In this document: one piece after another, positions 1-64,000 of the stretch
How positions within the stretch are numbered: position 1 is the first letter of the stretch
Layout: each line of letters opens with the position of its first letter
Source of the DNA: Cymbidium sinense
Lineage: Eukaryota; Streptophyta; Magnoliopsida; Asparagales; Orchidaceae
DNA length: 64,000 nt
Reading direction: 5' to 3'
Assembly: GCA_021442155.1 (NCBI GenBank)
Contig: CM038221.1
Span: forward strand, 27,123,906 to 27,187,905
Notes under the pieces: model-generated
Told to the model about the DNA's origin: nothing
Seen by the model: only the letters and a program-made list of their open reading frames with translations
Databases searched by the model: none
Position numbers and translations under genes: made by a program

Positions 1-779
1 GGACTTAAGGACCCAATCCATATGCACCTTCTCAAATCAAACCCAGATTCAAATCTCAAACCAAACATCAAATTCAAATTCAAATTCCAAATCTAATTTC
101 AAATTTGACTCCAAATGATTGAAACCCAAAATCAAAATCTAAGACTTTCCTAAGCTATATGAACTACCTTCATAAGCTTAGCCAAAACCCCCTTTAAATC
201 AAATCAAATTCAATTGATTTCGATAAACTAATTATTCCATCATTTATATTCACAAATGTAAATGAAATCTATATCCAAATGATCAAAACTAAATCAAACT
301 AAATCAAACCAAATCAAAACCCTTTTTAAGCCAGATGGACCCACCTTCATGTGCTTAACCAAATTAGTCTTTAAACCAATCCAAACTCAATCGATTTTCT
401 TATAAATCAATTTTTCCTTCATTTATATTCATAAATATAAATGAAATCTAAATCCAAATAATTAAAATTAAAGCCAAAATGAAATCAAAGCTCAATTTAA
501 GCCCTTTAAGCCAATTCTTTGGACTTAGCCAAATTCTATCCAAATCAAGTTAGAACCAATGGATTTTCTTGAATCAATCATTCTTTAATTATCTATCCAA
601 ATATAAATGAAACTATAATTTTCAAACCAAATACAAATCAACCCAAGTCAAGCCCAACTTAACCCTTTTGACTTGAAACTTTAAATTGAGCCAAAACCTA
701 TTGAACTCCAAAATGATTGTAGTTGGATTTAATTTTTTAATCCTAGGCTCACATATAAGTCCAACTAAACCTAAATCAA

Positions 780-1640
780 GCCAAAACTAAACTAATTGAC
801 CAAATTAGGTCCACTTGACCCAAAGTGACCTAAAGGACCCATTTGGGCCAACTTTCAATCCAACCCTAATTAGATTGAACCAAGCTCACCAAAACCTTCC
901 ACCATGATTGTTGATCACCCTAGAATGATCAATTGTAATCAATTAGGTCAAACCAAGTCAACTTGATCACTCGACCAAGTCAACCCTTTACCCTTAATGA
1001 ACTAAAACTAACCAAAACCCATCATACAACAAATTAATTAAAACCAATGATTCAAACCAACTCAAAATCAATATTTGAACATGACTTGACCACCAATTGA
1101 GCCAAATCAATCCCAATTGTCCATTTGACACAAGTTGATCCAAATGGGTCTAAAGGATCAAATTAGGTCAAATCATTATCTAACCTAATTTGATTGCAAC
1201 CAATAGCTGAGTTCATTCCAAATTGATTATTGAACTTGATGAAAGTCATAATCAAACCCAATTTGATCAATTGGGCCTAATTGAGTCATTTAGCCCAATT
1301 TGACCTAAAGGGTCAATTTTAGCCTAAATTTAAATTAAATCCAAATTATTTCAAACTAAAGATTACATTCATATTGAATTAGCCAATTGAACATGAATCA
1401 ACTCATAACCCAAGCCAATTTGACCAATTCTGGTCAAATTAGTCAACTTGACCCATTCTAGTCAAATTAGTCAACTTGACCCATTTGACCCATTTTATTC
1501 CAAATGAGCCAAAATCAATACTAAATCAAATTAAATCAAATTGATCATACCAAAATACTTCAAATTATCATTTGAACATAACCTAAGCCTTGGTTTGACC
1601 CAATTTAATCAATTATTCAACCTAACATAATATGACACAA
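780..1640 (+). promoter_or_regulatory. Dense TTGACC (W-box-like) array in L1 U3
   Basis: TTGACC and its complement GGTCAA occur again and again here, for example about five times between 1420 and 1500. TTGAC[C/T] is the known W-box bound by plant WRKY factors. Matching arrays sit at the same place in the other copies: about 11455-11660 (L3), 18580-19370 (L4), 46940-47770 (L6), and reversed at 38050-39010 (L5), 58060-58860 (L7) and 60900-61740 (L2). Binding is inferred. The motif may instead be a by-product of an old short tandem repeat. Confidence 0.4.
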
Positions 1641-4380
1641 TGCGACCCATATGACCAAAATTGAGTCAAATCCCTTAAAACCAAACCATGACCCATTGGG
1701 GGCTGATCAAACCCGACGGTTTGGGATCAGCCCAAAATCAACCCAACCTAATTAAATCTCTCATGGATCCTCCCCCATATAGAATTCCACCCAACCTCAT
1801 TTAATTCTCTCCATCACATGCAATCAACTCCTCCCCAACACTTACATTTAATGGAGCTGATCATGGTAGCAAAGAAAGACTTTGGGAACTAAATCCAAAG
1901 TCCTCAATCAAGTTATTACCACCACAAGCACCTCCCTATCACTATTATTTAAAATTTTCAATAAAAATCAAAACCAAGGCATTATAGGTTAAAGAACTTC
2001 TTCTCTCACTCTCATTTCCATCACTTAGAGCTCCCAAACCAATTAACAACCATTCCCATTTGATTTTGGGGTAAAAAACACTAAAAATAAGTAGATTTTA
2101 GCAAGGAAGTGGAGACAATTGGAGAAGACTTCATTCCAAAGTGAATGAGAAGGTCTAAGCTCATTCAAGGCTTTCTCCCCACTCAAAAGTGTGCTCGGAT
2201 GAGGCCGCCGGAAATCATCCCTGATGAGATAATCTTCAAAAACCTGTAGCTGGCCTTGGGATTTCTCATTTTTGTGATATTTTTCATGCAATTTTAAGAT
2301 TTTTTTCTTAGAAATCTCCCTCACTCTTTATTTTCCATCCCAATAAAAGTTTTCGTGAATCGACATGAAAATGAGCCCATTTGGATGAGATTCTATTTAG
2401 ATTTCGTAAAAAATTTCCCAAATCTGATGCCATCACCACGATATAGTCGATCCGATTCACGAGATCGATGGATCACCTAAATTTGCGCTTCGTCTCTATC
2501 ACGCGATCGAATCCGATCCGATTGACGCCAAATCACATTCGCGCGAACTATTCCACGATTTTCGCCACATGTTGACTCAACATCATCGTCACGACACCAC
2601 TGCCATGTGGAACATTAATCACCACGAAGGCTGTGTATGGGGGAAATTAGGGATTTTCATTTTAAAATTTTAAAATTTATAGAAAATAAAATACTTAACA
2701 AAAGATTTTAAACAAAGGCTTGTTGGATTTATCTTTTCGAGAGGAGTCTAATAAACTCAAAATCCCCAAATATTACTAAATATTTTGAGCTTAATTTGAG
2801 TTTTAGTAAAAATTAAATTTTATTAATTAAGCCAAAAATACATATCAGATTAAGTTGAAAATTTTAGGAATTGAAATTGAAGTTAAAATCTACATAACAT
2901 AAAAATTTCAAATTAAAAAGGCTTCTACATTGAATGATATTAAGTTTTGAAGTTCAAATAATTTATTGTAATAAAATAAATTAACAAACTTCATGAAAAT
3001 CATCTTAAATCAATTGAAATTTTGAAAAATCATAACTAATTATAGAAAAATCTAAAAAAAACAAATAAATATTCATTTTATAGGTATTTTAGAGGAGATT
3101 AATTTAAAACTAATTTTAATTAATTTTGAATAGTAATTAAGGTTTTATTTGGATTTAACTTAAAAATTAATTAGCTTAATTACTCTCTAATTACCTAAGT
3201 AATTAGTTCCAAATTTTATGAGGTTGATTAATGGGATGAACTCTACCTCCCATAATTTTGTTAAGATTTATTGCTTGATTAATTAGGAAAATTACTTATC
3301 TTAGTCTTAATTACTTTCTTAATTAATTAAGTGATTAATTAACATTCTAAACAATAAGAAAATCATTAATTAAGCTTATTAATCATTATGAGATAGTGAA
3401 TGGAGATGGGAAATGAGATTGGGACTTCCTTCTCATTATTTTCCCTAAGTTCACTTCGCTTGACTTGAAATCAATTAATTTGGGATTAATTAATGGTTTA
3501 ATTCATTAATTAAATGGATTAATTAATTAAATTGAAATCATAATCATTCCAGAACTCATCTAATTAAGTTTCTTGGGTAGCTCTTTGGGTGTTCAATAAT
3601 CTAAAGAGAGAGAAATGAAATTATGGTTGACCCACATGTGTGAGAAAACCATAAGAGTAATTAAGTGAGCTCCTTAAGTTTAATTAATTAAAAATTATGA
3701 GCTAATTGCATTAGTCCCCTTTCATTTTATAGGAGCATTGCTATTTACTTTTCTATGTAGTTGCATATTATATTAGTTCATACTTGTTTAATTAATTACC
3801 TTAAGGTGACATATGTAAGGTTAATTAATTGATTTAATCCATGTTTAACTTAATCAATCCGTAAAATTAACCTAATTGCTTTTCATTAAATCAAATTAAT
3901 TCACACATATGGGAAGGGGATAAAGATTAGCAAACCTCTCTCACTTTCCTTAAATCAAATCAAATATGAAAAATGAAAGAACATTAAAATTTTTTGATTT
4001 ATTTTAAATAATCTTATTTGGTTTGATTATCCTTAGGACTTAGTTGATTTGAATGAAATCACATATGTCATTTTATTTCCTTCCAATCATGCTAAATGTT
4101 GTATGTCATATGATTTATGTGTTCATCTCTTTTAAAATTAGTTAAATAAAAATGATTTCTTTCATGTAAAATTGCATGTGTTAATTTAAATTAAAAATAT
4201 GTGTACTAGTATCACTATTAAATCTCAAATATTTTAAAAAGTTTATTAATGAATGAACATGCATATATATTATAAATTTAGTTATATATACATAGGAAAT
4301 GCAAGTGAATATAAATTTAGTGTATGAAATAAAGTCTTTTCCTTACATTCATGTATTGATTTGTATAAGTAAGAATGTTA

Positions 4381-4880
4381 GCGGTATATTAGTCTGGACA
4401 TCCAAGGGATGCACGACTTTAAGTAGCCCCAAGGAGGTTCCTACCACGTTCCCTTAGTGTAGAACAATGGTGACGTATCTGCTTGATTTCACTCTTATGC
4501 ATTTGGACATTAGAATTTAGATAGAGCTTTAATTCATTTACAAAAAAATAAACCAATCAAATCAAAATACAATTTTTGCATGGCTTTCTATTCTTTTAAT
4601 TTTTTTATACATCCACATGTATCTAAGGATAACGGTATATTAGTCTGGACATTCCAGATGCACAGCTTTAAGTAGCCTCAAGGAGGTTCCTACCTCATTC
4701 CCTTGGTGCCGAATAATGGCGACACAATGATTTAAGGTTTTTTCTTTATGTTTTTGCATAAGAATTTAGATAGAGCTTTAAATTAATATGAAAAAATAAT
4801 TCAACCAATTGAAATATCAATTCCAAATACATTTTCTTACATTCATCATTCAAGTATGCTAAAATATAAATTGCATGTAT
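4381..4880 (+). repeat. 250-bp tandem duplication inside L1
   Basis: A segment beginning GGTATATTAGTCTGGACAT occurs at 4383 and again at 4633. The following text (TTTAAGTAGCC, AAGGAGGTTCCTACC, GAATTTAGATAGAGCTTTAA) repeats with it at a period of 250 bp. L3 (about 14560), L4 (about 22580) and, reversed, L5 (about 35350) and L7 (about 55145) hold a single copy, so the duplication is private to L1. Confidence 0.75.
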
Positions 4881-5894
4881 AGGTATGTTTAGGACTTGAC
4901 CATATGCATGCTATATATGATGGAAAGAAATAAACAAACATATGTTATGTGATAATAATTCATTCCAATTAATCTTAAGATGTCTTTCTTACTGAATGAG
5001 TTTATTTAAAGTGAACCTAAACTTAGGATTAATTACAATAGTGATAAGTCATTCACTAAAGAGAATTGATTAATTAATTGACTTTAGATGTGATTTAATG
5101 TAGAGATGAAAGAGAGTGATCCTCTCTTTTCCTCTCTTTATAACACATATTTATTTTATGTAGGTCAAATGAAACAAAAAATGTTAAATAATAGCTTGCA
5201 AATTAATTAAACAACTTAAAATGAAACCACCCTTTAAATTGAATCTTTCTACACTTAGGAAACTATAAGTCTAAAGCCTAGTTATGATATATCACACAAG
5301 CTTTAATACACACACATTAGATTAAGTCATCACTTCTAACTTTATGTTATGACGGTGCATGGTTTGATGTATGCTTGGTTTTGTGATGTAATATTTTAGA
5401 CTGGATGTTAGGGTGTATATTTAATAGTACTTTTATGTGCCAGTCGATTAGTTTAATTTTCTACAAGAGATTATGCTTAAGGGGTGCTTAAAATAAATAT
5501 AAATGCTCTCTTTTACAGGTTGCTTAACCCCTAAGCATAATTTACATTAGGGCATGTGAACTTGGTTACCCATGTGCAGGGTGCTAGGTCCAAATTATTC
5601 ATATAACTGCTTGGATTGTATGGTGTCTTTAGCTAACACTTATTTTATATGTGTAGTTGGATTTACTTTTCCATTCTTCTAATGTAATTATGTATTAAGA
5701 ATTTGGTTAAGTGTTCAGGGTTAAGGATGAATATTGGCCAGAAGGTTTAATCTTGGTGCCATGTGATTCCTATAAGCCTACCAAATCAAATGAAGCAAAT
5801 CAAATGAAGAAATGGAGGGAGTTTGAAGACTTGAAGATCCCCCAAAACACTTATTATTTTGTAACGTGTAATTATTCTTTCATTTACCGGGTTG

Positions 5895-6107
5895 TATAAA
5901 GGTAGAGCTCGGCTACCCATTTCTTTTTCGGGTTGTATGGCAGTACCCGACCGCATCGACCTGTTATTCTTTCATGTTGAGGTTATAAATTATTTAATGA
6001 TTTGTTTACATTCTGTAATAGAAATGACATGTATTTTCTTAGTTTCTTCATGTATGATGATTTAATGTGCTACATGAATCCATTTAGGCTCTTAGGAAAA
6101 AAATAAA
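5895..6107 (+). promoter_or_regulatory. Putative TATA to poly(A) block of L1
   Basis: TATAAA lies at 5895-5900 and AATAAA at 6102-6107. Just after the TATA motif are two small GC-rich stem-loops in otherwise AT-rich DNA: GGTAG/CTACC at 5901-5917 and TCGGG/CCCGA at 5929-5950. The same order of motifs recurs in the other six LTR copies. This is where I would place transcription start, the R region and the polyadenylation signal, giving a very long U3 and a U5 of about 1.3 kb. The placement is inferred from conservation and motif order, not from transcripts. Confidence 0.5.
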
Positions 6108-7367
6108 TCTTCTACCCAACTATAACTCATAACTAAACTTTTAAAATAACTCATAACCCCACAGAAAGACTAGGCATTAAATCAAGATAAAAAAAAATAT
6201 TTAGCAACCCCTCAGTTGGATGTTGTATGCTTAATATCATGCATGTCATTTTATTTCACTCTTGCTAAGAGAGGGTTTCCATCTTTTCCAGATAGAAAAA
6301 TTCTTGACCTCTAGAGCCTATGATGAAAAATATCGCTTTCTCTTTTGATTTGGCCCATAATTAACTTCACCATGCATTTATGCATATAAAATCCTATAGC
6401 CTGTGTTAAAATAAAGAGTCAAAATCAAATAAAATTTGATGAGATTTGCATTAGACTAAGTCATTATTCATACCACTCATGCACTAGTTTAATGACTTTA
6501 GTTTCCTTTCTAAATAATAACAACCTAGCTATCTTGCAAAACATATGACTTCACCACATGGATTTGAATCATAGGAGGTGTTAGGTGGCTGCCACTCTAG
6601 GTGGTTATAAGTCTAGTAGCCGAGCAGTTTATCTTCTCTTGCGAGTTAAACTTTATACCCATTTTCGCTTAGATTTAGGTCGTGCTTTAGCATATGTTAA
6701 AGCTCCCTAGATTTAGGATATGCGGTAGCTGTTTCCTTCGGGCTACAAGTATAAATTCTCATCTCTTAGGCATTTTCATAATCTTATGTTGTTGGATTAT
6801 AAGTCCTAGCTTCCTAATAGAATTTCAATTCAAACAAATAAATCTCCTCAATTTTAAACATATAAAGCCCAACCATAGATATATTAAATGCTCACTAGGC
6901 TTCCTAGTATTATGAGCATGTCCTACTTTCTCCCTTTGAATTCCAAAAATAAGTCTTCTCCTTGGTCTATTCTATTTGATTTTCTAAAATATCCAATCCT
7001 TTGATAATCTTAGCTTTGAAATCTTTGGAGACCCTAATTGTCTACTTTAATTGAGAGTATTCTTAAAGAATTCTCATTACTTAGGATACAATTAACTATG
7101 GGGGCTTGCCTCCATAGGAAACTTAATGAATCTGGCTTAAAATAAACCATGCTTTACTTTTCTAAGTAAAAAGGGGAAAGATCTCTGGTACATTCAAAGA
7201 CCCATCATGCCTTAGGAGTCCTTATTAGGTGATTAGGTCCATTATAGGGTGGTGATTTTATCTTTCAAGATAGTGCACCATTCCTTAATGTCATACCCGA
7301 TCACTTCAATAATTATCCCCTAAGATTTGTATGGTGGTGTCCCAAACTTTCAAAAATAAACACCACA

Positions 7368-7624
7368 GTAGTCAACACTTAGAATGATAAACTTTTGTTG
7401 CCCTGATGCTATTAGAAAAGGTTCCATGATATCAATTCCTCATTGAGAAAAAGGCCATGGACTTTGAAGGGATGAGAGCTCTACAGGTGGTGTATGAGAG
7501 AGGTTAGAGTGTAATTAACAACTTTACATTTTTTTTGTGAGATCCAAAGCATCTTACCTCATCATAGGCCAGTAGAACCCTTGCCTTATGATTTTAAAGG
7601 ATAATGCTCTTCCTCCTAGGTGTT
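7368..7624 (-). pseudogene. Integrase fragment of an older Tat-type gypsy element
   Basis: Read on the minus strand from 7622 down, the piece begins HLGGRALSFKIIRQGFYWPM, which is the zinc-binding N-terminal region of a Ty3/gypsy integrase. Further along it has HTPPVELSSLQSPWPF and GIDIMEPFLIASGQQKF, the start of the catalytic core with its first catalytic Asp in GID. It ends in SVDY at 7368. There is a stop after PMMR, at least one frameshift in the Cys region, and a stop just before GID. Both ends are exactly the ends of LTRs: L1 stops at 7367 and L2 starts at 7625. It is therefore a piece of an older element split by two later insertions. Its core differs from the giant element's integrase (GINIMGPRSSFFQG), so it comes from another family. 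Confidence 0.8.
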
Positions 7625-8879
7625 TGTGGTGTTTATTTCTCAAACCTTTGGGCATTTGAAAAATAAAAAAAATGTTGTGTATATTGGGACACTATGTAAA
7701 TCCATAAATATACTTATTAGGGTGATTGGGTACGACATTGAGGAATGATGCACTATCTCGAGAGACAGAAGTCATCATTCTACAATGGACCTAATCACCT
7801 AATAAGGACTCCTAAGGACAATGGGTCTTCGAATATACCAGAGATTCTTCCCATACTTTACATGAAAAAGTTAAGTAAAGTTTATTTTAAATTGTATTCG
7901 TTAAGTTTCCTATGGAGGTAAGCTCCCATAGTTAATTACATCCTAAGAAATGACATTCCTTAGGAATACTCTTGATTAAGATAAATGATCGTTATCTCCA
8001 AAGATTTCAAAGATAGGACTATCAATCAATTGAATATTTTTAGAAAATCAAGTGGGATTTGAGCAAAATGAAAGAGTTATTATTGAAATCAAAGGGAGAT
8101 GAGTAGAGGATGCCCATGATACTAGGAAGCCTAGTGAGCATCCTAAACTATCTTATGGCTAAGCTTTACATTTTTGAAATTGACGTGAATTATGTGTTTG
8201 AGTTGAATTTTTATTAGAAATCTAGGGCTTATAATTCCACAACATAAGATTGTAGAAATGCTAAAGAGGTGTTACTAAAAGCAAGGAAAACAACAACCGA
8301 TCCTAAATCTGGGAGGGCGAATAATGAATGACCTAAATTTAAGAAAAATGGGTACATGATTTACCATCACAAGAGAGGATAAACCACCCGACTGTTGGAC
8401 TTACAACTGCTTGGAGGTGGCCACCAACTAACTCCTCCTACGATTTTAAATACATGTAGGCAAGTCTTATGCTCTGCAAGATAGCTAGGCTATTGTTAAT
8501 TTAGAGATCCTTAAACACACTTCCTAAGAGACTAGATCATGTAGGGCATGAGTAATGACTTAATCTAATATAAATTTTGTTAAGTTTTATTTTGATTTTA
8601 AATATTTTTTATTTGATAGAGGCTATGGGATTCATATGTCTGATGTATGAGAAATTAGTTATGGACCAAAATCCAAAAGAATGAGGTGTATTTCCACCAT
8701 GCTCTCAAAGGTCAAGCCATTTTCTCTAGCAAAGGTGGAAGCCCTCCATTAGCAAGAGTGCAGTAATATGTTTTTATGCATGATTGCTAAATATTTTATT
8801 ATCTTGATTTATGTCCTAGGCTTTAGGTGAGGTTATGAATTTAATTAATTTTAATTTTGAGTTGATTAGTTAGATATAA

Positions 8880-9086
8880 TTTATTTTTTCCTAAGAGCCT
8901 AATCGCATCCAGGCCATTCATCAAACAATGAAGAAACTAGGGAAAATCATGCCATCCTAATTATACAAGCTAAACAAACATCAAACAATTTTATAAAGCT
9001 AGCATAAAAGAATAAGAGGCCGATGTGGTCGGGCTCCACCGCACAAACCCGAAAAGAAATGTGGGTAGCCGAGCTCTACCCTTATA
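8880..9086 (-). promoter_or_regulatory. Putative TATA to poly(A) block of L2
   Basis: On the minus strand, TATAAG reads from 9086 to 9081, followed by the GGGTAGAGCTCGGCTACCC stem-loop, and AATAAA reads from 8885 to 8880. Spacing and motif order are as in L1 and L4. Confidence 0.5.
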
Positions 9087-10280
9087 CAACCTGGATTACA
9101 AATGAATAATTATAATTTAGAAAGAATTTATGTTATGGGGATCTTCATTCTTCATTTCTTCATTTCTTTATTTCTTCTTTTCTTCATTTCTTTCTTTCTT
9201 CATTTCTTTCCTTCTTTTGGTTGGTTGGGATGTAGCTTGCTCCAAGGCTTCACATGGTGCATAAGACATGATCTTATGACCAATGTTTATCCTAATCTCC
9301 TATAACGTTCATTCCAAATATTAATTGCAAAATTACATGAAAAAGAGAAAGATAAATCAAACTAAACTTGCAAAATAGAGATTAGCTAAACATACCATAC
9401 AACCCAAGCAGTTATAGGAATAATTTGGACTTAGCACCACACATATGGGTAACTAAGTCCACGTGTCCTAATTTGATCATGCTTAGGGGTATAAGCAACC
9501 TGCACAACAAAGGCATTTATGTTTTTATTACAACACCCCTTAAGCACAATCCCCTATATAAGATATGATTAGGCTAAGATCACCCTACCATCCAGTCTAC
9601 ACACATACATCCTAACATCCAGTCTAAAAAATTATATCACAAAATAAAATCAGGCATCAAGCTATGCATCACCCTAACATAGAGCTAGAAATTGTGACTT
9701 AGCCTAATGTGTGTGCCATTTAAGACTTGTGTGGCATGTCTTAGTTAGGCTTTAAGGTTGAAATTTTCTAAGTGTGAAGGGTTCAACTTAGAGGGTGGTT
9801 TTAGTTTAAGTGGTTTAGTTGATTTGTTAATTTTAGTTAATGATTTGATTTGGTTTGAATGAACATACACTTAGTTACTAAATGTTTTAAGAGAAGAAAA
9901 GAGAAGAGAACTTCTCTTTCATCCCTACCTTAAGTAATTTCTAAAGTAGATTCATTAATGATTTTTTCTTTAGTGAATGTTTTGTTATGTATTTTTATTA
10001 ACCCTAAGTTTAGATTTACTCTAAATAGTCCTTTTTAAATAAGAAAAGCATCTTAGGATTAATTAAGATGAATTACTATCATATAACACACAACCATTTA
10101 TTTCTTTTCACCATGTATACCATGCATATAATTAATCCTAATCATAGCTATACATGCAATGTAAATCTTAGCCCACCTTAATGATGAATGTAAAGAGATG
10201 TTGTTTAAGAAGACTTGGATATTCCATGAATGCATATTTTATTTTATTATGTAGAAAAACGGGATTCCTTATCCATATAC

Positions 10281-10285
10281 AAAAT
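10281..10285. repeat. Target-site duplication AAAAT, left of L3
   Basis: AAAAT directly precedes TGCTGTCCTC, the 5' end of L3. The same five bases follow the 3' end of L3 at 17398-17402. Removing L3 and one copy rejoins L2 segments a and b. Confidence 0.88.
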
Positions 10286-10878
10286 TGCTGTCCTCATTTT
10301 TAGAATGAGCTCTCAACCTCTCCATCTTAGACATAGGACTCCTCTTAGACACTAAGAGTTCCTTACTTTTAAGACACTTCTAGTGATTAGGTGAAAGCTT
10401 AACCTAACTAAAGACTTAGAACAGTTAGCCATAGGAATAGGTTTTGCCTTAGGGGTGTTAAGAAAACTTGCCTATCCTATAGCTTGAACCAAATACTTAT
10501 TCTCTTCTTTCAAGTCAAACCTCAAATCATAGTAAACCTAAAATCATAATCAAATCCAAATCCAAATCCAAATCAACATAATTAATTCACTCAAACTAAT
10601 TCCAAATCAAATTTCAAATCAATTCTAACTTAATTGATTTCCTCAAACCAATCCCAAATCAAATTTTGAAATCAATTCCAACCTTGTTGATTTTCTCAAA
10701 CCTTAAATCAACTCAATGGATTTTCTCAAATCATGAATCAATCCTAAATGATTGAAACCCATGATTGAATTTCAAATAAAAAATCCTTTCTAAGTCACTT
10801 TGATTTCATCTTGTGGACTTAGCTCAAATCCAAATCACTTCAAACTCAAAATATTTTCTCACAACCCATTTATATTCT

Positions 10879-11082
10879 CATTTATATTCACAAATATAAA
10901 TGAAATATAAATTCAAATAACCAAAACTAAATCCAAAACTCAATTCTAAATTTAAAAATTCTTCCTAAGTCACTTTGATTTCATCTTATGGACTTAGCTC
11001 AAATCAAACTCAAATCAACTCAAAGTCAAAAAATTTTCTCATAACTCATTTATATTCTCATTTATATTCACAAATATAAATG
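10879..11082 (+). repeat. Duplicated palindrome modules in L3 U3
   Basis: CATTTATATT-CACA-AATATAAATG, with perfect 10-bp arms, occurs at 10879-10902 and again exactly 180 bp later at 11059-11082. It lies inside a longer tandem repeat that also carries CCTAAGTCACTTTGATTTCA. Related pairs are in L1 (about 240 and 420), L4 (about 18015 and 18195), L6 (about 46375 and 46555), and reversed in L5 (about 39400, 39580), L7 (about 59135, 59285) and L2 (about 62095, 62265). Confidence 0.75.
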
Positions 11083-12762
11083 AAATATAAATTCAAATAC
11101 CCAAAACCAATTCAAAATTGAAACTCAAATATAACCTAAATCCAACCCAAACCCTTTCAAGTCAAATTCTTGAACATAGCCAAATCAAATTCAAATCAAT
11201 CCAAAACCTTGGATTTTCTTCATGACTCAATCAATCCTTTAATCATGAATCCAAATATAAACACAAACTTCAATCATCAACCAAAATTAAATTCAAAACT
11301 CAAACCCATATCAAACCCATGTTCATCCTTTAAACTTGAATATTATCAAATGAATCAAAACCCATTTGACTCTAAATGACTTGAAAATGGATTTATATTT
11401 CAATCATAAGTCCATATGTGAGTTCAACCAAACTTGAATCAAGCCATGATCAAGTCAATTGACCCACTTAGGCTCACTTGACCCAAAGTGACCTAAAATG
11501 AAATAAAAGCAAACATAAATCTAATTGAATGAAACCAATGATACCAAATTATTTCAAATGGTCATATGAACTTGACCCAACCTTGGTTTGACCCAATTTG
11601 ACCAATTGGTCAACTTCACCCAAGTTGACCCATTTTGACCTAAATGGGTCAACATGAGCTAAATGATATCAAATCAACTCCAAATTCCTTGAAATTGTAC
11701 ACAACCTAATTTTAAACTATTCCAAATCTACCCAAATTGATATCAAAGCCAAATGATCATTTTACCCCTAGGTCAAGGGCTAACCTATGACCAATTTCAC
11801 TTGGAACTTGGTCAAATCCTTTTCATGGCCACTTAGCACCCTCTTAGTGGACCAAGTGGACACTAATGAGTGTGGTGCACATGACCCAATGGGTTTGGGT
11901 CAGCCAAACCCAACCCAAGGCCAACATCAACCACCCAATGAAAAATTCTCCACATGGAATCACTCCTACTCTCATTTAACACATGTGCAACTTCACCAGT
12001 CCCCTCATGTGCTAAAACGAATCACACAGACTCAAAACCACTAACAAACTCATTCCATGTAATCAATTTGATCAAAATGGCAAGGAGAAGCTTGGCCGTC
12101 CGATCCTTGTAGGGGGAGATATACCCCCCTAATTTCACTTCATTTCAGAACATTTACTATTGATTGAGCCATAGAAACTCAGATGAAGCATTGCCAAGCT
12201 CTCCCAAGGTTTCCCAAGCTCAATTAATTTCTCCATTTCTCAGTTTCCTTAAGCCAAAAATTGGGGAGGTGAGTGAGAAATCAACCTTGCTCAATTCACA
12301 ACCAAACTCCAATTGCTCTTGTAAGCACCATCACAGGACCCAATCGAGCTTACCCAAGGTGTTTCCCAAGTATTCAAGCCACGGGAAGAGAGGTGTAGAT
12401 CAAAGACACAATCACTTGAATTGAAGCTCACTTTGATCAGTAGGGAGATCCACTTCACCTCAAGCCTTCAAAGTTTTAACAAGGTTTCGTCTCCACTAGA
12501 CAAAGCTAGCTCGATGGTTGGGAGCATCGATGATAGCCTCCAGTGAGGTATGAATCAAAACTGAGCTTAGGTGTAGATTTCTTTGGTCCTTTATGAAGGA
12601 AAGTATCATCCCAATTGAAATTGACCATTGGATGTATTCCTTAGTGCTTCTTGATGGTGTGTGGTCAATCCCTACTCAATCCAAGCTCAAGTGAGCTCAT
12701 ATCAAGCCTAAAGAGATAGACTATCGCCGTCTCTCATAGATGAGGGTAGAGATGAATCATGG

Positions 12763-12794
12763 ACCATCCATCCCGCATATTTTGGATGGATGGT
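12763..12794 (+). other. GC-rich hairpin of L3
   Basis: ACCATCCATCC at 12763-12773 pairs perfectly with GGATGGATGGT at 12784-12794 around the loop CGCATATTTT. L4, L5 and L2 have the same hairpin at the same place with different but still paired stems. It sits in the short GC-rich island of the LTR (about 12700-12960), about 180 bp before CACGTG. Confidence 0.65.
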
Positions 12795-15754
12795 GTTGAT
12801 TAATTTGATTAAATCCTTTAGAAATTGCGAGCTTGATCCTGACCGTCCAATCAAAGATCGGATGGTCCAAGGGAAAGCATGTAGCACCAACCATCGTACC
12901 AATTTGATAACTTAAATAACCCCACATGGAAAGCGCCGCCACGTGGTCCACGGTCGATGGGATTAGTTTTATAATTAGGATGATTTAATTATCCTTAATC
13001 ACTGAAACTTTAAAAATACATAAGTAAATGTAGAAAATTAGAAAAATATGAATGAAGAGCTCATTTTAAAGATAATTTAGTGAGGAATAATATAAAATTA
13101 ATTCTAATTGATTTTAAATAGTAGGTTTTCCTTGATTTGGGTTTATTTGAAATCTTAATAACTCTAATTACTCCCAATGACTTCATTAATTAATTCTAAA
13201 CTTCTTAGACATGTTTTGGGGAATGACCTCTACCTCCCCTAATTTTTTTGGAAATTTATTAATGAGCTAATTAGAGAATCAATTAAAGAATCCTTAATAC
13301 TCTCTTAATGTAATTAAGGGTAATTAGGCATGTGAATAGTGGTTTAATGACTTAATTAAGGTAATTAGACATTGAATAAGTGATTAGGAGATTTATGGAA
13401 TAATTTTGGGATATTTTTCTGAAGCTATTCCTTAAACCCCCTTTCTTCCTTAATCCAAACTTAATTAAAGATTAATCCACTAATAATCTTCTTAATTAAC
13501 CTAATTAAAATTTTAAAATTAATTTGAACTTAATCAAGCCTTTGCTGGGTAGATACTTAGGTGTTCAATAACCTAAGTAAGCTTAAGCAAATTATTTCCA
13601 ACCCACATGTGTGGGAAGGTTATGAAAGTATTTAATTAAATCTTTAGCTTAATTAATCAATAATTGTGAGCCAATTGCATTAGGCCCTTTCTTTCTTAGG
13701 GTGCATTGCTAATTTAAATTCAATGTGATTGCATATCATATGTTGGCTCATAATTATTAGGTTAATTATGTTAAGAAGGTGTAGGTAAGGGATAATTAAT
13801 GAACCTAATTCACACCTTAGCCTATGCAAAACATAAAATCATTCTAGTTTTAAAAATTAAACTAAAACAACACACATATGTGGAAGATGGGTTAGGACCA
13901 GCAAACCTTTTCACATTTTCTAAAATCAAATCAAACTCAAATTAAAATAAAATCTCTTTAAACAAATTTGATTTACTTCAAATGATCTTATTCCATAGGA
14001 TTGTCTTTAGGAATTAATTAGGGTGAATGAAGTTACATGCTTGCATCACTTTCTTTCTTTCCTAGCATTCTAAATGGTGTATGTCATATGAAATCATGCA
14101 TTCATGTCTTTTGAAAAATAAATTAAAATAAAATATTTTCTTTTTGTCAAATTGCATGTTTTGGTTAAAGTAAGAATATGAATGACTATTATCACTATTA
14201 AATCCAAAATTATTTTAAAAACTATAAATCAAAGATGACAAATGAAAGGTATGATGCTTATAATTACTTATAAGCTTGCATGTGAATACAACATAAGATG
14301 TGCATTATGTGGCTTTTCCTTCTCTTCTCCTTTAACATAGTTTTGAATAGGATTTGCAAAGTGTATAGTTCATTTGAAAAGAACACAACACTTTCTTAAA
14401 TCTATTCCTATTCATTCCTATCTTAACCTTTAAGATGGATCTTCACATCTACACATATAAATTAAACAATCAACAAATCAAACAAATAAACATAAACCTT
14501 TTACATGACTCTTTTTCATTCATTTCTTTTTGTACATGCACATATATTTAAGAAAAGTGGTATATTAGTTTGGACACCTTGGGGTTGCGAGGCTTTAAGT
14601 ATCCCCAAGTAAGTCTTGTACCTTACACCCCTGATGTAGAAAATAATGGTGCCTGTACTCACTTATGTCTTTCATATATGTAAATGTGTATTTGATTAAT
14701 AGATAAAAGAATCACTCTCTTTTCTACTTAACAAAATCTTGCATCATGAACCATCCAAATTTTCTTAAGCAACATCCCTTAGCATTCATCATTAAAGTGT
14801 GCTAAATATTTATATTTGCATGTATAGATATGCTTAGGTTTCATCGATATGCATGTTACACATGTTGGAAAGAAATAAAGTGTTATGTGTTTTGTGATAG
14901 TAATTCATTTCAATTAATCTTAAAGTCCCTTTCTTATTTGAATGGGTTTATTTAGAGCAAATCTAAACTTAGGATTAACTAAAATACATGATAAAACATT
15001 CACTAAAGAGAGATCACTAATGAATCTACCTTAGAAATTACTTAGATAGGGAGAAAAGAGAAGTTCTCTTCTCTTTTCCTCTCTTTACAACACTTAGTAA
15101 TCAAGTGCAGGTTCATTCAAATCAAATCAAATCATCAAATGAAATTAAAAAATCAACTAAATTAGTGAAATGAAATCACCCTATAAGTTGAACCCTTTCA
15201 CACTTAGAAAATCTTAACCTTAAAGCCTAGCTAAGACATATCACATAAGCCTTAAATGGCACACACATTAAACTAAGTCACCATTTATAGTCCTATGTTA
15301 GGGCGGTGCATGGTTTGATGCTTGATTTTATTTTGTGATGTGATATTTTAGTATGGATGTTAGCGTGTATGTTAGTAGACTGAATGAAAGGGCGATCTTA
15401 GTCTAACCATTGTCTTGTGTAGGGGATTGTGCTTAAGGGGCGCTGAAATAAAAATATAAATATTTTTTGCTGTGTAGGTTGCTTATACCCCTAAGAATAA
15501 TCTAGAATAGGCCAGGTGGACTTGGTTACTGATGTGTGGGGTGCTAAGTCCAATTTATTTAAATACATCCTTGGGATTGTGTGGTGTGTTTAGCTAATCT
15601 CTATTTTACAGATTTTAGATATATTTACTTTTCCCATTATCATGTAATTTTGTAGAATTTGGAATGAATGTTATGGGGATTAGGATGAACATTGGTTATA
15701 AGACTATGTCTTATGTTCCATGTGAAGCTTTTGGAGCAACCACCTTCTAACCAA

Positions 15755-15825
15755 CCAAAAGAAGAAAGAAGAATGAAGAAAGAAGAAAGAAAAGAAGAAA
15801 GGAGAAATGAAAAATGAAGACCCCC
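15755..15825 (+). repeat. GA-rich tract upstream of the L3 TATA motif
   Basis: A run of imperfect AAGAAGAAAG units lies about 60-120 bp upstream of TATAAG. The same tract is in L4 (about 23735-23795) and L6 (about 49065-49140), and as TC-rich sequence in L2 (9145-9225), L5 (34140-34185) and L7 (53955-53995). It keeps its place but varies in length, as a microsatellite would. Confidence 0.6.
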
Positions 15826-15877
15826 ATAACATGATTTCCTTTTTTGATTATAATTAATTCATCTGTAATCTGGGTTG

Positions 15878-16080
15878 TATAAGGGTAGAGCTCAGCTACC
15901 CATTTATCTTTTCGAGTTTGTGTGGTGGAGCCCGACCAAAAGGCCTTTTATTCTTTTGTGCTAGCTTTATAAATTGTTTGATGTTTGTTTAACTTGTGCA
16001 TTAAAATGACGCATTTTCCTAGTTTCTTCCTTGCTTTGATGAATGACCTGGATGCGATTAGGCTCTTAGGAAAAATTAAA
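15878..16080 (+). promoter_or_regulatory. Putative TATA to poly(A) block of L3
   Basis: TATAAG is at 15878-15883, followed by GGGTAGAGCTCAGCTACCC, which can fold, and by ATTAAA at 16075-16080 in place of the AATAAA of other copies. Confidence 0.48.
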
Positions 16081-17397
16081 TTTCTATCCAATTAATCAAC
16101 TCAAAAAAAAAAACTCATAACCTCACTTAAAGCCTAGGTTATAAATCAAGATAAAGAATTAGCAACCCTTTAGCTGGATGCTGTATGTTTTCACATCATG
16201 CATGAAAAGTATCTTGCTTCACTCTTACTTATGGAGGGCTTCCACCTTTTCCAGGGAACTTGGCTTGACCTTTGAGAGTCATGGTGAAAACACACCTCCT
16301 TCTTGTTGATTTTGGCCCATAATCAAATTTCTCATGAATTAAGCATTTGAATCTCATAGCTTGTGTCAAACCAATTGTCCAAAAATAAAAATAAAACATA
16401 ATAAAATTTGTATTAGATTTAGGTCATTATTCATGCCCTACATGATCTAGTCTCTTAGGAGTGTGTTTAAGGACTTAATCTCTTTATAAATGAACAACTT
16501 AGCTATCTTGAAAAAACATATAACTTGCCTACATGTATTTAAAATTGTAGGAGGAGTTAGTTGGCACCACCCCAGACAGTTGTAAGTCTAAACATTAGGT
16601 GGTTTACTCTCTCTTGGAGGTAAACCATATACCCATTTTTGGCTTAGATTTAAGTCGTGCCTTGGCCCTCGCCAAAGCTCCCTAAATTTAGGTTCAGAGG
16701 TTGTCACTTTTCTTTACGGGCTACAAGCATAAATCCTGACTTCATAGGCATTTTCGAGATCATGTATCATGAAATTGTAGGTCTAGATTTGTAATAAAAA
16801 AATTCAACTCAAACAAATAGTTCCCCTCAACTTCAAAATATAAAGCCCAACCATAAGATAGTTTGGGATGCTTACTAGGCTTGTTAGTATCATAAGCATC
16901 CGCTACTTATCTTCCTTTGGATTCGATAATAACTCCCTCATTTTGATCAATCCCACTTGATCTTCTAAAAATAAACTAATTGATTGATAGTCCTATATTT
17001 GAAATCTTTGGAGATAATAATAATTTACCTTAATCGAGAGTATTCCTAAGGAATCACATTCCTTAGGATGTAAATATCTATGGGAGCTTGCCTCCATAGG
17101 AACTTAACAAACCCGTTTAAAATAAATCCTGCTTTACTTTTTCATGTAAAGTAGGGGAAGAATCTCTGGTACATACGAAGACCCATAGTCCTTAGGAGTC
17201 CTTATTAAGGTGATTATGTCCATTATAGGATGGTGACTTTTGTCTCTCGAGATAGTACACTATTCCTCAATGTCGTACCTAATCATCCTAATAAGAACAT
17301 CTGTGGATCTACGTGGTGTCCAAACCAAAAGTATATTTCTATCTTCATTTTATCCACATAGATTGAAGATGGAAGTATATAAAAAATTTTCACCACA

Positions 17398-17402
17398 AAA
17401 AT
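17398..17402. repeat. Target-site duplication AAAAT, right of L3
   Basis: It directly follows CACCACA and is the partner of 10281-10285. Confidence 0.88.
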
Positions 17403-17592
17403 GCACATTCACTTGTATAAAAGACATAAGTGAGTATGACGCCATTGTTCTCTACATGTGTAAAGTATACCTTTCTACTTAAAGCACAATGGGATATCCA
17501 GACTAATATACCACTTTTCTTAAATATATGGGCCGAGATTTTTGTTTGATTTGGTTGTATAATTTACATGTGTAATATGAAGATCTTTCTTA

Positions 17593-17597
17593 AGTCA
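17593..17597. repeat. Target-site duplication AGTCA, left of giant element
   Basis: AGTCA precedes TATTGACCTC, the 5' end of L4, and recurs at 50734-50738 right after the 3' end of L6. This pair bounds the complete element. Confidence 0.9.
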
Positions 17598-20474
17598 TAT
17601 TGACCTCATTTTTAGGATGAGCCCTCAACCCCTCCATCTTAGACATAGAACTCCTCTTAGACTTTAAGAGATCCTTAGTCTTAAGACACATCTAGTGATT
17701 AGGTGGACACTCAATCTAGCTATAGAGACTTAGAAGAGTTAGCCATAGGAATAGGTCATGCCTTAGGGGTGTTAGGAGAATTTGCCTACCCTATAGCTTG
17801 AACCAAATTTCTCACTTCCTTCCTTCAAGATAAAATTAAATCAATTACAACTTAATTGATTTCATCCAAACTCAAATCAATTCCAAATGATTGAAGCCTA
17901 TGATTGAAATCCCAAGTCAAAAATATTTCCTAAGTCCTTTGATTCCCTCTCATAGACTTAGCCTAAATATCAATTCAAATTCAATAAATTTTCTCACAAC
18001 ACATTTATATTCTCATTTATATTCATATGTATAAATGAAATATAAATTCAAATCAATCAAACTAAATCCAAAATTGAAAGTCCAAATCAAAAATATTTCT
18101 TAAGTCCTTAATTCCCTCTTAAGGACTTAGCCTAAATAAAGTTTAAATCACTTCAAATTCATGAAATTTTCTCATAAACCATTTATATTTCCATTTATAT
18201 TCACATATATAAATGAAATATAAATTCAAACAACCAAAACCAACTCACAAAAAATCAAACTCAAATTCAATCAAAATCCAACCTAAGCCTTTCAAGTCAA
18301 AATCTTGAACTTAACCAAATCAAATTCAAATCAAGCCAAACTCTTAATTTTATTTATGATTCAATCAATCCTACAATAATGAATCCAAATATAAACATAA
18401 AATTTAATCATCAAGCCAAAACTAAATCCAAAAAATCAACCCCAAGTCAAGCTCATGTTCACCCTTTTAAACTTGAAAGTATCGAATGAATTAAAACCCA
18501 TTTGATTTCAAACCACTTGCAAATGGATTTAAATTTCAATCATAAGTTCATATGTGAGTTCAATCAAACTCAAATCAAGCTTTGACCAAGCCATTTGACC
18601 TATTTAGGCTCACTTAACCCAAAGTGACCTAAAGTACCCTTATGAGCCAAATTCTAATCCTAACCAAATTGGATTGAACTAAGATGACATAAGCCTCACA
18701 TTATGAGCAACAATGATCATAAGATGATCAATCACTCAAATTTGGTCAAACTAAGTCAAACTTAAGGGTTGACCAAGTCAACACTTAGCCAAAATGAAAC
18801 CCAACATAGCCAAAATCCACCATAGGCCAAATTGAATGAAATCATTGATCAAAACTCATTCATGACCAATATTTGAGCCTAACCTAGCCCAATTGGTCAC
18901 TTGACCCAAATTGACCCAACTTGACCTAAAAAGTTAAAATGTGTCAAAACTTGTTCTAAGCCAAATTGATTGAAACCAATGGGTCAAGTTCATTCCAAAA
19001 TGATTGTTGAACTTAACCAAAGCCTCAATTGGCCAACTAGACCTAACTTAGCCCTATTGACCTTGAACCTAACTTGACCTAAAAGGTCATATTGAGCCAA
19101 AATTAAATTAAACCAAAATTGATTGGAAACCTAAGCCAACCCATGACCTAACCCAAATAGGTCAAATGGTTCAAATTGGTCAACTTGACCCATTTGACCT
19201 AAATGAACTGAATTGAACCAAATCTAAATATAAATCAAATTGAACCAAACCAAAACCACCAACACATTTCAAATGGCCATATGAACCTGACCCAACCCTT
19301 GGTTTGACCCAATTTGATCAATCGATCAATTTGACCCAAGTTGACCCATTTTGACCTAAATGGGTCAACATGAGCGAAATCACATCAAACCAACTCCAAA
19401 TTCAATGAAACTTGGTTTAACCCATTTTTCAATCATGCCAAACATATTCAAATTGAATCCCAAGCCAAATGATCATTTTACTCTACTCTATAGGGTAAAT
19501 TTTGGCCAAATTCACTTGAAATTTGATCAAATCCTCTTCATGACCACTTAACGCCCTCTTAGTGGACCAAGTGGACACTAGTGAGTGTGGTACACCTAAC
19601 CCAATGGGTTTGGGTCAGCCCAACCCAACCTAAGGCTAAAACTGACCACCTCACTTGAAATTAAGCACATGTAATCCCTCCTCCACTCAATTAAGGCACA
19701 TGGAACTCCACCACTCCACTCTACACTCCAAACCAAATGCAAGGACACTCCTAACAGCCTAACAAACCCATGGAATGAGGTCAATTGGATCAAAATGGCA
19801 AAATCCTTCTCGACCATCAAATTGCTTTAGGAGGAGGTATACTCCCCCTAATTCCAATTGATTTGATCAATCTCCAATTCAATTGAGCTTAGGGAAGTCA
19901 GAGCAAGCCATTGCAAGCGTCCCCAAGCTTTTTAGAGTGAGTTTAAATTTCCATTTTCTTAGTTTTCATAGATTAAAAATAGGGGAGCTCCACTTGAAAC
20001 CCATCTCACTCAATACTCCAAACCAACCCAATTCCTCCTTCAAGCACCCTCAAAGGATCAAATTGAACCCACTCCAAGCTTCACACAAGTTCTCCAAGCA
20101 AGGAGGAGTGCCTTTGACTAAGATCGAGCTCAAGTGAAGGTGAAGTTGGTCCATAGGAAGATCCATCTGATTTCAACACCTCAAACCTTCAACAAGGCTT
20201 CGTCACCACCAAACGAAGCTACTTCAAGGGAATTGAGTGCCGGTGATAGCCTCTGGTAAGGTATGCCATTAAATTGAGTTTAGATTAGCCATAATTTGGT
20301 CCTTTGTGAAGTGAAGTTTCATCCCATGAAAAACTAGCCATTGGATGTGATCTCCTTTGCATGGTGATGGCGTGGGTTTAATTTTGTTTAAATCTGAGCT
20401 TAATCGAGCTTGGATCTTCCCTTAGAAGATGGACGGTGGCCATCTCCTGCAGGGAAGATCAGGGGTAAATCTTG

Positions 20475-20507
20475 GGCCGTCCATCCACGCATTTTGGATG
20501 GACGGCC
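20475..20507 (+). other. GC-rich hairpin of L4
   Basis: GGCCGTCCATCC at 20475-20486 and GGATGGACGGCC at 20496-20507 form a perfect 12-bp stem around ACGCATTTT. It is the longest version of the family hairpin. CACGTG follows at 20662-20667, inside a GC-rich patch with GCGCGCGCC. Confidence 0.7.
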
Positions 20508-21149
20508 ATGATTAAAACACATAGGATCCAAGGATTATCCCTTAAGAACCCCAAATTTAATCTCAACTGTATGATGCTTGATCAGACGGAGAGGGAGAAA
20601 GTAACACCACTAATGATGCGGTGCTATGATGTGACTACTTAAATAGCCACTCCCATCACACCACGTGGAAAGCGCGCGCCGCGTCTACCTTCATGTGGCA
20701 CCGACGGGATTAGCTATATAATTAGGGAATTAAATTATCTAATTAATCAAGAAAAGTTCAAATATTCATATCTAAGTGTAAAAAAATCATAAAAGTATGA
20801 AATAATTGACATATGAAAGATAATTGAATGTAGAATATTATAAAATTGATTTTGATGGATTTTGAATAGTGTTATTTTCTGAATTTGGGTTTTATTGGGA
20901 ATGTAATTAGGCTAATTACTCTGTGATTATTCCATTAATAATTCTCAAACTTCTTGTGTGTAATTAGTGGGATGACTTCTGCGTCCCCTAATTTTCTTGG
21001 GATTTATTAATATTTTAATTAGGGTAATTGTTGGATTCATTCCTAATTACTCCCCTAATGTAATTAAGCCTAATTAAGTGTGTAATCAGTGGTTTAATCC
21101 CTTGATTGAGTTAATTAAGGTTTTCATAAATGAATAAAAGGTTTATGGA

Positions 21150-21730
21150 ATAATTTTGGGATATTTTCGTTAAGCTTTTCCTTAAACCCCATCTTTCTTC
21201 CTTAATCCAAACTTAATTAAGGATTAATCCACCAATTACCTACCTAATTAATTTGATAAAATTCTAAAACTTTCCTGAACTTAACTAATTCATCTTGGGT
21301 AGCTGCTTAGGTGTTTAATAACCTAAGTGCATTGAAGAAATCAAAGTCCAACTCACATGTGTGAGTGGGATTATGAAATTACTATACTTAAACTTAGCTT
21401 AATTAATCATTAATCATGAGCCAAATGCATTAGGCTCATAATATTTTGTGATATTTTCTTTAAGCTATTCCTTATACCCCCTTTTTCTTCCTTAATCCAA
21501 ACTTAATTAAGGATTAATCCACTAATTACCTACCTAATTAATTTGATAAAATTCTAAAACATAACTAATTCATCTTGGGTAGGTGCTTAGGTGTTCAATA
21601 ACCTAAGTGCATTGAGGAAATCAAAATCTAACTCACATGTATGAGAGGGATTATGAAATTACTTAACTTAAATCTCTTAGCTTAATTAATCATTAATCAT
21701 GAGCTAAATGCATTAGACCCTTTTCTTCTT
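21150..21730 (+). repeat. About 290-bp tandem duplication inside L4
   Basis: The stretch from GGATATTTTCGTTAAGC (about 21159) through CTTAATCCAAACTTAATTAA, AATAACCTAAGTGCATTGA and the CACATGTGTGAG motif repeats almost at once, starting about 21450. L3 has this text only once (13400-13690), so the duplication is private to L4. Confidence 0.7.
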
Positions 21731-23851
21731 AGGTGCATTGCTGATTTAAATTCCTTTTGTGATTTTATGTTATATCTTTGGCTCATAATTATTTGATTAA
21801 GTATGCTAAAGTGGTGTAGGTAAGGGGTAATTAACATACTTAATTCATACCTTAACCTAATTAAGATATAAAAATCATCTAATCATCTCAAGATTAAACT
21901 AAAATGCCATACACATGGGGGAAATGGGTTAGGACCATCAAAAATTCTTTCACATTTTCTAAACCAAGCATAAAGCAAATTCAAAATATAGAAATCACAG
22001 TAAACAAACTTTGATTCACTTTAAACTTTCTTATTTTATAGGATTGTATTTAAGAATTAATTAGGGTGAATGAAGTTATATTGCTTTCATCATTGCTTTT
22101 TCAAGCATTCGCTAAATGCATGTCATATAGGCTATACTATAGATTAAAAGAGTTTGATATGCAAGCATATAATGATATATATTTATATCAATTGCATGTT
22201 TTGGCTAAAGTAAAAATATGAATGGCTATTATCACTATTAAATTCAAAATTATTTTCAAAACTTATAAATCAAATATCAAAACTAAAAGGTATGCTACTT
22301 ATATTTTATTTATAAGCATGTGAATATAAAATGTGTCTTATGTTTTTTCCTTTTTTCCTCTTAACATTTGAATAAGATTTGCAAAGTGCATAGTTATTTT
22401 AAAAGAACATAACACTTGTTTACAATCTATTCTTATCCTCTTTCATGTTATAACTTAAGAAGGATATTTAAATATACACACATAAATTGCATAAACAAAC
22501 CAAAAATTAAATAAACATAAACTTTGCATCTTTTTTTTCATTTATCTCTTTTGTACATGTATATGCATTTAAGGAAAGTGGTATATTAGTATGGACAACC
22601 CCAGGGTTGCGAGGCTTTAAGTAGCCCTAAGTAGGTCTTGTACCTTACACCCTGGTGCTAACAATGGTATCGTACTCACTTATGCCTTTCATACATACAC
22701 ATGTGCATATGAATAAAGGATAAAAGAATACCCCCTTTTCTACTTAATGAAAATCATGCATCATAAGGCATCTAAATTTTCTTAAGTGACACTACCTAGC
22801 ATTCATCATAAAGTGTGCTAAAAATTTTCACTTGTATGTATAGATATGCTTAGGATTCAGCTATATGCATGTTATACATGTTGAGAAAGAAATGAATTGA
22901 TGTGTGTGTTATGATATTAATTCACTGTACTTAATCTTAAAATGCCTTTCTTTTGATTATGTTTGTTTAAGAAAGATCTAAACTTAGCATTAATTAAAAT
23001 ACATAATAAAACATTACTAAATAAAATCAAACATGAACCTACTTTAGAAATTACTTAAGGTAGGGAAGGAAAGAGAAGTTCTCTTTTCCTCTTTACAACT
23101 TAGTAATTAATTGTAGATTCACTTAAACCAAATCAAAATACAAAATAAAATCAACCCAAATCAACTAAGCACTTAAATGAAACCACCCATCTAAGTTGAA
23201 TATCTTCACACTTAAAAAATCTAAGCCATGAAGCCATAGCTAAGCATACCACACAAACCTTTTAAAGCACACACATTAGACTAAGTCACCATTTCTAGCT
23301 TCAGGTTAGGGCGGTGCATGGTGTGATGTTTGCTTTTATTTTGTAATGTGTTGTTTCTAATCTGGATGTTAGGGTGAATGTGTGTAGAATAAATGGTAGG
23401 ATGATTTAGTCTAATCATTATCTTATGCAGGGGATTGTGCTTAAGGGGCAATGTAATAAAAATATAAATACTTTTATTGTGTGCTTATACCCCTAAGCAT
23501 AATTCAATAGGCCGTGGACTTGGTTACCCATGTGTGGTGCTAAGTCCAATATACATGCTTAGATTATATGGTTTGTTTAGCTAATCTATTTTGTGTGTTA
23601 GTTAGATTTACTTTTCTTTTCATGTACTTTTATAATTATAAATTTTGGAATGATTATATGGATTAGGATAACATTGGTCATAAGATCTTATGTACCATGT
23701 GAAGCCTTTAGCAAACCACATTCCAACCATCCAAAAGAAGGAACCAAAAGAAGAAAGAAAGAAAGAAAAGAGAAGAACAAAGAAGAAATAAAGACCCCCA
23801 TAACATGAATTCCTTGCTTAATTGTAATTAATTCATTTATAATCTGGGTTG

Positions 23852-24048
23852 TATAAAGGTAGAGCTCAGCTACCCAATTTGTTTTCGGGTTTGTGCGGTG
23901 GAAACACACCTTTTTATTCTTTTGTGTTAACTTTATAAAATATTTGATGCTTTGTTTAGTCTGTGCATTAAGATGACATCCTTTTTCTAGTTTCTTCCTT
24001 GCTTGATGTATGGCCTGGATGATGATTAGGCCCCTAGAAAAAAATAAA
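23852..24048 (+). promoter_or_regulatory. Putative TATA to poly(A) block of L4
   Basis: TATAAA is at 23852-23857 and AATAAA at 24043-24048, with the GGTAGAGCTCAGCTACC stem-loop between them. The second stem-loop (TCGGG/CCCGA of L1) is damaged here. Being the 5' LTR, this would have been the element's working promoter. Confidence 0.5.
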
Positions 24049-25287
24049 TCTCCTACCAAATTAATCAACTTAAAATTAAAAATAAATAACTCATAACCTC
24101 ATTTAAAGCCTAAGTTAAAATTAAGATAAAAGAATTAGTAACTCCTCAGTTGGATGTGTACTTTTTTTCTATCATGCATAAAATAATATTGTTTTCACTC
24201 TTGATTGAGGGTCACCTTTTCAGAACTTGGCTTATTTAGCAATACGTGCATGGTGGAAACACACCTCCTTATCTCATGATTTTGGCCCATAATCTTATTT
24301 CTCATGCATTAGGCATATGAATCCTAAGCTCAAGTCAAATGATTATCCAAAAAAAAATAAAATATATGAAAATTTGCATTAGATTTAAGTCATTTAAAGC
24401 ATGCCTTACATGATCTAGTCTCTTTAGGAGTGTAGTTTAAGGACTTAGTCTCTTTCTAAATAAATAACAACTAGCTATCTTGCATAACATAAGACTACAT
24501 GAATTTAAAATCATAGAGGAGTTGGCGCCACCCTGGTTGTAAGTCCAACCGTGGTTTATCCTCTCTATGGAGGTAAACCAAATACCATTTTTGCTTAGAT
24601 TTAGGTCATGCTTTTATCCTCACCAAAGCTCCTAGATTTAGGTTCGGTTGCGCTTCCCTCTGCTATAAGTATAAATCCTCACCTCTAGACATTTCCATAA
24701 CCTTGCATGAATTGTAAGCCTAAGCATTCTAATAAAAATTCAACTCAAACAATTAATTCAATTTCAAAATGTAAAGCCCAACCATAGGTAGTCGCTTACT
24801 AGTTTCCAAGTACATCCCCTACTTATTTTCATTTGGCTTTGATAAGAACTCCTTCCTCTTGATCGATCCCACTTGACTTTCTAAAAAATAAACCAATCGA
24901 TTGATAGTCCCACCTTTTGAAATCTTTGGAGAAAATGATCATTTACCTTAATCGAGAGTATTCCTAAGGATGTAATTAACTATGGAGGCTTGCCTCCATA
25001 GGGAACTTAACGGACCAGGTTTAAAATAAACCCTACATTACCTTTTCATGTAAAGTAAGGGAAGAATCTCTAGTACATATGCATACCCATTGTCCTGAGT
25101 CCTTAGGTGATAGTCCATTATAGGTGGTGACTTCATCTTTGAGATAGTACACTCTCCTCAATGTCACACATCACCCAATAAGAATCATGATCTACATCCA
25201 ACAAGCATATATATTTTATTTTCATTTATCCTCTTTTTTTTTTAATGGGGATATGAATCAGAATATATATATTTTTTCACCATGATT

Positions 25288-25305
25288 TTTAGTGACTGGG
25301 ATGGT
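25288..25305 (+). other. Degenerate primer-binding site
   Basis: TTTAGTGACTGGGATGG follows the 5' LTR by a few bases. It fits a site of the type TGGTGACTCCACTGGGGA, which I recall for plant Tat/Ogre elements, if about six bases were lost between the two ACT triplets and the first TGG was mutated. Position and partial match are seen directly. The exact primer tRNA is recalled, not checked. Confidence 0.45.
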
Positions 25306-25503
25306 TCTCTCTCTCCATATTTGGTAAATGATCATTGTTTCCAAGTATCGAGTGGGTTTATGCTTTTGTATGAATCCAAGACTATCTTTCTTTCATTGGC
25401 ACTTCTTATTTTGTCCTTAAGTTAAGCTAGCCAACATCTTTAGGTTTTAGGACCTCACCTGTTGGTCTTAAAACTCTGGTTCCCAATGGGTGAAAATAAA
25501 AAT

Positions 25504-25553
25504 CTTTAATAAAGAAAAATTATTAAAGACCTCCTTACCATTTTATGGTAAGG
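25504..25553 (+). other. Two perfect hairpins at the start of the leader
   Basis: CTTTAATAA (25504-25512) pairs with TTATTAAAG (25520-25528). CCTTACCAT (25533-25541) pairs with ATGGTAAGG (25545-25553) around a 3-base loop. They stand just upstream of the long hairpin array. The rest of 25306-25830 is non-coding leader with nothing else I recognise. Confidence 0.65.
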
Positions 25554-25833
25554 AAAGGTTCATTCTAAAATAAAGACAAATAAATAAAAAGTTTGCTTTT
25601 CAAAAGCACTTTAAAATGCACTTAAATAAAATATTTGCACTACATCTAATAATTTTTATAATTATTATACGTAGAAATATTTCAAAAATAAAACCAATAA
25701 TCATAATTTTCAAAAAGCAGAAAATGAACTTTTTCACTCAATTCATTTTGATGGAGACTTCATTTTCAAAAATAAAATTGCAAGAAATCATACTTTCAAA
25801 AAAGCATACAATTTGAAGATGGGCCTTTCCATG

Positions 25834-27386
25834 CAACACATCCAAATGTGTTGGATGGATATTACATCTTCAAGCAAAATCACAACTTTGAAATTCCACT
25901 CAACACACCTCGCATGTGTTGGGTTGGAATTTTACATTAAAAAAGCACATATGAAACCTCCATTCAATATACCCACATTTATTGAATGAAAGTTTCATTT
26001 CAATCAAAATCAAAATAAATTTTCAAAAGCACATATGAATATCTCCATTCAATATACCCAAATTTATTGAATGGAAATTTCATTTCAAATAAATGACATT
26101 ATTTTGAAATTCCACTTAACATATTCCATATATATGATTATTAGAATTTTTCAAAAGCAATAATCACATAAAATACATCTTTGAAAATGAAATATAATGA
26201 TTTCCATCTTACATACCTAAATTTGTTAAATGGAAATATCTTTTTTCAAAATCAACAAAAACAAAAAAATTTTAAGAATATATTTGAAACTTCATTCTAG
26301 CATACCACATTTGCTAAAATGAAGTCTCCCTTTTCCAAAACAAAAAAATTAAACATATTTTGAATCTCAAACACTCAAATGAATCAATTTCAAAAAATTT
26401 TTTAAAAAAAAACACATTTGAACTTCATTTAGCATAAAAAGTCAAGTCTCCATTTTTCAAAAAGATCAAAACAAAAAAGAACACTTGATTTTATTCTTTA
26501 GCACCATATTTGCTAAAGTGAAGTCTCCATTTTCAAAACAAAATCAAAACACAAAATTTTAAACATTTTGAATTTCATTTAGCATACTCAATTTGCTATG
26601 AAATTTCCATTTCACAAAAATTAAAAAATACATTGAACTTCATTTTAGCATACCAATTTGCTAAAGTGAAGTCTCCATTTTCAACAAAAATCAAAAAAAG
26701 AAACACTTTTGATTTCATTCTTTAGCATACCATATTTGCTAAAGTGAAGTTCCCATTTTCAAACAAAATCAAAACAAAAAAAATTAAACACATTTTGAAT
26801 TTCATTTAGCACAAAATTTGCTAAGTGAACTTTCATTTCACAAAAAGAAATACATTGAAACTTCATTTTAGCACACCATTTTGCTAAAGTGTCTCCATTT
26901 TCAATCAAATCAAACAAAGAAACATATTAGATCCTTAGCCAAATTTTCTAAGGATCCTACTTTTTCAAAATCAAATTAAAATCAAAAGAAACACATTAGG
27001 ATTTTCTTAGCATATTCAAATTTGCTAAGAGTCCTATTTTCAAAAAATTTCCAAAAACAAAACACACTTAGATTTTCTCATTTAGCATACCCAAATTTGC
27101 TAAATGAAAGTTTCATTTTCAGATCACAAATGACTCACAAAAAAAGCAAACAAAGAAAAAGAAGAAATTATTTTCAAACACCCCACTTAGCATATCCAAA
27201 TTTGCTAAGTGAGTAGATTCCAAAAAAAAAAAATCAAAATCAAATTGACCCTTTACTTTAACATACCAAATTTGTTAAATAAAGGTCCTCAAAATAAAAT
27301 AAAAAATTCAAATATGAACCTATGGAAGCATCTCTTCAAAAAATATTTGAACCCATTTTCAACATATCCAAATTTGTTGAAAGTGG
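25834..27386 (+). repeat. Tandem array of about 20 hairpin units in the 5' leader
   Basis: Roughly every 55-105 bp there is an inverted repeat around a short loop, most often a form of TACCCAAATT. Units are separated by A-rich spacers such as TTTTCAAAACAAAATC. Clear units: CAACACA/TGTGTTG (25834-25853), the same plus ATTCCA/GGAAT (25893-25930), CATTCAATA/TATTGAATG (25961-25988), CCATTCAATA/TATTGAATGG (26045-26074), TTTCCAT/ATGGAAA (26201-26236), CTTCATT..TAGCA types (26289-26325, 26490-26525, 26572-26605, 26637-26672, 26713-26750, 26800-26830, 26859-26892), GATCCTTAG/CTAAGGATC (26930-26956), AGGA..CTTAGCA/TGCTAAGAGTCCT (about 26997-27036), CATTTAGCA/TGCTAAATG (27079-27106), CACTTAGCA/TGCTAAGTG (27184-27211), TTTAACA/TGTTAAA (27257-27279) and TTTCAACA/TGTTGAAA (27357-27382). 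Weaker ones lie near 26105-26150 and 26420-26450. Stems differ from unit to unit yet remain paired. It is non-coding. Confidence 0.85.
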
Positions 27387-28280
27387 ATTCTACATTCAAA
27401 AAATTCCTCTTCCAATCAAATCTCAAAATCTATTCTAAATAATTTTGAAACACTTTCAAGATGTTGAGTATGGGTTCAAATTCTGAATTCTAAATTCAAA
27501 ATCAACAGGAATCTAATCCACATTTATTTTCAACATTGCATACTTTCGTTCAACATCGCCTATAGTTCGAGCTGATGGCAACAGATATGTTTACCTTTCC
27601 CATGGGATGGACCGCCTCGTGATCCTTCCTCGCTCTAACTATGCCACCTCATCCACTTTGGATGAGGCTTTGTGAGGCCCATTACATGTGAGGGACTCCC
27701 CATGACCAGTAGCAAAGTGCGTGAGCTGGTCATTCATTGACATGCCATCGATTTTGATTTCCTCACCAAGAGGAAGGCAAAGTGGCAGTTCCCACTATAG
27801 TGCTGTGTATCTCTGCTAGGGCTAGCACCCACTCATTAGCATCTTCCAAGGGGAAGGCTCCTCTGATTTTGAGGTCGGATCTAGCTCTTACTCTACTCGC
27901 CCCACCAAGACCCAAAGAAAGAACAAGAACTGCATGATAAAGCGTTATCATACTCCCATCGCTAGGGAGATGGTGGCAGCTACATGGTCAGAGGAGTTGC
28001 CCACTTTATCCGGGTTACAATGAACCCTTCCATCCTCTCGGGTACAGAGGATGCGAGGATCTGCTTCACCTCCACTGGTTCGCCACCACCAGAGTGAGGA
28101 GGTCATATGCCAGCCTCCATTTAGTTTTATGCCGTGGCTGCTAGACGATGAACCGGACTCAATTTGATTTGAGATCTCATATCGTAGCATGGGAAGCATC
28201 TTAGGTAGAGAGGGCGGAGGCCCATACTAGTTCATATCACCAGAGTGGAGGTTTAGGCTGTCCTCTGACTCATTGATTTT
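27387..28280 (+). other. Leader between hairpin array and gag
   Basis: No protein or repeat is recognised here. Base composition shifts from A-rich leader to mixed sequence near 27540, so gag may begin in this stretch, but I could not follow a frame. ORFs on the minus strand at 27763-28199 have no recognisable motif and look like chance ORFs. Confidence 0.4.
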
Positions 28281-30200
28281 CTGACACCCCTACCCATCGA
28301 TCATACCGACAATATTCTGCTCATGGGGACTACCCATCATAGAGAGAGCTCCAGAGAGTCGGTGTCTCCACCACACCGCTTCTACCCCCCTCCATCTCAT
28401 GTCCATGTTTCAAAGATTCTCCCACCAAAAGGCCCGGGAGAAGAGAACCTTAATGATCCCGCTATGCCAGTGATCCCAACCTTCACACCTCATTGAATGG
28501 TGAAGAAGGAATGGACCTCAAAGTATAGTGGTCATCCTTCACCACCACCACCATAAGACATGAGATGATTGTAGCAAGTTGTGAGGAGAAGGTGATACCA
28601 CTGCATATGATGATAGCCTCCTAGAGTGTCACCCCATGAAAATTCAGGATGTAGAGCATTTCTTCCAGCGAGTATAGCCCTCACAAGGTTGATTCTCCAG
28701 CAGCAGGGGAGGTTCGGTGCCTCACATTACATGATAGTGATCCCACCACCGATCAGCTGAAGTAATTTGTGTCATTTCTGATAGATTATTCTCTAGATGA
28801 TATAGTGGCTCATTATCTAGGATAAGAGATCCTAGATATGGTGAGGAGAGAAGATCCTTTGATCCCAATGAAGATGATTTATTGGGAGACTGGGGTTTGC
28901 ATGGTGGTAGATACTGGGGATCCTCAGAGAGTAGTAGACTATGGAAGGTGTTGAGGTGAGGAAGACACCCACTCACCCAACACCTCACAATAAAGCAAAA
29001 AAAAGATGAAAAGATAGATAGGATGGAGAAGAGGCTCAAGATCGAAGCATATCTTAGCATTCAAAACCAAGCCCCACTTCATCCTACCACCGAGACTAGT
29101 CACCAGTTGGTGCATGTCTTGGACCCACCAAGACTTTACCTGTAGAGCAAGGTAGCACCAGATGTATAGAAGGTAGTGGATAGTACCTCCATACAAGAAA
29201 AAGATATCAAGATCATGGTTGAGCAGCAGCTAAAGGAAGCGCTGGCTCAAGTCCAAGGAGGATCATCAATTGCAAAGGATAGACCCTACACAGAGGAATT
29301 TGATGCAATCCAATATCCTAAGAGGTTCGTGCCTCCTTCCTTCAAGTGTTTTGATGGCAATGGGAACCCAAGGTAGTACTTTACTCTTCCCTCTCTTTTT
29401 CAGTAGGTTAGTGGGTATAGCATTTGACTGGTACGCTAAACTTTTCAATAGTTCAGTGAAGACTTTTACTGAGTTGGAGCAACTATTTATCAAGAGATTT
29501 GCTGTAGCTCAACAAAGGGTCACTGCATCTCATATGGCTCAACAAAATCGGTGAGTCCCTCATTGATTACATTCTCGATGGCATAATTTGAGTATGAAAT
29601 GCAAACCACATGTTTAAACAAAGATGCCATCGAGATTCGCTTAAGAATATCCATGGCCCCTTCATGCTCAAAGGTTTCACCATCAAAACTTTTGAGAAAT
29701 TAATCAACAAGGATAGCTTGTAAGGAGAAGCCAAACAGCTTTCTAGATCTACCAATAAAGCCAAAGTCATAAGGTATATGAGAAGAAACTGGGGATAGCA
29801 AGGATAAAGGGAAAAAGCCGCCAGAAATTTGAGAGACTGCTCTCCACCGCTTCCACCTCCTCTACCACCATCGACACTGGCCGCACAATAGAGCCTCCCC
29901 ACCACACCTCCTCCTCGCCCACATCATTAGTAGCAAGACACATACTCCGTAGCTATGGTCCACCTACTTTTGGATAAACTTAACAAAGCCTTATTCATTT
30001 AAGAGGGAGGTAATCGAAGATCTTTAAGAATCTCTTAAAGAAGCTGATTTTACTACCCAACCTAGAGACCGGAGAGGAAGTGGGCAAAAGCAATGATCCT
30101 AACTTTATCCCTACCACATATGGTCATGTTTTGGAAGATTGCTTCACATTTAAGGACCGCTTGAACATAGCTTCAAGACCGGCTATAGTCATCCCAAGGA
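28280..30200 (+). pseudogene. gag: gag of the giant element (broken)
   Basis: Gag forms the particle of LTR retrotransposons. Several frames must be joined to follow it. At 28981-29080 there is a charged stretch that includes EKRLKIEAYLSIQNQ. At 29176-29376 an open piece ends in YPKRFVPPSFKCFDGNGNP, the usual start of the plant gypsy capsid domain. After a frameshift near 29380-29410 follows GIAFDWYAKLFNSSVKTFTE (about 29413-29472) with ELEQLFIKRF after it, a typical capsid motif of Tat-type elements. A second frameshift follows near 29550. At 30118-30170 YGHVLEDCFTFKDRLNI is the single His/Cys motif seen near the Gag C-terminus of this clade. Stops and frameshifts make it non-functional. Minus-strand ORFs here are shadows. 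Confidence 0.72.
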
Positions 30201-30862
30201 ATACCCATGGAACAACCATCCATTAGGGTAATCCTTGGGGATACTTATGATCCTTCCAAAACCAAAGAAGGTTGGGATATCTCCTTATCCAAAACCTCTA
30301 AGAAATTATCAAAAGATCAAGAAACTTTCCTCGAAGTCGCTCAAACCTCCAACATCAAGGAAGGTTTGCAAGTTGTCAGAGCCAAACTCAAGGAAAGGGG
30401 AGCTCAAGAAGCAAAGATGTGCCACTGATAGCCAAGAAAGTGCAACCACTAACCGAAGTCCAGCCTCCTGCACCTATACAACTATCGCTTTCAACTAGTT
30501 CTTCTTCTAGTAGACATCAGATGATGAGGGCATCAAATCCTCACCCCTCTTTTTACTTGATTTCTACTTTGTACCTCCTATCAAATCCAAGAAATTGAAG
30601 AATAAAGCTAGCTTGAATTATATCTATGTCACTTAATGGGTTGTCTAAATCTATTCCTAATAACTCTTCAAGTCAAAACAACAATTATAATAATTGATCA
30701 CCTCTTTCTCGATTAGTTGATTTTCCTACTATGAATGCTAAGTTTGCCTTGAGATAGACTTGGAATCATCTTCTGAGGGTCCCGGAGAAGTCGTAGGTGA
30801 GCTGATGCATGTAGAATCTTCCATTACCTGCCACAAGAGATCACCAAAGTCAACCTCCATAG
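30201..30862 (+). pseudogene. Gag-to-protease linker
   Basis: The sequence looks like remains of coding DNA, with short open stretches at 30207-30428 rich in Lys, Ser and Glu, but no domain is recognised. In Tat elements a variable linker of this kind separates Gag from the protease. The frame used by the protease opens after a TAG at 30860. Confidence 0.45.
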
Positions 30863-31654
30863 TGGCAAGGTTCTACCTCCTGGCAACCTCAAGATGAGGG
30901 AAACAAGTCATTGGTTCGTGAGGATCGAGAAGCCCCTCCACAGGATGCTCCACCCTTGGATATGCTTATGGAGGATCAGTCCAAGGTGGATTACAATGTC
31001 CTTTCTCACCTAAGAAAGTTGTCATCTAAGCTAAGCATATACGACACCCTTGTCTTATACAAAGAGATGAGGGAGTCATTAATCAAGGCTCTTCTTGATC
31101 CTGAAATATGCTTAGTTCAACTGACCGCTATTGGTGAGGAGGCACATTATTTTAGAGAAGCCCAGGAAATCATGGAGCACAACCATCCCCTCTACATTAC
31201 AATTGATATGGGTAAATTCAGACTTGCCAGAGTTCTCATCGATCCAGGTGCATCAATGAATATTATGAGTCTAAAGACCCTTGCATATTTGAGGATCGAT
31301 ATCTCCACACTCCACGGAGATCAGATGATATTGAGAGGATTCAATGAACAATGCGAGAGAGCTTTAGGTTTCGTAGCATTACCTTTAGAGATAGGTGACT
31401 GGAAGACTAAAGCCAAGTTTTATATCATTGATTCGAATACTTCATTCATCACTTTTCTCGGTAGTCCTTGGATACATCAGAATAAGATGATTCTATCCTC
31501 CCTCCATCAATGCATCAAGTTCAGGAAGGATGTGATTGAATACTATGTCAAAGGATATGAAAATCCATTTTCAGTTAGAGAGGTGAGATATATGAGGATG
31601 CGACCTACTATCTTCCTCAAAACACCCTTTCTCATGAACTTGGACAAAATTTAA
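30863..31654 (+). CDS. Retropepsin-like aspartic protease region of pol
   Basis: One frame is open from just after the TAG at 30860 to the stop at 31652-31654; there is no ATG at its start, so it was read as part of a larger polyprotein. Counting from the TTG at 30911 it gives 247 residues. Residues 103-115 read FRLARVLIDPGAS, where Asp111 is the catalytic residue and Pro replaces the usual Ser/Thr of D[S/T]G. Residues 182-189 read FLGSPWIH, the second protease signature (usually LGRPWIH). The enzyme would cut the Gag-Pol polyprotein in the particle. It is the longest open frame of the element and is flanked on both sides by broken sequence, so it is probably a relic that has not yet picked up a stop rather than a working gene. 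Confidence 0.75.
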   Translation, partial: WQGSTSWQPQDEGNKSLVREDREAPPQDAPPLDMLMEDQSKVDYNVLSHLRKLSSKLSIYDTLVLYKEMRESLIKALLDPEICLVQLTAIGEEAHYFREAQEIMEHNHPLYITIDMGKFRLARVLIDPGASMNIMSLKTLAYLRIDISTLHGDQMILRGFNEQCERALGFVALPLEIGDWKTKAKFYIIDSNTSFITFLGSPWIHQNKMILSSLHQCIKFRKDVIEYYVKGYENPFSVREVRYMRMRPTIFLKTPFLMNLDKI

Positions 31655-32586
31655 ATTCTAAAGAAAAAGAAAATAAAGAAAAAGAAAAAATAAATGAAAA
31701 TGAAAAGAAGAATGAAAATCCAATTGAACAAGAAAGAGAAATTAAAGAAGAAATAGAGCCACATATCACATTCCATCCACAGTTCATTCCATCATATGGA
31801 CATGTGGGTAGGATGACTTAACCTCTACCAGGCAGAGGTAGAGGCAAAATAAAGGCGGTCAGGGTGGAAGACTTTGGCCTTTAGCCAACAAAGTTATGTT
31901 CCAGTTCATAAGAGTGCCCCTACTATTCATATAGACTTGAAATCCAGTTCAAAGGATGAGTCCAATGTGATTAGCATACCAACAAACCCCTCTCAACTAG
32001 TTTCATTGGAGGTGACACTCGAGCTAGACAACGATGAAGAATGGGCCTCCAAATAAAGCAAAGTATTCGAATCAGATGTATGTAAAACTATCATGCAGCA
32101 GTTAAGAATCTTAGCTCTAGCCTCACTTTCATCTCAAAAAATTGAAGGTTTAGTAGTTAAGGAAGCCCCACAGTCTTTCAAAGATATGAAGCTGAAGAGA
32201 TTCTTTTTAGGATCATCATCCTTAAGTCCTGAAGTTGATGTAGAACTTGAGAAAAACTCATATAAAGAATTAATGGAATTACCGTTTGGCTTTTACTCAC
32301 CTTGTGTTCATAATATTATACAAAAAGGTTTGGTTCCTCATACATGATCAAGGCATAGGTCAGAGTATTTTTTAGAAGGCGTGGCAGTGTGGAAGCACAA
32401 TCGATCGGACTAGGATTGTTCTGATGGGTGTCATGATGATGATGCTTATTTTTTACCAATCATTTGGAGTCTGATAGGTTTTTTTCACACACCACCAACT
32501 CTTATGAGAATGTGTGTTTAGAAATCTCAAATGATTGAGATGATCTCCAAATCAAAGATGCACCACCAGAATTTGAAGAGGAGATC
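31655..32586 (+). pseudogene. pol linker between protease and RT, left of L5
   Basis: A Lys/Glu/Asn-rich low-complexity stretch (31660-31750) is followed by PLPGRGRGK (about 31828-31855) and two open pieces, 31874-32056 and 32093-32347, the second with KEAPQSFKDMKLKRFFLG. Such linkers are common between the protease and RT of plant Tat elements. It ends in PPEFEEEI at the AGATC target site, where L5 was inserted. The reading picks up again at 40043. Several stops are present. Confidence 0.6.
32582..32586. repeat. Target-site duplication AGATC, left of L5
   Basis: AGATC directly precedes TGTGGTGAAA and recurs at 40038-40042 after GGTCAACA. Both flanks are pol of the giant element. Confidence 0.9.
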
Positions 32587-33940
32587 TGTGGTGAAATTTT
32601 ATATATTGATTTCTAAAGAAGTAAAATATATACTTACATCTTCACTCTATGTGGGATAAAATGAAGATGAAACTATACATCTCTTCTTTTTATGCATTTT
32701 TGAGACCACGTAGATCCATAGATATTCTTATTGAGGGTGATTGTGTATGACATTGAGGAGAGGTGTATTATCTCGAAAGATAGAAGTCACCACCCTATAA
32801 TGGACCTAATCTCCTCAACAAAGACTCCTAAGGATAATGGGTCTGCATATGTACCAAAGATTCTTCATCTACTTTACATGGAAAAGTAAAGTAGGGTTTA
32901 TTTTAAACTGGGTTCATTAAGTTTCCTACAAGGCAAGCCCCCATAGTTAATTACATCCTAAGGAATGAGATCCCTTAGGAATACTCTTGATTAAGGTAAA
33001 TGATCGTTATCTCCAAAGATTTTAATAGGTAGGACCATGAATCGATTAGTTTATTTTGGAAGATCAAATGGGATTGATCAAAGAGAGGGAGTTATTATTG
33101 AAGCCAAAGGAAGATAAGTAGGAGATGCTCACAATGCTAGGAAACTTAGCGAGCATCTCAAACTTTCCTATGGTTGGGCTTTACATTTTCAAAATTGAAT
33201 TATTCATTTGAGTTAACTTTTTATTAGAAGTTTAGGGCTTATGATTCCATAACACAAGGTTAGAAAAATGCCTAAGAGGTGAGGATTTATGCTTATGGCC
33301 CATAGAAGGGAGAAAGCAATCTCAGAACCTAAATCTAGGGAGCTTTAGCGAGGGGGCCTAAATCTAAGGCAAAAAATGGGTATTTGGTTTGCCCTCCATG
33401 CGAAGGATAAACCACCCAGCTTGGACTTTCAATTGCACGGGGTGATTGCCAACTAACTCCTATAATTTTAAATTCATGTAGGCAAGTCATATGCTATATG
33501 TAAGATAGCTAGGATTATTTATTTAGAAAGAGACTAAGTCCTTAAACTCACTCTCTAAAGACTAGATCATGTAAGATGCTTCAAATGGCCTAAATCTGCA
33601 AATCATATTACATGTTATTTTTTAATTTTGACAATCATTTGACTTGGGATTATAGGATTCATATGCCTAATGCATGAGAAGTAAGATTATTGGCCAAAAT
33701 CGTGAGAAGGGAGGAGGTGTGTTTCCACTATGGCTCTCAAAGGTCAAGCCAAATTTCTCTAGTAAAGGTGGAAGCCCTCCAATCAAGAGTGAAATAAGAT
33801 GTTTTTGTGCATGATGTTGTAAAAGAAATACTCATCAAGCTAAGGGGTTGCTAATTCTTTTATCTTGATTTTTAATCTAAGCTTTAGGTGAGGTTATGAG
33901 TTCTTTATTTTAATTTTGAATTGTTAAATTTAGTAGAAGA

Positions 33941-34072
33941 TTTATTTTTTCCTAAAAATCTAATCCACATCCAGGCCATACATCAAACAAGGAAGAAACT
34001 AGAAAAGGATTGTGGTCAGGCACCATCGGACAAACCTGAAAATAAATTGGGTAGCTGAGCTCTACCCTTATA
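33941..34072 (-). promoter_or_regulatory. Putative TATA to poly(A) block of L5
   Basis: On the minus strand, TATAAG reads from 34072 to 34067 and AATAAA from 33946 to 33941. The distance is about 70 bp shorter than in L1, L4 and L6, which points to a small deletion between them. Confidence 0.45.
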
Positions 34073-37000
34073 CAACCTGGATTATAAATGAATTAAGTAT
34101 AACTAAGTAAGGAATTCATTATTATGGGGGTCTTCAAGCTTCATTTCTTTATTCTTCTTTTTTTTTTTTTTCTTTGGTTCCTTCTTTTGGATGGTTGGAA
34201 GGTGGCTGCTCTAAAGGCTTCACATGGTGCATAAGATGAGATTTTATGACCAATGCTCATCCTAATCCCCCATAACAATCATTCCAAAATCTTAATTGCA
34301 AAAATACATGAAAAGGAAAAATAAATCTAACTAACACCTGCAAAATAGAGATTAACTAAACAAACCATACAAATCACAAGCATGTATATTGGACTTAGCA
34401 CCCCACACATGGGTAACCAAGTCCATCTGGCCTATTGGATTATGCTTAGAGGTATGAGCACCTGCACAGCAAAAAGCAATTATATTTTTATTACAATGTC
34501 CCTTAAATACAATCCCATGCAGAAGACAATGGTTAGACTAAATCACCCTACCAATCATTCTACACACATTCACCCTAACATCCAGACTAAAATAGAACAT
34601 CACAAAATAAAAGCAAACATCAAACCATACACCACCCTAACCTAAAGCTAGAAGTGGTGACTTAGTCTAATGTGTGTGCTTTAGAAGGTTTGTGTGGTGC
34701 ACATAACTATGGTTTTAAGGTTTGAATTTTCTAAGTGTGAAGATGCTCAACTTAGATGGGTGGTTTTATTTAAGTGTTTAGTTGATTTTATTTTGTATCT
34801 TGGTTTGGTTTAAATGAATCCTACAATTAATTACTAAGTTTTAATGAGATGGAAAAGAGAAGAGAACTTCTCTTTCATTCCCCACCTTAATTAATTTCTA
34901 AAGTTGATTCATGTTTTTTTTAGTTTTGTTTAGTGAATATTTTATTATGTGTTTTAATTAATCCTAAGTTTAGATCAATTCTAAACTAACTTATTCAAAA
35001 AGAAAGGCATTTTAAGATTAAGTAAAGTGGACTAAATTCACAAAATATACATTGCTTCATTTCTTTCCCAATATGTATAACATGCATATGAATGAATCCT
35101 ATGCATATCTATACATACAAATGAGAATGTTTAGCACACTTTATGATGAATGCTAAGTGGTTTACTTAAGAAAATTTGAATACTTTATGATGCATAATTT
35201 TCATTAAGTAGAAAAGAAGTTTTCTTATCCACTTTTTCACATGCACACATATAAGTATAAAATGCATAAGTGAGTACGATGCCATTTTTAACCAGGGGTA
35301 TAGGCTATAAGACCTACTTAGGGCTACTTAAAGCCTCGCAACCACAGGGGTTGTCCAGACTAATATACCACTTTCCTTAAATACAAGCATATGTACAAAG
35401 AAATGAATGGAAAAGAAAGTATGCAAAAGTTTGTATTGGTTGATTAATTTTTGTTTATTCAATTTATATGTGTGAATATGAAGATCCTTCTTAGGTTATA
35501 ACATGGAACGGGATAAGAGTAGATTTGAGCAACTGTTATGTTCTTTTAAAAGAACCATACACTTTGCACATCTTATTCAAATCCATGTTAAGAGGAAAGA
35601 AAGGAAGCAAACATATAACCCATTTTTATATTCACATGCAAACTTATAAATAAAATATAAGTAACACACTTTCTCAGTTTTGGTAATTGATTCATATATT
35701 TTGAAAATACTTTAGAATTTAATAGTGATAATAATCATTCATATTTTTTACTTTAGCCAAAACATACAATTTGACATAAAGAAAATATTTTATTTTTATT
35801 TTGATTTTTGAAAAGAATGGATGCATGAAATTCATATGACATACACATTTAGCATGTTAGGAAAGAACTAAAGTGATGAAAGCATGTAAAAACATTCACC
35901 AATTAATTCTAAAGACAATCTCATGAAATAAGAAAGTTTAAAGTAAATCAAATTATTTTTAAAGAAGGTTTGATTTTATTTTAAGTTTGATTTAATTTGA
36001 CAAATGTGAGGTGAGTTTGCTATTTCTAACCCATTCCCACATATGTTGGTTATTTTAGTTTAATTTTTAGGTGATTAGATGATTTTTATATGTTACTTTG
36101 GTTAAGGTATGAATTAAGCATGTTAATTACCCCTTACTTATACCACCTTAGCATAGTTAACCAAATAATTATGAGCCAATGAGATGACATAAAACTACAT
36201 AAGGAATTTAAATCAGCAATGCACCTAGTAAGAAAAGGGTCTAATGCATTTGGCTCATGATTAATGATTAATTAAACTAAAGGGGTTTTAATTTAAGTAA
36301 TTTTATAACCCGTCTCACACATGTGAGTTGAGTTTTGATTTTCTTAATGTACTTAGGCTTTTGAACATTTAAGCATCTACCCAAGGTAGATTAATTGAGT
36401 TCTAGAAAGTTTTATAATTTTATGAAATTAATTAAGGGGATTAGTGAATTAACCCTTAATTAAGGATGGACTAAGGAAGAAAAGAGGGTTTAGGGAATAT
36501 CTCAAGGAAAGTATCCCAAAATTAATCCCCAATCCACATACTCACTCAATCAAAACTTAATTGACTCAATCATAGGGTTAACCACTAACATTATCATTAC
36601 ATTAAGGTAGTGATTAAGGAATGACTAGCAATTCTCCTAATTAAGCCACCAATAAATCCTAAGAAAATTAGGAGAGGCTGGGGTCATCCCACGAATAATT
36701 AATGGGTACTTAGCAAAATAATATTCTTAATAAAACCCAAATTCAGAGAAAAATTTTATTCAAATTCTATCAAAATCAATTTTAAAATATTCTATATTCA
36801 ATTATCTATCCAATGCAATTTATTTTATATTTTTCTAATTTTTTTAGGATTAGATATGAATTTTAGAATTCCATAACTAATTAGAATATTTAAATACCCT
36901 AGTTAAGTTTTAATTAGTTCGCATGGTGTTGGCCGTGTGCTTTTCACTTGGTGCAACGATTGGATAAACTTCGTCACGTATAGCGTCGCGTGGCGGCGCT

Positions 37001-37084
37001 ACGTGCTTTCTCGACCATCCGATCAAGGATCAGCGAGATTAAAGTCCGCAATCGGAGGAAAATCATGGGAGGCTTTTTGCTTCA

Positions 37085-37113
37085 CCATCCATCCAAAATG
37101 CGAGGATGGATGG
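37085..37113 (-). other. GC-rich hairpin of L5
   Basis: CCATCCATCC (37085-37094) and GGATGGATGG (37104-37113) form a perfect 10-bp stem around AAAATGCGA. It is the counterpart of the hairpins in L3 and L4. Confidence 0.65.
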
Positions 37114-40037
37114 CCAGAGATTCATCCCTGCCACTCTCTGCATAACATGGAGACCCTCCATCTTTGAGGCCATGATCCGAGCTTGATTGAGCTCGGATTG
37201 GAATGAAAATTAATCTAAGCATGAGTACAAGCACATCTAACAGCTAGATCAACATAAGATTGAAATTCACTTCATAAAGGACCAACATACATTGAACTTA
37301 AGCTCAGTTTAATGGCATACCTCACCGGAGGTGACTGCCGATGCTTGAATCCCTTGGAGAAGCTTCATCTGGTTGAGATGATGCTTTGTTGAAAGTTTGA
37401 GCTCTTGAGATTGGGTGGTTACTTCTAGAGACCAACCCCTTTGCCTTGAGCTCGATCTTGATCAAAGTGACTCCTCCCTAGCCTTAGGAACTTAGGAAAG
37501 AGCTTGGGTGAGTTTGATTGAGCTCATTGATGGAGCTTGCAAAAGGAATTGCACTAGTTTTGAGTGTGGAGTCATTTTGATTTTGAGTGGAGCTCCTCTA
37601 TTTTCAAGCAATGAAGTGGGATTTTGATTTCACTCTAGGAAGCTTGGGCAGGATGAGGAATGGTTTCTTTAACTTCCCTAGGTTCAATCAAATTGAGGAA
37701 TGTTGGATTGAATTTAAATTAGGGGGAGTATATCTCCCCCTTTGGAAATCAGACGTCCAAGCAATGCCTTACCATTTTGATCCAATTGACCATAAGGAGT
37801 GGGTTTGTTAGGCCGTTTAGGGTGTCCTTGAATTTGGTTTTGGCTAGGGAGTGGAATGGTGAACTTCCCATGTACTTGAATTGAGTGTAAGGAGGATTCC
37901 ATGTGCTCCATTTCAAGGCATGTGGTCGGTTTGGCCATTGGGCTAGGTTAGGCTGACCCACACCCATTGGGTTGGGTGCACTACACTCCTTATTGTTCAC
38001 TTGATCCACTAAGAGGGTGCCAAGTGTTTATGGAGAGGATTTGACCAAATTCCAAGTGGATTTGACCAACATTTACCCTATGGACTAGAGGTAAAATGGT
38101 CATTTGACCTTGATTTCAGTTTGGGCATGTTTGGTATGATGATAAAATAGGTTTGGCCAAGTTTCATTGAATTTGGAGTTGGTTTGATGTGATTTGGCTC
38201 ATGTTGACCCATTTAGGTCAAAATGAATCAACTTGGGTCATGTTGACCAAATGGTTAAATTGGGTTAAACCAAGGGTTGGGTCAAATTCATATAACCATT
38301 TGAAATGTTTTGGTAGCTTTGGTTTGATTCAATTTGGTTCATTTGATTTCATCAAGGTCAAATGGGTCAAGTTGACCAATTTGACCCATTTGATCTATTT
38401 GAGCTCGATCATGGGTTGGTTTTGATTTGGTTGGTCATATGAATGGGATTGGTATCTTTGTTTCCAATCAATTTGGGTTGAGTTTAAATTTGGCTCAATT
38501 TGACCCTTTAGGTCAAGTTGGGTTCATGATCAATTGGGCTAGGTTAGGTCTAGTTGGCCAATTGAGGCTTTAGTCAAGTTCAACAATCATTTTGGAATGA
38601 ATTTGACCCATTGGTTTCAATCAATTTATCTTAGATCAAGTTTTGACACATTTTGACTTTTTAGGTCAAGTTGGGTCAACTTAGGTCAAGTGGCCAATTG
38701 GGCTAGGTTAGGCTCAAATATTGACTTGGTCAAGTTCAAACATTGGTCATGAATGAACTTGGATCATTAGTTTCAGTCAATTTGGCCTATGGTGGATTTT
38801 GGCTATGTTGGGTTTCATTTTGGCTAAGTGTTGACTTGGTCAACCATTAGGTTTGACTTATTTTGACCCAATTTGAGTGATTGATCATCTCATGATGATT
38901 GTTGATCATGATGAGAGGTTTAGGTGGGCTTAGTTCAATCCAATTTGGTTAGGATTAGAATTTGGCTCATAAGGGTACTTTAGGTCACTTTGGGTCAAGT
39001 GAGCCTAAGGGGTCAAATGGCCTGGTCAAATCTTGATTTGAGTTTGATTGAACTCACATATGGACTTATGATTGAAATATAAATCCATTTGCAAGAGATT
39101 TGAAGTCAAATGGGTTTTGATTCATTTGATAATTTCTAGTTCAAAGGGTGAACATGAAATGGATTTTGGCTTGATTTTTAAATTGAGTTTTGGTTAAGTG
39201 ATTGAAGTTTGTATTTATATTTGGATTCATGATTGAAGGATTGATTGAATCATGAAGAAAAATTAAGAGTTTGGCTTGATTTGAAGTTGATTTGGCTAAG
39301 TTCAAGAATTTTACTTGAAAGGCTTAGGTGGGATTTTTGATTAAATTTGAGTTTGAATTTTTGAGTTTGGTTTTGGTTGTTTGGATTTATATTTCATTTA
39401 TATATGTGAATATAAATGAGAATATAAATGGGTTATGAGAAATTTTCATGAGTTTGAAGTGATTTGAACATGATCTAGGCAAAGTCCCTAAGAGAAAATC
39501 AAAGTGACTTAGGAAATATTTGTGAATTTGGATTTGACTTTTGGGTTTAGTTTGATTGATTTGAATTTATATTTCATTTATATATGTGAATATAAATGAG
39601 AATATAAATGAGTTATGAAATTTTTATGAATTTAAATTGATTTAGATTTTATTTAGGCTAAGTCCATGAAAGGAAATCAAAAGACTTAGGAAGGATTTTG
39701 AGCTTGGAATTTCAATCATGGATTTCAATCATGTGTTTCAATCATGTGGCATGGATTTGAGTTTGGAAAATCAATTAGGCTTGAATTGATTTAGGTTTGA
39801 TGTTGATTTGATTTGGAGTTTGACTTAAAGGAAGGAAGTGAGGAATGTGATTTAAGCTATGGGGTAGGCAAATTTTCCTAACACCCTTAAGGCATGACCT
39901 ATTCCTATGGCTAACTCTTCTAAGTCTCTAGGGCTAGGTTGAGTATCCACCTAATCATTATAAGTGTCTTAGGTCTAAGGATCTCTTAAAGTCTAAGATG
40001 GAGGGGTTGAGAACTCATTCTAAAAATGAGGTCAACA

Positions 40038-40042
40038 AGATC
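40038..40042. repeat. Target-site duplication AGATC, right of L5
   Basis: It is the partner of 32582-32586. Removing L5 and one copy rejoins pol. Confidence 0.9.
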
Positions 40043-42010
40043 CATTCAATAATCGACAAGCTTAAAGAAATCAACCTCAGGACGGAAGAAAATCTACGCC
40101 CGAAATACATCGGTTCATTGTTGAATGAAGAAGAAACCAATGACTTAGTTAGGCTATTGACTGAGTTTAAAGACTATTTTGCATGGAGTTATGAAGAGAG
40201 ATTCCCTTATCTCGACGGTCCACTAGTAATAGATCCTAGCGTTAACCCTATCAAGCAAGCTCCTAGACGCATGTGATTAGAAATTGAACAACAGGTCATT
40301 TCTAAAGTCAACAAACTGATCAATGCTAGTTTCATTGGGGATGAAAAATTTTCTACCTGGTTAGCCAGTTTCATCCCAATTAAGAAGAAGAATGGCCAAA
40401 TTTGCATATGCGTCGATTTCAGGGACTTAAACAAGACATGTCCTAAGGATGAGTTTCCTCTTCCTATACCAGAATTAATGGTGGACATTGCCTCATCTCA
40501 TGCAATTTTCTCCTTCATGGATGGATCATCTAGTTATAACCAAATCAAGATGGCCCTCAAGGATGAAAGAAACATTGCTTTAAAAACCCCGATCAAAATC
40601 TATTGTTATAGGGTCATGCCTTTCGACCATAAAAATATTGGTGCTACATACCAATGGGCCATGAGTCAGATCTTCAACAAACTCATCCATCATCAGGTTG
40701 AGTGCTGCATTGATGATCTAGTAGTCAAGTGCAGAGAAAAGGAAGACCATTTCTCTGACTTGAGAGTAGTTTTTGAATAGTTAAGATAATACAACCTCAA
40801 AATGAATTCTATGAAGTGTGCATTTGGAGTAGCTTCAAGGAAATTCCTTGGGTTTGTTGTCCGACACCGGGGAATAGAAATAGATCCAGAAAAGATCAAA
40901 GCTATCTTCGAAATGCCACCTCCTAAAATTTTAATTCAACTCAGATCTTTCCAAGGATAATTGGCATATCTAAGATGCTTTATTTCCAACCTATCGAGGA
41001 GATGCAAGCCATTCTTAGCACTTGCCAAAAAGGATGCCAAGTTTAAGTGGGATGATAAGTGCCAGCATGCCTTTGAAGATATCAAGTAGTACTTGGTGAA
41101 GCCGCCAGTTCTAGCAGCCCCTATCATGGGCATGCCACTCATCCTCTACATTACTGTATTAGATGACTCTCTTGACACTTTGTTGTCCCAAGCCAATGAC
41201 AAAGGGAATGAGAGTGCTCTCTACTACCTCAATCATCGTCTGATTCCTGGTGAAGCGAACTATCCACCTATTCAGAAACATTGCCTAGCTTTGATCTTTG
41301 TATCCCAAAAGCTATGACACTATATGCTTTCTCATAAGGTGAACATGATTTCCTGAACCAAACCACTGTAGTATCTCATGACACGGCCAACGGTATCCGG
41401 ACATTTGGCATGATGATTCATGATTCTCTTACAGTTTGATATCATATTTGTACCCCTTAGTGCGGTAGAAGGACAAACACTAGCCAATTTTTTAACAGCA
41501 CACCCACTTCCTACTGATTCTCTGCTTTGTGATGATCTCCTTGATGAACAAATCATGAACTTAGGGGAGATTGACAACCACCGATGGGAGATGTATTTTG
41601 ATGGTGCAACTTTTTTTCATAAAGGGGAAGCACCATGATCTACTTTTCTAGGAAAGGCAGGAGTAGGAATAGTTCTCCTAACTCCAGACTACGATGTGAT
41701 GAGATTCTTATACTATCTTTCCAACTCTTGCACCAATAATGAAGCGGTATGAGGCTTTGATTATCGGTATGGATTTAGCCATTACAATGTATGTCAAGAG
41801 CATTAACATCTTTGGGATTCTCAGTTAGTCATCAACCAAATTGTCGAGTCCTACAAGGTTCTCAAACCCAAGCTTCAAGTATACCATGAATCTGTTGGCC
41901 CAAATCCCTGAAGTCATCATCTACAAGGTTCCCTAAGTAGAGAACACAATAACAGATGCTTTAGCCAAACTTGTCCAAGAATTGGCATGTTCGAAAGATG
42001 AGTCCATCCC
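40043..42010 (+). pseudogene. pol: Reverse transcriptase, RNase H and second RNase H of pol
   Basis: This part would copy the RNA into DNA and remove the RNA strand. A single frame can be followed from 40043 to about 41745 without a frameshift, although it meets stops at 40274, 40778, 40787, 40958, 41087, 41315, 41354 and others. RT marks: KKKNGQICICVDFRDLNK (about 40384-40437), FMDGSSSYNQIKMA (about 40516-40557) and CIDDL at 40706-40720, where Cys replaces the Tyr of YxDD. RNase H follows (LILYIT, ALYYLN, PPIQKHCLALIF; 41130-41310), with QTLANFLTAHPLP near its end. A second RNase H-like domain starts WEMYFDGATF (about 41585) and GKAGVGIVLLTP (41651); a second RNase H after pol's own is a known mark of the plant Tat/Ogre clade. 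A frameshift near 41745 breaks it. Confidence 0.85.
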
Positions 42011-43310
42011 AATAAGGGTCCAAAATAGATAAGTTCTATCCGTTATTGATGTTAAGACTTTCTCTTGAAGGAGGTTGTGTTACTTTATAAGGACAAGGGA
42101 CTAGATTGGAGGTAGCCATTCATAGACTATTTGAACACCGATAAACTACCTCAAGAAAAGTCACAAGCCCATCAGGTGAAACAGAGAGCCCTTTCCTATG
42201 CTCTCGTTGATGGCACCCTGTACAATCTTTTGACCAAATGTGGTTACATTGTTTAAATAAACATGAAGCTCATAGTATTATAACCAAGGTACATTGTTAT
42301 CGAGCATCAATCGATATGAAGATGAAGATCGAGACTATGATACCGGCCTTGATGATTCTTGCATGGATGTAGCTAGGAGATTGCATCGGTGTCGTAGATG
42401 AGGTCTATATCAACCACCAATATTCTACACCTACAGGCCTTATGGCCATTCAGTGTTGGGGTATCAACATTATGGGTCCTCGATCCTCCTTCTTCCAAGG
42501 GTCATCGATTTATCTCTTAGACCAACTTTTTCCAAGTGGGAGGCAATCCTGCTTAGAGAGGTCACAACTCAGCATGTGCTTCAATTTTTTAGGAATTATT
42601 TCATATATAGGTTCGGGGTGCCTCGATGAATTATATTCGATAATGGTACTGCATTTAAAAGCACCAAGATTAACAGCATCGTCAGAAGACATGGTATAGA
42701 TTGGAGATACTCTACCATCTACTACCTAGAGCAAATGGCTTAGCAGAATCATTCAACAAAACTCTCATCCAAATACTAAAGAAGACTCTTAATGATAATA
42801 AGCGTCAGTAGAATGAGCAGTTGGTTGAAGCCTTATGGGCCTACCACACTACATACTGAACTCCAATTCAATCTACATGATAATAAGCGTTAACCGAAGT
42901 CGTTCTACCTTTAAAAGTTCAACTACCATCACTAAGGATAGCATTGGGTAGCAAGATCACTACAGAGCAAAATGTAAAGTTATGGTTAGAAGAGCTCAAA
43001 GGTTTGGAGGAGAGTTTCCCATGGGCGTGCTAGAATCTCGAGTTGTATAAGGCCAAAATGATTCAAGCTCACAATAAGCTGGTCCGCCCTAGGTCTTTCC
43101 AAGTAGGAGAACTTGTGTTAGTCTTAAGGAGACCAATTATTGCACGAAAGATGGGAGGCAAGTTTGAACCCACTTGGGAAGGCCCCATGTCATAGAAGGC
43201 TATGAAGGATCTTATTAGCTTATTGATTGTAAAAAGGAACACCCGATGCTTCCAATTAATGGGCTTTATTTGAAGATATATTGCCTCGTAAAATATGTTT
43301 GAAAATAATT
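42011..43310 (+). pseudogene. pol: Integrase of pol (broken)
   Basis: Integrase inserts the DNA copy into the host genome. The piece with SYALVDGTLYNLLTKCGYI (about 42195-42255) is the usual lead-in to the zinc-binding region, which itself is badly damaged. The core begins WGINIMGP (42457-42480): Asn stands where the first catalytic Asp is expected. FDNGTAFKST (about 42635-42665) supplies the second Asp and ANGLAESFNKTL (about 42730-42767) the Glu, each in a different frame from the start. The C-terminal part reads VRPRSFQVGELVLVLRRPI (43082-43138) and ends in PINGLYLKIY (about 43253-43285). No chromodomain follows, as expected for the Tat clade. Several stops and frameshifts make it inactive. 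Confidence 0.8.
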
Positions 43311-43404
43311 ATCAATGAAAGAATAAAAATTTGATTCCATTTCATCAAAATCTTCTCTTCTTTTGAAGCATTATTTGCTTGTCTTGTGAATCTGCCATGA
43401 CATG

Positions 43405-43760
43405 TTTAGGGTAGGTGTAAGAGTCCCCCAGGGGCATCCTATCCCTCTTTCATAACATAAACACAATCAAACATAATCTCCACTATTAGAATAGGTGTGA
43501 GAGAACCCAAGAGGCATCTTATTTTGATTAGCATAACTGAGTTAGGTGTAAGAGAACCCAGGCGACATCCTTTCTTAGTGGGAAATCCCATTTGCCACCC
43601 ATGACACCACTTCATCAAAATTCCTCAAATGTGTTTAAGGTAGGTGTAAGAGAACCCGAGAGGCATCTATTCCCTTTAACACAAGCACAAAAAATAAAGA
43701 CATATCTTTTGTCTGGGCTTTTTTTGATGTGAGAGAAAGCCCCTTGTGGCACTCACTCAT
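43405..43760 (+). repeat. Repeat family 1: TAGGTGTAAGAGAACCC units
   Basis: Units TAGGTGTAAGAGTCCCCCAG (about 43411), TAGGTGTGAGAGAACCCAAG (about 43492), TAGGTGTAAGAGAACCCAGG (about 43545) and TAGGTGTAAGAGAACCCGAG (about 43642) are each followed by GGCATC or GACATC. A looser copy starts GATGTGAGAGAAAGCCCC (about 43717). Spacing is irregular, 50-100 bp. Confidence 0.7.
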
Positions 43761-43824
43761 TAGCTGCTCTAGGTCTGGTCTACATGCTACCTTACTAGTA
43801 TGTAACCCAGTGGTCACTTGTTTA

Positions 43825-45260
43825 AAAGATGTGAGCCCCCATGATTTCTTCCTAACTTGACCATTATAAACCAATGAGTGCCTTGTCAGTTTGGTAGACT
43901 TCACTACCTAGCCAATAAATTATCTTATGTTGGTTTTATTTAAGAAGATGTGAGTCCCGAGCTTTCTTCTTGAACTAATCATCATGATCTAACTAGGTCG
44001 AGTATATTTGAGGTTTAGGCATCATTCCCAGAGCCTCCTTTCCTCTCGATTGCATTTGAGTTGATATAAGTTCCCTAGTGGTATTCACTTAGTAGTCACC
44101 CCTGGATGGCATATCGGAGAAGATTGTTGTCCCAATCAGTTTTGTTATAAGAGGATGTGAGTTTCCAAGCTTTCTTCCTAGGCTGATTGTTACAAACCAA
44201 CAGGCACCTTAGGTTGGTTGATGTTCACTATGCTAATAGCAACTCACCCGGTGGATACACTTGGAAAATGTGAGTCCCCACGCTTTCTCCTTGAGTTGGA
44301 CATCGAATACCAATTTAATATATGACTAGCCTTATCATTTTCTCTAGGGTTTTGGATTAAGCCCTTAGCGGCCCCTCTCCCTGCAAGCATTCTATTTAGA
44401 TCACATCCTTTGCAACCCCATTTAGACACTACCGGGTTACTCTTGGATTGGACAGTCCCCCTTTCCTGGTAGCCACCTCTGTGGTTGGAGAAGTTGTTCA
44501 GGGGATGCATAGATTCTCCCTCAGTTCAGTAAATATGAGATAGGTCTAGGCTGATATAAGTTTCTTATCAGTTTGATCCCTCGCAAACTAACAGGGTCCA
44601 TGATAAATAAACTAAACAAATAACCAAATTAATTCATTTGTGGATTAGGAATTCAAGCCCCCAAAGGGCCCCTTTTCCTAAGCACGCATCATATCTTTAG
44701 GGCAGTGTCAACATAACTCCCTATAAGAATTGTCTGGTTACCTGAGTTGAGATAAATCTCCGAGGTGATACTCACTCCATAGTCGCTCTTAGGTTGGGTT
44801 CAATCTGTATGCGGATATTTTTTGGATGATTTATTTTGGATGGGTGGGTTGTTTGACAAGGATTGGGTGATCTTTGGGGTGTTGTTTGTTCCTTGAATTG
44901 ATTTTGAATTTTGGTGGGATATCTCTCCATGCGGGAAGCTACTCCCTTTAGATTGGTAAATTTGAGTCAGCTCAAGACCTCCATGGCCCCTACTCAGTGT
45001 TGTCCATCGCAAACCGATTGGACCCATCAAAATAAATCTAAAAATGGAATTAATCTTGACTATCTTTGAGTTGATCTAAGTCCCCCTATGGTATTCACTC
45101 AATAGTCAGCCCTAGGCTGGGTTCGATCTGTTGCCTTGCCAATGGGTCACCCCAGCAATTGGTCCCTATTTTGGAGGATGTAAGTCTTTTATGCTTTCTC
45201 CCTAGTGCAACTGCTTCACATCGAAAGGCATTCCCTTTGGTCAGCTAGTCCTACTATGTG
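43825..45260 (+). repeat. Repeat family 2: GATGTGAGTCCC...CTTTCT units
   Basis: GATGTGAG followed within 20 bases by a CTTTCTTCCT-like run occurs at about 43827, 43948, 44154 and 45177 (GATGTAAG), plus AAATGTGAGTCCCCACGC at about 44266. Several are followed by a motif like AAACCAATGAGTGCCTT or AAACCAACAGGCACCTT. A reversed copy is at about 63675-63710 in the L2 element. The role is unknown. Confidence 0.6.
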
Positions 45261-45454
45261 GTTAATAGACTAACCCTTTGGATTGGTTAATCTAGTTAGG
45301 TCTAGGCCTCCATGGATCCTACTCAATGCGATCTATCGCAAAGTAGCATGATCCATTTCAAAATCCAAAATTATAAATCTGAAACAAATTTAACCCTCCT
45401 CTCTTAGTGGAGTGAAATAAACAAAATAAAATAATCAATCAATTTAAATCAAAA

Positions 45455-45790
45455 TCTTTTGCTTCTCCTCAGTGAGATGCAAGTCTTTTTAGTTCCCCAC
45501 TGGACTCAGAATTCTAACCCCTCAGCAGATTTCATAACCCCTCTCTTGTGGATGACTTGAACTTACCTCCCCAGTGGAGAGTTCACTTTCCTATCCCCGG
45601 TGGAGTCAAAACAAACATAATTAAACAAACAACAAATTAAATCAAATTGATTTCTCTCCCCGATGAGACTCAAATCAAATCAAACCTCTCATCCCCTTAT
45701 GGATGACTTGAACCTGTTTCTAGTGGAAGGTTCATATACTCTATCCCTAGTGGATTTCTCATTCCCTCTCTTATGTCCTCGACTTGAGTA
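45455..45790 (+). repeat. Repeat family 3: CCCCAGTGGAG-like units
   Basis: Variants follow one another every 30-60 bp: CTCCTCAGTGAGA, TTCCCCACTGGACTC, CTCCCCAGTGGAGAG, ATCCCCGGTGGAGTC, CTCCCCGATGAGACTC, TTTCTAGTGGAAGG, ATCCCTAGTGGATT. Reversed versions (for example GACTCCACTGGGGAG near 63464) fill the same place of the L2 element. The complement, GACTCCACTGGGGA, resembles the core of the primer-binding site I expect for this clade. Confidence 0.6.
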
Positions 45791-45949
45791 GAGTCACATT
45801 ACACTAAGCTCTGATTCTTTCTACACCTTGGGTTAGGAGTAGACCATTTCTGTTAGTGCTTGTGATCTTTCGGTATTGTTGATCATTTCAGTCAACACCA
45901 ATACATGAAGTGTTCCTTGTTAGCCACACCACACCTATTACGCGCCCTT

Positions 45950-48900
45950 TGTTGACCTCATTTTTAGGATGAGCTCTCAACCCCTCCATCTTAGACATAG
46001 GACTCCTCTTAGACTTTAAGAGATTCTTAGTCTTAAGACACATCTAGTGATTAAGTGGATACTTAACCTAGCCCTATAGAATTTGAAGAGTTAGCCATAG
46101 GAATAGGTTATGCATTAGGGGTGTTAGGAAAATTTGCCTACCCTATAGCTTGAACCAAATTCCTCACTTCCTTCCTTCAAGACAAACTTAAATTAATTCC
46201 AACTTAATTGATTTCCTCCAAACATAAATCAATTCCAAATGATTGAAGCCTATGATTGAAATTCCAAGTCAAAAATATTTCCTAAGTCCTTTGATTCCCT
46301 CTCATAGACTTAGCCTAAATCAAATCTAAATCAATTCAAATTCAAGAAATTTTCTCACAACCCATTTATATTCTCATTTATATTCACATATATAAATGAA
46401 ATATAAATTCAAATTAATCAAACTAAATCCAAAATTGAAATTCCAAATCAAAAATATTTCCTAAGTCCTTTAATTCGCTCTTAAGGACTTAGCCTAAATC
46501 AAGTCCAAATCACTTCAAATTCATGAAATTTTCTCATAACCCATTTATATTTCCATTTATATTCACATATATAAATGAAATATAAATTCAAACAACCAAA
46601 ACCAACTCAAAAAATCAAACTCAAATTCAATCAAAATCCAACCTAAGACTTTAAAGTCAAAATCTTGAACTTAGCCAAATCAAATTCAAACCAAGCCAAA
46701 CTCTTGATTTTTATTCATGATTCAATCAATCCTACAATCATGAATCCAAATATAAACATACACTTTAATCATCAAACCAAAACTAAATCCAAAAATCAAA
46801 CCCTAGTCAAGCTCATGTTTACCCTTTTAAACTTGAAATTGTCAAATGAATCAAAACCCATTTGACTTTAAACCACTTGCAAATGGATTTATATTTCAAT
46901 CATAAGTCCATATGTGAGTTCAATCAAACTCAAATCAAGCTTTGACCAAGCCATTTGACCTACTTAGGCTCACTTAACCCAAAGTAACCTAAAGTACCCT
47001 TATGAGCCAAATTATAATCCTAACCAAATTGGATTGAAGTAAGCCCACCTAAGCCTCACATTGTGAGAAACAATGATCATAAGATGATCAATTACTCAAA
47101 TTGGGTCAAACCAAGTCAAATTTAAGGGTTGACCAAGTCAACACTTAGCCAAAATGAAACCCAATATAGCCAACATCCACCATAGGCCAAATTAATTGAA
47201 ACCATTGATCAAAACTCATTCATGACCAATGTTTGAACTTGACCAAGTCAACATTTTAGCCTAACCTAGCCCAATTGGCCACTTGACCCAAGTTGACCTA
47301 ACTTGACCTAAAAAGTCAAAATGTGTCAAAACTTGATCTGTTAAATTGATTGAAACCAATGGGTCAAGTTCATTCCAAAATGATTGTTGAACTTGACCAA
47401 AGCCTCAATTGGCCAACTTGACCCCAACTTAATTGACCTTGAACGTCATATTGAGCCAAAATCAAATTAAACCAAAATTGATTGGAAACAAAGATACCAA
47501 TCCATTTCATATGGCTAATGAAACCTAAGCCAATCCATGACCTAACCCAAATAGGTCAAATGGGTCAAATTGGTCAACTTGACCCATTTGACCTAAATGA
47601 ACTCAATTGAAAAAAATCCAAATATAAATCAAATTGAACCAAACCAAAACCACCAACACATTTCAAATGGCCATATGAATTTGACCCAACCATTGGTTGG
47701 ACCCAATTTGACCAATCGATCAACTTAACCCAAGTTGACCCAATTTGACCTAAATGGGTCAACATGAGCCAAATCACTTCAAACCAACTCCAAATTAAAT
47801 GAAACTTGGCAACCCATTTTTCAATCATACCAAATATAGTCAAATTAAAACCCGAGCCAAATGACCATTTTTTCCCTCGGCCATAGGGTAAATTTTGGCC
47901 AAATTCACTTGGAATTTGGTCAAATCATCTTCATGACCACTTGGCACCCTCTTAGTGGACCAAGTGGTCACTAGTGAGTGTGGTGCACCTAACTCAATGG
48001 GTTTGGGTTAGCCCAACCCAACCTAAGGCTAAAATCGACCACCTCACTTGAAATTAAGCACATGCAATCCCTCATCCACTCAATTAAGGCACATGGGTGC
48101 TCCACTACTCCACTATACACTCTAAACTGAATGCAATGACACTCCTAACAGCCTAATAAACCCATGGAATGAGGCTAATTAGATCAAAATGCAAGATCCT
48201 TCTTGACCTTCTGATTGCTTCAGGGGGAGATATACTCCCCCTAATTCCAATTAATTTGATCATTCTCATTTATTGAGCTTAGGGAAGTTAGAGCAAGCCA
48301 TTGCAAACCTCCCCAAGCTTTTTAGAGTGAGTTTGAATTTGTATTTTATTAGTTTTCATAGATTGAAATAAGGGAGCTCCACTTGAAATCAATCTCACTC
48401 AATTCTCCAAACTAACCCAATTCCTTTTCAAGCACCCTCAGATGATCAAATCGAACTCACTCCAAGCTTCACACAAGTTCTCCAAGTAAGGGAGGACTGC
48501 CTTTGACCAAGATCGAGCTCAAGTGAAGGTGAAGTTGGTCCATAGGAAAATCCATCTAATTTCAACACCTCAGACCTTCAACAAGGCTTTGTCTCCACTA
48601 GACGAAGCTATTTAAAGGGAATCGATCATCGGTGATAGCCACCGGCGAGGAATGCCATTAAATCAAGCTTAGATTAGCCATAGTTTTTTTCTTTGTGAAG
48701 TTAAGTTTCATCCCATGAGAAACTAGCTGTTGGATGTGATCTCCTTTGCATGGTGATGGTGTGGGTTGAATTTTGTTTCAATTTGACTTCAATCGAGCTC
48801 GGATCTTCCCTTAGAAGATGGGCAGTGGCCATCTCCCACAGGGAAGATCAGGGGTGAATCATGGGCCATCCATCCGTGCATTTTGTATAGTTTGTTTAGT

Positions 48901-50733
48901 CAATCTCTATTTTACAGGTGTTAGTTAGATTTACTTTTCCTTTTCATGTACTTTTGTAATTATGATTTTATAATGATTGTTATGGGAGATTAGGATGAAC
49001 ATTGGTCATAAGATCTCATCTTATGTGCCATGTGAAGCCTTTGGAGCAAACACATTCTAACCATCCAAAAGAAGGAACCAAAAGAAGAAATAAGAAATAA
49101 GAAAGAAGAAGAAGAAAGAAGAAAAGAAGAAATAAAGACCCCCATAACATGAATTCCTTGCTTAATTGTAATTAATTCATTTGTAATCCGGGTTGTATAA
49201 GGGTAGAGCTCGGCTACCCAATTTATTTTTCAGTTTGTGCGATGGTGCCCGACATCAAATGGCCTTTTATTCTTTTGCTTTAACTTTTATAAAATATTTG
49301 ATATTTTGTTTAGCTTATGCATTAAGATATCATCATTTTTCTTATTTCTTCCTTGCTTGATGTATGACCTGGATCATGATTTGGCTCTTAGGAAAAAATA
49401 AATCTACTTCCAAATTAATCATCAAAATCAAAAATAAATAGCTCATAACCTCATTTAAGCCTAAGTTAAAATCAAGATAAAAGAATTAGTAATCTTAGCT
49501 GGATGTGTACTTTCTTTTCTAATATCATGCATATAAGCATATTATTTCACTCTTGAATTAGAGGGCTTCCACCTTTGCCAGTGAACTTGGCTTAACTTGT
49601 GAGTGCCATGGTGGAAACACACCTCCTTATCTCATTGATTTTGGCCTATAATCTTATGTCTCATGTATTAGGCATATGAATCCTATAGTCTGAGTCAAAT
49701 GATAGCCCAAAATAAAAATAAAACATATGAAAATTTTGCATTAAATTTAAGTCATTTGAAGCATGTTCTTACATAATCCAGTCTCTTTAGGGAGTGTGTT
49801 TCATGACTTAGTCTCTTTCTAAATAAATAATAACCTTGTTGTCTTTCATAAACATAAACTTGCCTATATGAATTTAAAACTGTAGGAGGAGTTAGTTGGT
49901 ATCACCCCTAAGCGGTTGTAAGTCCAACAGTCGGGTGGTTTATCCTCTCTTGTGGAGGTAAACCAAATACCCATTTTTACCTTAGATTTAGGTCATGCTT
50001 TTGGCCCTCGCCAAAGCTCCATAGATTTAGGTTCTGAGATTGCTTTCTATTTGCGGTTATAAGTATAAATCCACACCTCTTAGGCATTTCTATAGCCTTG
50101 TACCATGGAATCATAAGCCCTAGCATTCTAATGAAAATTCAACTCAAACACATTAATTCAATTTCAAAAATGTAAAGCCCAACCATAGGATTGTCTAGGG
50201 TGCTTACTGGGCTTTCTAATATCTTAAGCATCCCCTACTTGTTTTCATTTGGCTTCGATAAGAACTCTTTCCTCTTGATCGATCCCACTTGACTTTCTAA
50301 AAATAAATCAATCGATTGATAGTCCTATCTTTTTGAAATCTTTGGAGATAATGATCTTTTACCTTAATGTAGAGTATTCCTAAGGAATCTCATTCTTTAG
50401 AATGTAATTAACTATGGAGGCTTGCCTCCATAGGGAACTTAACGAACTCAATTTAAAATAAACCCTACTTTACCTTTTCATGTAAAATAGGGGAAGAATC
50501 TCTAGTACATATGCAAACCCATTATTTTTAGGAGTCCTTATTCAGTGACTAGGTCCATTGTAGGACAATGACTTCTATCATTTGAGATAGTACACCTCCC
50601 CTCAATGTCACACGCAATAATATGAACATCTAGATCGAGTCCAAAACAGATGTTATGTATATTTCTATTTCCATTTATCCTCTTTTCCTGAAAGGGGATA
50701 GATGAATGCGGGAATACATATATTTTCACCACA
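45950..50733 (+). repeat. 3' LTR L6 of the giant element, internally deleted
   Basis: L6 starts TGTTGACCTCATTTTTAGG and ends TTTTCACCACA (50723-50733), followed by AGTCA. At 4.8 kb it is about 3.1 kb shorter than L4: at about 48885 the text jumps from GTGCATTTT, the loop of the GC-rich hairpin, to GTTTGTTTAGTCAATC, which matches L4 near 23567. The left hairpin arm (CCATCCATCC) is kept and the right arm is gone. Promoter and poly(A) block remain. Confidence 0.9.
49196..49402 (+). promoter_or_regulatory. Putative TATA to poly(A) block of L6
   Basis: TATAAG is at 49196-49201, followed by GGTAGAGCTCGGCTACC, and AATAAA is at 49397-49402. In the 3' LTR this would have served as the polyadenylation site of the genomic RNA. 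Confidence 0.5.
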
Positions 50734-50738
50734 AGTCA
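50734..50738. repeat. Target-site duplication AGTCA, right of giant element
   Basis: It follows CACCACA directly and is the partner of 17593-17597. Confidence 0.9.
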
Positions 50739-52380
50739 TAACATAGAAGTGCATAGGAATAGATTTAAGCAAGTGTTATGTTATGTTCTTTTCATGAACT
50801 TTGCTTTTCCATGTTAACTGAAAATCACATAACACATCTTATGAATTGTATAGTACTTATAAGTAGCATCACTTCATTTATAATATTTGATTTATAGGTT
50901 TTGAAAATAATTTTTGATTTAATAGTGATAATAGCCACTGATATTCTTAACTTTAGCCAAAACATGCAATTTGATATAAAAGGAAACATTTTATTTAATT
51001 TGATTTTTCAAAAGATATGAATGTATGACTTCATATGGCATACAATATTTAGCATGCTTGAAAAGAAATAAAGTGATGTAAGTAGATGACTTCATTCACC
51101 CTAATTAATTCCTAAGGACAATCTTATAAGATAAGATTTCTCAAAGTGAATCAAAATTCTTTAAAGAGATTTTTAGTTTTGAATTTGATTTGATTTAGGA
51201 AATGTGAAGAGGGTTTGCTGGTCCTAACCCATTTCCCCCTATGTGTGAATTGGTTTAGTTTAATTTTTGAACAATTAGATTGATTTTTATATTTTATTTA
51301 GGTTAAGGTGCAAATTAAATCCATTAATTACCCCTTACCTACACACTTTAACATAATTAAACAAATAATTATGTGCCAACATATGATATGCAACCACATG
51401 AAATTTAAATCAACAATGCACCTAAGAAATAAAGGGCCCTAATGCAATTGGCTCATAAATATTGATTAATTAATTTAAAGAGTTTAATTAAGTACTTTCA
51501 TAACCATCATACACAAGTAGTTTGATTATAATTTCCTTTAAAACCTCTTAGGTTATGGAACACCTAAGAATCTACCTAAGAATTAAGATGATTAAGTTTT
51601 GAAGTTGATTTGATTTTGAATTTGATTGATTAAGCCATTAAATGAAATGATTAAATCATTAATCAATTTGTAAATTAATTAAGTGTTTATCCAAATGAAA
51701 TAAACTTAGGGGAAAACATTGGAAAAGAAATCCTAATCTCATTCCATAAGTCCATTCACTATTTTAAAGTGATTAATAAACTTAATTAATGAATTTATCA
51801 TTATTTAATAGGTTAATTAATCATTTAATTGATTAAGAGAGTGATTAGAAATGAATCGAGCAATTCCCCTAATTAACCCAATAATTAATTCCAAGAAAAT
51901 CATGGGAGGCAGAGGTCATCCCACTAATCAACTCTAAGAAGTTTGGAATTAATTATTAAAATAATTAAGGAGTAATTAGCCTAATTATATTCTCAATAAA
52001 ACTAAACTAAGTGAAGGTTACTATTCAAGATTAATTAAACTTAATTTTATATTATTCCCCTTTGAATTATCTTTAAAATGAACTTGAGTTTGCATTTTTT
52101 AGATTTTTCTATAATTAGTTATAAATTTATGAAGTTTCTATGATTAATGGATAATTAAAATAGCCTAATTAATTAACTAATGGTCAATGCAACGTGGATG
52201 GCGCGGAGCACTTTCCATGTGGCGCAACAGGATTGGTTGTTTAAGTTGTCACATTGTGCACCGCATAAGCTATCGATGGGACACGCTTTACCTTGGGTCG
52301 TCTGATCAAGGATCAGATGACCAAGATTAATCCTATGGTTCTAAAGGGCTTAGATCATATATCTAATGTGATTAAAATCA

Positions 52381-52385
52381 GGGCT
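52381..52385. repeat. Target-site duplication GGGCT, left of L7 (diverged)
   Basis: GGGCT and the partner AGGTT at 59786-59790 differ by two transitions. In L4 the matching uninterrupted text is ATCATGGCCGTCC on the same strand, which explains both: ATCA plus GGGCT on the left, AGGTT plus GTCC on the right. Confidence 0.7.
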
Positions 52386-55300
52386 TATGGTGAAAATATT
52401 TCTGCCTTCATTTATCCTTTTGAAGAGGATAAATGAAAATAGAAATATACATTGGGATGTCACGCAGATCCACAGATGTTCTTATTAGGGTGATCGAGTA
52501 TGACATTAAGGAGATGTGTATTATTTCAAAAGATAGAAGTCACCACCCTATAATGATCCTAATCACCTCAATAAGGACTCCTAAGGATTATGGGTCACCG
52601 TATGTATTAGAGATTCTTCTCCTACTTTATATGGAAAAGTAAAGTAGGGTTTATTTTTTAAGTTAAGTTCACAAGGCAAGCCCTCATAGTTAATTATATC
52701 CTGAATGGAATACTCTTGATTAAGGTAAATAATCATTGTCTCCAAAGATTTCAAAAAGGTAGGACTATCAATCGATTAATTTATTTTTAGAAGATCAAGT
52801 AGGATCGATCAAGAGGATGGAGTTCTTATCGAAGCCAAATAAAAATAAGTAGGGGATGCTTAAGATACTAGGAAGCCTAGTAAGCATCCCAAACTACCCT
52901 ATGGTTGGGTTTTATATTTTTGAAATTGAATTAATTAGTTTGCATTGAATTTTTATTAGAATGCTAGCTTATAATTCCATGATACAAGGTCATAAAAATG
53001 CCTAAGAGGTGAGGATTTATGCTCGTAGTCTGCAAAGGGAAGTAACAACCTCTGAACCTAAATTTATGGAGCTTTGGCGAGGGACAAAAGCATGACCTAA
53101 ATCTAAGGAAAAAATGGGTATTCAGTTTACCTCCACAAGAGAGGATAAACCACCTGATTGTTAGACTTACAACCGCCTGGGGATGGCCGCCAACTAACTC
53201 CTCCTATGATTTTAAAATATGTAGGAAAGTCAAATGCTTTGGCAAGATAGCTAAGCTATTATTTATTTAGAAATACACTAAGCCCTTAAACACACTCCCT
53301 AAGAGACTAGATCATGTAGAGCATGCTTTAATGGCTTAAATCTAATACAAATTTTGTTACATTTTATTTTTATTTTGAACAACTAATTTGACACAAGCTT
53401 TAGGATTTATATGCCCAATGCATGAGAAATTAGATTATGGGCCAAAATCAATAAAATAAGGAGGTGTATTTCCACCATGGCTCTCATAGGTCAAGCGAAG
53501 TTCTCTAGCAAAGGTGGAAGCCCTCCAATCAAGAGTGAAACAATATGCTTTTTATGCATGATGTTAGAAAAGTAAGACAACATCAAGCTAAGGGGTTGCT
53601 AATTCTTTTATCTTATTTTATAACCTAAGCTTTAGGTGATGTTATGAGTTATTTATTTTTAATTTTAGTTATTTAATTGGACAGAAAATTTATTTTCCTA
53701 AGAGCCTAATCGTCATCCAGGCCATACATCAAAGCAAGGAAAAAACTAGGAAAAGATGTCATCTTAATGCGCAAGTTAAACAAATATCAATCAATTTATA
53801 AAACTAGCAAAAGAATAATAGGCCATTTGTGGGCGGGCTCCATCACACAAACTCAAAAAAGAAATAAATTGGATAGCCGATCTCTACCCTTATAACCCGG
53901 ATTATAAATAAATTAATTACAATTAAGCAAAGAATTCATGTTATGGGGGTCTTCATTCTTCATTTATTCTTTCTACTTTCTTCTTTCTTCTTTTGGTTGG
54001 CTGAAATGTGGTTGCTCCAAAGGCTTCACATGGTACATAAGACATGATCTTATGACCAATGCTCATCCTAATCCCCCCATAATAATAATTCCAAAATCCT
54101 AATTACAAAAATACATGAAAATGGGAAAAAGGAAATCTAATTAATACTTGTAAAATAGAGATTAGCCAAACAAACCATACAATCCCAAGTATGTATATAT
54201 AAAATTGGACCACACATGGGTAACCAAGTCCACCTAGCCTATTTTGGATTATGCTTAGGTGTATAAGCACCACAAAATAGTTATATTTTTAATATACGCT
54301 TAAGCACAAGAAGATAATGATTAGACTAAGATCGCCTACCTATTTCTACATACACCCAAACTTCTAGAATAAAACAAAATATTATAAAATAAAAGCAAAC
54401 ATCAAACAATGCACCGCCCAAATATAAAGCTAGAAATGGTGGCTAATGAGTGAGCTATTTAAGGTTGTGTGGTATCCTTAGGTAGGCTTTAAGGTTGAAA
54501 TTTTCTAAGTATGAATATGTTCTACTTAGGGAGTTTGTTTCATGTGAGATTTAGTTGCTTTGGTTGATTTTATTTTTATATTTTATTTGGTTTAAGTGAA
54601 TCCTGCAATTAATTACTAAGTTGTAAATAGAGGAAAAGAGAAGAGAACTCTTCTTTCCTCCCTACCTTAAGTAATTTCTAAGGTAGATTCATATTTAATT
54701 TTTATTTAGTGAATATTTTATTATGTGTTTTAATTAATCCTAAGTTTTGATTTTTTTCTAAACAAACCTATTCAAAAAAGAAAGATATTTTAAGATTAAG
54801 TAAAATGAATTACTATCACAAAACACACATCACTTTATTTCTTTCCCATCATGTGTAACATGCATATGGATGAATCCTAAGCATATCTATACATGCAAAT
54901 GGAAATGTTTAGCACACTTTAATGATGAATGCTAAGAGAATTTATTTGAGAAATTGGAATGTTTTTATGATGAATGATTTTGTTAAGTTAAGTAGAAAAA
55001 GAGGTATTCTTTTATCCATTTTTCATATGCACATATATATGTATGAAAGACATAAGTGAGTACGGCTCCATTGTTAGCACTAGGGTGTAAGGTACAGGAC
55101 CTACTTAGGGCTACTCAAAGCCTCGCAACCCTGGTTTTCCAGACTAATATACAACTTTCCTAAAATACATATACATGTACAAAAAAAATGAATTGAAAAA
55201 GAAAGATGCAAAAGTTTATGTTTGTTTGTTTGATTTGTTTATGCAATTTATATGTGTAAGTGTGGATGTCCTTCTTAAGTAATAACACAAGAATGAATAA

Positions 55301-58300
55301 GAATGTATTTAAGCAAGTGTTGTGTTCTTTTCAAATGAACTATACACTTTGCCAAATCCTATTCAAAACTATGCTAAAAGAGAAGAGAAGGAAAGCCACA
55401 CTATGCACCTCTTTATATTTTTACTCACATGCAAGCTCATAAATAATTATAACTAGCATACCTTTCAATTTTGATGTTTGATTCATAAGCTTTGAAAGTA
55501 ATTTTTAGATTTAATAGTGATAATAGCCATTCATATTCTTACTTCAGCCAAAACATGTAATTTGACATAAAAGAGAGATTTCATTTTTAATTTGATTCTT
55601 AAAAAGCATGGATGCATGAATTTCATATGACATGCACATTTAACATGTCAAGAAAGAAATAAAGTGATGAAAGCGATGTAAGTTCATCCACCCTAATTAA
55701 TTCTAAAGATAATTTTATGAATAAGATTATTTAAAGTAAATCAATTTTATTTTAAGGAGAGTTTGGATTTTGTTTGAGTTTGATTTCAATTTGAGAAATG
55801 TGAGATGAGTTTGATGGTCCTAACCCATTCCCCCATGTGCGAGTTATTTAAGTTCAATTTTTAGGTGATTAGATTAATTTTATGCTTTGATTAGGTTAAG
55901 GTGTGAATTAAGTGTGTTAATTATCCCTTACCTACACCACTTTAACATATTTAATTACATAATTATGAGCCAATGTATGACATAAAACACAAGAAATTTA
56001 AATTAGTAATGCATCCTAGGAAAGAAAGGTACCTAATGCAATTGGCTCACAATTAATGATTAATTAAGTTAAAGGGTTTAATTTAAGTACTTTCATAACC
56101 CTTTCCCACATATGTGGGTTGGATTGTGATTTTCTTAAGTCATTTAGGCTATTGAACACCTAAGCACCTAGCCAAGATGTATTGATTAAGTTCTGGAATG
56201 TTTTGAAAATTTTATCAAGTTAATTAAGTAGGTGATTAGTGGTTAGCCCTTAATTAAGTTTGGATTTAGGAAGGAAAGGGGTTTAGGGAATGGCTTAGGG
56301 AAAATTCCCCAAATCCATTCCATAAACCTCTTATTCACTTAAGCAAGGCTTAATTAACTTAAAAAGGGGGTAAACCACTGTTCACATGCTTAATTATCCT
56401 TAATTACATAAAGAGGCTAATTAAGGATTCATTACATGATTTCCCTAATTAACTCATCAATAAATCCCAAGAAAATTAGGAGAGGCAGAGGTCATCCCAC
56501 TAAATATATCAGAGCAATTTAAAATGAATTAATGAAATAATTAGGGAGTAATTAGGGTTACTAAATTTTTATTAAAACCTTAATTGAGAAAATACACTAT
56601 CCAAAATCCATTGGAAACATTTTTAGATTATTTTCCTAAGAAATATCTTTATAGTGCATTTTACCTTATCTTTTTATGATTTTTATAGAATTAGTTATGT
56701 TATTTTGAAGTTTTCATGATTATCCATTAATTAAATTACCTAATTAAGTGATTAATTTCGTCGGCACCACATGGAGGTTGATGCGCGTGCTTTCCACATG
56801 GCGCAATGGGAGTGGTCACTTAAGTTATCACATCAGGGTGCCACGTCAACAGCGGCACTACGCGCTTTCTCCTCGCCCATCCGATTAAGGATTGGACGGT
56901 TGAAATCAAGCTCGCGGATCATAAGGAATTAAATTAGGGATCCTACAAGTCTTGATCATGGTCATCATCCATCTGGATGGCGCCCATGATGATCCGTCTT
57001 TGCTGTGGGAGATGGCCACCATCCATCTTCCATTGCATCATCCGAGCTCGATTGAGCTCGGATTGAGCTCAAACTCAACCCACACCATCATCATGCAAGG
57101 GACAAGACATCCAATGACTAATTTTACTTGAGATAAAAATTCTTTTCACAAAAGACCACACACTCTCCAGTTTATGCTCGGGCTTGATCCATACCTCACT
57201 GGAGGCTATTACCGGTGCTCGAATTCGTTGAGGTAGCTTTGTCTAGTGGAGACAAAGCTCTGTTGAAAGTTTCAAGCCTTGGGGTTGAGTAGATCTCTCT
57301 ATGGTCCAAGCTCACCTTCAAATGCTCATGGCCTTTATCAAAGTCCCCTCTCCCTTACCTTGAGAACTTCGATGAAGCTTGGAGTGTGTTCGATTGAGTC
57401 CTCAAAAGAAGCTCCAAGAGGAAATGGCTTGATTTTATGTATTGGATGAGATGGATATTTGAGGGAGCTCCCCTATTTTTGGATTAAGAGAAATCAAAAA
57501 TGGAGAATTGGAAATGGGTTGAGGAAGCTTGGGGAGACTTGCAAATGCTTGCTGAGTTCCCTAAGCTCAATCGAGTGTGTGAGTATTGAATTCAAGTGGA
57601 ATTAGGGGGAGTATATATCCCCCTTGAAGGATCGGATGACCTAGCTTCCCTATGTTATTTTTGATCAATTAACCAGAATGGATTAGTTTGTTAGGCTGTT
57701 AGGACTTGCACATGGTTCAGTTTTGGGTGTGGAGTGGAGTAGTGAAGCTCCCATGTGCTTTAATTGAGTGGAGGAGGGATCTCATGTGCTCAATTCCTAA
57801 GTAGGTGGTCGGTTTGGCCATTAGGTTGGGTTTGTGACCCAAACCCAATCGATCATGTGCACCATGTCTATTAGTGACCATTTGGTCTACTAAGAGAATG
57901 TCAAGTGTCCATGAAAAGGAATTGACCAAATTCCAAGTGGTTTTGATTTTAGGTTACCCAATGGCCTAAGGGTAAAATGGTCATTTGGCTTGGATTTCAA
58001 TTTGAATATGTTTGGTATGATTGAAAAATGGGTTGGGCCAAGTTTCAGAATTTAGAGTTGATTTGATGATTTGGCTCATGTGACCCATTTAGAATATTGG
58101 GTCAACTTGGGTCAAGTTGAATTGGTCAAATTGGGTCAAACCAAAGGGAGTCATATGACCATTTGAAATTTTTTTGCATCATTGGTTTGGTTCACTTTGG
58201 TTTACATTTTGATTTGTTTCATTTGATTTCATTTAGGTCAAATGGGTCAAGTTGACCAATTTGACCCATTTGACCTATTTGGGTTAGGTCATGGCTTGGT

Positions 58301-59785
58301 TTATGTTTGGTTGATCATTTGAAATGGATTGGTATCTTTGTTTCTAAGTCAATTTTGGTTAGATTTGATTTTGACTCAACATGACCTTTTAGGTCAAGTT
58401 GGGTTCAAGGTCAATTAGGCTAGGTTGGGATTAGTTGAATAATTGGTCTTTGGTCAAGTTCAACAAGTGATTTGGAATGATTCAATCAATTTGACTTAGA
58501 TCAAGTTTTAACACATTTTGACTTTTAGGTCAAGTTAGGTCAACTTGGGTCAAGTGGCCAATTGGGCTAGGTTTGGCTCAAATGATGACTTGGTCAATTT
58601 CAAACATAGATCATGAATGAGTTTTGATCAATGGTTTCAATCAATTTGGCCTATGGTGAATTTTGGCTACTTTAAGTTTCATTTTGGCTAAGTGTTGACT
58701 TGGTTTGACCAAATTTGAGTGATTGATCATCTCATGATGATTGTTGCTCACAATGTGTGGCTTAGTTGAGCTTAGTTCAATCTAATTTGGGTAGGATTAG
58801 ATTTTGGCTCATAAGGGGTAGGCCAAGTAAGCCTTAGAAGGTCAAATGGCTTGGTCAAAGCTTGATTTGAGTTTGATTGAACCCACATATGGACTTATAA
58901 TTGAAATATAAATCCATTTGCAAGTGATTTGAAGTCAAAGAAATTTTGATTCATTTGACAATTTTAAGTTCAAAGGGTGAACATGAGTTTGACTTGGGTT
59001 TGATTTTTCCATTTAGTTTTGGTTTAGTAATTGAAGATTTTGACTTGAAGGCTTAGGTTGGATTTTTGATTGAATTTGAGCATGAGTTTTGAATTTATCT
59101 TTGGATATTTGAATTTATAATTCATTTATATTTATGAATATAAATGAGAAAACTCCTGAAATTTGAATTGATTTAAATTGGATTTAGGCTAAGTCCATAA
59201 GATAGAATCAAAGTGACTTAGGAAAGATTTTTGATTTGGATTTGAATTTTGAATTTGGTTTGATTGATTTGAATTTATATTTCATTTATATATGTGAATA
59301 TAAATGAGAATATAAATGGGTTATGATAAAATTTCTTGAATTTGAATTGATTTGGATTTGATCTAAGCTAAGTCCATAAGAGGGAATCAAAGGACTTAGG
59401 AAATGTTTTGGAGTTTGGAATCCAATCAAGGGCTTCAATCATAAGTTTCAGTTATTTGGAATTTATTCTTGATTTGAGAAAATCCATTGAATTGGTTCAA
59501 GGTTTGAGTTAGAGTTGAAGTTGATTTGAGTTTGGAGAAAATCAATCAAGTTGGAATTGATTTGAGTTTGACTTGGGAGGAAGGAGTGATTCAATCTATA
59601 GATTTTCTTAACACCCCTAAGGCATGACCTATTCCTATGGCTAACTCTTCTAAGTCTCTAGGGTTAGATTAAGTGCCCATCGAATCATTAGAGGTGTCTT
59701 AAGACTAAGGAGACTCTTAATATGTAAGAGAAGTCCTATGTCTAAGATGGAGGGGTTGAGAGCTTATCTTAAAATGACGTTAACA
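52386..59785 (-). repeat. Solo LTR L7 (7.4 kb)
   Basis: On the minus strand this is a full LTR whose 3' end reads TATTTTCACCATA (family CACCACA, one change) at 52386 and whose 5' end reads TGTTAACGTC at 59785. Flanking sequence on both sides is L2. No internal part is attached. It contains the palindrome modules (about 59135, 59285), the TTGACC array (58060-58860), a degraded GC-rich hairpin (about 56960-56990), the TC tract (53955-53995) and the TATA/poly(A) block. Confidence 0.88.
53690..53894 (-). promoter_or_regulatory. Putative TATA to poly(A) block of L7
   Basis: On the minus strand, TATAAG reads from 53894 to 53889 and AATAAA from 53695 to 53690, with the stem-loop sequence in the expected place but mutated (GGTAGAGATCGGCTATCC). 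Confidence 0.48.
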
Positions 59786-62700
59786 AGGTTGTCCATCCAA
59801 AACATGTGGGATGGACAGCTCATGACTCATCCCTTCCTAAGCTATGGGAGATGGAGGTCATCCATCCTCCATGGCTTGATCCGAGCTCACCTAAGCTCGG
59901 ATTAGGTTGGGATTTACCCAACACCATCAAGAGGTGTAGGGAAGAACATCCAATGGCTAGGATCTAATGGGATCACAATTCCCTTCACAAATGACCAAGC
60001 ATTTTTCAATAGAGGATCAGTTTTGAGCCATACCTCACTGAAGGCTATCACCAGCGCTTCCAATGGAGGAGGTAGCTTCGTCTAGTGGAGATGAAGCTTT
60101 ATTGAAGGTATCAAACTTCAATTTGAAGTGAGTTGCTCAATTGACCAAGCTACCCTATAATGGCTATCGACTTTGGTCTAGGTGAGGCTTCTCGTGGCTT
60201 GGAGACTTGGGAAACACCTTGGTTGAGCTTGACTAAGTCCCTTGATGGTGCTTGCAAGAGCAATTTGAATTTAATGAAGAATTGAGTGAGTTGGAAATTC
60301 CCTTCACTTCCGCTATTTCGTCTTTGAAGAAAACCAAGAAGGAGAAATTCAATATGCTTGGAAATGACTTTACAAAGTTTGGAGGAGCTTGCTTTCAATC
60401 CCTAGACCTCAATTGAATGCAATGTCTCTGGTTTGAGTGGGAATGAGGGGGAGTATATCTCCCCCTCCTTTGATTGGATGACTGAGAGCCACCTTGACAT
60501 GTTCCTTCAATTGCTTGGATTGATTGGTTTATTTTGGCTGTTAGGCACTCCATGTGGTTCATTTTAGGCAGAGGAGTGGGGGAGAAAGAGTGCACATGTG
60601 CTAGGTGGGTGTATGGAGTGATCCAAGTAGTGAATTTTTATTAGAGGGGTCGATTTGACCTTGGGTTGGGTCATGGCTAACCCAAACCCATTGGGTCATT
60701 TTCACCACCCTCCATGGTGTCCATGTGGTCCACTAGAAGGATGCTAAGAGGCCTTGAGAAAGAATTGGCTAAATTCTAAGTGGATTTGGCCATAGGTTAC
60801 CCTTTGACCTAAGGGTAAAATGGTCATTTGGCCTTGATTTTGATTTGGGTAGATTTGAGATGATTAAAAAGTGGGTTGGACCAAATTTTAATTGATTTGG
60901 AGTTCATTTGGTTTCAATTTGACCTATTTAGGTCAAGATTGTGTCGTTGACCAATTGGTCAAATTGGGTCAAACCATGGGTTAAGTCAAGTTCAAATGAT
61001 CATTTGGAGCTTATGGGTGTCATTGGTTTGGTTCAATTTGGTTTATATGTGGTTTTGGTTCATTTGAGTTCATTTAGGTCAAATGGGTCAAGTTGACCAA
61101 TTTGACCTAATTGGGTTTGGTTATGGGTTGGTTAAGGCTTGATTGATCATTTGAAATATATTGCAAGCTTTGGTTTCAATCAATTTTGGTTTGGTTTGAT
61201 TTCAAGTTGATTTGACCTTTTAGGTCAAGTTGGGTTCATGGTCAATTGGGCTAGGTTGGGTCTAGTTGGCCAACTGAGGCTTTGGTCAAGTTCAACAATC
61301 ACTTTAGAATGAATTTGATCCATTGGTTGCAATCAATTTGGCTTAGATCATGATTTGACCCATTTTGACTTTTAGGTCAACTTGGGTCAAGTTAGGTCAA
61401 GTGGCCAATTGGGCTAGGTTTGGGTCAATTGATGACTTCATCATGTTCAATCATTGATTTTGGATTTGTTTAGATCAATTATTTCAATCAATTTGGCCTA
61501 TAGTGGATTTTGGCTAGTTTGGGTTTCATTTGGGTTAAGTGTTGACTTGGTCAATGGTTAGGTTTAACTTGGTTTGACCTAATTTGAGTGATTAATCATC
61601 CTAGGATGATTATTGCACATAATGTGAGGCTTAGATGGGCTTAGTTCAATCCAATTTTGATTGGATTAGAATTTGGCTCAAAAAGGTGCTTTAGGTCACT
61701 TTGGGTCAAGTTAGCCTAAATGTGTCAATTGACTTGATCAAGGCTTGATTCACGTTTGGTTGAACTCACATATGGACTTATGATTGAAATATTAATTCAA
61801 TTGCAAGTGATTTAGAGTCAAATGGGTTTTGATTCATTTGATAATTTCAAGTCAAAAGAGTGAATATAGGTTTTACTTGGGTTAGTTTGATTTTAGTTTG
61901 ATGATTGAAGTTTATGTTTATATTTGGGTTTATGAGTGAAGGATTGATTGTTTGAGAGAAAATCTAAAGGTTTGGATTGATTTAAGAAAGATTTGGCTAA
62001 GTTCAAGAATTTTACTTGAAAGTGCATAGGTTGGATTTAAGTTGGATTGGATTTGAGTTTTGAATTTGGTTTTGGTTATTTGAATTCATATTTCATTTAT
62101 ATTTGTAAATATAAATGAGAGTATAAATGGGTTATGAGAAAATCTTTTGACTTTGGGGTGATTTGAATTTGATTTGAGCTAAGTCCATAAGATGAAGTCA
62201 AAAGAGCTTAGGAAAGATTTTGGATTTGAAATTGAGTTTTGGTTATTTGAATTTATATTTCATTTATATTTGTGAATATAAATAAGAATATAAAAGGGTT
62301 ATCAGAAAATATTTTGAATTTGGAGTGATTTGGATTTGATTTGAGCTAAATCCATTAGATGAAATCAAAGGGCTTAGGAAAGATTTTGTAATTTGAATTC
62401 AATTATTTGATTTAGAATTGATTCAAGATTTGGATTTTGGAGTTGATTTGATTATTTGAGAAAATCACTTGGGTTGGAATTTATTTAAGGTTTGATTTGA
62501 GCTAAGTCCATATCAAAGGGCATAGGAAAGGCTTTGGATTTGATTGAAGATTTAAGAAAATGAATTGAGTTGAAATTGATTTAAGATTTGATTTGGATTG
62601 AAGTTGGTTTGAATTTAAAGTTTGACTTGAAAGAAGGAAGTAAGGATTTAGTTCAAGCTAAAGGGTAGGCAAGTTTTCTTGATACTTAAGGCATAACCTA

Positions 62701-62853
62701 TTCCTATGGATAACTCTTCTAAGTCTCTATGGTTAGGTTAAGTGTTCACCAAATTACTAGAAGTGTCTTAAGACTAAGGAACTCTTAGTATTTAGAGGAG
62801 TCCTTTATCTAAGATAGAGAGGTTGAGAGCTCACTCCAAAAGTGAGATCAACA
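59786..62853 (-). repeat. LTR copy L2, segment d (5' end of the LTR)
   Basis: The last L2 piece starts with the L7 target site and the GC-rich hairpin (TGTCCATCC at 59790-59798, GGATGGACA at 59809-59817). It runs through the TTGACC array (60900-61740) and palindrome modules and ends at GAGATCAACA (62844-62853), the complement of TGTTGATCTC. The four segments add up to about 7.57 kb, the size of the intact copies. Internal sequence follows at once, so L2 is the 3' LTR of an element and not a solo LTR. Confidence 0.88.
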
Positions 62854-64000
62854 AAGGGCGTCCAATAGGTGTGGTGTGACAAACAAGGCATACTGCACGT
62901 ATTAGTGTTAACGGAGATGACCAACAATGCTCGAACGATCACAAGCACTAACAACAACGATCTACTCCTAAACTCGAGGTGTAGAAGGAATCAAAAGCTT
63001 AATGCAATGCAACTCTACTTATGCCTAAGACATAAGAGAGTGAAGAAGGAACAGGGATTGAGAACCTTACTTGTAGGGAAAAGGTTCAAGTTATCCACAG
63101 GGGATAAGAGGTTTAATTTGATTTGCATCTCGCAAGGGAGAAAATTGATTTGATTTGTTGATTTATAATTTGGTGCTCCACTAGGGATGAAAATGTCAAC
63201 TCTCTACTAGGAGAGTGAGTTCAAGTCAACCACTGGGGATACGAGGTTGTGAAATCTGCTGGGGGATTAGAGTTCGGGATCCACTTGGGATGAGAATGTG
63301 AACTCTCCATTAGGGGAGCAAGTTTGAGTTGGATTGAGTTTATTCCATTGGGGGGATTGGAAAGATTTGCATCTCACTGAGGAGAAGCGGATTGATTTAA
63401 TTTGTTTAATTTCATTTGAATCCACTAGGGATTTTGATTGGATTTATTTGTTTGTTTAATTTGACTCCACTGGGGAGGAGGGTTGAATTTATTTCTGATT
63501 TTAAATTTTAAATTTTGAGATAGACCTTATCGATTTGCAATGAACCATACTGAGAAGGAGCTTATATCAACCTAGACCTATCTCAGATTTACCAATTCAA
63601 AGGGGTAGCCTACCAACCATATGGTAGGGTTATCTGACCAAAGGGTTGCCTTTCAGTATGCAGCAGTTGTACTAGGAAGAAAGCGTAGCAGACTTACATC
63701 TTCCAAAGTAGAAATCAGTCACTGGGGATATTAGTTGTCAACATAACAAATCGAACCCAACCTAAGGCTGACTACTGAATGAATGCCACTAGGGGACTTA
63801 AATCAGCTCAAAGATAGTCAAAATTAATTTTATTTTTAATTATATTTGATGGATCCAATTAGTTTGCAATAGACTGCACTGAGTAGGGGCCATGTTGGCC
63901 TTGGCCTAAGTTCAAATTTACTGATCCAAAAGGAGTAGTTTCTGGGCCAAGGGGAGAACTATCCATCCAAATGGGTGCCCTTCGGTTTGCAACAGTTGAT
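62854..64000 (-). mobile_element. 3' non-coding end of the L2 element's internal region
   Basis: Reversed, this stretch aligns with about 44800-45949 of the giant element: AAGGGCGTCCAATAGGTGTG against the complement of 45925-45949, then the CCCCAGTGGAG repeats (63173-63480) and the GGCCCCTACTCAGTG block (about 63885). It is the part between pol and the 3' LTR of a minus-strand element whose coding region and 5' LTR lie to the right of the window. The open frame at 62869-63153 has no recognised motif. Confidence 0.85.

Follow-up and report, generated by a model that had tools for sequence, protein, structure and literature searches.

Retroviral structured leaders rely on a few distinct single stem-loops. 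According to the text available for one account (PMC5902531), the leader of plant pararetroviruses combines a large stem-loop with upstream ORFs and what may be a packaging signal. Large elements often have expanded non-coding regions that hold tandem repeats (PMC6317226), and tandem repeats are common in the Tat lineage, where those named sit in the 3' untranslated region (PMC7004042); neither main text contains a word starting with hairpin. Described features of Tat/Ogre elements include a dual RNase H and, for Ogre, a primer-binding site (PBS) to tRNA-Arg (PMC9289625); the main text of that source, on giant orchid Ty3/gypsy elements, has 0 occurrences each of hairpin and tandem. Additionally, the texts available on mutation report that hairpin stems can arise by template switching, though how far it maintains short ones is less clear (PMC8794818), and that arms are homogenised in yeast (PMC8604942).

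Here we describe a hairpin array in the leader of a giant LTR retrotransposon from Cymbidium sinense, carried in a window of 64,000 nucleotides (the whole stretch of DNA analysed). The carrier resembles the giant orchid elements in its orchid host, its Ogre-like make, its large size and its large LTRs (PMC9289625, main text). Like the Tat/Ogre repeats, so far as the main texts describe them, the array consists of repeats in a large element, and its unit number also varies by copy (PMC6317226, PMC7004042); unlike those placed in the 3' untranslated region (PMC7004042), it follows the 5' LTR and is built of hairpins that co-vary. Its stem-loops fall between transcript start and first gene, as in retroviral and pararetroviral leaders, but whereas the pararetroviral leader in the text available is one large structure (PMC5902531), this one is about 18 tandem copies of one module. 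Matched stems and compensatory change are shared with template-switch hairpins, although those in the text available are microRNA and rRNA hairpins, not arrays (PMC8794818). In agreement with the initial annotation, which knew of no described array of this kind, the literature searched (titles and abstract openings, with subscription papers mostly outside its scope) held no hairpin array in a Tat/Ogre leader.

The element and its parts are as follows.

17593-17597 and 50734-50738: direct repeats AGTCA, 5 bp, flanking the element (target-site duplication)
17598..50733, + strand: LTR retrotransposon (Ty3/gypsy, Tat/Ogre-like) carrying the array, from self-comparison, its ends and the target-site duplication
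17598..25284, + strand: 5' LTR, about 7.7 kb, 3' end exact only to a few bases
25290..25310, + strand: decayed PBS region, close to TGGCGACTCCGCTGGGGA in several copies
29234..29554, + strand: open stretch with a weak Retrotrans_gag match below the Pfam cut-off
30863..31654, + strand: open stretch with weak retroviral aspartic protease matches below the Pfam cut-off
40277..40780, + strand: reverse transcriptase (RT) fragment, RVT_1 above the Pfam cut-off
41090..41314, + strand: RNase H fragment of RT, RT_RNaseH_2/RT_RNaseH above the Pfam cut-off
45950..50733, + strand: 3' LTR, lacking about 3 kb present in the middle of the 5' LTR

The LTR pair and the AGTCA duplication identify an LTR retrotransposon; the 5' LTR starts with TA, the 3' LTR and others with TG. 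Long LTRs and a size of 33 kb, counting a nested minus-strand LTR at about 32627-40039 found by self-comparison, support the earlier placement of the array in the leader of a giant Tat/Ogre-like element. Domains run from gag and protease (both weak and below cut-off) to RT and RNase H of LTR-element type (above the Pfam cut-off). The protease stretch has 5 homologues at E<=1e-3, with 48-57% identity to four, two of them Dendrobium, and the RT fragment is 62-73% identical to four Dendrobium RTs among the 120 of 343 matches listed. An integrase placed downstream of RT distinguishes gypsy from copia; among 14 open stretches of at least 48 aa, the 10 scanned gave no match to it, the reading frame being broken. 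The same 10 stretches of this broken copy gave no second (dual) RNase H, and a PBS-like motif is present in several copies. Substitution divergence between the LTRs is 8.2% in the first part and 15.4% in the last, and the insertion is therefore old.

Several features of the LTRs stand apart from the array. At 48883-50733 the 3' LTR is 15% off its partner, against 8% for the first part, and the roughly 3 kb are missing at the join near 48883, which may reflect recombination between different elements. The palindrome TCATTTATATT-CACA-AATATAAATGA (10878-10903, 11058-11083, 46374-46399 and other LTR copies) lies within 180-bp tandem subrepeats and varies little between LTR copies of either orientation. 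A dyad of the GGTCAAATGGGTCAA type with 20-bp arms recurs in LTRs at 47552-47595, 19158-19201 and 58234-58277, with one-sided changes in 5 distinct copies. Much of the window (1-64000) is taken up by LTRs of about 7 kb, nested in one another in either orientation, and only 2 stop-to-stop frames reach at least 150 aa.

About 20 hairpins had been annotated at 25504..27386 around a constant loop. We find 18 paired units plus two degenerate ones, so the count stood; the array of the TACCCAAATT loop class, however, spans 25829-27386, and the first 325 nt (25504-25828) hold other palindromes. All seven arm pairs quoted earlier are present. The loop is not constant: a theme near TACCCAAATT recurs, with a length of 6-10 nt.

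25444..25474, + strand: single hairpin GTTTTAGGACC/GGTCTTAAAAC upstream of the array, also in the second lineage
25503..25529, + strand: palindrome with another loop, upstream of the array
25528..25561, + strand: hairpin CCTTACCAT/ATGGTAAGG upstream of the array, also in L063 of the second lineage
25629..25683, + strand: palindrome with another loop
25829..25858, + strand: hairpin u5, 12-nt arms plus loop
25896..25926, + strand: hairpin u6
25958..25991, + strand: hairpin u7
26043..26076, + strand: hairpin u8
26102..26157, + strand: degenerate u9
26202..26235, + strand: hairpin u10
26291..26323, + strand: hairpin u11
26420..26455, + strand: degenerate u12, right arm mostly gone
26492..26522, + strand: hairpin u13
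26573..26605, + strand: hairpin u14
26639..26670, + strand: hairpin u15
26716..26748, + strand: hairpin u16
26800..26830, + strand: hairpin u17
26862..26893, + strand: hairpin u18
26927..26959, + strand: hairpin u19, with different arms, CCTTAG/CTAAGG
27001..27034, + strand: hairpin u20
27076..27109, + strand: hairpin u21
27181..27214, + strand: hairpin u22
27252..27284, + strand: hairpin u23
27353..27386, + strand: hairpin u24

Centres of the 18 units lie 90 nt apart on average, stems reach 22 Watson-Crick pairs with interruptions, and the linkers are 51% A and 5% G. Between PBS and array, two hairpins are common to both lineages: GTTTTAGGACC/GGTCTTAAAAC in L063, L069 and L070, and CCTTACCAT/ATGGTAAGG (25534-25554) in L063. 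These are candidates for a classical dimer or packaging stem-loop. Covariance models of 4227 Rfam families gave 0 matches at E<=1 in 25200-28300, and an exact search of viral contigs with one 24-nt hairpin gave 0 matches.

Hairpins scoring at least 8 number 18 in 25500-27400 (overlapping the 18 units, though a different set), against a mean of 3.0 and a maximum of 8 in 300 shuffles and at most 9 in each of 62 other windows of the same size; these counts rule out chance hairpins of AT-rich DNA. Folding against shuffled controls, a check proposed in the initial annotation, gave z = -17.2 on the + strand and -11.5 on the - strand at span 70. The array's folding is less special in single 300-nt windows: on the + strand z falls below -5 in 6 of 9 windows inside the array and 21 of 307 outside, the lowest value lying outside, in an LTR, and on the - strand in 1 of 9 and 22 of 307. 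A covariance model recovered all 18 units on the + strand (E up to 0.017), the same units on which it was trained, and several on the - strand; nothing outside the array scored below E = 0.12.

At 34% of inner-10 positions in either arm the base departs from the one commonest among the 18 units, yet 156 of the 180 inner-10 pairs are Watson-Crick, whereas 20,000 right-arm swaps give 97.5 +/- 7.3 (maximum 132); the 18 units had been chosen for pairing, and a later sequence-only model, built from the same units, ignores it. When reduced to nine distinct inner-arm representatives, the array retains 77 of 90 Watson-Crick pairs against 43.7 swapped, with 0 of 20,000 swaps reaching this value; for the inner 8 pairs, one swap in 20,000 reached the observed pairing. 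Stem scores for own and swapped arms average 23.0 and 11.6 in this copy, and 17.0 and 10.6 in L063. Pairwise identity between units is highest in the loop, at 0.785 (13% gaps), and falls to 0.74 for the inner stem, 0.456 for the outer stem and 0.375 for the flanks.

We simulated independent decay from a perfectly paired ancestor in 10,000 runs with five rates and two trees, the first built with stem columns included and the second from flanks only. The paired fraction reached at most 0.85, against 0.87 observed, and near the observed divergence it averaged 0.49 and 0.51 with maxima of 0.67 and 0.68. The number of double-change pairs was matched in up to 137 of 1000 runs at higher rates. By parsimony, compensatory double changes fall on 10 or 18 branches depending on the tree and one-sided changes on 54 or 50, with 0-4 double changes in slid controls. 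In a pair-count test, the true register has 82.6% standard pairs, whereas shuffling gives 70.8% and sliding 33-48%, and two-sided cells number 36 against 15.3, which 0 of 500 shuffles reach; two of the five measures are unexceptional (reached in 47 and 361 of 500 shuffles). RNAalifold, unaided, proposes just the inner five pairs of the stem. The unexceptional measures apart, the decay simulations and the slid and swapped controls all place co-variation beyond phylogeny, which bears out the earlier claim that the arms change together more than neutral repeat decay allows.

The array is not peculiar to this copy. A genome search for the first lineage gave 11,980 first-look candidates, of which 40 were scored and this copy and all 39 others used. 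All 39 others hold array sequence aligning to the leader; one, L046, spans half of the leader and was excluded from the copy alignment. With this copy counted, 39 of 40 copies have more hairpins than any of their 40 shuffles (38 of the 39 others), the exception being L023, whose 4 hairpins equal its top shuffle. A protease search, with upstream parts read at 6 of 96 scored places, led through L063 to a second lineage, for which 40 of 11,233 first-look candidates were scored and 10 used; L064 is the same place as L063. The main leader match of L063 is 65.5% identical, with shorter pieces up to 82% and one 27-nt piece at 93%. The 10 copies used of this lineage hold 9 to 16 hairpins each, and 10 of 10 lie beyond every shuffle. 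Thus paired arms are kept at the same place in first-lineage copies and in a second lineage, a check that the initial annotation had proposed for family members.

Of the 907 hits that the sequence-only unit model returned at E up to 10, 819 were scored and 88 dropped for gaps. Units per copy range from 6 to 24 in the first lineage and from 7 to 22 in the second, and the Watson-Crick share is 80.5% of 7,550 cells and 83.1% of 1,860, respectively. Some stem positions have two states in lineage 1: position 3 is G-C in 326 units and A-T in 264, and position 5 is T-A in 457 and C-G in 138. Of 420 pairs in the 42 arm types that at least 3 copies have in common, 352 are Watson-Crick, against a swap mean of 272.7 and maximum of 301. 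Sharing has a limit: two lineages share the array, but five elements of a third family gave no unit-model match in the 780-840 nt read behind their PBS-like motif, and their 1-2 hairpins each lie inside the shuffle range (0 of 5 exceed it). The PBS-to-protease distance is about 3.8 kb in this family and 5.7 kb in the present element, which by the coordinates differs by about the array length.

The hairpin array is real, co-varying and present in every lineage copy looked at, and its modules are shown to be tandem repeats that vary in number between copies and remained paired as their arms changed. As the arms changed together and the same row stands in dozens of related copies, the pairing itself has been kept. 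In the explanation we favour, typically 15-20 short stem-loop modules follow one another in tandem along the leader, their loops conserved and the linkers between them rich in A and poor in G, and selection on the folded + strand RNA would keep the arms paired. We put the chances of this reading at about even. The folded RNA would present many equivalent stem-loops spaced by unstructured linkers, and the putative use we judge most likely is that Gag, or some other protein of the element, binds them multivalently for genomic RNA packaging or dimerisation. That the element packages or dimerises its RNA through such a beads-on-a-string leader, in which 15-20 interchangeable modules come and go through tandem duplication, each with its own arms still paired, is a tentative proposal. 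Such a modular, copy-number-variable RNA signal would be without precedent in the literature searched on LTR elements.

Several observations weigh against the RNA-module reading. The array-less family counts against it, as its elements manage without the array. G.U pairs are also not in excess over A.C, which speaks against a simple RNA-selection signature: this copy has 12 and 11, against swap expectations of 26.7 and 23.9, so that both are depleted alike, and one-sided variants among aligned copies comprise 225 G.U, 229 A.C and 249 transversions, with 37 two-sided Watson-Crick cells (22 of the 265 stem pairs were dropped, fewer than 20 copies having letters there). Among variants in at least 3 copies, A.C (29) exceeds G.U (21), with just 2 two-sided. 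Recurrent arm types have 31 G.U and 16 A.C (swap means 58.6 and 45.2), the direction that would be expected of RNA, although these counts need not be independent events. The majority of copies gives 16 G.U and 7 A.C in the inner 10 pairs, with two units ill-aligned, and single positions in lineage 1 differ (position 7, T.G 97 and C.A 7; position 6, C.A 105 and T.G 69). The idea that non-Watson-Crick pairs of this copy are post-insertion damage proved wrong: 36 of 41 (inner 12) are also non-Watson-Crick by copy majority and the remaining 5 differ, u13 and u19 being badly aligned.

Divergence from the majority among copies is 6.5% in stems, 7.1% in loops and 8.9% in spacers, with some misalignment, and 6.0 and 6.3% in the leader next to the array; stems being close to the adjoining leader, no stem constraint shows among copies. 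Branch length is mostly terminal (3.59 against 0.50 for other branches), and this divergence is therefore likely post-insertion and holds little information on the active phase. Variants shared by at least 3 copies are scarcer, per site, in stems (0.22) and loops (0.20) than in spacers (0.35), but similarly scarce in the leader outside the array (0.24 and 0.19). Of other roles, ribosome scanning through an AUG-free leader is unsupported, with 33 ATG in 25280-27575 against about 29 expected from composition, and kissing-loop dimerisation through the loop AAUU was likewise left unsupported.

The arms may instead be matched by mutation: in reverse transcription or replication, template switching at quasi-palindromes would rewrite one arm as a copy of the other, and tandem duplication would multiply the units. 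This main rival is possible, if somewhat doubtful, and it fits the pairing without wobble preference in this copy; the available texts report creation of hairpin stems (PMC8794818) and arm homogenisation in yeast (PMC8604942). Palindromes of the LTRs, taken as a mutation control (15 in the window, 12 with more than one distinct copy), nevertheless change one-sidedly in 67 of 605 cells and two-sidedly with pairing kept in 5, a comparison that loses weight, since LTR divergence arose in good part after insertion and falls short of that between units. Loop inversion is a known by-product of template switching, and it is rare here: across 50 copies the loop motif directly between arm ends is forward in 446 cases and inverted in 1, or 613 and 26 when no condition is set on the arms. 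The conserved loop and linkers would also be left unexplained. Of the two readings offered in the initial annotation, a simple RNA-selection signature has the equality of G.U and A.C against it, and frequent template switching the rare loop inversion and one-sided LTR palindromes; none of the wobble, LTR-palindrome and loop-inversion tests is decisive between RNA selection and arm copying.

The palindromes might also act as DNA, each a site for a dimeric protein that binds DNA, so that the row behind the LTR would resemble an insulator or a promoter array. Symmetric arms and the absent wobble preference fit a DNA-level requirement, and the gypsy insulator, with its repeated binding sites in the 5' leader, offers an analogy. 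We consider this improbable: half-sites of one protein should be alike, but the arms vary widely (TTAGCA, CAATA, CAACACA, CCTTAG), and the most alike part of the unit is the loop. That the array is a decaying tandem repeat, with hairpins from one palindromic founder and co-variation by chance, is very improbable, for although adjacent units share arm types and copies decay one-sidedly, simulated decay never attains the observed paired fraction, which rules out neutral decay for between-unit differences, and the failure of slid and swapped controls is a strong argument in the same direction.

Co-variation among repeats alone need not signify RNA selection. The roughly 18 co-varying modules of this leader amount to internal replication, which would separate RNA selection from arm-copying mutation by counting. 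Additionally, if its modules act as the RNA signal we favour, the array would be a natural system for the effect of RNA-motif copy number on packaging.
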